Of a stretch of DNA of 64,000 bases, positions 1 through 64,000 are shown piece after piece. Every line of letters begins with the position of its first letter. Within the stretch, counting starts at the first letter, position 1. Under the pieces are notes generated by a model. That model did no database searches. It saw nothing but the letters and a program-made list of their open reading frames with translations, and was not told the DNA's origin. The stretch covers positions 1,984,501 through 2,048,500 of the forward strand of contig OY979730.1 of assembly GCA_963855995.1 (NCBI GenBank). Reading direction: 5' to 3'. The DNA comes from Muricea muricata. Its lineage: Eukaryota; Cnidaria; Anthozoa; Malacalcyonacea; Plexauridae. The translations under genes and the position numbers were made by a program.

Positions 1-953
1 TTGAGAAAGAAGTCTCGGATGTATTTAGTAAGTACGCTTAATTATTTTGGTTGTACTTCCATTACAAACAATGCAGTCGCGAAATAAAAGAACGAATTCG
101 ATTGGTCGTTTTTATGTTGTGACTGTATTATTGGGTGGTGCTCAAAAACTCTGATCATTTTAAAATATTTTTTGTATTAGGTACGGGTGACGCCAATCCT
201 ACCACTACTACTACAGAAGCGGTCGTCAACGTACCAAGTACGTCTAACGCCGAGCAAAGTACGGCTACTGCCGAGCCTAGTACGGCTACTGCCGAGCCTA
301 GTACGACTACCACGTCTTCGGAGACCGTTGCATCGCCGGCCGAATCCACTGCGACAACGTCAGATTCGACAACCTCGCCGGTGACAAGCGAGTCGACCTC
401 GACATCTAGTCCTGTTGTTGGCAGTTTTGCATCTCTACCTGGTCAGGTGCCCTCAGCTCTACAACCTGCGCTTACGGGTGTAGCACAGCCCGGAGTTCCG
501 GGTGTAGCACAGCCCGGAGTTGCGGGTGTAGCACAGCCTGGAGTTCCGGGTGTAGGGCAGCCTGCGGTTGTCACCCAACCTGGAATGCCCAGCGTCGCCC
601 AAACTGCACAACCAGGTGTTGTTCAACAACCGCTGGCTAACGATGTGCCCGCAACAACGACGAAACAAAGTGCTCCTAAATCATCCGGAAAGAAACCTGA
701 CGTGTACGCCGACGTGATGAAAGCTTCGAAAATGCTCGCGCAAACTGGACCTGGTCCCATACCCATCGAAGCGATGAACTACTTCAACAGATTTGGCGGT
801 GCTGGAAATATCTCGCCACAAACAATGGGAGTCGGTGCTCAACCCCAGGCCATGGCACAAGCAGCTCAAGCAATGCCCGCAGTACAGCCCCAACAAACAC
901 CAGCGGTATCACAACCTCTTGCACCACAGCCGAACAATGCACAACAATATCAC

Positions 954-1036
<83 letters not shown>

Positions 1037-4000
1037 ACAGTATGGTCAACAGCAACAACAACAATACGCTCAACAACAGGCCGCCTACCAGTATCAACAA
1101 GATCAAAGAGAACGCAATCCTTACTACTATAACATGTATAAACCGCCAAGACCTTATGTAAGCCGCAACGGGGACTACCACCCGCCTGCGCCCAGACCTT
1201 ATCCAATGCATAAAGATGAACTTGATAAATCAACAGGTATGTAATTCACGTCATGTCTCCTGCGACTTCTCTCGCGAAGTTAGTACCGTCTAGTCGATGT
1301 GAAGGATTAGATGAATTATGAATGTTGTGAGTATATGTACACTCGACTCGTTTAGTGGACGGTTAATAGAAGCGATCCTTATTGGAAGAGGAATAGTTCA
1401 TGTTTCCTTCCGCTCGTAGACTGCACTAATATACATAGCCAAAAAAGCAAAAAATGTTCAAGTTGCAACGAGTTTGCTGACATATCAGGCCGATATCAGG
1501 AAACGTTCACGTGGCTTGCGACAGCTTGTTGACGACATATTTGCAGTTGCAAGCCCTCAACAGACTTGTTGCGAGTTAAATGTCAAAAATTTTTTTCCCA
1601 TAGCTTGTTTAAAGTTGTTTCAACAAGTTTGAAACTTGCTGACTTGTATACGTTGAAACAAGCCGGTAAAATTCTGACCGCCTACAATAAGTCTTTGGCA
1701 TTTTTGGCCGTGTTGGGTATAAGCCTTACTGGGTGTTGATAGGGAGAACTGTTTAGAAACGACACAGCTTGCGTTGCTTTGTGGCTGGATAACTCGTGAT
1801 GTATGTTTCCGTTCCAGGCAAGAAGAAGTCTGTTGCTGCTGCGATTCTCTTCAAACAAAACTGGTCAAGCGATTTTGAGAAGAAGAAATCGACTCGTTTC
1901 CGAGTGTTTAAAACTGAAGCAAAACGAGAGGTAGGCTTGTTACATTCTTCCTTCTTTACTACGTGGGATCATGTAGCGCTATCCACCAGTTAGTGATTTT
2001 TTCAACTGCAGTAGGCTTAAAAGCATTGACATCAGGGGCTAGTTGTTTAAAAGCCGGTTTGTTTAACCCTGGGTTAAAGTATAAAATTCAAATAAAATTA
2101 CTCGGCAACTTGTTTGATATAAGCTTGGAAATATATTTTCAGAAATCTCATTAAAGTCAACAGTAGTTTTGATTTATAACATGGAAATAATTTGAACAAC
2201 TGGCTCCAGGGATATGGAACTCGCAAGAGACAAAAAGTGACTTTAACTCGATAATGCTTAACTTTAATATGGGTTTTACCAGTTATTGAGAAAATCACTA
2301 TCCGGTGGATAACGCTATTCACTTTTTGCGTACAACCAGCTCCTGAATGGAAAATCGTAAATGGAAAGTATTTTTGTCTTTTTTGCAGTTGAAGCGTGTC
2401 TATGAAACGATGAAGGAGTTCGACAGAATCTCTATTGATAAAATCAGGCAAGTGAAGTTGATAAACAACTTCATTTTCATAATTATTCTGTTTGTGAAAC
2501 TTTGTCTTTCTAAATTTGACAGAGAGGACAGAGGAAAAGTTGGTGTGAAGTTTACGGTGAAGTTCAAGAAGAACACGAAGTATCCGCTCAAACCGTTGTA
2601 TGAACAAATAGCTAGGGATCATTTGGGAACTATGCCGGTATACAGGGACACGTTAGTGAGAGGAGGTACAGTATTCCTTTATTTTATGTACATATGCGTA
2701 CATGCGCATTGTATATACATGTATTTTATATTCATATGTCTCCAATAAGGATTCCTTATCTACGAGAGTACTGGTTTAAAGTTGATAAGAGTTGATGTTT
2801 GTGGTGTTACTCTGAGTCCATATCCGACAAGCTTAAGAATATGTCCGTCCACGGCCAGAATCGTTCTTATGCCCTTTAGAACATCATTTTTATCTGAGTA
2901 ACTGTTATATAATTATACCAAGATATGATGAAAATAATTGATGCGATAGATTTCCTTTGCGTTAACTCTCTTTTCCTTTCTTTCCCTGAATCATAAACAT
3001 TCCACATGTTGGTCAGATTAAAGCTTACCAACCAACCAACGCTTTTACTCTTCATAGACAAACCTAGACCTAAGGCCGCTCCAGTTCGAACTGCAACCAA
3101 AATGGAGAAATCACAGTCGGAAAATCCCGCTACCGAGTTTGCGCAATTCGCCGATCAGGAGGATCGTGAGAAGACGGGAGCAAATCGGCCATTGACGGAA
3201 AAGCATGCAGGTATAGATCAGTGTACATGTACTCATGTTTGAAAGATCAGAAATATAGCTTTGGGTAAACTAGGAAACATTGTTTCCTATCAATGTGTTG
3301 TCGTGTTTCTCAGCGTGGGCAAACTAGGAAACTTCTTTTTTGAGAGACATCAGCTCACAGGAACAAGATATTGCTCACATTGAACATGTTTCCAAGGAAG
3401 CACTTTTGTTCTTGGAGATAGGCAAACAGGATAACATTGATAAGAGACATTAATTGTCCACAACAATTGTTTCCAGTTAGGCTCAACTCTGCGCTGTTTA
3501 TCACAGTGTTTAATCACTTCTTTTCAATGTCTTCTCTTGCCAGCTTATCAAGGCTGTTACAAGGATAAGAAGCCACATCGCGACATGAAAAAACACTTCT
3601 CGAAGTTCGAGATGACCCCCGAATGGTGTCTACATACCTGCAAGAAGGCGGGCTATCGATTTGCTGGTGTTCAGTATTCTTATCTTTGCTTCTGTGGTAA
3701 CAAGTTCGGAAAGTATGGGCGAGTACCTGATAGCGAGTGTAGCAGCCGTTGCTACGGAGACAAGAATCGCTTCTGCGGGGCATTCTGGCATAATTCTATC
3801 TATTCCGTTGGTAAGTAAGACCCGTAAACACCCTATGGCTCCTTTCGGAAGGAATTTAATATTGTCCTTCTTAAAAATTTGCTATCATCAAAAGAAATTC
3901 TTTTTTGCAAACTTTGATTTTTCCCGGAGGATGCTTAAATCCCTCTCGTTCATTGTTAGACGGACAGCAGCATGACCCTGGTGAGTTCTCTGCGTTAGCA

Positions 4001-7000
4001 GACGACGACGACGATGATGAAGACGAAAGCGTCGAAGACAAACATGAAGACAAGGATGAAAAGGATGAAAAGTCCGAGAAGGATGCTGAAAAAGATCATG
4101 GTAGGAAAATCTGTTAATTCTGCAACACCACGAGAATATACATGTCTTATGACTCGGTTTGTGTTTTGATCTTGCTTAGCTGAAGTTGCAAATCATTTGA
4201 TGAAGGCTGCCTCATCAGCTTTGAAAGGTAAGTTCCTATAAGGTCCTTGAAAATCCTAAAAAACCTTAAATTTGCAAAAAAATTCTGCAAAATTTTTGAA
4301 AATTTGTAAGGTCCTTCCAAAAGTCATGGGATTTTCTTGTGTCTGGTAATGAATATCAAGTTACTTATTTTTTAATTTTTAAACCTTTGTAATGTGTTTT
4401 GTTTGCATTCTCTTACAGCTGCCAAGAAATTACTCCCTTCAGGTAAACCATATAGTTTATATACAGATTTCTTCAGAGGCATCGCTATCAACGCAGAATA
4501 TTTATGTAGAATAATCGTAAATTGAATTTGTAGAGTGGCTGTAAATTCAGTAAAGTAAAGGCTCTTGAATATGTCCTTGTTTTGTTCCCAGCAAAAGACA
4601 AACGACAAGTTATTTCAGAAGATCTTGTCAAATACAAAGAGACCGCGAAGAAAGCTCTCAAAGGTAAAACTATGAACGACAAACAACATGTTGATACATA
4701 GAATCGAAGTTGAAGAACTCTCTCACAAGAAGGCAAAGTTGGTTGATGCGTAAAACGCGAGAGAAAGTGGGAACTCTCGCGATCCTTTTTTCCTGGAGGG
4801 AAGAGTGCTCACTTTGCCACAACAGACACCTTTTTTGTTTATTCTACTCTAACAACGTTATCTTCTGTTGCAGCCGTTGACGAGATAGTGGATAATGAAC
4901 AGAACGTTGAGAAAAGATCTGTGGAGAACTCTGATGGTCGAAATCTTCTCATGGCTTATCTCGGCAATGTTGGTGGCTACGACAGAGAGTACAGATCGGC
5001 TGAAGATGAGAACAAGCCAGGTATCTCAGCTGACTTTAATCTTATGGACTGAAAGTTGCTTTCACAAAGGCCAGATGACGATAGGGCAGCCCCACCACTG
5101 TTATAAAACCTTGCTTTAGAGTTCAGAGATCAGCCTACATGCATACACGAAATGCTGATTACAGCGAAAGATTTGCAGCTGAATATGGGGAATGACGAAG
5201 ATTCTTTGGCGGTTTATTAAAAACGTTCACCGAAGGCAGAGGCTACGAGCCTTAAGTTCATATCAACTAACATCTTTATTTAAATTGTTCAAAGTTCATA
5301 TCCTGACTGGTTGATTGTTTAAATTTATTTCTGACTTGTTGTTGAAAAGCTCACATCTTGAATTTACAAAATGTTGGGGTTTTTTCTGATATTCAATATT
5401 TATCCATTGTCGACTTTTTGCACAGTGGAGAAACTGAAGTTTGAATACAAGCGAGAGATTATCGACGAGGAAGGCGATGGGGAATTCGTGGTGAAGCCGC
5501 GAGAGGGGAAAAACTTGAGACGAAGCCGCCGATCGTTGGAATCAGAGGATTTTGATGGTCGCAAGAAGATGGCGTTGAGAGCCATGGCGGATAGCAGTGA
5601 TGCCACCAATCCAAAGATAGCCGTAGCCGAACCTTCACGTAGAGGTATAGCATGATTTCTGCTCTTTCATTTTCTTTCATGTTCTCGCAGGTGAATATGA
5701 TGTTTTTGGTGTTACTCTGGGCTAATGTACCAAATGTCGTAGCTTTGATTCGTGTTCAGAATGTTTTACTACATTGTGAAGTTATTTTGTTCACGACAAC
5801 CTGCATGTTGTAATGATCATCTTACGCTCGCTTCTCTGGTCATCTTTAGATGAATATACAAAATCCGATCTAGTTGCATTATAGTGTCTTCGTCAGAGAT
5901 ATTATTGAAAGATTGGATGGATCGGGGACCGGAAACGGGGATGTCGAATAATTGGAGAGAAAAGGAAGAAACTTCTCGGGCGGGGCAGGAAAAAGTATGG
6001 GCTTTCGGGAGTCTGAAGGTCTTTTGCAGCCACAATAGACGTTTGTTCTCATCCGAACTGTTTACATTAACGTCTTACTCCCTTCTGACTTGTAGAATTG
6101 CTAACGAGAGATGTGTCAGACAAGGAAATCACACGACACAGTCGTGATGCCGATGAAAAGGAAGAAGACGAAGAAGAGAGAGAAATGTTGACGACAAGAA
6201 AGACCGAAAAGGTTTGTCCTTGATATGTAAAGCTGATTTTCTTTATTTCTGCTGAAGACACATTTGAGAACGAAATACTTACCACAGAAGGAAACCTAAG
6301 TTAATTTTTTTGGGTTTTTGCAGAGAAGTGTTTCCTTTGACAAAAGCTTGTATCATAGCAAAGTTCAAGAAGGTCAGAACAAACTTTATATATTTTTTTT
6401 AGTTTAAAATTTGGTTTTAGGTATATATACCTGATAAAAGTTCACTTACATCTCACTTGTGTTTTTAGGAATCGAAAATGTCATTGGCGGAGTCATTGAC
6501 GTCATGAAGGAATCGACGTCTATTGGTTCATTCAAAGAGGACATCGAGAAGCTTGTCACTGACGTCACTAACGGTCTCGCGATCCCAGCTGAGCAGAAAG
6601 ACCAAGTCACAAGCGAGATACGACAGGATATTAAAGAGACTGGCACTAGCAGTGTTAACAGTAAGTATTAAAAATGGCATGAAAAGCAACGACACCAGGG
6701 ATTTTAAAAAACCAGATTCGTAATAATCAGGAGAACAACAAAAAATTCGTTGTCTCGAGCGGGATTTGAACTCGCATCTTCGGTTTCTAGACCGCGGCCG
6801 CTCTACCAATTGAGATATCGAGCCAAATTCTAGAAACACGAAGATGAGAGTTGAAATCCCGCTCCAGACAACGAATTTTTCGTTGTTCTCTGCAGTGTCA
6901 GATTAATATGAACCTAGTTTTTTTATATCTCTGAGGATGGTTCTGACACCAGAGATTTTTAACTCGCAGGAGATAAAAAGTGACTTTAACTCGAGTTTTA

Positions 7001-7830
7001 CCAGTTGCTTAACATGTCTAAAAATTCAGTATATTTTCCGATTTTAATATTCTGTCTAATATTCTGCCTAAGCCTCCCCGTCAACTAACTAATCCCACGT
7101 TTTTTTCAAAATGTTGATGATTGAAATAACAAAATCTATCGCTGCACTTTAAAATCGGTAGAGCTCCCCTGGAAACCCATGTGTCATGCGGTGTGAACAA
7201 AAATCTTAACACAAATATTAATTAAAATCTACGAAGTATTTACTCGCAATAAGACCCGTTAATATGTTTTTAATTATCTATCAATGTCGCAATTACTGTA
7301 CACTAATTGAAAGTGATGACGAGATAATTAAAAAGCAGGAGTCGTTGATTAAAAAAGTACAAAATTAAGGAGACATGACTATTGATGCGAAAATCGTTCA
7401 GTATCTAATTGTAGTTCAAATAAAGAATTTAACATAACATCCCTGGAGATATTTTCAAAAGCAGTTAAGAAAAGTTTGTTATAAAACGAAGCGGTAGTTC
7501 ATAACCTAAATCCGAACTCGTGGAGTAAATATTGGTAGACTGCAAAAATTCAAACTGCATGTACACAAAAACTAAAGCTTAAACATCTTCTGATTTCTAG
7601 ACCTCGTAACGTCAATTCGCACGGAGCTAAACGAGTACGGGGAAATGCACCCGGCAGTTGGTCCCCAGGCTGAAGAGGCTGCGCACACTTTCTCCGATTT
7701 ACCGCTGGACGCAAGCAAAGCAGAAGAGATAAAGACAAAGATTCGCAAGCGATCGGTGGACGCGAGCGAGGAAGGCGAACAGGAGTTTTTATCCGACATT
7801 CTTAAAGAGCATTTTAAACTTAATCCGTAG
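1..7830 (+). CDS. Secreted mucin-like SEA/WSC-domain protein, 5'-partial, 17 exons visible
   Basis: Exons by splice sites and phase: 1-27, 181-1236, 1818-1930, 2389-2447, 2523-2665, 3058-3210, 3544-3810, 3960-4100, 4180-4227, 4419-4442, 4592-4663, 4874-5020, 5426-5644, 6096-6211, 6324-6372, 6469-6660, 7601-7830 (TAG). About 1,017 residues are visible; the N-terminus and any signal peptide lie off the left edge. Order: Thr/Ser/Pro-rich mucin-like stretch, octapeptide repeats GV(P/A)GV(A/G)QP, poly-Gln tract, SEA-like domain (1818-2665; contains KRVYETMKEFD and VGVKFTVKF), basic linker, WSC domain with eight Cys (3544-3810; GCYKD, WCLHTC, CFCG, FCG), Asp/Glu run, then a long charged tail with dibasic sites (three KRSV, one RRSRRS). 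WSC domains bind carbohydrate and SEA domains occur in glycosylated extracellular proteins, so an extracellular matrix or mucus role is inferred. The SEA cleavage consensus GSVVV is not seen (RGKVGV instead), so self-cleavage is unlikely. Most introns are phase 1, as in extracellular modular genes. Orthology not recognised. Confidence 0.8.
475..565 (+). repeat. 24-bp coding repeat, octapeptide GV(P/A)GV(A/G)QP
   Basis: Units of about 24 bp (ggtgtagcacagcccggagt type) occur three to four times in frame and give an elastin-like Gly/Val/Pro/Gln octapeptide. The DNA copies are nearly identical, so expansion is recent. Confidence 0.85.
954..1074 (+). repeat. CAG/CAA repeat encoding poly-Gln
   Basis: Alternating cag and caa codons encode about 30 consecutive Gln, followed by a Y-G-interrupted Gln stretch, inside the 181-1236 exon. 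Regular CAA interruption is typical of a length-stabilised coding repeat. Confidence 0.9.
1237..1817 (+). other. Intron without recognisable feature
   Basis: Intron of the SEA/WSC gene. It contains several copies of the words aacaagttt and gcttgttg, a diffuse repeat also seen near 22020-22160, 22620-23000 and 28870-28980. No gene was seen. Confidence 0.5.
2020..2345. repeat. Foldback/MITE-like repeat in intron
   Basis: The left part begins aggggctagttgtttaaaag and the right part ends gtacaaccagctcctga, an imperfect terminal inverted repeat. Internal words (ccctgggttaaagt, aaatcactatccggtggata) recur near 24070-24450, 55145-55240 and 58205-58300, so this is one dispersed family. Confidence 0.6.
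2448..2522 (+). other. GC-AG intron in the SEA-encoding region
   Basis: The exon ends aaaatcag and the intron begins gcaagt, the classical GC donor context, ending in tttgacag. Only this junction keeps the SEA-like frame: phase 2 out, and the next exon resumes with EDRGKVGVKF. The GT alternative at gtgaag runs into a stop in the next exon. At 75 nt the intron is very short. Confidence 0.75.
6661..7600 (+). other. Last intron of the SEA/WSC gene
   Basis: Apart from the foldback at its 5' end and a word shared with the 2.2-kb repeat (gataaaaagtgactttaactc), this is plain AT-rich intron. No additional exon was seen. Confidence 0.5.
6731..6891. repeat. Foldback element with tRNA-like core
   Basis: The arms gagaacaac...ttcgttgtct and agacaacgaa...gttgttctc form a long inverted repeat. 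The left half on the minus strand looks like a degenerate tRNA, with an A-box region (tctcaattggtagagc) and a B box (gttcaaatccc). The anticodon arm does not pair as a normal five-base stem. Most likely a tRNA-derived SINE copied into a foldback, in an intron of the SEA/WSC gene. Confidence 0.6.
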
Positions 7831-8036
7831 AAATCATAGAATGGTATAGAAAGCTGAAGGCATTATAAAACCTTAATTCTTCTCTCAATTTAATACCGTA
7901 GACTTTTCGATGCTTTCAAGTCCATCAGGAATGAATCAAGAAACATTTAACAATCTAGATATAATTTTTAAAATAACTGCATGGTGTATATCAAAGTTAA
8001 CATGTAAAGTGTAATTATTAACTTTTGCTACCTTAG

Positions 8037-8170
8037 GTTTAAACTCTTCTACTGCGCAGCTTGAACTAGAAATGCAAAAGCTCCAGGTTTACGTTTTGCA
8101 AACATTACCAAGTGGAGCAGATGTCACATTTGCTTCAACTGTTGACCTTTGTCACAAGAAAATTCATTGA
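8037..8170 (+). CDS. Possible alternative terminal exon of the SEA/WSC gene
   Basis: After a good acceptor (gctaccttag) there is an open frame of 43 codons ending TGA at 8168-8170, with a polyadenylation signal 45 bp later. Entered in phase 1 it can be joined directly to the exon ending at 6660, skipping 7601-7830, and would replace the C-terminus with a Leu/Gln-rich helical tail (QLELEMQKLQVYVLQ). Transcript support is unknown; it could also be fortuitous 3'UTR. Confidence 0.35.
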
Positions 8171-8214
8171 TGTAAACGTTGCTTCGTATAAAATATTTTT
8201 GTAACTGAACGATG

Positions 8215-8220
8215 AATAAA
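8215..8220 (+). terminator. Polyadenylation signal AATAAA
   Basis: Consensus AATAAA about 385 bp after the SEA/WSC stop codon and just after the candidate alternative terminal exon. It is the likely end of this transcription unit. Confidence 0.6.
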
Positions 8221-11200
8221 ACTTAAACTCAAAACCTAACACTTCTAGTAATTAAGACAAATGAAATTAACAGTATCAATGGCACTCATAGCAACAGGGA
8301 TTAAAATCATTGATAATATCTCTTTGGTAAGATAAACATTGAGCTCCGTAGTGTACAGTAAAATCCAAAAATGTTTTGTAACGATGACCTAACTTATATA
8401 GCTTGTACGTATATGCACTTTCCAACCCTGAAAACTGCCTATGATAATTTCCTAGCTGTACTAACGTATTTGGACAATTTAATTTGGGTTTATGTACAAT
8501 GAAAATTACACACACTCTATGTTTATTGGTGTTAAACTGAAGCGAAAGCTTAAAAAGTTCTGCTGAAAACCTTATAAATGTATATTCTTTCTGTTGCATA
8601 TAAAGTCTGTGTTGTTGTCGAAGAAGCGCTGTTATAATAGCCACATGATAAGAGTTGAATATCTTTGAAAATTTGAAGGTATATGTGTTTCATTGAATCA
8701 GTCGATTTTAAATATGTAAACAATGCACGCATGCATGAAAACTTTTTATGAATTGAAGAATTGAAATGAAGCTTTATCGAGTTTCAGTAAGGAACTTTTA
8801 TACGTAACCAATTGCTTGACAAATGAAATTTTGTTTCAAAAAAAAAAGATCAAGAAGAATAAATTTGTCAGGTTTTCTGTCAATTGTTTCTTGACGCAAA
8901 ATAATTTCACACTCCATCTGTTTTCTGATATATCCTCGTTGTTAGATCATTGTGCTATGTATAAAGTAAACTATAAGGCCAAATTAGAGCGCTGTTTAGT
9001 CTAACATTTCGAGAGGAATATGTAAATGATTTTGATAGCTAGAAATTTGGCTCTCCCAAACCTAAGTTTTATTTGGTTGTTGTGACGTCTAGCAGTCTGG
9101 ATGTGACGAGAGAGGCCTGGTCATTTTGATGATTTTAAATAAGTCGTGCCTCATTATTCAGCAAAACGTCACTATTTGTCTGGTGATACATCACAGTAGA
9201 CTTACCAGTTGCTAAAACGAAAACAGTAATTTTGTTCAAGTAACAAAATCTTCGTTTCCAATCCCTTTACTTTTTGTGCGAACTTTCGTTTGAGCCAGGC
9301 TACCTTTTTCAATGCAACAAAATCCTCCTACTCTTTATGCCGCTACAAGACGAGATGATATAACCAGCTTCTAAATAACCCTCTCTCTTCTATTTCTTTA
9401 TACAACACCCGCGGTAATGGGCACAAACCTAATTATGGTCGAAGAATCGAATGATCCTCGCAGAATAGGAGCACATCTAAATGTGTTCCTGATTTTATTA
9501 TACATACTCGTGTATGAATATAATTAACTTCATCTTTGTTATTAGTTATTGTAGGTTTTACTCAGTATTCTATTTGTACATGTATTGGGTTTTACAGCAA
9601 CTTTATTCACTGAACATACGCGCTCATAGCCATTCATAGGTCAATAGCCTTTGTTATTAAGCATTTTATTTACTCGTTTATCTGCTCATTCATCCGCCCT
9701 AATTCCATTCATAAATATGAGAGTATCTCCACACTTTATACATCAATAATTTTAACGCGTCGCAATGAACATTAATTAACATATATCAGCCATCTTCGCT
9801 TTGTATTTGCATGCGATTGTTTTGCACAAAAGAAGTTTTCTTCATATCTATTTGGAATTCCAATTAAATTGATATGAAATAGTTGTTCTCCTATTCCGCT
9901 ATTGACGATTGTACTCCGCCAATCAAAACAAAAAGATTTCATCACGTGAGTAAAGAACAAATTTAGTTTCATTCAAACAATATTATTTTCCCATCTGCGC
10001 TTCTTTCAAGTAATCAACTTGAAAATGAAGCGAAGCAAGAAACTAGTAATACGCATAATGAAATAGAATTCGATTTTTGAGGTTTTGTGACATCTATACA
10101 GCAGTCTGCTTCTAGCTTTGCTGTTTTTTTCTCTGTCGTGATTGCCATGTTACAATTAAGTCTTGACTCGAACATCTAGTAGCACAGTAAATCATGTTGC
10201 CTTTCAAAACACGATGATTAATGGTGGAAAACGTTAGGAGATTTCCAGCCTCTTGCGTTAGAGAATTAAGAAATCAAAACCAAGATTTGATTTGATTGAA
10301 ATGGCTAAAAAATTTTTGTGGAAACCGGAAAGTTGACCATCGCCATTAAATGTTAGTTTTCATATTCCAAATATATTCTTTTAAACGACAGTTGAGTTAA
10401 ATTGTCATTTGTTTTCACAATGGATTTGTTTTTGTAGCCAAAAGATAATTCGTAGATTACTGTTTATGTCCAGCGATGTTGGGAACGTGATTAACTGTGA
10501 CGTTTCCTCTGCGAAATAGACAGTCGTATAGCCAGTGATTTTATCGCCATTCAGCAGCTGCAATGAGTTAGTGTGGATATTCAATTTGATTTACATACAT
10601 GCGTATATTAGGTATTGTGTCGTCCGAGTTGGCCGCTCATAACCCACGGTTTCAATTCCAGCACATCGTGAAATACTTCCGATTTCCGAAGAAGACACGT
10701 TGAAGATAGAGTTGGAAAACAAGCCACGTTGACATTTTGCGTTTTTAATGTAAGTTGCGTTATTTAAAACTATTTCGACCCAAAATGCGTTGCATTTTAT
10801 TGATTTGCCAAATACTTAAGCATGATTACATATTTCATAGAATGTCTCGTGTCTTTTTTTAACCCTCAGCGAGTTTTATCGTCATGCATTAACCATCGCT
10901 TCACTAAAGCTTTTTTCTTCGTATGCACTCTGGCTCCATTCACCTAGCGGGGAAAAATAGGTCTGAAGTCATTATCAAACTGGATCAACGTTACTTTCCC
11001 GACGTTGAGGCAACTATTGCGTTGTCGATCTCATGAACGTTGAATATCGTTGAGATTAGAAGACAAGTAAACCATAAATGGGCGTTATATTGAAGTAAAA
11101 CGACTACAAAAAAACCCGGCAAAATCGCGTTGTAATGACGTATCAATATATTTTCTTCTGAAGTTCAAAATACTAGCACACGAAATTCAGCTCGATCATG

Positions 11201-11224
11201 TGTGGGTATAGACTCAGAGTAGCG

Positions 11225-11615
11225 TTGCTTCTCCATCAGTACAGGAACCGTCCCCCTCCCCTCCTTGTTCATCAGTACAAGAACCGTCCTCCCCCCTTCC
11301 TTCTCCATCAGTGCAGGAACCGTCCTCCCCCCATCTCCTTCATCAGTACAGGAACTGCCCTCCCCCCTTCCTTCTTCATCATTATAGGAACCGTCCTCCC
11401 CCCATTTTCTCCATCAGTACAGGAACCTACCTCCCTTCTTTCTCCATCAATACAGGAACTATATCCCCCTCTTCCTCGTCCTTCAGTACAGGAACTGCCC
11501 CCCTTTCTTGTCCTAATACAGGAACCGTCCACCCCCTTCCTTCTCCATCAGTACAGGAACGGTCCTCCTCTCCCCTTTCCATCAGAACCGAAATCGCCCA
11601 CCCTTTTCCTAACAT
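11225..11615. repeat. Minisatellite, about 35-bp pyrimidine-rich unit
   Basis: Around ten imperfect copies of a unit of the form ccatcagtacaggaaccgtc followed by ctcccccc and ttccttct. It produces a spurious proline-rich open frame. The strand bias (C/T on plus) is strong. Confidence 0.85.
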
Positions 11616-12134
11616 TTCCGAACCCAATTACCCCATCCCAACTGCGAAATGCAATGTTGATAATTAGTTTTGCAACCACGAATGTCTGACACTTTCACAA
11701 GGAGCTAAACATTCCGTCATTTTTTTCGAGGTTTTCGTTTCAGGTGACAAAAAGAGTTGATTTCTCATCATTCTACACTGTCATCTATCACGTTTAACGA
11801 CCCGTTCTTCGGTTTTAGGGTGCTGGTCGCGGCTTAGGGACAGGCGTGGGCAAATGATTTTCCGCGTGCTAATCACTTTCTCAGTTATATTCGACTATTC
11901 AATAATAACGCTGTCGTACTGATGTTACAATTCATTGTCACTTTTAGTTGCCAACGTATCATTTTAAACATACTGGCTGTATCCATGTATGAACGCTTGA
12001 GATTACACGGAAAGCTTTTTCGGGAATAATCTTTGCTGTGTGGGAAAGGTATAATGGTTTGTATTTTTTTACTGTGCAGTAGAATTTATATATTCTGTAT
12101 TCGCTTCGTTTATTGAGGAAAATTATTGTTGAAT

Positions 12135-12345
12135 ACTACCTAAACTCAATCATCACGTTTGAGATATCTTTTCAGGTACTTCAGACACAAACCACGATAG
12201 CTTATTGTAGAATACTTCCCACACTAGCCCACCACGTTTGAAATATCTTTTTCCGGTGGTTTAGACCCAAACCACGACAGCTTACTGTAGAATACTAACT
12301 ACACTATAGGCCAGCACGTTTGAAATATCTTTTCTGGCAGCTTAA
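12135..12345. repeat. Three-copy tandem repeat, about 80-bp unit
   Basis: Units contain tagaatact, then caycacgtttgaaatatctt, then agacmcaaaccacgayagctta, repeated three times with divergence. No coding potential. Confidence 0.75.
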
Positions 12346-14363
12346 CCATAGTTAACAAAGCTTAAATAGTGCGTTGATTGGTCCAATGTTCGGTATTTGT
12401 ATAAGCTAAAAAAATTAGGTACCGGTTTTTTGTTTTTGAAAGATGGATTCTAGTCTTTGGAGTTTGATTATATGCAGGTGCATCCTAATTATATATCGTA
12501 CTGTTTTCCATGCATAAAGTGGCTTGCTTTTAAACTTTCATTATAATTTTGATACCTAATATCGCCAGAAATAATTGCAAGAGATATTTTGATTCTTGTA
12601 GGAACTAGCAAAGTAATCAAGAATCCTGTAGGGAGTAGCATATTCTTCAAGCGAGTCACTTGCAAAAGAGATAACCGGAGTAAGTGTAAACAAAAAGTTT
12701 CAGTTTGTGATAAAAAAAAACGAGCGCGAGTTTCTGCGGAAACTCGTAACGAAACAGAACAACTTACTGCAGTCAAACTTCGTTTTTTGAAGTTTTAATA
12801 TATACATTGCTATTTGTAGCCAAATGCAATAAAACATGCATTTCTAGATTTTCCAGAAAATGAGATTTATATATATACTCCTGCATCTAATTTACTCGTA
12901 TATGAGGTACTATTTAAAGTGGTTTATTTGTATAAAATAACAAGAGCTTATTATAGTAATAAAGGAGCTTATATAGTTAGCCATTGCCATTTTAGTTAGA
13001 ACTCGCGGGAGAGTTGTCGGGCTTGGTGAAGCAAATTATATAGACTCTTCTCGTACATAAGTCACTTTTATAAGAGAAAGAGAGAACTTAAAGGTCGTAT
13101 ATCGCGGCAAAGATACCTCTGTCTTTACAACGGATTTGTTCCTGCCAAAATTCTAGAGACAGAGTTCTTTTTATTATCTATTATAATACTTCAGTGTATC
13201 AAGAATACAAAAGATTTTAAAAATAGATATTCTAATATTCCACAAAACAGCTATAAAAATTACTTTTAACTCAAAATGTTATATAATTACGGCGATAAAT
13301 TTCTAAGTCTCATAGTGCTTTAATCAAGCGCTGCATTTTGTACAAAAATAGGACGGACGTCGCTCATTACAGTATTTTTTCTCGCTAACTGTGGCGTTAA
13401 AACCGAGGCGTTACCGTAGTTGAAGCCCTTGTCATACATCCGTTGTTAATTACATGCAATGATGACCAGTATGTGTCATGAATAATGCAGGACGCTGTGA
13501 AATACTTACGGCCAAAAAATGATTCAAGGACTTAAAAGAAAACACAAAAAAAATTGACTGAATGCCTAATCGTCGACGAAGAGCTTTTATTTTTTTAAAA
13601 CCGTCTCAATCTTTCATAATCAGATATAGTTGAGTCCTCTTATTGCGCAGATGTTGTTAATTGCAACGCAAGGATCAAACTATCCATTAACAGTTCTGTT
13701 GATTAGACTCCAAACAGGTCTAGGAGTTTACTGTACGCCATTAAGGGGGCCTCACACACCGTCTTGACAAATAAGCAGCCTCGTTTCCGGGTCCCCATTG
13801 TCTTATCCAGATCCACGTAACTAGCGTCGCACGTGGCAAGCAATTTAGCATGCACAAAATCGGCAAATGTGTCGAGATTAAAGCCCCGTGCAGACAAATA
13901 GCTTTTCCTTAACAATTTTCTTGACGAGTTCACTTACGCGTCTCTACGACGAACAAGTTTTCCGTGACGGGATTTTTTGGTTCCTGTGTACGCGAAATTT
14001 GATAATATTTTTTCTTGACCACTTTTAGGAGGCCGTATAAATTAAGTACGTAAACAAAAATTCCGGTCCCTTGTCAAGTGTTCCTTGTTGCACGTACACA
14101 CGAGCAAGTTTCCTGGTCGAAAAGCTGGTACGACTAGCTTTTGAACCAGGCTCCTTGTCAAGGAAAAATTGTCAATTTTTTTGCGTACACACAAGCAAAT
14201 AAAGGAAACTTGTCAAGGAAAACTTGCTCGTCTGTACGGGGCTTAAGACATTCTTTAAAAAGTGCCATCTAAGCAAATAAAAGATGGTTCCCTTGGCTAA
14301 AGTGTTTACTGAATGTCGTGAACATTGATGATAGCTTTTAACTCTTTTTTCTAGTTGTAAGAG

Positions 14364-16256
14364 ATGGGTCTTCAAGGCAACAATCCGGGCACATATTTCG
14401 CCTTCTCGATGATAGTTATCCTCTCGTTTCTCGGGAACATGTCAGTACTTGGTGTAATGGCGATCAAACGCGGTGCACTTCAAAAACCGTACAATATTTT
14501 CATCTGTAGTCTGTCCTGTACCGATATCATTACGGCAATGTTCTTAATCTTCAGTCGCTATCTATACCTTCCCAACATGCCAGAGAACGACGTTGCAGCC
14601 GCACTGTTCTGTAGTACAATCTGGAACGCGTGTATCTTGTTTGGCCTCGGTTATGTTTCCATTTACACGTGCCTTGTTCTCACGTTTGAGCGATGGCTGG
14701 CAGTGGTGAGGCCGAATGTTTACCGGCAGATGAAACCAAAACACGCGTTTGGTGTGGTTGCTGCTGTCTGGTTCTGGGGGTTGCTTATTCAAGCAACAAC
14801 TCTTTTTCGAGCAAAACCCGATTTTGAACTAGGTTTGAAGCATTTGCGTGTTTCGGAGAGCTTAGCAAACAAGCAAGCTAGGAAACATTGTTTCCCAAGC
14901 TTGGTATCTCAGGTGGAAACATTGTTTCCCAACCCTGTTTCTTACAAGTTACAAACATTTTGTCCTGCCAATCTTTTCTAAATTTGGACACAAGAAAAAC
15001 TATTTCCCAATTATATTTCCTGAAGGTGGACAAACCAGGAAACATTGTTTCCTAGTCATGTTTTATGAAGGTGGACAAGCTGGGAAACATTGTTTCCTAG
15101 CCATGTTTCATGAAGGTGGACAAATCCATCAAGAAACATTGTTTCCTAGCCATGTTTCATGAAGGTGGACAAATCCATCAAGAAACATTGTTTCCTAGCC
15201 ATGTTTCATGAAGGTGGACAAATCCATCAAGAAACATTGTTTCCTAGCCATGTTTCATGAAGGTGGACAAATCCATCAAGAAACATTGTTTCCTAGTCAT
15301 GTTTCATGAAGGTGGACAAATCCATCAAGAAACATTGTTTCCTAGCCATGTTTCATGAAGGTGGACAAATCCATCAAGAAACATTGTTTCCTAGCCATGT
15401 TTCATGAAGGTGGACAAATCCATCAAGAAACATTGTTTCCTAGTCATGTTTTATGAAGGTGGACAAACGATCTTTCCGTTGCTGTCTCTTCCAGCAGTTT
15501 TTAAACCGTAATACGGGAACCTCTGAGTATTTTGATAAAATACAATATACAACGGAAACTCCGAAAATTGACAACATGATAAACTTTTATTTCTACGTTT
15601 CGACTATTCTTTATTCATCATCATAGAGAATAGTCGAAACGTAGAAATAAAAGTTTATCATGTCGTGAATTTTCGGAGTTTCCGTTGCATTGCATTTTAT
15701 AACGTATTATTTACATGTCTCTTTAGGAACATGCAAGTGGGTAAAACTAAGTATCGGCGAAGGACCTTTTCCGTACATTGACATGACATTACAGTGCATC
15801 ATTCCTTTCTCCTCAATGGTTTTTCTGTACTTGCACATGTTGTACAAAGTAAAGAAGATGCCGTATTTGCTGCAAGGTCGCGGTGCAAACATTACAAAAC
15901 GAATAACAATCCTAGCTCTGGCTGCATCGTGTGCACTCATTATCGGTTGGCTTCCTAGTCGGGTGAGCTTCATGCTTAGCAAACTGAATCTCAACGATGC
16001 CAACGGCTTGACGCATTTTTGGCTGGTCGTCTTCTCGTTTGCCAATTCGTTCGTCAACCCGATTCTCTACGGGATCTACAGCTCGGAGTTCCGCAACGAT
16101 TATAAAGCGCTGTTGATGAAGATCTTGTGCCGCAAGGGCGCCAGCGTCTGGCCTGCGGAAATGTCGCAGAATGAAACTGTGAACTGTGTTACCGTTCGTG
16201 AGGTCAAAGAAGCTGAGCAACCGAAAGAAGAAGAAAGCCAAGCCAAACCAGTGTAA
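14364..16256 (+). CDS. Class A (rhodopsin-family) G-protein-coupled receptor, neuropeptide-type
   Basis: Coding exons 14364-14832 and 15727-16256, joined in phase 1, give 332 residues. An in-frame TAA just before the ATG and an acceptor-like tttttctag upstream suggest a preceding non-coding exon. Seven hydrophobic segments carry family landmarks: N25 in TM1 (LGN), D54 in TM2 (LSCTD), C83 at the top of TM3 with C159 in extracellular loop 2, E109-R110-W111 in place of DRY, G230-W231-L232-P233 in place of CWxP in TM6, and N267-P268-xx-Y271 in TM7. The N-terminus is only about 11 residues; the C-terminal tail is Glu/Lys-rich. Signals through heterotrimeric G proteins at the plasma membrane by family knowledge; the ligand cannot be read from sequence. 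The fold resembles the expanded invertebrate neuropeptide-like receptors. Confidence 0.9.
14870..15475. repeat. Minisatellite in GPCR intron, 49-bp unit
   Basis: From about 15118, roughly seven near-perfect copies of a 49-bp unit containing atccatcaagaaacattg, tttcctagccatgtttc and atgaaggtggacaa; older, more divergent copies precede it. The unit is essentially that at 41171-41390 in a NEK9 intron; relatives occur near 3270-3440 and 23380-23480. Confidence 0.9.
15550..15687. repeat. Foldback element, about 60-bp inverted arms
   Basis: The left arm (caacggaaactccgaaaatt ... cgactattct) is repeated inverted as agaatagtcg ... aattttcggagtttccgttg around a short ttattcatcatcat spacer. A MITE-like hairpin 40 bp before the second GPCR exon. 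Confidence 0.9.
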
Positions 16257-16549
16257 AGTGAAGTGAACAATTTTGCAAATCATTGGATGTTTTAGAAATT
16301 CTAGGACTTATGATATTCAAATGATATATACATGTGAACTGAAAATAATATTTTGTCTTTAAAATTAAGGTACTTAATGTCAGGTTTCTTACAATAATCA
16401 GAGAAGTAAAGCACTATTCCTCGCTGCATAGTATACTTCAAATTAAGAATGTCCTTGCAAGAAAATTTGGTACAACAAATTGCTGTAATCATCAACACTA
16501 ATTATCAAATTAGAATATGTAATTTGTCGCATTGTTTCTGTCGCTAATC

Positions 16550-16555
16550 AATAAA
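16550..16555 (+). terminator. Polyadenylation signal of the GPCR gene
   Basis: AATAAA about 295 bp after the stop codon, in an AT-rich 3'UTR. Confidence 0.6.
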
Positions 16556-17100
16556 ATATGCATGAGCTTGTAAGATGTAGTTTCTGTTAGATTGACTAAG
16601 GTTTATGATTAGAATAGACCAGTCTCATAATGACGTCAAATGTGAATTCGAGATTTTACACGAAATTTGACTGGCTCGCGAAGATGTTACGTTATATTTT
16701 TAAAAAAATTAAAATTATAAAGATCTATTCAGTAGTTTATAGCTCAGTGTACAGCAGTGAAAAGTTGTCCAGATTTTAGAGATCACTGTGCTTTTTTATC
16801 CGGTATAAAAATACCGACCGGATATTAGACCCCGTATGTATCTAACGGGCTTAATATCCGGTGTACATTTAATTCAGGAGTTGTTACTTGTTAAATGTTT
16901 ACTAAAGCAAAATACACTGTCATTTATTGCTTTTTACATTAACTCAGCGATATAGCATTGCTTCAACAGGATAATATAGTGAAGGAGGAAGGTATATCTC
17001 TTGAAATTTTATCCTACAACAAAAATTCGAGTGATATTTTGGAGGAAAACATGATGTCATAATATATGCCGAAGGGTGCTGTGTTTCGTGCCTGTAGAAT
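16556..17100. other. Intergenic region between GPCR and NEK9
   Basis: AT-rich spacer with a short inverted repeat around 16800-16862 (ccggtataaaaataccgacc ... atatccggt). It probably includes the NEK9 promoter at its right end. No gene recognised. Confidence 0.5.
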
Positions 17101-17212
17101 ATGGCGCACGATCTTCGCCGTAATTTAGTTGTTATAAATGGCAAGTAAAGACGGGGAAATGTTGGCAAAAAATGGTGTGAAACAGTGTGTACAATGTAGG
17201 GGAAAATCCTAA
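17101..17212 (+). promoter_or_regulatory. Two short uORFs in the presumed NEK9 leader
   Basis: ATG at 17101 opens 15 codons ending TAA, and ATG at 17138 opens 24 codons ending TAA at 17210-17212. Both lie just upstream of the main ATG at 17237 if the leader starts before 17100. Such uORFs could lower initiation at the main start. The transcription start is not known. Confidence 0.35.
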
Positions 17213-17236
17213 GTGATTTCCCCGAGTTCTGGGCTT

Positions 17237-20200
17237 ATGGCGGCTGTTCAACAGCCGGAAAAATACGACGAAAATACGACTCCAGTTCAGGAACTACATG
17301 ACAATACTAGACCGATATCAAAAAGCTTATCGTCCACGAATTTGCTTTCCGTATCCGCGTCGTCAAACGTCCAGCGTTTAGTAGTTGTTTCTTCAAAAAT
17401 TAGGCAGCCGTCAGCTTTGGAAACCGCCGCTTTGAACGGTGTTAGGATACTTATTTATCAACAAGATTCCGAAGACCTGCATACCTTGATTTTAAAAATA
17501 AAGGATGCTTGTTCTCGAACGAAGCCTGTCAGTATCGCTTTTTTGGCTCACGGACACCCAGGGAGTATGGTTTTATGTTCCCTCAGAGGCGAAAAGGTGA
17601 GAGAATCGGCAAGAAGGGAAATATTTCTTAATTTAGACAGATGTTAAAAGTAATTACTCTTGACCATTTTCACTTTTCTAGATAAATTGTGTTCACAAGT
17701 ACCGGCCCCAGAACACCTTAAAATAGTTCTCCTTTTAAACTTGGTTGCCTATTAACTTGTTTGTCCCGGTAACTGTTTGATTTTACAAACAATTTGCGTT
17801 AGCAACATGCACATCTTACTACAAGAAACATGCTTGGAGTGATTAATTTCACCTGTTTGCGTTGAGTAAATAATCTCAAACACTCGGAGTAGGTTAAGCA
17901 GATGTTAATATGTAAATATTAAATTGAATGTGCATAACTCTAAGGCCAAGATCGAGTTTTTCGCCACGTCTGCTAAATTATCCCTGGAAATTGAAGGGTG
18001 TGTTTTTTGGGATCCTTACAATTTTTAATAGCAATAATCGGTTTTTTAAATATTCAGGGCTATGTTTAAACTGATTAAAACTATCTAAACACACTGTGCC
18101 CAGAGGCATATTAATATTGCCCTTGACCATACTTATACAACCTCTTTGTTTCGTGGTGATTATTATGCTTTTTTAAGGGAAAGTAGAAGTCTGCAAAATC
18201 TGTACAAGAGGCTTTCATTATACCGTGTTTATTAAATGTTATTCACACACAAGTGCATATTCTGAGTTTATTTGAGTTTTGCATTAGATGAGACAACAAC
18301 TCGCACTAGACACCTCAATATTTTGGACCATTTCCAATACCTTTATGAAATATTCTCTTTTAGGAAATAAGATATTCTTTAATCCATTAACCCACACTCC
18401 TGGACAAGTAAAAATGTGTTTTGTATGGCAGAATAAATCAGTACTAAAATAAATCATTTATGGAATAGTGCAATTTTGGCATTAAAAATTGCTGCAATTT
18501 TTGACAGAAACTGATTTTAATTCATATAATTAAATGTATTCACATATAAATTGTTCCAAAGTAGGACATCTTATTGCTCAAATTATTTCCCCCATTTCTC
18601 AGTCCTAGTGTTATTTTCTCTTTCTGGTAGATGTTAATGAGGGGGATTATTAAAGAATGTTCTGAGTGCACGCTTCTGAGTGTAATGTTGGTTAAGATGG
18701 TCTTGGGCCAATTTATGTGGTGTAAGATGGGTTAAGATGATGTAAGGTGGTCTAAGGTGGTTTTAAGTAGGCTAAGGTTGTGTGAGGGGGTGTAAGGTGG
18801 CCTAAGATGGTGTAAGCTAGCTTATCCTGGAGGGCTAAGGTGGTTTGAGGTGGTGTAAGATGTGCTAAGGTGGTCTAAGTTTGCCTGAGGTGGGCTAAGG
18901 TAGTCTAAAGTGGGCTAAGGTGGACTGATTTGGGCTTAAGTGCTCTAAGGTGGACTTGTGTGGGCTAAGGGAGGGGGCTAATTTAGTCTAAGGTGGCAGT
19001 AGGTTGGCTAGGGTGTGGGCTAAGATAGGCTAAGAGAGGTTAGGCTGAGGGCTTTAAAAGTAGGCTAATATTAGCTAAGGTGGTCTTGGGTTGGCTAAGC
19101 TGGCCTAAAGTGGTCTCAAGTTGGTTAAGGTAGTCTAAGGTGGACTATGTTTGGCTAAGGTGGACTAAGACTGTGGTATTTTTTGTTCATTGATAAGCCA
19201 CCGAACCCAAATGCTTTCTCTCATGAACATTACTAACATCCATCAAAAGAAGATGTTTGTGCTAGTGTTACACTTTATGTGTATTATTTTCACAAACAAA
19301 ATTGTTATATTAGAGTAACCTTACACCAAAAAGCTTCCCTTATTAAAATATATTGACACTGTCTTGTTGAGTTTCTCATATCAATCCCATAAAGGCCCCT
19401 GAAAATCCATCAAGTACCACTGCAAGTTAAAATGAAGCACACATTTTTATGCAGGTGCTGTCAAAACCATCACTAGAGGAAGATGAAGACATTCGGAATT
19501 TTTTCAAAGAAGTTGGAACGTTTATTGATCGAAGTGATCCTTCAGCAAGACTTGATTTTTTGTCATGCCCTGTCATTTTATCCGCAGATTGGGAGGATGT
19601 TGTTGCAGAGTTGGAGACCATTGTGGAGGTTTGCACTTTGTGAATGCCTTTATTGTTTGTGTTTATTGCACAGTTAAGCATTGAGGACATGGACATGGCC
19701 ATTTCCTAGACTACGTGCATGAATTGTTTGCAGATACAGTGCAACAGAGATCACCAGTCATCAAACATGTAGTGCAAGTGACATTTCAGCATTTTTCTTA
19801 AAGATATTGAGGCATCTCAAATATGTTTTCATACTCCAATTTGACTTGATTGATTAAATCAATTGATTGCTTGATTATTTTGTTAGGGGTTGAATATTAA
19901 CATGACCAAAGACATCATGGGGCCAGAGGCATCTGGAAAGAAACAATCAAATTCTGATGATGGTGCAAGGTGACTACAAGCATTGCATCAAGAGAGATTA
20001 TTGTTTGGTGAATAAATTAACCTGTGTGTTTTCATATAGTTGTGAACCTGGAGACCTCTACTTCCAGTCAGAAAAGCTCAGAAAATGGTCCGGTGCAACG
20101 CCAAGAAGCATTAGTAATTTTGAAAAAATCAAAGTGGTTGGAAAAGGTGAAGAGTTCATTTGGGACTGTAAACAGCTAGTAGAACATGGTGCAAATTAGA

Positions 20201-23200
20201 GCTTACTACTCTCTTAATTTAAAACATTGCTTTGAGGAATTTTTTGAATCTTTCAAAGATTTGAAGAAATTTTCAATCTAATAGACTATTTTTAGATTTA
20301 TTTCTGAAAACAATCCCAAAAAAATTGAAAATTCAATCCATTAGATTGAATTTTCAATCGTTTCAATAAAGAGAGTATTCGCAATTTACGAATGTGAATT
20401 AATTCCCTTTTGGTGAACGTGAAGTGTTGATGAGTGGAATCAGAAGATTGCGCAGAATATTATATTGATATTGGCCAGTTATTTATATGGCTTTGGTAGA
20501 ATAAATATGAGAGCCCAAAATGGTTTTTAACGAAGCCTTTGAAACAATAGGATTTGAAAGAAATTTACCAGTTACGTTTCGTGTTTGTGTTAAAGACGGA
20601 ATGTAATAGCCTAATAGGATAAAACTTTTCCGTTTTCCATTTTTTGATGGCTTTAGTTCTAAAAGTCACGTTGGGCTCTCAGATACCTATGTTGGGCTTA
20701 TATATTCATAATAAAAATCTGATTTCACCTGGCAAAATTTTGACTACGGTAGTATGGCATTTAGCAGCGAAAAATCCTTGCATTGTTGAAACCATGGACT
20801 TGGGAACTAATATTAGTCGATTTACCAACTGTAGGAGCTTATGGAGCGGCTGTTCTGTATCGTAAGAAGGACGACGATTCCTTGGTTATCTTGAAAGAAA
20901 TCAATATGCATGACCTGACAGCACAGGAAAGACAGCTAGCAACAAATGAGGTATGGTTGTGCATTGATATTATATATAGCATGCACAATTAAAAACCTTA
21001 TAGTTGAGTAGTCGTCGTTGCTTCAGGGCTCTCTAATTAATATTGTTTTGGTTCTGAAAAATGTACAGTTCTCCGTGTCTAAACACAAAATCAAGTGAGC
21101 CATACTTACAAATCAGAGTATGAAAATCACTAGAGGGCTGTCACTGCCCTCTGGTGATTTTCATGCTCTGATTTGTACCGACTGGCGAGGCAATATAATT
21201 TTATCACACATTATATCATTTTGAAAGTTATAAAACTGACATGATTATGCGTGTTTAAATGAATTTTCGTCACTGCTCCACATCAATTTCAGGCCAAGAT
21301 AATGTCCAAGCTGAATCATCCAAACATCATCAACTGTTATGACAGTTTCGAGGAAGATGGCACAATTTGGATTGAAATGGAATACGCTGATGGAGGGTAG
21401 GCACCAATATGACTGTCTGTCTTTTGTCTTTTTATTTTATCATTCTACGCGCACATTCAAAAGGATCAATGAAGTACAAACTTTAAAAAATGTTGAAGGC
21501 GTAGCCAGGATTATACTTAATGACTTTTTGGGGCATTCTCTGGTTTGAAAGCTTTATTATTTGCGAGCTTTCCACTGCCAGTCTGCAGTCTTCTTCCAGC
21601 ACTATAACCCGTCGAAAACTGCAGACTGGCAGTCGAAAGCTTGCGAATAATGAATATTTCAAACCAGAGAACGTCCCAAAAGTCTTTAGGTACAAACTTA
21701 TCGTATATTTCTTTTGTTTTTAGGACTCTGGCACAACATTTGACAAAACTGGACAAAGAGATGGAGGAGAAAGAGATCTTAAGAATGTTTCATGAAATGG
21801 CGCTTGCTTTACAATGCATTCATCAACATAAAATTCTACACAGGTACCGGAGAGATATGCACAAGACTCCTTTGCTTTTTAAACAATTTCTTTGTTTGAG
21901 ATATTAGTTTCAGACAGGTCACGCACAAATCACGATATCGCGCAAATACTATTCACCATAGATACATTTGAGCATACATGCAGCGTCAGAAACTCACAAG
22001 TTGCAGGCAGAATGCGTTCACATCGCTTGTTCCGGCTTAATGAGAACAAGTCTTCTGCAAGTTATCAACAGGCTTGATGCAAGCTCGACGCAAATTGTTT
22101 CAAGAGCTTGCAGCAAGTTTGCAAATATCAAGTTGCATCAAGTCTGACTTTCACAGACTTGACACCACTTACTGGCGCCTGTTGGCTTGATGAAACTCTT
22201 TAAAAAAGCTTGCACTATCGGGCGGGTAGAATATTCAAGTTCCATCAAGTTTGTATCGTTTTGTGGCTGTTTAAACGTCAGTTCATCACTTTCCGTTTCC
22301 ACAGACAACGCAATTACACTTAGGCTGGCTAGTAAATACAAAAAACGAATCAGCTTCAACCGCTTAATTTATTTCTAGGGACATGAAAACGCAGAATATA
22401 TTCCTAACACTGGAAGGCCACGTAAAGCTGGGAGATTTTGGTATCAGTAAACAACTTGGTAACACGAGAAGCAACGCAAACACCGTCCTCGGAACACCTT
22501 ACTACATCTCACCCGAGATTGTAAGGATTAGGCTTTAGTATTTATTCAAGACTGTTCATTATTTACTATATCTCTAACGATCTTTATTTGTCCGCAAATA
22601 CGCAAGTACTGCACATGTAAAATCCCACAACTTGTGCTCAGCTTGTCAACAAGTACGCCCTGCTTGTCCCAAGCTGCCAACACGGCTGTTTAGCACAGCT
22701 TGTAAAACCCCTGTCATACGATGCACATTTTCTTGAAACTCGCAATGCAATTCTACCCTTGGGAGATGTAAAATTGGCAAATACAAGTTTCCATCACAGT
22801 TCGCTTCTATATTGTTAACATACCAAGCATTTGTCACAAATTGACATCTTTTAAGAGTAGAATTGCGTTCCAAGTTGCAAGAAAAATTGCACCCTGTGAC
22901 AGGGCCTTAAAGAACTTGATATCAGACTTGTTGTAAACAAGCTTGTCTCAACAACTCGGATACACACCTGTTGTAACAAGATTTTTAACAAGTTAACAAC
23001 ACAAGGCTATAAGAAACTCTATTTTTTATTGTCTAGTGTGAGGGCCGAGATTATAACGAGAAGAGCGATATTTGGTCTCTGGGATGCGTGCTCTATGAAA
23101 TGGCAAATAAACAGAAAACGTTTGAGAGTACAAACTTGCCCGCACTTGTAAATAAAATTGTTAAGGTACGATGCAAACGCTTGTTACTGTGCTCGCATTC

Positions 23201-26200
23201 GTGCGTACGCATGAGCGTACCTATTTTTTCATATCTCAACATCTGTTCTCTTCTTATACAGGGCCAGTTTGCTCCCATCCGTGGAAATTACAGTCAAGAT
23301 TTTAAAGCTTTGGTATGTGTGTTACTGCTCACGTGCTTGAAACATGTTGGAAAATTAAAGGGAATCTTATAGAAGCACAACATCAGTTGGGAAACATCTT
23401 TTTCTTCCTGAGAAGCAAATTTTGTCTCCGCAACAGTGTTTCCCGAGATGGACAAGCAAGGAAACATTGATAGCAAACTTAACGTTTCCGCAGCAGTTTT
23501 TGCTGTTTCGCCGCGGGCTTAAAACGTTCATTTGTTTACAGGTTCGAGATTGTTTACAAATTGAGCCCCAGTACAGACCTGATGCATCCGAATTAGTAAG
23601 AAGAGTGAACAATGTAAGTCATCAGTGGGTGCTAGCGAATTCTGTTCAGTTCAAATTTTGACCGTTCGTGTCGTTGTATTTGCAGCTGCTTTGCCAGTTT
23701 GACGAGTGCGACGAGGATTCATTAGAAAGTGCTCTCAATCCAAAACGAAAAGAAAAACGAAGGTAATTGAGTGCGCGTACTTTGTGCAGTACTCAAGAGA
23801 AATTGACGATGAAATTCTGGCTCGGCCATAGCATGTTACATGCGTTTCCCGGAGTTGATGGGTGTAGATACATTTTCTTTCCAAAAAAGCTGTATGTTTT
23901 TGTTGCTATTTTTGTTTTAGATCCATTCTTTATTATGTTGATCTGGGATCGATGTCAGCGGTAGTTCCGATTGACCTTCCTGTACGAATTGTCATTGTAG
24001 ATGTAAGTGTACGTTAAACAATCTCACCAAGCGAAGTCGTCTCTTGGAACGAGTTATTCAAAGCTGGGTTATCGCTAACCCTAGGTTAAAGTGTAATCTA
24101 CTGTGTTTTAATCTCTGTATTTCGACACGTCCGTTCATGTCAAAACTTCAGAAAGCAAAACTGCTTTGGACCTGATGTGTTTTCTGAAATAAAGTATGTC
24201 CAAGTTTATAACAAGTTGCTAGATATTTTCATTTAAATATGACATTAATCTGGTGTTAAATCAAACTGTTTTTGAAGAGTTTTTTGATCGGCCCCAATGA
24301 TGCAGGGGCGGTTGTTCAAAAGCCACGTACCTTAACCCTGGGTTAACATAAACTTCCAAAGAAATTTTGTAGCAACGTATTTAGAAGCCTCGAAATATTT
24401 CTTCAAAAATCTGATCTGGATCAATAGCAGTTTTGGTTTCTGAGGTTTTGAAGGGAACAGACGTGTGGAAATACAGAAACTAAAACATGTGGGTTAAACT
24501 TTAAATTTCCTTGGTGGAAACGAAGCCCAACTACCTGTTTCTTCTTGTTTTTTAGGTGAGTGTTGGTAAAAATCATGTTTGCGTCGTCACTGCAGAGAGC
24601 ACAGTGTTCACTTGGGGTGATAACAATAAAGGTCAACTCGGTCATGGAGATCTGGTGTCTAGGGATATACCGACCCAAATCGAGGGCGTCAAAGGGAAGA
24701 ATGTTGTGACGTAAGTACCCAAGGAATATGATTCAAATTTTCAAGGCAAACTTTGCTACAATACTCCCATGCGTTGGTACCATCACCCAGCGAATAGTGA
24801 TAATTGTAATTTTTGTACATAGATTTAACCGAGATCTTCTCGGATAGACTGAACTTTTGTTAATAATGCTAAGTTCGTATTCCTGTAATTCCATAGCTGT
24901 TTGTGCAGTACTTAAAAAACGACCCACCTTTTCAGTTGAGTCGCGAAGTTATTTTGAAAATTAACATTGTTTACCAGCCCAACGTTCCCCTCGAATACTC
25001 GAACCTGACACAAAGGCACTTATATGATTTACTTGAATTTTTGCTTTGTTTTGAACAATCAGGGCTTGTAGTGGCGATCGCTTTACAGTTTTACTGACAG
25101 ATAACGGAATTGTGATGTCATTTGGTGATGGCGATTACGGCTGTATGGGCCACGGTGATTGGTCGAGTGTTTCCCGCCCAAAGTTAGTCGAGGGTTTGCT
25201 GGCTGTCGACACAGGTAGCCTAACCTGTGGTCCACGTCACGTGTGTGCTGTGTGTGACGATGGCAGTGTCTACACGTGGGGCTGTGGCACTGACGGGAGA
25301 CTGGGACTAGGGGATGAGGACAACAGGTTAGTGAAGAGGCTATGATGGGTTTTATCTTTATATATTATTAGTTTACGTTCGCAAAGTATTTTACTGTATA
25401 GTGCCGTCAATTTTCCAAGCTGTTTTTTTAAAGGTCTGGTGAGGTGATTTTGTTCTAATGCATTGCTATACCGAAGAGTCAAGCAAAAAATATCGAAACA
25501 ATTTTTTGCAAAATTATGAGCATAGTATGCTAAATCGACCATTCACGTATTAGACAAACTTTTGAATTCGGAAAATCAATTAGCACAGTCGGGAAAGAGC
25601 ATCCAAATTTCATACAACATATATTTTCGACGTTTTACAATGTTTTGCAACCAAACTTCACAATTTCGCTAAATTCAGGAGGCTCTTTCCAACTGTGCTA
25701 AAATTGTTTTTGAATTTAAAGGTTTGTCTAATTGGGGAATGCTCCATTGGGGAGTCGTATAGTCTAATGTTCTTTGCAAAGTGTTCAATTTTGTATTTTG
25801 TTAGAAAAACTCCTCAGAAAGTCGAGTTTGGAGATAAAGTAAAGATCATCAAGGCAAGATGCGGTGTGGACGGCACGATGTTTCTTACAGATACGGGAAC
25901 TTTATACGCTTGTGGAAAGTAAGTGGTTTATTCAAGAGTATAAGCGAGGTGGGAGCGACAATAAATGGAGGAACTCATTTAAAACGTTCGACTAAATTTC
26001 CGATCTCCCCCCTCCCCCTTGAAATATTTAGCGTGATGACAGGTCTACATATCAGTATTGCCTGCGAGTTTACGGTCCTCGTACCCGGCGTCTTTAACCT
26101 ACGCCCGTTTAAGACCCTGGGTACGAGGTTGCGAGTTTACCAACTCTGTTTGGACGAACAAAACTTTGGTTTCTCATCAGGGGCTGGTTGTATAAGACCC

Positions 26201-29200
26201 TTAATCACTTCTTTAATCACTGTTTTGTAGTTAAATAGTGATTAAGTACAAAATACTTTGTCCTCATTGGTTGACGTTTTCACCAATAAGAACTAATTTT
26301 AATCACTTTTTTATACAACCAGCCTCAGGCTACTATCAGGATATTTGACTGATAGTTTGTTCACTTTGTTTTTCAGGAACACAAACAACAAACTCGGCCT
26401 GAACAACAGACAAGGTTTTCTAGTACAGATGAAAAATCTATTGACTAAAGTAAGAACTCCTTCGTGTGTTTTTCCTAGGAAAGTATAGCACTTTAAAGTT
26501 TGCGAATTTTGTGTACTTTCGTAATTTGTGTTACGCGGGAAAAGTCATAGTGGGAACGCTTTTCCGTTCGTAATACAAAAGTACACAAAATTTGGAGAAT
26601 TTACACGACTATATTTTCCACATGTTACAATATTTTGCAACCAAACTTTACAATTGTATAAAATTTAGAATGCTCTTTTCAGCTGTGCTAATTGATTTTC
26701 CGAATTTAAAAGTGTGTCTAATAGGGAAATGGTCTATTGACACATAGTTGTATTTTAAACCGGCAACGTTTCCTTATCACAGGTGCAAGTTGAAGGACGC
26801 AATACGCCGACGCCTCTGAAAGTTTTGGCGCGCCACAGCGTCTCGAATATGTGCCTGGGTCCGACCCACAGCTCTGTGCTCATGGACTCCGGACATCTGT
26901 ATACATTTGGGGATAATAGGTATGGTCAACTGGGACTTGGTAACGTCAAGACGGTGGAATCTCCGGCTTGTGTCAAGTCCATGGTCGGCAAACATGTTAC
27001 GGTAAGCATCAGGTCATGTTTATTCTCAAGCCTCAAGCAATATATCCATACTTGATCTAGTGTTGTAATAGCCAGTGTGGTCATATCTCAACATTAATAG
27101 TACACGAAAGGTATACCTTTCGTGTACTATTAACTGCACTGCCTACACTAGCAACGTTAGTGAAGTTAGTATTCAGGTAGTGAAAGAACCTATACCTTTC
27201 GTGTACTATTAACTGCACTGCCTACACTAGCAACGTTAGCGAAGTTAGTATTCAAGTAATGAAAGAACCTGTACCTTTCTTGTGGCACTAACTGCACTAC
27301 CTACACTAGCAAAGTTAATGAAGATAGTATTCAGGTAGCGAAAGAACCTATACCTGTCGTGTAATGATGCACTACCTACACTGGCAACGTTTGTGAAGTT
27401 AGTATTCAGGCAGTGAAAGAACCTATACCTTTCGTGTAATACTAACTGCACTACCTACACTAGGAACGTTAGTGAAGTTAGTATTCAAGAAGTGAAACAA
27501 CTTATAACTTTCACGTAATACTAACTTCACTACCTACACTAGCAACGTTAGTCAGGCAGTGGAAGAACCTATACATTTCGTGTAATAATGCACTACCGGC
27601 ACTGACCCGTTTACACGAGCAATTGTTGTGTGACAATTTTCCTTTGCACATAAAAACTGGCAGATCAGTTTTCCAGCAAATGCATTTGCTGTCACATGAA
27701 ATTTGCTCTTGCAAACGGGGCTTGATCTCACGTGAATTTATGCGTTCATCATTCATAACTTCATCCCTGTTTCTCACGCAGATGATGAAGTGCGGGGATT
27801 ATTTCACGCTAACTGGGACAGACGAGGATACGATATATTTCTGGGGAAGCATGCCTAACATTCATACGCCAACGATCGAATGTTGTGACGAGATTTCACC
27901 GAGATCCGATGAAACGTTAGAAAAGAAACATCGCCGAAATGTGAGCGCCAGTTTAAGTTCTGGAGCGTCCGAGAGCGTGACGACTTCGCCCAGGTAAGCA
28001 TGGCAGAGCATGGCAGAGCTTGGGATGTTGGAATTCCAAAGGTCATACCACGCCCACTTTTAGGACACAAGTCAATTTCGGTCTATAAAAACGTCCATAT
28101 CTCCGCCAAAGTTTAATGTACAGCTCTCAAACTTAGCATGGCTGTACACCAAGTACTCCTGCCAATTTCTGGCCAAAAACAGCTCCTGCACGATTAATAT
28201 TAAAGTGGCTCTGACTGGTCAAACATGGCCCCAATTTTAGCGATTGCAACCGCGGTCAGACAAATTTCTTAGCTTGCCTCGTGTAGATATAAACTCAGAG
28301 CAACACCACAAACATAATTTTCACCTGCATAACACCAATAATAAAACCACACGTTCAATACAACCGCTCATATTGTAAACATTACATAGCAGTCAAAAGT
28401 CCCAACTATAGAAATATATTTCCTATCTAAGTAAGTGGTAGAAACTTCTGGTTTGTGAAAGTGAGGATGGGGAACGAGGCTGTCACCTCCGCCCCGCCTA
28501 CCCTCGGTAAACCTCTGTGAAGGTGTGCTAACACCTTGACGTCCTTTCTAGACCCACCTCAGCGCGGTGCGAGGCTTGTCGGACCAGACCAAATTCCGGT
28601 GCGGACCATGATCAATCGTTATCTCGAAGAAAGGACACGTTTTCGGAGAGTGCGAATGCAAATCTTACTGTTGATGGCAAACCTGGGTGAGAAATTATGT
28701 TATTTTCAGTTATTTACTGTTCCCGCGCAACAATCTCTTTCTCTTAATGATTGTGAGAAGAATACTATACTGTAGTTATTAGAGTTGATTTCAGTCAAGC
28801 ACCAAAGGATTCCTCAGTTGCGTCCATAGCACCCTTATCCAATTCATATGAACGATAGTTCAGGCGTAATATTCACAGACTTGATGCAACTTGAAGAAGC
28901 CTGTAGTATTATTGCAACTTGATGACAAACTTGTATCATCAAACTGTTGAAATCCACAACTTGCATCTGTGGCTTTTCTTGCTGGGTGGATGTAACGCTG
29001 AAATAACGGAGTTAGTGCAGATGTCCTTTATGTAATAAACTGGGAGTTCATCATTCTCTAAGAAGCAGTTCAGAACTTACCATAATTCGTGTAAAACCTC
29101 TCTCGTAGCTCTGCAAACAGCGAGCGACCACGAAGTGCTTTCTTCCGATCGTATCCTGGTAACTATCTTCGCGATTGTGCGTTGCGGAATGTCATGTCTT

Positions 29201-32200
29201 CTCGCTGTCGCATAGAGGGCTGCCTTCGTCTGTCGACGTGTGAACCACTCTCTTCACCAAACCTCCTCTTCCAGTGGGACGCGATTTGCGGGCCGAGTGA
29301 AAAGGACGGCGACTACCCAGTTTTTCTCAGGCGGATTGCGGGTTACGGTGCAAACATGTTCGTGCAAATTGACACGACTGCGCCCGCGTCCCGTAAGAAG
29401 TCGAAGCGAAGGTCGACCAAACGCGAGGACGTCCCCCCTGATCAACGTCGGCCCACCTCTGACGTTAACCTCAAGAAACAGGGGAAGCGTGATCTGGATG
29501 ATTCTGGTACCGGGTAAGCTACATTCTAGCTCTCCGTTTTTTCTAGCGATAATTTTGTAAATTGTGGAGATCCACAGTGGGTCTTCCTAAGTATTGACAA
29601 ACTCGCATCAAGCCAATAGGCTTTGTTAGTGCTTTACATGTGTGTATGTATATATTTAAATTTAGCTTGCAGCCAAAGGCTGGATTACGTAAATTACAAT
29701 AAGTGTCTACTTATATAGTATAAATGCTTACAAAAATGCTTAACCGTAAAAAAGGCAATACTACTATGAAATATCGAAGAAAGCTGAATTGTATCTAGAA
29801 ACTCTAAGAATGAACAATATTGACTAAGATTATGTGTATTACACATCGCATATATGAAGGAGTTTTTTACTCTGTGGTTTACTCCAGTGGACCTGACCGC
29901 GCAGCTCAGTTGGCAGAGCATTGGGCTAGCATTGCAAAAGTCCTAGGTTCGATTCTCACCTTGGTCAGGCTTATTAGGGGAGGTAGATGGGAGTTCTGGT
30001 TCTGCGAGGGGGGGGGAACAATTTCATTGGGAACAGGGGGTTATCCCTAATCGGTGGGTGTTAGATTCTATAACCTCTATAGAAAATGTTTTTCTAAAAT
30101 TTGGCAAAAATGGTTGCGTATTTAGGCCTAAAGTATGGGCAGAGAGGAAAGGTTAGGAAATGGTTACTTTGAGAAGATAAGACAGGCAGAATTGCGCCAT
30201 AAATTCTCAGCATTTTGTTTTGATCACATACCGTGTACTTTGTAGTTTTCGCCGTCATACCGACTCGTCTACTGCCGCAGAGCAATCCAGTTCATCTGAA
30301 ATGGACACCATTGGTGACGTAAGTTGGTTTTTTTAAGATTTTTCGAAAATTTGTTGCGAATATCGTATTTCGAAGAAGCAAAAATAACTGCCCATCCATC
30401 TTTTCCGCTCGGGAAAATAAGTTTCTCCAAAATGAGAAAGGAAAGAAATGTTTTCTTTGCCTCGTCTCAGTTTAAGTTATTAAAACTCTTTGATGGTGGC
30501 AGTTTGTGGACAGTTATTAAAACTCTTTTGCAGCTTGTAGGCTGAATTAACGCGCTTAATATAAAATTATTAATGAGAAGAGAGATTATACAATCGATGT
30601 TGGGTAAATACCAGCCTAAAATGATCTGGCCTTGTGATTGGCCTTTTGAAACAAAAGTCATCATTGTTTGTGATTTGTTCTTTTGAAAACCAATTTCTAT
30701 AGTTTATTGTCATTCATTGTTATAACCAACCAACCACTTACAAAGCTTGTAGTATAGGTTGGTGGCGATCCTAAATGTTTCATATCATTCATTGCAGATA
30801 TTATCATATCTGGAAGCCTGGATTCATAAGTGTTATTTTCGAAAATACTGTTTTCTGATTTTCCCGCCTTTTGAAGCCTTATAGTTATGAGCTGATTGTT
30901 TTTCGTCCCCAGGCTCCGACATGGCTAAAAGATGAGCTGAAGGACGGCATTGGCCAGGGTGCAAACTTCGCGGGAGAAGATGATGACGGTATTTCTTCCG
31001 TGGGTGAAAGTGCCGGGGCTATGAGCGACCAGGAGTCGGACGAAGAAGTCTTCATCAAACCAAAGAAAGATGTCGCGACAAAAAAGCCGGCGATATCGCA
31101 GGAAAAAACCTACGCCAAGTACAGAGCGAAGGCCAAGGGCGTCGCCGAGAATAAGATTGTTGGAGGTGTTGCCATCGCAGCGCCTACTGGTGACGCCAGC
31201 GCAAACTCGAATTACGGATCCTACGAATCTAACACGGATACAAACGTGAGTCCAGTTGTAATATTAAGTACAGAGCCAGAAACGCCACCGCCTTCATTTG
31301 TGGACTTTGCTTGCACCAAGCCTGCTGTTTCATCAGGTTGCATCAAGTTTGTGAGAATCGGACTTGATGCAATTTGATATTAGCAGACTTGTTATTGACA
31401 AAACTTTCGTGAACCTTGTTTGTTATCGATTTATCATCAAGCCGTGGCAAGCGATACGAGCGCATCCTCACATCGAATCGGCCATTGCAGTGCAACAAGC
31501 CCGCTGCAGACTTCCTGCAGTTGAGCGTTTCTCGCTTGTAGTATGGTAGTCTAGAGTCGATAGATACCTCAAGAAAGACGAGTTACAAAGTAGTAAACAA
31601 TTTAGTACTAACAAGTAAACCTGAATACAAAGCTTAGTAGTATTAAAAGACTATTACTTTAATGTAGATTCGGTTTTGCAGTAAGAATAGTCAGCTAAGT
31701 CAAGTACAGCATAGATATCAAGCAGAACAGTTCAGAACTGCTAGCTACGGCAGAAATCAATGTGTACCGCAATGATTCTGGTGCCTTTCCTTATAGGGTG
31801 TAGTTTTACCAGGTCAAGTGCCCGCAGAAGGTGCCCAGTCTGCGCAGGCGCGTCAACCGCGCCGAAAACGGACCAAAGGACAATTAAACTCTGTGGACGT
31901 GTTTTACCAGCCGGGCGTCCCGTTGACGAAGCGCAGCGGCGTAACGGCCAGTCTTCGTGCCCCTGTCGGCACCGAGAAGTTGCGTCCTTCGAGCGTCACG
32001 TCGGAAAGTGGAGTTGAAATGACGCCTTTTGAACAGCGCGGCCCTGGAGAGGTGAGTTTGGGGTGGATTTCTATTTGTTTTGTGTTTATAAAACTCTTGA
32101 GGGGTTGCCATGACAAGACGTGTCGCCATCTCACGTTTCGAGTACAAATCCTCGAGACAGGCCTAGCTACGATATTTCGCAATCATAACTTGCGTCCGAA

Positions 32201-35200
32201 AGCGTCTTCAACTCAGTGTCAACTTGTATGTTACTCGCTCGATTCTCCCACGGCGGCTGTAGTATTCCGGTCGCAAGTCGTGTCCAAATCGTGGCTGCTT
32301 TTCACTTAGTTATAAATACCAACCCTGCGGTGTGGATTACCGCACGACTAAGCGCTTCGGATGTGTTGAAATGAGTGTGGACCAAACATTAGGTTGTCAA
32401 GTGAAAATCGTTAAAGCTCTCTGTCAGAATAAATCTGACGCATTTTGGTCACTGCTGCCAAAGGGCAACATTAACAATTAGATGTCTTCTGAGCGCGTAT
32501 GTACTACTGCTTTATACATCCTTTGTAAAGCAGTATTAATCTGAGAAAGTGTCGCACGTTCGTGGAAAAATGACGCCAGCACCCGTGCAGAAAGAGAATC
32601 CAGTCAAGGTATGCATAGGCCTAACATTGAGGATGACTGTCATTGTGGATTCCTTATTTCTTCCGCTGTTGTTCTTCCTTTTTATCGAAATCCGCTTGTT
32701 TGAAAGACTTGGTCTGTGAGTTTAACATCGCCTTTACAGCTAGGATAGTTCAAAACACTTGGAAATATGTTAAGACCAAGAAAATCTACTGCTTTAGATC
32801 ACTTTTCCCTTTAAATTTCTGGTCTTCTCTTCTAGTCACTCCTTTTGCGCCATAAAATATATATATATAAGCTTTGAGAAGATTGATAAATTTCTGAGGA
32901 GATTGATAAATTTTAATAGGGTACGGTTTTTAGATGGCATTGAGAACTGTTGGAGTTTCGAAACAATTAACCTTGACAAATGGAGTTCAAATCGATTCAG
33001 TGATAGCAAAGATTGCGTCTTTCTGTTGTAGTACGGTTGTATGGTCTCACAAATAACATATAGCAACAGCAACTTGTTGATTTCCGAAGTGTTTTTTGTT
33101 CACGTCTCAATCGATCATTCGTTTCCGTCTTGAATCTCTAATCCTGGATTTATAGCTACGTAATTGTGTATCATTATAGCAACACGCGATTATTTTAAAT
33201 TGTACCGCAATTCCCTTGCGAAACCATCTGTCTTGCCAAGTAATTGTGGGAAAGAGCTGTACGAGTACATAAGCTAGGCTGCAAAACGACACCTGGTTTG
33301 GCATTAGAGAAGGTTTTGTGTGGCAAGAAGCAAGTTCTGTAGGTGCAGAATATTTGATCGAATTCATTCTTTATAAACGGCGTTTGTTCTCAAGCCGAAC
33401 AGGTAAAGCTGTTTATAAAGAGCTGATTTATAACAGCCTTAACAGGATATAACAACAGGATAAGTTTATAACGGCTTTACTGTAAAACTCAACAAGTTAA
33501 ACGTGTATAAAACTGTTTTATAACTCCAACAAATCTTGCGAGTGTACTTCGTGTAGTTGTTATATAGTGCACGTAAGGTATAGCGTATAGGTATGTATAG
33601 GTTCTTTCGCTGTCTGAAACAATGTGGCGAAAATCGACAGGTATTTGAAGAACTTATACCTTTCGTGTAACATATAAGACTACGAGTCGGCTACCAGTTA
33701 CCCAGTCTGACTGTTCAGTAACCTTACCAGTGTCGGTGGTGCAGTCAAAAATACACGGAGGATATGGGATCTTTCAGCATCTGAAACGATGCATCATAAT
33801 TCCACCTTCGTCGGGAAGTTAGTAAAGTCTTCGTCCTTCGCACGTGGAATTCTGTTTATCTTTTCAGATAATGAATGGGCCATGCAGTATAACTCATTAC
33901 CGTAGACCAAATTTTACGATATTTACTCGTGATGGTGTTTTGTTGTTCCTGGCTAATCGCCATGCATAAAACTTGATATTGGTATATCATTCGTGCACGG
34001 TCGGAATGAGTACACAGATTTAAAACGGAGAAGTGTAACGGTGAATACAAGTCTATCAAAACCACATGCCCGGCTCTTCACTCTGTCGAGGCTGAGCTAT
34101 ATGTATTTATATATAACCTTTCATGACCTTTTTGTTGTCGACTCGGCTGCTAAACTAACGCATGCTGTTTGTAGGGGCATTCATGTAAAGAAATAAAGAT
34201 TGCCACGCCTGTACTGGTTGAAACTGTCCAGGCGACGCTATGACATGTAAGCGTTGTCAAGTAGGTCTGTGTTTGTCTCCATGGCCGCTTGTCTGTTTTT
34301 GTGGGATGGCTTGACGAGTGACTTTGTAATTTAATATGCGATTAAAAGCCAGAAATATGTTTAATTTGGACAGATCAGGCTTATTGTCGGAGTCAAGGTT
34401 TTGACTTTGGGTTAAATGCGGTTCGATTGTACAGTTTGTGTATAAACGCACGTATTAGGACGGTGGATTCCATGTTTTTGAACTTAAAGCTGCGAATGGC
34501 TTGTATGAAAGGTATGGTATCATTTACTGTCGTCTTTGCTCGTCTAGACTTGCGTAGTGCTCGAAAATTTGGATCTCTCACTACCTGAAACGATATTTTA
34601 AGCAGAATTTCGCATTTCGAGAAAAGGCCCTTCGTCTTGAAGTTGGTAGTTGGCTATAAACTTCCCGCGAAGGACTTTCTCTCGAAACGTCGAATTCTGT
34701 TTAAAAAGTTTCAGTGGGGAAAGATCCTATTTTTTTGTGTGCTTTTGGATTGCACTGTCGACGCTGACAGCGTTAGTTCGAGGTGGAATTGCGAAGAGAG
34801 TTAGTTTGCCACGGTCAATGTTGTTCACTCGAAGATTTGCGTACGTCTTGGTTACAGTACAAAATAAAACAAATTCCGAAAATAGACATCTTGTATTCCC
34901 GATATTCAAGAAATGAACAACAAAAAAAACGACGGAGTCGGTGATATTTCCTCTTTATTCCAAAGACAGTGTCAAACCAATGACTCATTGTACTTCCATA
35001 AGTTGTCTGCGTGGTTTTTGGTTACAGTTGTTCAACAAATTGTCTGTTTAACGCACAGAAGCATTGCTTGAGATCTTGTGGGTAAAAGTCGAGCGTACAA
35101 GCTGGCACGAAACGCACGCTGCAATAGCAAATATACCTATAAAGTGTTATTGCTATAGATTAGATTAAGTTTGCCTAGACATTGTCTTAATTGGAGTGTT

Positions 35201-37844
35201 ATAGGCTAGAGTAGCGAATTTTGTTGAACGACTATTGCGTCTTCCAGAAATACGTGTTTCGTGAGATTTTTGAGCAGAAATATTTGGCTCGATAGGAATA
35301 CTTGAGTAGAAATATTTGCGTATAGTGTTGCGTGGGCCTAAACGAAGCTGCCTTGACATCGCTCCAGTTGTCAGAATTGACTTCCCCCTTGCCCGTTTGA
35401 AGTCCAGCTGTGTACATTTGTGAAGAAGTGTGTTTATGTGCGTGTAATGCTTTCGCCATTTAAACGCAAGCTTCACTTCTTTGTTTATAGGGTCGTATGA
35501 AACAGAATAAGGGGTAAGTTGAAGGACGACTTGAAAAATTTGACAAATTTCTTTAATTTGAAGGCAGAATGTAGTCATGTGAATTAGGTAATTATCTTAA
35601 GCATAGCGACGTTAATGAGTTCGTTGACAAAAGAAGAGAGAAAGCGAACTGTACAAGGAAATGTTTCGTTGTTGATTGTTATTTTTCTCTCTGTCCCGTT
35701 AGGATGGCTAAAAGCGTGCCAAGCAAGCGAGGGTAGGTGAAATGTGATCTGTGATGTTGCATTCCACGGTTCATACTCCTTGGCCTTGCCAAATCCTCTT
35801 CTTGAGGTCATTTTTGCTTTCTTTCCCTGCGATTTCTCCTTTTGACAGATGTGAACGAGTGAATTGATAAGAAACGTTATAAGTCTATAATATATCCTCG
35901 CCTGAACATTTCAAACCGTTTCACTCCGCTCATATCCAACAAAAGGAGACAGTCGCAAGGAAAGCCGTTATACACTGCATATATCCCCGTTTATCCCATA
36001 CCTTCCTAAACTTTAATTGTTGTTTATTCAAGATTATCCCCAAACTCTCCCAGGAAACCCCGAGTATCACCTAGTGGTATGAAAGCTTGGGAGAAACCAA
36101 CACCGACGGCGAACGAGGCGAGGTGAGGTCCAAAAACCAAACCATGTTCGGAAAACTATTATGTACTACGGCGACATGACATTAAGACAAGATTAAGCTC
36201 CTTTTACATGACCAAATTTTCTTTGACATATTTCATGTGTCATGTGTTTTTTGACTATGTAAATTAGGAATTTTCAAAAATTTGCCAAAAACTCCCAATT
36301 TACATAGTGAAATAACATTTGACACATGAAATTTATCAAAGAGAATTTGGTCATGTAAAAGGGGCTTTACATTTAAAATCAGGAATAGATCCAGTATGAT
36401 CTGGTGGGGGGAAAGGAGGGGGGGGGGGGCTCTGGCACGTGGAGGTTGTGTTTGCCTTTGTCATGTGTCACCAGCCCTAAAGGATACAGGACCGCACGAC
36501 CTAGTATATCAATACCTGTTTAAGTTTGCGTTGATCTCGAAGAGACATTCGAAAGGTCCTAGGTTCGCTTTCTTCCGTGGTCAGGTATATTTGTAAGCTT
36601 GCGCATTGTGAATATTATATAAAATTAGAGTCACAATAACACCACAAACATCATATGTTTTTATATGGCTCTCTTTGTGCACCAACAAACTGTACTTCTA
36701 TTTAAGTTCCTTGTATGTTTGCTTGGTGAATATAAATCTGAGTATGGTAAATTTACGTGATATATCCACAAAATTACACTCAAACTTTGCTTCTCCTGTT
36801 CTTCCTAGGCAAAGACCTGCTACGAGGACATCATCGAATGGTTCAATCCCAGCTAAACGCAGAGTGTACGTTATACCATCATATGTCGAAATTTAAGATA
36901 ATTTAGGAATTATCTTATTTTATCTTCTTTCATCTTCTTTCATTTTTCAGAGGCCCCAGGGATGAAAATAAAATAAAAATGCCAGCAATAGTGGTAAGAC
37001 TAGCTATATTTAGGCACCATCGCTTGATGATGTCATTTTCATCACGTGTTCATGATGTCATATCTTCATTTAGACTCCAAGTTCAGCTGCCAGAAAAGAT
37101 ATGCATGGAAAGAAAGAACTTACTCCGACTAAACAGCTCGCTAAGGTATGTCTCGCTATGTCTTCCACTCTCTCTTGGCTAGCTAGCCATCACATCAAGC
37201 AATGCTACGGAATAGTGCGAGTACCGCAAATATCTGGTAATCTGACAACACGGAAAACGGCTGGCACCATTTGCGAATATGTGTTTCACGTATACTTTAC
37301 CTTGTTGCCAAATTTTACCAGTGGAAATCTATATTAGATTTATGCTTGTCTCTACCAAACACAGTTACAAAGTTTTAAGATGTTAAGGTTAAAAGGCAGC
37401 TAAATGGATTTCTATACTTGGCTTTCACTATGCCATTATGTGGTTCCTGGTGGTGGTCAACCTTCAATGTATTAATGGTTGTGGTCTACTGATATGAAAT
37501 TGCCCACATTTGTCATTGAGGCAAAAATATACTAGGAACATTTAATCAACTCTAATGACTCTAATATGATAGAGAGCGCATTGTAGAGTGTCTAAACTGC
37601 CACATCCGAAATTTTTTTCGAAATTTTTTCCAAAATTTTTTGTCAAAATTTTTTCCCGAATTTTTTTTCAAAATTTTTTCCCGAATTTTTTTTCAAAGTT
37701 TTTTTTTCAAAATTTTTTTCCCAAATTTTTTTTCAAAATTTTTTTCCCAAATTTTTTGTCAAAATTTTTTTCCGAATTTTTTTTCAAGATTTCCCATTTT
37801 TTTTCAAAATTTTCCCCAATATTTTTGTCAAGTTTTTTTCAAGA

Positions 37845-37938
<94 letters not shown>

Positions 37939-38330
37939 TTTTTCCCTAAATTTTTTGAATTTCAGGGGAGAATTGATTAGTATGCCCAGCCATCTTGACC
38001 ACCAGACAATGATAAGCAATCCCTGGCGAAAATTTGTTCATGAAGTCATGAACTTTCATGGTCTGTTCATGAACGTTCATGAAATTTTTTTTTTTCATTT
38101 TTTTTCAAAATATTTTCCCATTTTTTTTTTAAATTTTTTCCCGAATTTTTTTTCGAAATATTTTCCCTAAATTTTTTTTCAAAATTTTTTTCCAAAATTT
38201 TTTTTCTAAATTTTTTTTCAAAATTTTTTCCCAAATTTTTTTTCAAAATTTTTTTCCCAAATTTTTTTCCGAATTTTTTTTCAAGATTTCCCATTTTTTT
38301 TCAAAATTTTCCCCAATATTTTTGTCAAGA

Positions 38331-38403
<73 letters not shown>

Positions 38404-38832
38404 TTTTTCCCTAAATTTTTTGAATTTCAGGGGAGAATTGATTAGTATGCCCAGCCATCTTGACCACCAGACAATGATAAGCAATCCCTGGCGAAAATTT
38501 GTTCATGAAGTCATGAACTTTCATGGTCTGTTCATGAACGTTCATGAAATTTTTTTTTTCATTTTTTTTCAAAATATTTTCCCATTTTTTTTTAAAATTT
38601 TTTCCCGAATTTTTTTTCTAAATATTTTCCCTAAATTTTTTTTCAAAATTTTTTTCCAAAATTTTTTTTCTAAATTTTTTTCCTAAATTTTTTTTCAAAA
38701 TTTTTTCCCAAATTTTTTTTCAAAATTTTTTTCCCAAATTTTTTGTCAAAATTTTTTTCTGAATTTTTTTTCAAGATTTCCCATTTTTTTTTCAAAATTT
38801 TCCCCAATATTTTTGTCAAGTTTTTTTCAAGA

Positions 38833-38908
<76 letters not shown>

Positions 38909-41598
38909 TTTTTCCCTAAATTTTTTGAATTTCAGGGGAGAATTGATTAGTATGCCCAGCCATCTTGACCACCAGACAATGATAAGCAATCCCTGGCGAA
39001 AATTTGTTCATGAAGTCATGAACTTTCATGGTATGTTCATGAAAGTTCATGAATTTTTTTTTCATTTTTTTTCAAAATATTTTCCCATTTTTTTTCAAAA
39101 TTTTTTCCCAAATTTTTTTTCTAAATTTTTTCCCTAATTTTTTTTTCCAAATTTTTTCAAAAATTTTTTCCCAAATTTTTTTTCAAAATTTTTTCCCAAA
39201 TTTTTTCAAAAATTTTTTCCCGAATTTTTTTTCGAAATATTTTCCCTAAATTTTTTTTCAAAATTCGAAAAAAAAATTTGAAAAAAAAATTCGGGAAAAA
39301 AATTTTGAAAAAAAATTTGGGAAAAATTTTGAAAAAAAATTCGGGAAAAAATTTTTAAAAAATTTTAGGAAAAAAATTCTAAAAAAATTTTGGGAAAAAA
39401 TTATGAAAAAAATTTTGGAAAAAATTATGAAAAAAAACTCGGGAAAAAATTTGAAAAAAAATTCGGAAAAAAAATTTTGACAAAAAATCTTGAAAAAAAA
39501 ATTGATGAAAATATTGGGGAATATTTTGAAAAAAAATGGGAAATTTTGAAAAAAAATTCGGGAAAAATTTTGAAAAAAATTCGGGAAAAAATTTTGAAAA
39601 AAATGGGAAATTTTAAAAAAAAATTCGGAAAAAAAAATTTTGGAAAAAGTTTGAAAAAAAAAAATAAAATTCTGAAAAAAAATCCGGGAAAAAAATTTGA
39701 AAAAAAATTAGGGAAAAAAATTTTGACAAAAAATTTTGGAAAAAATCTTAAAAAAAAAATTGATGAAAATATTGGGGAAATTTTTGAAAAAAAATGGGAA
39801 ATTTTGAACAAAAATTCGGGAAAAAAATTTACAAAAAATTTTGGAAAAATTTGGGAAAAAAAAATTGTGAAAAAAATTTGAAAAAAAATTGGGGAAAAAT
39901 TTTGAAAAAAATTTTGGCAATAAATTTTGGAAAAAATTTTGAAAAAAAATTTGGGAAAAAATTTTGACAAAAAATTTTGGAGAAAATCTTGAAAAAAAAA
40001 TTGATGAAAATATTGGGGAAAATTTTGAAAAAAAAATTGAAAAAATTGGAAATCTGACCTTTCAAAAACGACGTTGTATCATTCTCGTCCCTCAGAAGCC
40101 TTGCGCAAACGAATGTTCCTGCCTTACAGCCCGAGCAGGGAGCCTGCCCACGGCCTCATGCACAGTAGTTACGCCACTGAATCATTAGTTTCGCGTGTTT
40201 GCCTTCTTTATGAACTGAATGTCCCGTCTTGCAGTTTCCAAAACCTAGCGATGTTTACGCCAATGGTTCTGTATCTGACAGTCATGTCGACTACCATGAA
40301 CAGCTCAGAGAAGCGAAGGTAGGAATGTCGCAATGTTAGCTTTGTCAGGTTTATCATGCTTATGATGTTTGTGGTGTTACTCTGAATTTTGGGCAAGCTG
40401 AAAACATGTCTAACCATGGCGGGAATAGAACCGACGACCTTTATTTGGAATGCTAATCGAAAGGTCGTATGCCCGGATCAAGCATATTTTTCAACTTGCC
40501 CGGTATGGATGTAAACTCAGAATAACAACACAAACATCGTTTTCACCATAAAACCAAGCTTATATAATATTTTTTGACGCAGTTGCGCGAGAGAGGTCTT
40601 GTTGACGAGATCCAGGTTCTTAAAACTGAGCTTCTAAAGGTAAGTGAACAAAATGTGTGTTTGTCTTATAGGTAGTCTACAGGCAAGGTAGGATACCTTA
40701 GGATGATTGGGGTTGCATGACTAAAGTTTTTTATATTAAGTACATCATATTAAGTATATCAACTTTTGCCATTAAATGTTTCAACCCAACCTCAGAAAAC
40801 TAGCTTTGGCTCCCAGTTGTTGTGTTGGATTAGCGTTCAGTTTGTAATATAGTTCAATGGGTATTTTTTCTGTGTTTCCACAGCAAAGCAGTCAACTTCA
40901 AGAAAATTTCCATATCGTTATTTCACTTCAAGAGCAAGTTGCACGACTGCAAGAGGTAAGAAATACAGTTTATATTCTTTCAAGAATTCAAGTTGAACGT
41001 TTTCCCTCTTGTCTTACATTTTATCGTGAAATCCCTCTGTTTTCAGGAGCAGTTAAAGCAGCAAGCAAAGGAAAAAGTGAGTTTCGTTTTGTCACTAATT
41101 GCCGTATTAGGACCTAGTTGTTCTCTATTTCTTGGTGCGTTTAAAGCCCTGAGTAAATTGAAAACGAAAAACATTGTTTCCTAACCATGTTTCATGAAGG
41201 TGGACAAACCAGGAAACATTGTTTCCTAGCCATGTTTCATGAAGGTGGACAAACCAGGAAACATTGTTTCTTAGCCATGTTTAACGAAGGTGCACAAACC
41301 AGGAAACATTGTTTCGTGGCCATGTTCCATGAAGGTGGACAAACCAGGGAACACTGTTTCCTAGCCATGTATCTGAAGATGGACAAAGCATAACTTTACC
41401 TCTCTTAACTAACCATGTTTTCCAAAAATCTTTGATGTACCTTAATTAGTTCATAGTTGTGTAAAGTTGAATTAATATGTCTAACATAATAAGTATGCTT
41501 GTTCTTCGCAGCGTCAGAATATCACGGACCAGAAACCAGACATTAATCAGTCGTTACGTCGATCGTCAATGAAAAGTGCAGTTTGTTCTATAATGTAG
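17237..41598 (+). CDS. NEK9: NEK9-type kinase with N-terminal DUF4347-like module, RCC1 propeller, coiled coil and CaaX end
   Basis: Exons: 17237-17596, 19455-19628, 19887-19969, 20040-20146, 20835-20950, 21293-21396, 21724-21843, 22379-22520, 23037-23165, 23262-23312, 23542-23613, 23686-23762, 23921-24002, 24556-24710, 25063-25326, 25805-25918, 26377-26449, 26783-27001, 27782-27993, 28552-28686, 29109-29513, 30246-30318, 30913-31245, 31797-32051, 32546-32608 (uncertain), 35703-35732, 36054-36122, 36809-36865, 36951-36993, 37074-37145, 40235-40318, 40583-40639, 40884-40955, 41047-41076, 41512-41598; about 1,500 residues. The phase does not close between 32608 and 35703, so one small exon is missing or misplaced. 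Residues about 50-220 are DUF4347-like; 230-486 are a complete NEK kinase (GKGAYG loop, K262, HRDMKTQN with D356, DFG 374-376, GTPYYISPE); 540-840 are RCC1 repeats; then a basic Ser/Pro-rich tail including [10 protein letters not shown], a coiled coil, and C-S-I-M at the end. NEK9 acts in centrosome and spindle signalling in animals. The ATG at 17237 follows an in-frame TAA. Confidence 0.88.
17384..20100 (+). other. DUF4347-like domain at the N-terminus of the NEK9 protein
   Basis: Exons 1-4 encode, in order, a hydrophobic strand ([12 protein letters not shown]), an [13 protein letters not shown] strand-loop matching the hallmark HGxPG of DUF4347, LDFLSCPVI matching the GC-containing strand, [16 protein letters not shown] with [12 protein letters not shown] (matching 'FlakLaeltGadiaaSddltG'), and a closing [13 protein letters not shown]. 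The order and spacing fit the whole domain, not a fragment. His105 and Cys158 are retained. I know this domain mostly from large bacterial surface proteins. Function unknown; a clan CD (caspase/gingipain-like) fold is inferred from the HG/C pattern. Confidence 0.65.
18640..19170 (+). repeat. G-rich minisatellite (ctaaggtgg) in NEK9 intron 1
   Basis: About forty imperfect copies of a 9-12 bp unit of the type ctaaggtggt / ctaagatggg with marked G/T bias on the plus strand. Irregular GG and GGG runs could allow G-quadruplex formation in the transcript. The rest of this 1.86-kb intron holds nothing I recognise. Confidence 0.85.
21112..21178. repeat. Near-perfect hairpin, 30-bp arms
   Basis: caaatcagagtatgaaaatc...agagggc and gccctct...gattttcatgctctgatttg are inverted copies separated by about seven bases, in a NEK9 kinase-domain intron. 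MITE remnant or structured RNA; nothing decides between them. Confidence 0.85.
21521..21690. repeat. MITE-like element with imperfect terminal inverted repeats
   Basis: gactttttggggcattctct plus ggtttgaaagc at the left is matched in inverse orientation at the right (tttcaaaccagagaacgtcccaaaagtc); inner arms pair ctgccagtctgcagt with actgcagactggcag. It ends about 30 bp before the exon at 21724. Confidence 0.85.
22521..23036 (+). other. NEK9 intron with diffuse 'caacttgt' repeats
   Basis: Intron between the exons encoding the activation loop and the APE-following helix. Multiple copies of acaagctt/caacttgtt-like words in both orientations resemble those at 1500-1660, 21990-22160 and 28870-28980. 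No extra exon seen. Confidence 0.5.
24050..24460. repeat. Copy of the dispersed 'ggggctggttgtt' repeat family
   Basis: Contains aaccctaggttaaagt and, about 250 bp on, caggggcggttgttcaaaag followed by taaccctgggttaac. The same words mark copies near 2030 and 58210. It lies in the NEK9 intron between the kinase and propeller exons. Confidence 0.55.
25540..25745. repeat. MITE, 'tagacaaacttttgaattc' family
   Basis: The left end tattagacaaacttttgaat...ttagcacag and right end ctgtgcta...aaaggtttgtctaat form terminal inverted repeats; inner gagcatcc/gctctttcc words recur. Same family as 26500-26740, 54690-55110 and 55725-55995. Confidence 0.85.
26073..26337. repeat. Two inverted repeats in a NEK9 intron
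   Basis: At 26073-26130, cctcgtacccggcgtctt pairs with aagaccctgggtacgagg. At 26180-26337, ggctggttgtataagaccc pairs with ttatacaaccagcc, with aatcactt repeated inside. Two adjacent non-autonomous elements. Confidence 0.8.
26500..26740. repeat. MITE copy related to 25540-25745
   Basis: The right end (agctgtgctaattgattttc ... gtgtgtctaatagggaaatg) and interior (ttttgcaaccaaacttt) match the family. The interior gcgggaaaagtcatag/cgcttttccgt words and two copies of aatttgtgtac-like sequence form a second nested inversion. Confidence 0.65.
27085..27600. repeat. Tandem array, about 80-bp unit, with perfect palindrome
   Basis: Six or so copies of a unit containing cctatacctttcgtgtac, actgcactacctacactagc and aacgttagtgaagttagta. 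The first copy carries the palindrome agtacacgaaaggtatacct...cgtgtact at 27100-27129. Related words occur at 33580-33760. Located in a NEK9 intron of the RCC1 region. Confidence 0.85.
29895..29966 (+). repeat. tRNA-Ala(AGC)-like SINE head in NEK9 intron
   Basis: A 72-nt stretch starts gaccgcgcagctcagttggc and ends caccttggtc. The D arm (gctcagttggcagagc) and the B box (ggttcgattc) are good; the anticodon loop reads ctagcat, anticodon AGC. Followed by unrelated AT-rich DNA and found again on the other strand at 57742-57813, so it is treated as a dispersed SINE, not a functional tRNA. Confidence 0.7.
32609..35702 (+). other. Long NEK9 intron(s), one exon probably unrecognised
   Basis: About 3.1 kb without a convincing exon. 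Reading phase requires an exon of length 2 mod 3, or a different boundary, between 32051 and 35703. It contains a short (ta)n near 32860, words related to the 27.1-27.6 kb array around 33590-33760, and AT-rich filler. Confidence 0.5.
36195..36367. repeat. MITE, long terminal inverted repeats
   Basis: aagctccttttacatgacca and its inverted partner (tggtcatgtaaaaggggctt) bound a 173-bp element; arms extend about 75 bp through tttgacat...catgtgtca. It lies in a NEK9 intron, just after the exon ending 36122. Confidence 0.9.
37600..40060. repeat. 2.4-kb extreme A/T low-complexity tract with three segment copies and (taa)n
   Basis: From 37605 to 39255 the plus strand is built of irregular ccc-aaattttttt units, then switches to the complementary gggaaaaaaattttg units up to 40050. 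Embedded are three near-identical copies (about 37962-38095, 38431-38553, 38933-39058) of a unique segment with agtatgcccagccatcttga, each preceded by a (aat)n microsatellite of 70-110 bp. It looks like tandem segmental duplication plus inversion. All within the NEK9 intron 37146-40234. Confidence 0.9.
40350..40560. repeat. SINE-family foldback in NEK9 intron
   Basis: Begins tatgatgtttgtggtgttac and ends cagaataacaacacaaacat, inverted to each other, with gaatagaaccgacgaccttt (B-box-like on minus) and a matching aaggtcgt inside. Terminal words recur near 2785, 5698, 28290 and 36630. Confidence 0.7.
41165..41395. repeat. 45-bp minisatellite shared with the GPCR intron
   Basis: About five copies of a unit containing aaaccaggaaacattg, tttcctagccatgtttc and atgaaggtggac. 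It lies in the last NEK9 intron and produces a spurious repetitive open frame. Confidence 0.9.
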
Positions 41599-44222
41599 AG
41601 ATGTAAATTATAAAAAAGGAACAGATTGACCCGCTCGCAATCTCCAAAGAATATTGAAAATATGCACCCGCGGCCCGCATTTTGAAAACCACATAGCTGC
41701 ATTACAAAGATATGGTAAAATTTTGCCCGAATCTACAAAGAATTTAGACACAGAAATAGTCGTATTTATATGGGCAGAACACAAAATATTTGAGAAATGT
41801 TTTAAAATATTTGAATAGTGTTTTTAAGCAATCAATTTTAGAAGAGCAATCGATAATTCAGCATCACGCATGCGCATGCACGCTATGCATAACACGTGGA
41901 AATGAGAACACCGCGGAAAAATGTATGCGCATGCGCAAGTACTTGGAAATATTGTGGGGAATTTAAATCCCGTTTTCTGGAGCAAAATCATTCCTTTTAA
42001 TTGCTGAAGATAAGTGAAACAAACAAAACAACATTAGGACAAGTAGTTTAGCTATTAACAAGTAGTTTTCTAAGGTTAAGAATACAAAATTTAATTCAAA
42101 AATTGACGTTTGAGTCCGAGAGGCGAGCGAGTACTTCTTGAAAAATTTTCGAACACCGGATTAAAACACAAGAGTTTTGCAAACTGTGAAAGAGTTTTGC
42201 ATTTGCATATGCTTAAGTTGCATAGCAAGTCATTACCCTTGAATACAGTCAACGCAAAATTTTTTCATTCTACGCAAAAAAAGTTATTGGCAAAAATGTG
42301 GATAAAATTACCCTATGGAAAATTTTCTTGTTCATTCGGTCGAGCAGCTTTCGTAAACAATAAATTTTTCATTACTCACCTTTGACCTGCATCTAAAGTA
42401 CTATTATTTTCTAGGCATGTAAACTACAATTATTTCTTGTTTTTAAGTTCATACGTTCGTTGGTTTGCTAATAATTTTACTCCAAAGGCACATATATGAG
42501 GTACTTCTTTTCACCGCCATATTGCGAAATAAACAAGCTCGAAACACCCGATTCATCAAGCCACTCTCAGTAAAATTGACGCATGCGCAGACGTTTTTCC
42601 GCGGTGTTGGAAATGAGTGTCTTCATTACGAATCTGGCAGGTCAATCATTGACTTTTAAAATTGTTTTTGTACGCGTTTCGAATTCACACAACAAAAAAC
42701 CGAAAATAAATGTCATTTTTTACGCTTCGAAACGAGCTTGGCCTATCGTCATTTGAGCTGCCGACCTGCGTTTTTGATACGGCTAGTTAGGCGTTATGCA
42801 TAGTGTGTATGAGTTAAAAGGCAGTCAAGATGTGTAAAAATCATTTCAATATTGTCTGTGTGATGCTGGAACACCACTCGGTACCCTAAGTCAAAAGGAT
42901 TTATATTTTCATTAAAAACTGTTCAACAATACTCACATGTACCAATTTACAGCACAGCTGTTTTGTCAACGTTAAAACACGTTATGGAAGAATATAATCA
43001 AGCAATTACAGCACGAGCAAATGAAACATAACTGTCAGTCATTCGTTCTTGACTTAGGGTACAGGGTTCCTAATGGAACATTGGAGTTTTGGAAGATAGA
43101 TAGCCAGGTGCTATCTCGAACTAACGTTGCCAGCGTCGGTAGTGCAATAAAAAGCATAAAAAAACATAAGATCTTTCAGCCTTTCACCACCTGAATTGAT
43201 AAAAGCGGGATCCAACGTTTCGATGGGAGGTCACCACTAACTTCGCCACGAAGGACCCCCCCTGGAAACGTTCTTTCATCGTCAATTCAGGTGGTGAAAA
43301 TATCGTTAGAAAAAGTATCGTTAGCCGACGTTAGAGAGAAAACATACTTGAATTTCAATAGTTTCGAAAACATTTTCTAAGGAAATGACCTGCTTCCATT
43401 GGGAACCCAGAGGATGAATAACAAATATTAGATATAATGTGCTCTTATAGCAATCAATTAACAATGACATCGTGACCTGTTTTGTGGTCATGGCAATTTG
43501 TAATATAAGAATATTTTCTATGATATGTTGTAGAACATGTACTTTTTATCATACACAGATTTTGTGAAAAAAAAAACAATAGAACTTCAAAGGACATTTT
43601 AGGTGTCACACCTTTTCTGTGTGTGTTTTTTGTAAATCACTGTATATTACGTGATTTTTGATGTCAAATGAGGACGAGAGTTTGGAGGCGAGTGTTTAGA
43701 GGCGTTTGGTCAAGTCTGTTGCCCCCGTCAAACGAGAATGAGAGTTGATGAGAACTGGAAGTGTGGGTGGGTAGATACTTGGTGTCAAGATGGTCAACTT
43801 TTGTCAAGTCATAATGGCGCCATCAATCTAGAAATTTGCAGTCAAGTTTTTATAGTAATGTCATATTTGAATGTAAGTATTGGGAGACTGCAAAAAACCC
43901 TGCCACGCAGGCTAATTGCGGTAAGTTACCACCACCAGCAATGTGACCGCCATGTGACTGATGACGTTTTTGACGGTTGTTGGTCGGGGACAAGCTAGAG
44001 CGAATCAGGTGTTAGAAAGCGGAGGTCTGGCGGAAGAAAGATGGGTCGCTTGAGTCTGAGTTGTTTTTTAATGGATTTTTAAACTTCGTCATCAAATCAT
44101 TCGGTTTATTGAACTCTAATTTCTGCGTAACAATTTTACAAGTTATTTACGGCGATGGAGAGTTTGAAATGTTCTAGAATTTGGTCATAATAGATCTGAT
44201 GTATGCGTTGGTTATTGATTAT
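41599..44222. other. NEK9 3' flank and intergenic region
   Basis: 2.6 kb with no recognised gene. No AATAAA close to the NEK9 stop; one occurs near 42357. Contains cgcatgcgca-type words near 41870-41940 and a foldback at 43186-43299 (ccacctgaattga ... tcaattcaggtgg). An N-terminal exon of the following TBC gene could hide here but I could not support one. Confidence 0.5.
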
Positions 44223-47200
44223 ATGAATTTCCAGGCGACTCTCTCTGGGGGTAAAACTCCACCTCCAGTGCCTCTAGCTCCAGAAAGCGAGCCATCTTCA
44301 CCGAGTTTAAAAGTGGAAAGAGAGTCCCCGCTGTGTGAGAGTGAATGGAGATCGTTTTTCAACAGCGATGGACGGATTTTAAATGAATCTTGTCTGCGGA
44401 AGGCCATCTTCAAAGGTTTGGGCTATATTGGATTGTTGTTTGTAATTTTGTAGTAAAATAAACAAGTTTTGTTTGGCCTTACAGTATCAAAAGCTGTTGT
44501 AAATTAAATTACATATGGCAAAATATTGCTTATTTCTGTGATTAAGTTAATCAATTACTCATTAAGTTTATCAAAGTATCATTTTATAATTTTGTTTGTA
44601 ATTAGGTGATATTTATAAATAACTTAGCCATGTGATTGTTTGATGATGTCTGTCAATCTAGGTGGGGTAAGTGATGATATTCGACCTGAGGTCTGGATGT
44701 TTCTCTTTGGATTTTATTCTTTCAGTTCAACATCAAGGTATTAACATGATTGTGTAGGCTGTTTTTACTATACTCAATTTTTGGTATGGGATAAATAAAA
44801 TGAACACCCTTACCACTATTATTTATGCTACAACCAGCATTTTAAACAGTCCAACTGGTGCTGAAATTAGTACAGGGTAATAGTTTATTTTGGGCAATAG
44901 ACAAAGATCTATGACTTTGCTCCGGTCAGTTTCTCTCTTAGGCTATATTTCCTTTTTCACAGAGAGAGGGAAGTTATTACAGTGGAGAGAATGGGCCAGT
45001 ATGAAGTTCTGAAAGGGAAATGGCATGGAGAACTACAGATTGCTTTGGAGAGTGAGGAAAACAGTTCTGAAGAGCTTGAGAGATATTTGAATCCTTCTTA
45101 CTGCACAAACAATAATGAAGATAATGACCTAACAAATGATAACAATTCTATTGAAGTGCAGCAACAATTGATGTTTGCAAAAATAGAAGCACAGGTATAT
45201 GGAATATTGGTTGGACAATGGGTATAATATATGCATGTAAATGACTGTTATCCCTTTCTCTTTTCCTGTTACTCATTTGAGGTTATGTGTTCTAGCTTCC
45301 TTGATAAGTAAAATTATCTGGAAGTAGAATAAGTGAAAATGGGCTTGTTTCTTTCACACTTAGATGGTTACACTTTTGACATCTCATTCTCTTTGAATTC
45401 TTCCTCTAGATCAACGTAAATAAGAAAAGAATCAATGTGCAAAAATTACGATATTATTTGCGGATAATTGATAAAGATGTGCCAAGAACTGATCGCAACT
45501 TGCAGTTTTACCAGTATGTTTATTGAACTAATTTTCATAACTATTGCCCCTTTTTAGTCAGAGTAGATGATAGTAAGATAGGTACTAACTGTATATATAC
45601 TAAAGTAAGTATAAACGCTGTATCTCTATAGTAAAATAATTCGCTTCTCTGTAGAGATCCAAAGAATCTGTTAGCACTAAGAAACATTCTTATAACTTAT
45701 GCCTCATTTTGTCCAGGTGAGTTCAAATCACATCAGAAATTAATTTTAGGGTTTTTTTTTCAACAATCATTAATTGTACCCCATCATATGCTTTTTTTAG
45801 TTAATAATTAATAATTCCATTCATTTGTCAATTATGCAATTCTTATCTTCACAGATATTGGGTATACCCAAGGCATGAATGATTTGGTCAGCAGATTTCA
45901 TGTTGTTCTCAAGTCAGAATATAAGACTTATTTTTGTTTTCTGAACTTTATGGAAAGAGTTGAAAAAGAATTCCTTGAAGATGGGATGATAATCAAACTA
46001 GGTAATATAATATGAACTCCCTTCAAACTGACCCACATTGGACCACAACATAAACAACTTACACACTGTTATAGAACTTATACAAATTTTGTTGAAAAAG
46101 ATGGACGAAGAACTGTACCACTTCTTCAAGAGTCTGGACGTAAAGGAACTGTTATTTTGTCACAGGTAACCAAGGCATACAGTAATCCTAATTCCCATAT
46201 TATATGATTCACTTAAGTAATGATTAAACATGTAATGCCATGTCTTCTTTTAAGAGTTTTTTGTGGGTCATCTTGCTAATAATAGACCATTCTGAATGAT
46301 GTGGCAAGGTATAGTTAGTTAGTCAACAAAAAACTCCCAAAAATAATTCATAGCAATGTCCCAACTTCTTTCTCTACAGATGGCTACTATTGAATTTCAA
46401 ACGAGAATTTAATTATGAAGATTCTTTGAAGATATTTGAGATCATCAGCAGTCACCATCTTGAGTTGTGGTCATTGGAAGCAGAGAAGGAAAGGAGGCAG
46501 AAACGTGCAGAAGAATTGAAAAATCAAGGTGAAAAATAGTACTCGATTACTAAACATACGATTTGTATGGACACCTGTGTCCACCATCAGTTCCTTATCA
46601 TCTTGCATGTGCAGTAATGGCATAACCTCTACATCCTCGGCAGGCATTTTGTTTAGGGAGGGCTATTGGCAGTCGGTGAAGGACAAACATGCTTGAAATC
46701 CTCAATATATTAACCTCATTGTACTTTTATTTTTCTTTTTAAAAAACTAGATGGCCAGTTATACATGGGACTAGCAGAAGTAAATCCAGACTTTACATTT
46801 GATCTCTTCGTGTGCTTAGCCATGCTGGTGTCCCATCGTGCAGAGCTAAGCAAATGCAATGACCTTGCTTCAATTTATAATACCATCAATGGGTAAGAAA
46901 ATGATTAAGAAATATTAGCCATGGACTTGAGTGAATATTTAAAATATTCAGGCTTGTGCTCTTGTTACAAGATGGTAGCATAAGTGCAAATGGAAATGTC
47001 TGATACAACCATTTGCAACTATTTGTTTTGACTCTAAAACTGTTTGTTTTGATTCTAACTGTCACGACATAGGTGGAGCTCAAACTATTAGTTATGATGA
47101 CCAAACAACTAGTTATTGACGATGAAAATTACATTTGTGCCGGTTGCTAAAAAACGTTTTTAATAATCTGCATTCATGAGATCAATGGATTTTCTGCATA

Positions 47201-47642
47201 CAGCAAGGCAAAACTTGTACATAAACATTAGAAAGTTTTGTTACTAATAAATGCAACTGTAATTTCATAGCAATAAGTCAATAACTAATTTTTTGTAACT
47301 AATAGTTTTAGCCCTGCCCTTGTGATGGTTAGCATCAAAACAACTAGTTTCACAGTCAAAACAAATAGTTTCAGTGGCCAGTTTATGTAGTTATGACTTT
47401 TTAAAACTTTTTTGCAAAGCACTAAACAGTAGCTTGCAAATAGTTGTAACACAAGTTGAATGTATATTTTAATTCTTCTTAGTTTTCTTGACATGTATCT
47501 GTACATATAGTACATTTTTTGTTTTAGCTTATCGATGAATATGGATTTGGACACAATGCTTGCCAAAGCAGAGTCATTGTTCCTGAGGTATTGTCGCAAT
47601 TCAGTTTCAGATTGTTTCCAGGTGGTTGACATAACATCATGA
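44223..47642 (+). CDS. TBC-domain Rab GTPase-activating protein
   Basis: Exons: 44223-44415, 44662-44737, 44963-45194, 45410-45513, 45655-45716, 45855-46001, 46075-46165, 46380-46528, 46751-46892, 47528-47642 (TGA); 436 residues with all phases closing. A Pro-rich start is followed by ESEWRSFFNSDGRI and IFKGGVSDDIRPEVW, the entry to a TBC domain. Both catalytic fingers are present: I187-x-x-D190-x-x-R193 (IDKDVPRTD, arginine finger) and Y226-x-Q228 (GYTQGMND, glutamine finger). Later WLLLNFKREF and FDLFVCLAML are standard TBC helices. An Asn/Asp-rich insertion (residues about 130-155) splits the domain. Similar to TBC1D15/17 and TBC1D25; I cannot choose. It should stimulate GTP hydrolysis by a Rab in membrane traffic. 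The start is uncertain: the ATG at 44223 overlaps a possible acceptor (ttccag at 44234), so 5' coding exons may be missing. Confidence 0.85.
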
Positions 47643-47667
47643 TTATAAAGATAATAGATTTATGTAA

Positions 47668-47673
47668 AATAAA
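47668..47673 (+). terminator. Polyadenylation signal of the TBC gene
   Basis: AATAAA 26 bp past the TGA; a second one at 47700. A very short 3'UTR would keep the transcript from running far into the converging LRMDA gene. Confidence 0.5.
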
Positions 47674-47752
47674 TATTTTGTACATTTTATAAATAGCAAC
47701 AATAAATGTGTAATATTGAAGCTTGTGATTTAATTAACAAGGTGGAGAGTAT

Positions 47753-49347
47753 TCACAATGTTCTTTTGTTGTTTACATGACCTTTCTTAGATTTTGTCCA
47801 TCGTCGGCCATAAACTTTTATTGCATCCTTCTGTTCCTTGTCGGAAATGATGGTGCCATCCAAAACTTCAAGCTTGGAAAATGAGCTAATCACAAAATGC
47901 CTAAAAGTAGAAGTGCATGCTCATAAATACATGTATGTCATATCTTTGTCCAACATTTTTTTGAGGCATTTCTAGGCTGTTATTCATTATTTTGCCTTTT
48001 TGTGTGAAACATTTTATGCAGTTGATGAGTAAAAACAAAAATAAATTTTGATGAGGTATGCTGCAGTGCAACTTCAGTTCATCAAAACATTCAATAGGTG
48101 ACAGACTGTTTGCAATAACATGTTTTGTGATAGCCATATACAGTTTATATTACCAGAAGTGAACTTGCTGTCATCATATCAACAATGGGCATGGATTGAA
48201 ATATAATATACAGGGAGATGACAGAGTTAAAATTGTCTCTGGAGAAGTTAAGATGCAACGTTTTTGTCAACACAGATGTCGACCAAAAGTCAATAAAACA
48301 CTGTTGTAGATGATGACAGACTTGATTCAAATCATGAATGTGAACCTTCCTTGATTGTAGTTCTTGATTTCAAACAAGAACAGCTTACACTAGCTGTAAC
48401 AGTGTGATTTGTTTTCAGTTGACATATTTTTTAAAAACATCACATCTAGCGAGCTCTCTATCTCTTTGTTGACATGAATTGTAAAATTTACATCAGATCA
48501 GGAGTCCCCATAAAACAAAGCTTGTTCTTGCAAACAGACTGTCTCAACCCTCCTGGAGTTGTTATAGACATTCCCTTAGATCAGTCACTAAAGAAAATTC
48601 AAGGATAACCTAATGGTTTTCACCATTCAAAATCACATTTGGGATACTGTACCTACCTGTAATCTGTGTATGATGTGTATGTTCCACCATTGAAGTAGCT
48701 TGGTGCTGCCTTGTTGTTGATCATGCTTAAATATTTTAGATTTGGATAGCTATGAGAAATTGTCTCAACAAATAAACTAAGGTTAGTTATTTGGTTGTGG
48801 TTCACCCATAATATTTCAACCGTATCCATTGGGGGAAATGCTGATCTTGCAGACAGCAAGTTGTGGTCTAAAATGACAGTGTTCAACTTGGTGAAGCCAT
48901 GAAGAGATTTTAGATCACTAAAAAGGAGTTAAGGAATGGTAATAATTATCACTAGAAAAGAGTAATGTCTCAATATAGAGTAATTGCCCTGATCTATTAT
49001 TGCAGGTTAATAATTTACACATAATTGATAATTAATCATATTGATATTATATTATATTATATCAAATTATTCAACACCGTTGTTATTATACAACATGAAA
49101 ACAGATATACTCAAGCAATCCTCAAATCACCTTCGGTATGAATTTAGTAAAAGCGCACTAAAGGAAACTATTCAAGCGCAAAAAGATACAAAAATTTATT
49201 ATTGCTGAGATCAAGTTCAGTTATCGAGTCACCATATTTGTTTATAATTCGACTTGGGATGTCCTTCCATTCACCAAAAGCTAACGAAATACGCTCTGGC
49301 CTTCTAGGATCCCTTGGGTCTGAAAAATGACCAAATTTTTGGCTCAT
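47753..49347 (-). CDS. LRMDA: LRMDA-like small leucine-rich repeat protein
   Basis: Three exons on the minus strand: 49347-49190, 48917-48657, 47900-47753; 188 residues, phases close. The protein starts MSQKFGHFSDP and has successive leucine-rich repeats (ITELDLSNNKF, LNTVILDHNLL, VEILWVNHNQI, LKYLSMINNKA) and an LRR cap (FSKLEVLDGTIISDKEQKDA) with a basic C-terminus. The segment APSYFNGGTY within the cap matches my memory of vertebrate LRMDA (C10orf11), a cytosolic LRR protein needed for melanocyte differentiation. Its role in an invertebrate is unknown. No signal peptide or membrane segment. Convergent with the TBC gene and divergent from CSDE1. Confidence 0.8.
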
Positions 49348-49432
49348 ACTACCAAGAAACTTATCAAAACCTCGACCATTTCGATACCAGTGCTTACAAA
49401 ATTTACTATTCCGTGTAATTTATGTGCATGTT

Positions 49433-49969
49433 ATCACAGATCAGGTATAGAACCAGATGTCTCACTTCCTATCTATTCCTAATGTTTTCGTGTCCGCGAT
49501 TTTTCGGCTGATCACGAATTGCACACGCGAGATAACGCAACCAGAGAGCACGAATTGCTCACGCAATGGCACTTGCCACGCTGACGTGTACTGCTTACGT
49601 GAGAGCACGAATTGGACACGCAATACCTTTGGCAAGCGTAATGCACATTTTTTATTAGAAAAAAGATAGGGAAGTGCAGAATTTTGGCAGTTAAACGGCG
49701 CAACTACCTATTGATCTTTATTTTATTGACGAATTTTACTGATAAATGATACGCTGCTTCTTTTTAGCAAGAAAGATTCACGCCATGCGAGCAAATCTGA
49801 CGCGAGCGATCTGACGCGAGCAAGTCTGACGCGGGCAAATCTGACGCGAGCGATCTGACGCGAGCAAATCTGACGCGAGCAAATCTGACGAAGGCTGACG
49901 CGAGCTCTTCAAAATCGCGGACATAAATTTTGCTTAGTGAGACATCTGGTTCTATACCTGATCTGTGAT
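49433..49969. repeat. MITE with perfect 34-bp terminal inverted repeats
   Basis: The left end atcacagatcaggtatagaa (continuing to gtctcact) is repeated exactly inverted at 49936-49969. The flanks show gtt on both sides, a possible 3-bp target duplication. The interior holds gcacgaattg(c/g)(a/t)cacgc words and, at 49785-49905, a 15-17 bp tandem (gcaaatctgacgcga / gcgatctgacgcga). Perfect ends imply recent insertion. It sits about 90 bp upstream of the LRMDA start codon. Confidence 0.9.
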
Positions 49970-50067
49970 GTTATGCTAATTTCTGAGCTCGAGTAATTCA
50001 CGAGTTTTTCCGATTAATACGTCATCAAAAAACCGGAAATGCACATCGAAAGAGTTACCGGTGTAAT
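49970..50067. promoter_or_regulatory. Probable divergent promoter region of LRMDA and CSDE1
   Basis: Lies between the MITE and the first CSDE1 leader exon. It contains gacgtcat-like tacgtcatc (CRE-like, 50020) and, just downstream, atatggcggat, similar to a YY1-type downstream initiator element. No TATA box at a proper distance was seen. Inference only. Confidence 0.3.
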
Positions 50068-50819
50068 ATGGCGGATCGCGACCTCTTTTATTGTGTTGTG
50101 GTTTGGGGGCGAAATTTGCCCTTCGAAAGGTATGGATTTCTGTGATAAAGCATTGTAAGATACGTCTAATATCGTTCTATAAAATAATGTTGTTTTTGTT
50201 TAGTCTTGCGTTTCAGAAACGCACAGTAATAGCATTTATAAGTTGTTAAACGTAACAAAGATTTTCCATTTATATCTCGGCCATATGGTAAAAAGTTTTT
50301 TTTTAGTTTTTTTTTGAATCAGTTTTCTTTTGCAATTGGAACAATCTGAAAGCTGTCTTTCAGTTATTTAAGAAGGCGATTGCCCTTTATTTTGAAATAT
50401 GTATGTTTGTAAGGGGTTTTTTGTCAATGCAGATTTGCTGAGTTTGAAATTTTATTGAAACTTGAAATACGATACGTGTTTTGTCACCAAACGTGTGCTT
50501 TAGTTCGTACTTTATATCTTTGGAAAGAGCTGTATTTCACTGAAAATGAAGAGGATTGAGCAACACCCAATAGTTTGTAGAATGACACAATATATGAAGA
50601 ATGGTTCTTTGTATCAAATAGTTTGCATATATTTACATATTAATAAACAAACAATATTGTCATGTTATGCTGCACATATTGCTTGCTTTATTTTGCCCCA
50701 GTATATTTCAATTGTGTCATTTTGTCATGCCCCTTTACTGTGTAGAGTGTGAGTAACAACTAGGCCACCAACATTTGTCTCTTTGTAGGAACAAACATCA
50801 ACAACGGAAAACAAAATGA
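50068..50819 (+). CDS. Spliced 30-codon uORF in the CSDE1 leader
   Basis: ATG at 50068 opens a frame to 50129 (donor gaaag|gtatgg), continues after the acceptor ctttgtag at 50789 in phase and stops TGA at 50817-50819. The predicted peptide begins MADRDLFYCVVVWG and ends in a basic QQRKTK. The same exon continues to the CSDE1 start codon at 51092. It may regulate CSDE1 translation or encode a micropeptide; I do not recognise it. Confidence 0.45.
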
Positions 50820-51091
50820 GGAAGCGACCACTTAGATTTCATAGAAACAGCCACAGAATTCGTATCGTCCCCCAGAGTTCATAGAAATCATTCTTTCAAA
50901 GGCAGGACCCACGAGAGCAACAGCATAATTTATATAATATAAATGTTTCAATTGATTGGCGAAAATGTATTAGATATTTTGATGAATTGAAGAAGGATCA
51001 AGGAGGGTTTTTATACGTGTTATATTTAGTATCTGCTGGCAGCATTACATAAATTACAAAATAATTTTCATATTTTCTGTGGTCGTCAAAA

Positions 51092-54000
51092 ATGGCAACG
51101 GATGCTTGGAAGGTAATGCATTTCAGTATAGGGTAAAGATTTGGGAAAATCGTTGCAGTTGAATTGTGGTTAGTCAAAAAATTATGACCAGCCGACAATT
51201 TAAAAAAGTAAATTAAAAAGCAAATTCAGAAAAAAGACATCTTGATAATGCAAGATATGCTTCAAGACAATACACAGGTTGAAAGAGTTTCTATTTTTCC
51301 TTGGATCCAGAGAAGATTAAGTTTAGGTGAACTGCACGGGGTCTGAAAGGGTGTTATTAGAAACTAAGAGAGCAATTCTTGACCATTGTATATAACTATC
51401 ACTATAATGCATAGTTTTATTGTGGTTTGGAGTGATTTGAAGACGTTTTTACATAATTCTCGAAGTTTTCAACCAAAAAAATTTTTCACCTGTGACAAAT
51501 TTAACTCAAATAACTTCAGTTCAACTCCGTTGAACACTTCTGTGAGAAAATTGAGTTTCAAAACTGAAATGAAGATTGAGTTTTGGGGCTCATTTCATGC
51601 TCCCAAAAATTCCCTGATAAAATGTCACTCATCAAGATTGGCTTAGCTTTTGTTAGTAAGAGGTAATGAACTTATACCTAGCAGTATCTGTGCTCAAATT
51701 ATTGCTTTTAAAACAATTATTTTATTGTAGAAGCATTCCCTACAGAATTCTGGATCTCGGGATTATCGTAATGGTGACTACTATTTCTCTAATGGCAAGC
51801 AAACGAATAATTTTCATATGAAGACAAGGGAAACTGGAATAATAGAGAAGCTATGTGTATGTACATGAATAATGTATGACGGTGCAGTATTGAGATCTCT
51901 GAATAACTATACCAGGAAAAAAAAACAGCCCATGTATCTACCGGCTATTTATTTGTCTTTCTTGTTACTATCATGTTTGATTTATTATATTCATATTTTG
52001 TTTTAAACATATGATGGAACTTTCTTGACTGTGATTTTGAATTTATCATTTTCTCTCCAGCAAACGTTTGGTTTCATTGAGTGTGCTGAGCAAGATCTGA
52101 GGGTATTTTTTCACTACAGTCAGTACAAGGGACATGCTAGTGAGCTGGATATTGGTGGTATGCTGAAAATTGTTTTGTTCTTTACTGTGTTGGGAATCTG
52201 GATTTCATTCGGGATGTATTTCATCTGTATTTAGATTCTGTTGAATTTGAAGTTTCATCAGATTCACGTACAGGAAAACCGATCGCTTGCCGTGTTCTGA
52301 AGCTGGAACCTGGCAGTGTCACTTTTGAAGTGAGTGTTTGACTGCAAGAGTGCTGCCACAGCAGTCTTTTTTTTGTTGTTGGCATTCTGAATGCCATGAA
52401 ATTAATTGCGGTTAAAATATGTGTTCCTAATTTTGCAGGTTAAGAGTGAAGAAAGAGTATTTGGTAAAGTAGAGGTGGAGGCCAAGTCTTCAAGATACAG
52501 TTATCCTAAACAGGTATTCTTAATTCAGAAGAAAATTTCCACCAGACTTTTCCAACTAATTTTTGATGTTGCAATTACTGTATCTTCTCAACATTGAATT
52601 ACTTCAAGGTTCTAACTTTCTAATTACCTTAGACCTCAGTGTTACAATTATCTTCTCAATGTCTCAATTATCTCCTTGATGTTATAATTATTTCTCAATG
52701 TTACAATTATCTTCTCAATGTTATAATTATCTTCTCAATGTTGTAATTATCTCCTCAATGTTATAATTATCTTCTCAATGCTACAATTATCTTCTCAATG
52801 TTATAATTATCTTCTCAATATTATAATTATCTTCTCAATATTATAATTATCTTCTCAATGTTATAATTATCTTCTCAATGCTACAATTATCTTCTCAATG
52901 TTATGATTATATTCTCAATATTATAATTATCTTCTCAATATTATAATTGTCTTCTCAATGTTGTAATTATCGACCCAATGTTACAATTATGTTCTCAATG
53001 TGATAATTATCCTCCTACCCTAATGTTTCAACTATGTTCTTAACATTGCAATTATCTTCCAAATATTCCAGCCTTCATCTCGAAACAGTGACTCAGAAGC
53101 GGGACGCGTTAGCTACGAAGTTAATGGCGTAAGCAGACTGATATAACTCTAATCAAATCTCTGATGAGTAGATCTTTTACTTGCTCAACAGTGCTTTATC
53201 CAGATGCGTATGCTCATGACTTTATTTTATCCTTATAAAGGAATCGTTCTTTCTACCATACTACCAATCCGACGTTCTTTCAAACTCCCAAATCTTCACC
53301 GGAGACACTGTATCGTTTTTCATTGTGGAAAACAAAAGGTTAGCATGGCACGAGCAGTTGTAAATAAAAAATTGATCACTGTGACTTCAAAAACATTAAA
53401 TGCTTGCAGGAATGGGCATCATTATGCGGTCGAGGTGTTGTTGGTCGAAGCAGCACCTCCTGTCTATGTCCAAGGCATTGTTTGCGCATTGAAGGAGAGT
53501 TTTGGTTTCATTGAGAGAGCCGACAAAGTGAACGAGGTATGTGCCAAGTTTGAAATACAAATATTTAGATTCTCGAGTTTGCAGGGAATCGTACAACACC
53601 AGTAATTTATTTGCATTTACGTGCGTATTTTTCTGTTCTATTCCAGATATTCTTCCACTACAGTGAATTCCAGGGTGACATCACTGATGTCTTGCTTGGA
53701 GATGATGTGCAGTTCGTGGTTCAAGATCGCAATGTATGCTTAAAACCTAATAGCTTTGCAAAGCTGCGTACCTATTATGCCTTCCGATCGTTAGTTTGGA
53801 TGTGCAATCGCTTGTTTGTTAAAAAAAACATTTTGTATGTCCAAAACCTGATAGCTTTGAAGAGCTGCGTACCTATTATGCTTTCAAGTCGTTCGTTTTG
53901 ATGTGCAATCGCTTGTTTGTTTGAAAAAAAGCATTTCTTGCAAATTTGAGCAGTTCCATCACCTAGGTTTTTAGTAAAGAGGATAGATTGTAAACAATAT

Positions 54001-57000
54001 CGTTTGTTGTCAAAGAACTGCAGATTAAGAAACTACTTAAAACTATGTGTTACTGTATGCTTAAGAAGCATAAAACATTTTCCGTTTTCTATCAACACGA
54101 ATGGTAAAACGAGAAATTGAGGATCTTCGCACAGTTTTGAGTAGTTTTTTTTTCAACTCTCACGAATGTTGATATAACTGTATGTCAATCAACACGGGAA
54201 ATGTTTTATATTTCGTAAGCATAACACGTATTCTCGTGCAGTTGTCTTTCTTTAAATCTTCACCTCTTGAAGAAGTGTTCAGTATTTACGAATGCTATAT
54301 TATAATTTTCTCTTGCACTCATCTCAAATCATGTTCTGCTGTTTCTATCCTCCATCTAAATAATCTTTTCCATCTGTCTCGATTCATGATCTTGTATGTC
54401 ACTTTTATCCTTCATCTAAGGGCAAGGAGGTTGCTGTTTCGGTGGAACATCTCCCAGAAGGCACGGTAAAGTTCGAGGATGTCAGCAAGGACACGTTCCA
54501 AGGCACGGTGGACAAGGTGTTTGGGCGGACAAAGCGACAGGAACCGTTGAATGGCAAAATACTGTACAGCACAAGTGATGGCACCTCGGAACTTCCGTAT
54601 GGCGAGAAAGATGTTTTGGGCGAATTTACCATTCTGTCCGGTGATGTGGTTGGCTTCAAAATTGCAACTGGTAAATGCATAGATTTGTGGTCTTTAATGG
54701 ACAATTTGCATGCTAGACTAACTTTCAGTCTAGCCAAGACAAACAAAATCTTTTACCACAGTTAAAAAGAGCGTCTTAGTAGAATTGTCAAGTTTGGTGG
54801 CGAAATGTTGTAAAGCATGGAAAATATGGCCTCGCAAAGTTTGCAAATTTGTATACATTTGTATTACGCGAGGAAAAAGTTACCACTTTTCAGCTAAAAT
54901 TGTATCAAAAGTGGTAGCTTTTTCCTCGCGTAATACAAATGTATACAAATTTGCAAACTTTGCGAGGCCATATTTTCCATGTTTTGCAACATTTCGATAC
55001 CAAACTTGGCAATTCTACTAATTTTAGGATGCTCTTTTTAACTATAGTAAAAGATTTTGTTCGTCTTGCCTAGATTGAAAGTTAGTCGAACATGCAAATC
55101 GTCTATTGCACGGACTTTCTTAAGGGGAAATATCTGTTCCTGATATGGGTTTTACTAGTTACTGAACATCTTTAGAAAGTTAAAGAAAATCACCATCCGG
55201 TGGATACCGCTATTCACCTTTTGTACAATCTGCCTTGGTACAACTGCCCGCAAGACTGATAATAGATTTTTTCCTAGCTATATGATTTGTTCATTTGTGT
55301 TGAGCGTGTTGCGTAGACGGTAAACAGTACGACTCCATTTTAATATAGATCGGCGCGATTCTTTAAAGAGAGCGACAGAGATTTATCTCATCAAAGACGT
55401 GGAATCTCTTAATGGTGGCAATATCAGGGAAAGAGTTAGTACTTAATATGCACATGTCATGTGTAGAGAATGTTTCAACGTCAAAAGATTTCTGGCAACC
55501 TGAAGCGCTATGAACAGAATGGCAGGTGTCAAGCGAAAGCCGTTCGTCGTGAGGTTCGTTGACTACATACTTCTCGACAAACGGCTTTGGCTAAAAATAT
55601 CAAATTCTGTTCATCTTGTTTCAGTTAGTGACAGATCCAATCTGTCCTCGTGCGCTTTTGACTGCACTAGCTCAACACTGGGAACACTGTATTTGCACAT
55701 GTACGTAATGGACCATTCCCCTTTTAGACAAACTTTTCAATGAGAAATATTCATTAGCACAGCTGAAAAGAGCATCCTAAATTTGGCAAAGTGGTTAAGT
55801 TTGGTTACAAAATATTGTAAAATGTGGAAAATATAGTCCTGTGAAGTTTGCGAATTTTGTATACTTAATCAGATTTCGAAATGTGATTTTGCCACTAAAC
55901 TTTACAATTTTACTAAATTTAGGATGCTCTTTCCAGCTCTGTTAATGAGTATTCCTAATTCAAAAGTTTGTTTAACAGGGGAATCGTCCATTGTAACTCC
56001 AGTTTACCGACCACGCTCTGTTTATATTAGGGTTTTGTGTCAGCCTTGAAAGATGGTTTTGGTTTTATTCAATGTTGTGACCGGGATGCGAGGTTGTTCT
56101 TCCATTTCAGCGAACTTATTGACGCGGTGAGTTTGAAAGCAGCTGCTTTTTCCCTAGAGTAATTGTACGTTCTTTTTGTTTTTGAGACCGTTTGTCCTTT
56201 TTTAACCCTGCCACAGGAACAGGAAATCAGCTTTTCAGATGAAGTAGAATTCACCGTTGTTGAGGTATGAGCAAATTTGATGTTTTGTTTTCTTTTGTAA
56301 AAACCTAAAAATATTTAATGTAGTTTATACCCTAACTACAAGAAACTGGAACTACAAAACAACAGTGTATATGTCAGCATATATGTTACATGGCGACGTG
56401 GCGTTACAATTCTTCATGGTGTACATTACTATGTAAAATAAAAATTAACATTCCTTCTCTTGCATGTAGGATCATGTTTCCAGACGACTTCATGCGATTC
56501 GTGTTCGAATCTTGCCAAGAGGAAGCATTATTGTTAAGGTACAACCTTCTATAAACTTTCGAAATGTCGAAGTTCTGCTTACGTTGTTAGCCCGTGAGAG
56601 ATCCTACGTTTTTGTGTGTTTTTGATTGCACTACCCACATTGGCAATAGTAAGGGTCGGGATACAAGCTACTCTTTGAAAACGTTGATCCAAAAATACGT
56701 ACAGATTTGTTTCAATAACTGTGTGTGATCCAGTAATAGTACCTGATAATATTGGACTAAAATGAGGATCTTTCCTATCAGCCGATGACAGAAGAGTGGT
56801 TCACTGGAATGGTAGAGCGTGAACCATTGTCCTGGATGGGAAGAAGCCCGAGGAAAGGCGAGCGCGAGAGGTGAGGAATAGTTAAAAAACGGTGCATAAG
56901 CTGTCGTGCTGTGTGTTTGAAAATGAAGCACCTTCGCTCACTGTGGTCTTCTTTTATTCTGATATATTTGAACTTACTTCGTTGCAGAGACAGTGAGTGT

Positions 57001-60000
57001 GGTTTGATTGTTGCCTGTGTTGAAGACGAGAAAAGCACCTTGCCGTTCTTACCAGCTGATTCAGATCTTAGGACAATGGCGAAGTTTGGAGATCAGGTAC
57101 GGTTGAGATCCACGTTATTGTTACTGTTCGTAGATGCTGAAGTACACTTCGTGTTTTTGAAATCTTCTGAGTTCTAGAAAGATCTCAGAGCCCGCGGTAC
57201 AGTGTCACTTTGCCCCCACTTTGAGATTATAAAGACTTTTCTGTCAACATGAGTCTCAGTACAGTAAAAATGACCGTTCGAGTGAAGGGGCCGAAATAAG
57301 TAATCTTGGTGAATTTACTGTATGGAGTGCTGCCGAGTACGGAGATTTATTTTGATTTTTAATGACATCCCTAATCCTCTGTGATTTGATGTTTAGGTTG
57401 AGTTTCAGATTTCTGTCAGCGAAAGGACTGGGCATCAGATGGCTGTGAATGTGACGGTGATGAAACGAAACAGTGACGTCAAGCATGTCGTACGTGATGA
57501 CGTAGTTGTATTTTGATTTGTGAATTTGGTACCTCGATGTACCTAACTACACCGCGTACTGACCTGTCGTTCCTATACTTCCTTTTAATCAAGGGTTTCG
57601 TTGCAATACTGAAAGAGAACTTTGGATTCATCGAGTTGGCTGACCACGAGAAAGAAGTGTTTTTCCGCTTTGCGTAAGTACAAAGTATATGATGTTTGTT
57701 GTGAGTTTGCATCCACATCAGACAAGTTGAAAAACATACCTGACTACGGTGGGAATTGAACCTACGACCTTTGGAATGCTAGCCCAATGCTCTGACAACT
57801 GAGCTACGCGGTCAGGTCGGTTCGAGTATGGTTTATTTTGAAGCAGACCCTGTTTTCTTTGATATCAATTTAATTTTAATTGTAATCATGATAGCTCGCC
57901 TATTTTTCCAGCCCTGGGTATGAATTTTGCCCTGCAAAGGCGATGAATATTATCTAATTACATTGTTGTCACGATCGCAAGTCGCAACAGCGTAAGATTC
58001 CATCGCTCAGTTATAAAAATTTGCTTCAATGTTTTCTTGTAGAGAGTACGATGGTCGCATTGATGAACTCTCGGTCGGTGACGAAGTTGAATTTAATCTC
58101 ACTTCAAAGGGCGGGAAAGTCGCGGCTGAGAAGTTGACCAAGCTCCCAAACGGTTCTATTCCACAGGAGGTAACCAACTTGATATAAAATACTCGTTTGT
58201 AGATTCTGGGGCTAGTTGTTCGAAGGTTGAATAGCGCTGTCCACGTGATTGCTATCTTTTAACCGTTATGAAAATGCTCAAAAGGCTATGAATTTGCAGA
58301 TACAAATGGAAATAAATTTGATGGAAAGGAGTTTCAACATAAAATATTAAGGTTTAATTTGGTTCCGATCAACCAACGGGTTGTTTTTAGGAAGGTTTGA
58401 ACTAGCAATGTTCAAGAGTAGTACAGAAAGCACGAAAAAAGTTTTACTAACAAGTTTAGGTGGTATGTTGTTTGTGTGTTTCAGTCACATTTCTCTTTCT
58501 AGACTGTCATATCCGATGCTTATGAAGGAAGAATACTTCGTCCATTGCGTCGAGCAGACCCCCAGGTTGGTACCCGTACGTGAATGTAGATCTTAAGCCT
58601 TTCTCACTCCTGTCTGTCCAGTAGACTGCTCTCCAGCCTACAATTCCTGATATCATGGTATATATATGGCAGCAAAATAGTCCGGATGAAATAAATCAAT
58701 TTAACGTTTGACTTTTTTTTATTCATTTTTCTCATGCAGCAACTCGATTATCAAGGATTGATCGAGTACGTCGTGGAAACGTCCGAGGCGTGCGATGGCA
58801 AAGATACGGAAGAAGATGGCGATGATCCGGTCTATGTTATTCCTTACGGTATAACTGGACTGGTTGACAAGAAAACTGTGCTACAGTGTGGAGAAAAGGT
58901 ATTTGTTATTATACGTATTTCCTAATTTAACTATCCCCTACATATCTGTCTATACCCAGACTACCTACCTATATCTACCCAACTTACTTGATTACTTTTT
59001 CGTTTTGATTTGTTTTATAAAGGTCGAATTTCGTATTGGCTGTTTGGATGCATCAAACAAGAGATTTGCAGTCGAGATCACTGCCAAACGAGAACGATTG
59101 AGGGCTGTGGTTGAGTCTGTCAAAGGAGAGGTGTGAACGATTATCGTACTCAAGATGTCCATTCTGTACCTAGTCATAAATTATTTAATATGGCTTGGAA
59201 AAAGAGTCTAAAATACATGCAGCAAACCTGCTCAACTTGTCAACAACAACGTTCTAGAATAAATCTAGCATAAATTATGAAAAGCGCGCGAAACCGCGTC
59301 CGTGATAATTAATACCCGTATAATCAATTGCAACCAAATCCATGACAGTACCTAGTTTTAGAACTGTGGTATTCTGCAATATAAGTTAGGAAGTTTATGG
59401 TCATAACACCGCAAGTATTCATTGCTTTCTTTTACAGTATGGTTTCATAGCGTACGAAACAGACGAAGCAAAGAATTTGTTTTTCCATACAAGTGAGATC
59501 GAAGATAATACTTCGTCAATCAAGGTCGGTGTCCCTGACAACAAACTCTGAATGTTATTTTGATGTCGCTTTCTAACGGGTGTCGCATTGAATTGTAGGC
59601 TGGCGACACCGTCGAGTTCTGTATCATTCAAAACACCCGCAATGGTAAACTCAGTGCGTCTAAGATTTCTGTTGTAAGGTTGGTATAGCTTTGCCAAGAT
59701 TTGGTCAAATGAGGATTATAGTTGAATTAACTTTTCAATTCGTGAGTTTTATTTGTAAAGGGAAATGGCAACAAAAATTTAATTCATTTCATTTAAAAGA
59801 GATTCAAAAACAACATATACAAGTCTATTACAGAATTTTTATATTTGCTTTATTTCGGAGTTTATTCTTACCTAAATCAACAAACTGTCCGCCATCTCGG
59901 ATGAATTTTTACCCTGATTAACTGTGTTTCGTGACGTCACAACAGGGATAAGCCATTCAAAGCTACTCCTAAATACCTACCAACAATCAAATACTCTTTA

Positions 60001-61002
60001 AAACCTCTTCAGTCCATGATGAAATCCAGAGTACTTAACATAGGTGCGGTTATGGGCGTATATTAGTCATTGTTTCATAAGAAAATAAAACTGCGTGACC
60101 CCAGATGTGACCTATTATGCATATCCACAAATATCCAAGATGGCGGACAGCTTCATATTTCGGATTAAAATATCTCACGAAATAACGCAAATGTTAAAAT
60201 TCTGTAATAGACTTCCATAATTTGTTTTAAAGTCTCTTTCAAATCAGATGATAAAAATTTTTGTTGCTGTATCCCTTTAATCTTTTATTTTTATACAACA
60301 TAGTGGAAGACAAAGGCCTGAGCGTCTTGTTCGGAGAAGTTTGGGTCTTAATGGCGATGATCAAGCTCTGAGGTAAGTCTGAAACTTCAACGTCATAAAA
60401 ATTACTTTACAAGAATGCCTCTTACCGTCATCTTTTTCTCAAAGCTAATATACGACTTTTAACCTCGCCAAGTCTCTCGATACGGGCGAAATATCCCAAT
60501 CATTTAGCAATTTCTAAGAGGTGGACCAAGTTCTGAAAGAACCAAGTTGTTTAGTACTATCAGGCTTTTTTACGTGAAGTCGAGGTGATAAAATGACGAG
60601 CATAGAAATTATTGCGTACAATATAAAACAGAAACTTTAAACAATGAATAGGAAATTATAATAATTGTGCATGAATGTACTGAAAACTTTGTATAAGTCT
60701 TGTGCTTGAAGGCCGTATTCATAACGTGTGGGAATCAAGTTTCCATTGTCATCGTGACATTATACAGTTTTGCTCTGGTTACCTGAGAAGAAACAAAAGA
60801 CACTTTTCCAGCCGCTCCTGTCCGTGGAAAGATTTATCCTGACTGGAAACCAGCCTTTATGATGTTAAAAAAACACCTTTTTTACAGGTTCACGATAATC
60901 CGGCAACCGACAGGTCCCGACAGCACTGTGGGATTCCAGCACCAAAGAGCTGTGGATTTGGCTGGTGACATATCGCGTCTTGCTCTAGACGACCAAGAAT
61001 AG
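51092..61002 (+). CDS. CSDE1: Cold shock domain-containing protein E1 (UNR)
   Basis: Twenty-six exons: 51092-51112, 51731-51856, 52061-52157, 52235-52329, 52439-52513, 53072-53128, 53241-53338, 53410-53536, 53647-53733, 54421-54670, 55349-55434, 56031-56126, 56217-56264, 56470-56538, 56782-56870, 56988-57096, 57397-57489, 57594-57673, 58043-58169, 58503-58565, 58740-58898, 59023-59130, 59438-59524, 59599-59678, 60304-60372, 60888-61002 (TAG); 836 residues, every phase closes. Five canonical cold-shock domains with RNP1/RNP2 (TFGFIE...VFFHYS; SFGFIE...IFFHYS; GFGFIQ...LFFHFS; NFGFIE...VFFRFA; EYGFIA...LFFHTS) alternate with non-canonical ones, the order of vertebrate UNR. The C-terminus (IIRQPTGPDSTVGF) is SUZ-C-like. 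A cytoplasmic RNA-binding protein controlling translation and decay of mRNAs, working with PABP in animals. The N-terminus (about 35 residues before RETGIIEKL) is lineage-specific. Confidence 0.97.
52605..53060. repeat. 20-bp minisatellite in a CSDE1 intron
   Basis: About twenty copies of a 20-bp unit, cttctcaatgttataattat and close variants, fill most of the intron between exons 52439-52513 and 53072-53128, ending 12 bp before the acceptor. Confidence 0.95.
53734..54420 (+). other. CSDE1 intron with a local duplication
   Basis: Two copies of a segment (ctgatagcttt / ctaatagcttt ... gctgcgtacctattatg ... gtgcaatcgcttgtttgtt) at 53745-53822 and 53845-53922 are a recent tandem duplication. Otherwise AT-rich intron. 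Confidence 0.7.
54690..55110. repeat. Long foldback element, about 190-bp arms
   Basis: Nearly palindromic over its length: outer gactaactttca, middle aaagcatggaaaatatggcc and inner attacgcgaggaaaaag.taccacttttcag all recur inverted on the right. The centre is a short loop around gctaaaattgtatc. In a CSDE1 intron 20 bp after the exon ending 54670. Family of 25540-25745. Confidence 0.9.
55725..55995. repeat. MITE copy of the same family
   Basis: Left ccccttttagacaaactttt...ttagcacagctgaaaagagcatcc and right ggatgctctttccagctctgttaat...aaaagtttgtttaacagggg are terminal inverted repeats. It sits 35 bp before the exon at 56031. Confidence 0.85.
57742..57813 (-). repeat. tRNA-Ala(AGC)-like SINE head in CSDE1 intron
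   Basis: On the minus strand, 72 nt begin gaccgcgtagctcagttgtc. The anticodon stem ttggg/tccaa and loop ctagcat (AGC) pair well and the B box is ggttcaattcc. Acceptor and T stems have mismatches. A SINE tail runs left to about 57690 (ending caacaaacatcatata). It most likely derives from the element type seen at 29895-29966. Confidence 0.75.
58190..58330. repeat. Fragment of the 'ggggctagttgtt' repeat family
   Basis: ctggggctagttgttcgaag, then gaatagcgctgtccacgtg, resembling copies at 2030, 24300 and 55200. In a CSDE1 intron. Confidence 0.5.
59755..60285. repeat. 530-bp foldback/MITE in a CSDE1 intron
   Basis: The left end (aagggaaatggcaacaaaaa... agtctattacagaattttt ... ctgtccgccatct) is repeated inverted at the right (agatggcggacagc ... 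aaaattctgtaatagactt ... tttttgttgctgtatcccttt). The centre is non-palindromic. Confidence 0.85.
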
Positions 61003-61410
61003 GCCTCTGTAATCTGCCTTCGAAGATACTTGGCATTTTAACTATTTTTCATTATAACTATAGTAGTGTATTCCGAGTGACACGCCTTGCATGCAAGAAG
61101 GCGAAGTGTATGAGTTTTAAATACAAGCAATTATATTCACCATTAATCTGGTATTATAGATGTAGGGTATTTGTAGAGAGAAGCCCTTCTTGAATTTGTC
61201 GCAGACTCTTGTTGGAAAAATTGGCCTGGCTAGGGTAGTACGCTTTTCTAAAGGCCAGCAACGTGGTTTATCTCGGCCTTGGGACAAGCATTTTGCTGTT
61301 TTATTGCCAATCTGTCAGACTTTAATGTTTTTGATAGCTGAAATGAATTCAAAAAGGGTGTTTTTGTAGTAGAACTTATTGATAATAATAACAGTAATTT
61401 GAAACTTCAC

Positions 61411-61416
61411 AATAAA
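61411..61416 (+). terminator. Polyadenylation signal of CSDE1
   Basis: AATAAA about 410 bp after the CSDE1 stop codon. A 15-16 base C run follows at about 61497. Confidence 0.6.
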
Positions 61417-63032
61417 GCACCATGAAATTTGATTGAACTATTTTTGGTCATTTTTTGCCAGTTTTTCCTGAAGTGTTTGACAAAAATCCCTTTACACCCC
61501 CCCCCCCCCCCTTTACAAATTTTCAAAGTCGATAGCGGCCGCCTTTTTAAAATGTCATTTTGACGTATGGTTTTTTTCTGCACGTGTTTCCAAGCTCATG
61601 TGCTGTCAAGTCATTTTGTGAACTATTAGAAATAAATTTTGCTTTTATACTGTCGCAAAGCCCTAAAAAGGCGAAGAAATACCCCAAAAATGTAATCAAT
61701 GATCTTTTAAATGCATTTTAACGAAAATGGAAGCTGAAAACCTGACAGACACACAAAACGCGAGTGTAAAAACTTGATCACCAGATAAAGAATTTCTAGC
61801 CAGTAATAAAGCCAGCTGGAAGGTAAAAATCTATTTATTTCTTATTTATTAACTTCAGCCGTCAAGTAGAGCTTAAAATTACGTAAGTATAGTAGTGCTA
61901 TATATACCTTCGGTGATCCAAGGCCGTAGGAGGATGAAAAAAGTTGGGGGAGGGCTCTTCGAGTGCTGACCCCCCCTAGAATTTTTTCTATTTTTAGCAC
62001 GCTCAAACATGTTTTTCTGCACTTTTGAGGTTAGTTTTACCATAATAATTGGATTAAGACATGTGTATAACTGTAAACCAATTAAACGTGTATTTACTTG
62101 AGACTCAAAGATCATTTTTAGGGGGCTCAGCCCCCCTGGCTTTGAAGTTAGGGAGGTGGTCGAGCCCCTCTGCCTCCTACGGCCATGCTTCTCTCTAATT
62201 GTTTAAAACTTTAAAACTAATTTTCGTTAAATATAATAACACCCCAGTTACACTGTTAGTTTTATAGTATGAAGTCTACCACAAGTCGCATTAGTTTTTA
62301 GTGTCACACAGTATTAGTACTAGTATTATATCGGGACTGTCAATGTCCATATCTCGTCCATGCTGCAAACTGGGCATGGTGAAAATTGACTCTCGGATTT
62401 ATTTGCTGGTGGAATTGAAGAAAAAAAAACATTGTACAAACATCTGACTAGAACACTTTCATGGTGTTCATCACTGTTGAAAAGGATTAAAATGTACATT
62501 GGATCAGTTTGTATCAATGTTAATGTCCTAACATTGAATCACTGTGGACACAATGCCAAGTGATAATTATTTTATTTCATCTCCTGTTTTCTAGTGTTGA
62601 GACATTGTAATATATCTATCCTCTGATGAAAATATTGGCTTAGAAGCAAAGTCACTGTTAGATCTTGACATAATTATAAGAATACTGATAATTTGCCTAA
62701 ACCCTATGTACAAGGAGAGAAAAGTTAAATTTCTCAACACCAAGCAGATTTGAGACAGGACAAAATAATTATCACCAAACATGTTAATGTTAATCACATC
62801 AACACTAATTCAACATTGAACCAATGTTGAAATAATGTTAGGATTATTAAAAGACTTGTAAGTATTGCTGTCAACTTTCTGCTTTTTAAAGTGGAAATTG
62901 GTGACTTAAGTGACTTACGATATTGGTACACTACGAGCTATGAGCATTAATGTTTATTTTATATAATGTTCTCAATGTTTTCCATGGATCATCTGCAGTT
63001 GCACATGAAAAGAATGGCATCCTGTGACCTTG
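61417..63032. other. Intergenic region and likely 3'UTR of the PTP gene
   Basis: No coding region recognised. Contains a MITE-like inverted pair at 61919-62188 (aaggccgtaggaggatg ... tgcctcctacggccatg, with cccccct/aggggggc inside) and an inverted taatgtcctaacattgaa / aacattgaaccaatgttgaa pair spanning 62520-62850. Confidence 0.55.
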
Positions 63033-64000
63033 TTAATTATCCAGAGACGAAAAGTTCGAGTATTCATTGAATGATTGTAAAACGCTTGGAATGACATCAT
63101 AGCACAGTCTAAATTGAGCCTAAGAAGTAAAAACAAAAAATTAAGCAAGCTACAAACTTACACAATTTCTGTTCTTCATACCATAGCATGTAGTAATGTG
63201 CATTGATTTCAAAACTTTTTGCCTTCCTTTCACAAGTTTGCTTAGTATGAGTCCCTTGTATGTTTTTGCATTGTGATTATCAATCAAAGTATAATTTTCT
63301 GGAAACATCATGTAAATTTATTATCGCAAAGCTTTCAATCCGTAAGGTCGGGTCTGCATTAGTGCTAATAACAATGCCATTATATATTTCGATCTGAGCT
63401 TAAGGATCAAAAGCTTTGCGATGATTTCCACAAAATTATACTTCATTTGTTTAGTATCTTCTTAATGTTTTCCATCTGTATGTTAAAACCATTGAGTGGA
63501 CAGAGGTCATGCAGGCAATAAAGGTGTAAAATATATAAGTCTCGTGTTTAGGCATGTAGTTTGAATGCATTTGGAGTTTCTCTCTGTTGTTGAATGTACG
63601 TAACTTACTGCAGTTTCAACAAATTGTGGACGCCTGATACGGATCATTTTGATACATTGAAAGACATCTATGACTTGAACAACTTTGACTCTGTCCACGA
63701 GATTAGATATTGCGATGTACGTTCCACTTCTTCCAGCACCATCACTGAAGGAAAAAATGTAATGTAATATCTTTCTTAACATAAATACCATCTGCTAATT
63801 TTGTGTGCTTGTGCAATTGATTGATTGAATATCAGTACCTGCAAACGACAACCACAGGTCCTTTTTTCTCCGCTGCTCTCTGTGATTCTTCAACTTCAGA
63901 CAAAACTTTGACAATATCATCAACATTTTCCGGCACTCCATGATCAGGCCAAGACATGTACTGAATCATCCGTACCATACGACCTTCTTTTATATCCTGA
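63033..64000 (-). CDS. Receptor-type protein tyrosine phosphatase, C-terminal (D2-like) end, 5'-partial
   Basis: Three minus-strand exons: about 64000-63839 (continues off the window), 63744-63609, 63119-63033 (TAA), phases closing. The protein shows MSWPDHGVPENVDD (WPD loop, Asp present), VVVVCSDGAGRSGTY (P-loop with Cys and Arg but Val in place of the usual His before Cys), VIDVFQCIKMIRIRRPQFVETAAQF (Q-loop Gln) and a tail ending SFNEYSNFSSLDN. The tail and the DVFQ-K-R-RP spacing resemble the second domain of R4-type receptors (PTPRA/PTPRE). D2 domains are usually regulatory with little activity. Whether D1, membrane segment and ectodomain exist upstream cannot be seen. Confidence 0.85.

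Follow-up and report, generated by a model that had tools for sequence, protein, structure and literature searches.

The window analysed here, a stretch of 64,000 nucleotides corresponding to bases 1984501-2048500 of contig 15 in an assembly of 453 Mb and 74 contigs, carries a gene in which a DUF4347 domain precedes a NEK-type protein kinase. The gene was modelled as 24 exons bounded by GT-AG and forming a single open frame throughout, from an ATG at 17237, with an in-frame stop upstream at 17210, to 32051, beyond which the gene may continue; its exon junctions were inferred from the sequence. Its parts are distributed as follows:

17237..17596, + strand: exon 1, encoding a leader (residues 1-46) and the first half of DUF4347, with the codon of His105 at 17549-17551
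19455..19628, + strand: exon 2, encoding the middle of DUF4347, with the codon of Cys158 at 19566-19568; it raises the Pfam score by 3.7 bits
19887..19969, + strand: exon 3, encoding the stretch of DUF4347 C-terminal of Cys158; it adds 4.3 bits
20040..20146, + strand: exon 4, encoding the last part of DUF4347, up to residue 224, and the start of the kinase (from residue 233)
20835..23613, + strand: exons 5-11, encoding the remainder of the NEK-type kinase domain, with HRD and DFG present
23686..27993, + strand: exons 12-19, encoding a linker and RCC1 repeats, the extent of the repeats being approximate
28552..32051, + strand: exons 20-24, encoding a long tail with no Pfam match at E ≤ 0.001

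All four junctions between exons 1 and 5 are of the GT-AG type and phase-consistent, namely the three named by the first-pass annotation, which proposed that four exons lead in phase into a NEK kinase, and 17596/19455, which it had omitted. The fusion itself lies within exon 4 (20040-20146), which physically links the two halves of the protein since it carries both the end of DUF4347 and the start of the Pkinase match. This exon contains no in-frame Met; two upstream ATGs, at 19957 and 19960, read into it via intron 3 in a frame that differs from that of exon 3, and retention of that intron could therefore yield a kinase-only product. Upstream of the gene, two open frames on the same strand (window 14361-16256) are similar to rhodopsin-family G protein-coupled receptors (7tm_1, E = 2.9e-17 and 2.6e-8) and stop about 1 kb short of it. 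Taken with the NEK8/9-class kinase and an ECT2L-like gene elsewhere in the genome, this receptor similarity suggests an animal source. By eye, part of intron 1 (window 18670-19170) is occupied by a degenerate short repeat resembling GGCTAAGGTGGTC, and the intron after 27001 holds an imperfect tandem repeat (window 27090-27600).

The kinase domain spans residues 233-482 (Pkinase, E = 6.3e-63), has NEK1 as its best solved relative, and is followed by RCC1 repeats in five stretches (E = 2e-61). This order, a NEK-type kinase and then RCC1 repeats, is that of NEK8 and NEK9, and on its predicted sequence the gene encodes a kinase of the NEK8/NEK9 class; the long tail after the repeats is no more than suggestive of NEK9 proper. 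The vertebrate proteins begin at their N-terminus with the kinase, whereas in the window gene DUF4347 lies ahead of it. Elsewhere in the same genome, another NEK (at C10) shows similarity to the kinase and none to RCC1 over the 10 kb examined. As 94 of the 360 candidates for kinase plus RCC1 in this genome were scored, a second gene of the NEK8/9 class may exist elsewhere in it.

Residues 48-224 match DUF4347 (Pfam PF14252) at E = 2.5e-6 and 27.8 bits, over positions 1-162 of the 164 in the profile and above the curated cut-off of 24.6 bits, and the identity proposed at first pass was thus borne out by profile search. The score accumulates along the gene, from 17.6 bits with exon 1 to 21.3 with exons 1-2, both under the cut-off, then to 25.6 with exons 1-3 and 27.8 with exons 1-4; exons 2-4, or exon 2 alone, gave no match in the Pfam search. 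A hidden Markov model built from 85 bacterial members only, a partial match (L065) being excluded, scored the domain at 10.4 bits and aligned the exon 1 part alone. In profile-profile comparison, the whole domain scored 29.5 against the bacterial profile, the best of 60 column shuffles reaching 19.1. When the halves were compared separately (100 shuffles each), the exon 1 half scored 29.1 against bacteria (top shuffle 18.9) and 37.2 against the animal protein ECT2L (top shuffle 21.4). The half encoded by exons 2-4 scored 26.4 against ECT2L (top shuffle 19.9) and 14.9 against bacteria, a value reached by four of the 100 shuffles, so that the Cys-bearing half alone is not significant in the latter comparison. 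In the whole-domain alignments, His105 and Cys158 nonetheless align with the His and Cys of bacterial DUF4347.

The N-terminal part of this architecture recurs in other sequences. At E ≤ 1, 14 proteins were recovered by protein search; a search with an alignment gave 15 at E ≤ 10, of which two had not appeared before. P0001 is identical to the window across exon 1; leaving it and the weak match P0016 uncounted, exon 1 is common to 13 other sequences and exon 2 to one (P0014), and the Cys at the position of Cys158 is known from two sequences only. In 13/13 exon 1 relatives, available as protein sequences only, the shared stretch stops at an identical residue and a Val comes next, which would fit read-through of a GT donor that is itself conserved. 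Conservation is concentrated in the part of exon 1 that encodes the domain, where 44 of 74 residues, residues 101-115 included, are invariant across 14/14 sequences (P0016 excluded); the leader has seven invariant residues of 46 across 13/13 sequences. No intron-free, transcript-like relative emerged, given that a search with residues 40-245 of a 539-residue query examined 996 candidates without one reaching E ≤ 10. The same genome searched with the NEK-linked DUF4347 protein yielded four matches, all exons of this gene, and a PF14252 family search found no loci in it, but none in the control genomes either, and is therefore uninformative. P0016, a predicted protein of 156 aa, has a 10-residue string in common with the query (E = 0.47) and no DUF4347 by Pfam; it may correspond to one exon of a DUF4347-NEK gene in another animal group. 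In IMG/VR, neither the exon 1 protein nor P0016 as query led to a confirmed match. In plasmids, tblastn with the window DUF4347 gave a sole match (E = 2) to an Ig-like region rather than a DUF4347, and tblastn with the ECT2L stretch gave a single weak match (E = 0.9).

In the model of one bacterial DUF4347 member the fold is caspase-like (clan CD), and the His comes directly after strand 3 and the Cys directly after strand 4. Both the fold and this strand-His, strand-Cys order are those of clan CD peptidases (caspases, CHAT, legumain, C80). Peptidase activity is at most putative here, and the sequence match to Peptidase_C80, obtained with a bacterial consensus, is not significant (E = 0.22). 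The window domain shares with bacterial DUF4347 the PF14252 match and the positions of the His and Cys, but the bacterial domains come without a kinase, six plasmid-borne copies being annotated within large repeat or Ig-like proteins. The name DUF4347 has also been given to proteins from snail secretions (PMC6744689) and from a green alga (PMC10451321), and it appears in PMC12322963.

The closest comparison is with ECT2L. Residues 291-458 of the ECT2L in PDB 11xu (chain 11xu_A1), which we take to be human, match PF14252 at E = 1e-17. The genome studied here contains an ECT2L-like gene of its own (C6, L101 4931-9672), with an F-box, a RhoGEF domain and a DUF4347 that scores 21.5 bits, under the cut-off; downstream of it (L102, about 7010-8079) a unit of about 216 bases is repeated in tandem, and open frames run through the repeat. 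The NEK-linked and ECT2L domains match collinearly over 163 profile columns, including the closing segment, which in the NEK gene is encoded by exon 4. The profile scores are 56.0 for NEK-ECT2L, 47.4 for ECT2L-bacteria and 29.5 for NEK-bacteria, and a single-sequence search with the NEK domain recovered ECT2L at E = 0.013. Searched against the PDB, the bacterial profile retrieved 9qpe_G (E = 0.0024), ECT2L (E = 0.011) and also a designed protein (E = 0.033). ECT2L differs in having an F-box and RhoGEF, as judged from the gene in this genome, in place of the kinase and RCC1 repeats (the Pfam search of the modelled window protein gave no F-box or RhoGEF match), and in having lost the His/Cys dyad, absent from both copies. 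To judge from these sequences, the animal DUF4347 thus probably predates the divergence of this lineage and vertebrates, and the NEK copy probably represents a second branch within animals, one in which the dyad was retained.

The conservation of exon 1, the link within one exon, the domain match and the better profile match to ECT2L together form the computed basis of the explanation that we favour, with reasonable if limited confidence, namely that an old animal module of caspase fold regulates a kinase of the NEK8/9 class. Going by the bacterial model, the NEK-linked DUF4347 would have a caspase fold in which His105 and Cys158 form the dyad. Placed beside the kinase, it would act as a regulatory module, either by binding a partner or ligand or through cleavage, the target of which could be the linker, the tail or a bound substrate. 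We rank binding above cutting; a scaffold and a peptidase would be two modes of such a module, and neither is exclusive of the favoured explanation.

In the first of these modes, the domain would be a pseudo-enzyme, its caspase fold serving as a mere binding platform beside the kinase, as is probably the case in ECT2L, whose two copies (11xu and that of this genome) retain the domain without His and Cys. We give this reading nearly even chances, the invariant AHGHPG block being something that a scaffold role alone leaves unexplained.

In the second mode, which we consider rather unlikely, the domain would be an active cysteine peptidase in which His105 and Cys158 are a working clan CD dyad, and cleavage of the protein itself or of a kinase-bound substrate would act as a switch. 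The retention of the dyad in the NEK copy, as opposed to both ECT2L copies, and the invariance of residues 101-115 are in its favour, as is the weak Peptidase_C80 similarity, which the E-value given above deprives of significance; against it stands also the small number of sequences from which the Cys is known. Among bacterial proteins, the DUF4347 protein Tce1 (PA0256; PDB 9qpe_G; PMC8262886) has been called a putative cysteine protease. Unlike the window protein, Tce1 is presented as a secretion-system effector; no effect of it could be measured in either E. coli or yeast, whereas the yeast toxicity of a second effector, Tce2, is lost upon mutation of its predicted Cys (PMC13323088). The Tce2 result bears on DUF4347 only if Tce2 belongs to that family, and the literature surveyed contained no activity for an animal DUF4347. 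Of the protease-like character suggested at first pass, the caspase-like fold (as modelled for one bacterial DUF4347) and the retention of His105 and Cys158 hold, whereas cleavage itself is only putative. Doubtful to a slightly greater degree is the fullest form of this reading, in which one polypeptide would combine a NEK8/9 kinase with a functional caspase-like peptidase and would cleave itself or its substrates as part of ciliary or mitotic control. Such a kinase-protease would be an architecture of long standing in animals, one that the NEK8/9 proteins of vertebrates are not known to show.

The first-pass annotation had further held that a bacterial-type domain was captured in this lineage. 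A recent capture finds some support in the abundance of the domain in prokaryotes, where a DUF4347 consensus used as query retrieved 122 plasmid records and 237 of 355 candidate stretches of prokaryote genomes were confirmed. Moreover, pairwise identities of the NEK domain to ECT2L (26% and 22%) and to six bacterial members (18-23%) overlap. It is nevertheless improbable, because the domain is already present in animals through ECT2L, is interrupted by introns in the window gene, and has a much higher profile score to ECT2L than to bacteria, even when a single ECT2L sequence serves as the profile (40.2 vs. 29.5). Least probable is an artefact of the gene model, in which exons 1-3 would come from another gene or transcript: the exon junctions are predicted from the sequence and an ATG in the intron-retained frame could begin a kinase-only protein, but the profile match extends from exon 1 into exon 4, the exon that also encodes the start of the kinase.

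As to the pathway in which this protein may act, knockdown of ect2l in zebrafish affects motile cilia (PMC4199137), and in Nematostella the apical organ, which is ciliated, expresses a NEK8/9-like gene (PMC4300403); from these two observations we infer a possible role in cilia- or microtubule-linked signalling. A scan of the + strand over window 32001-50000 found no TQT motif of the dynein-light-chain type. Among the matches listed for the literature on NEK, ECT2L and caspase-like kinase fusions, no title or abstract opening described a DUF4347-NEK fusion, which does not prove its absence from print. Through this locus, a caspase-fold family that is still uncharacterised is connected with ECT2L and with a much-studied class of kinases, both of them cilia-linked. 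An active dyad would mean that a NEK kinase is directly coupled to a protease; the dyad-bearing NEK copy and the dyad-less ECT2L copies offer a direct test of the role of the animal domain with and without catalysis. Further along the window, at 37840-38910, three long (AAT)n runs were seen by eye within a T-rich unit that recurs in tandem.
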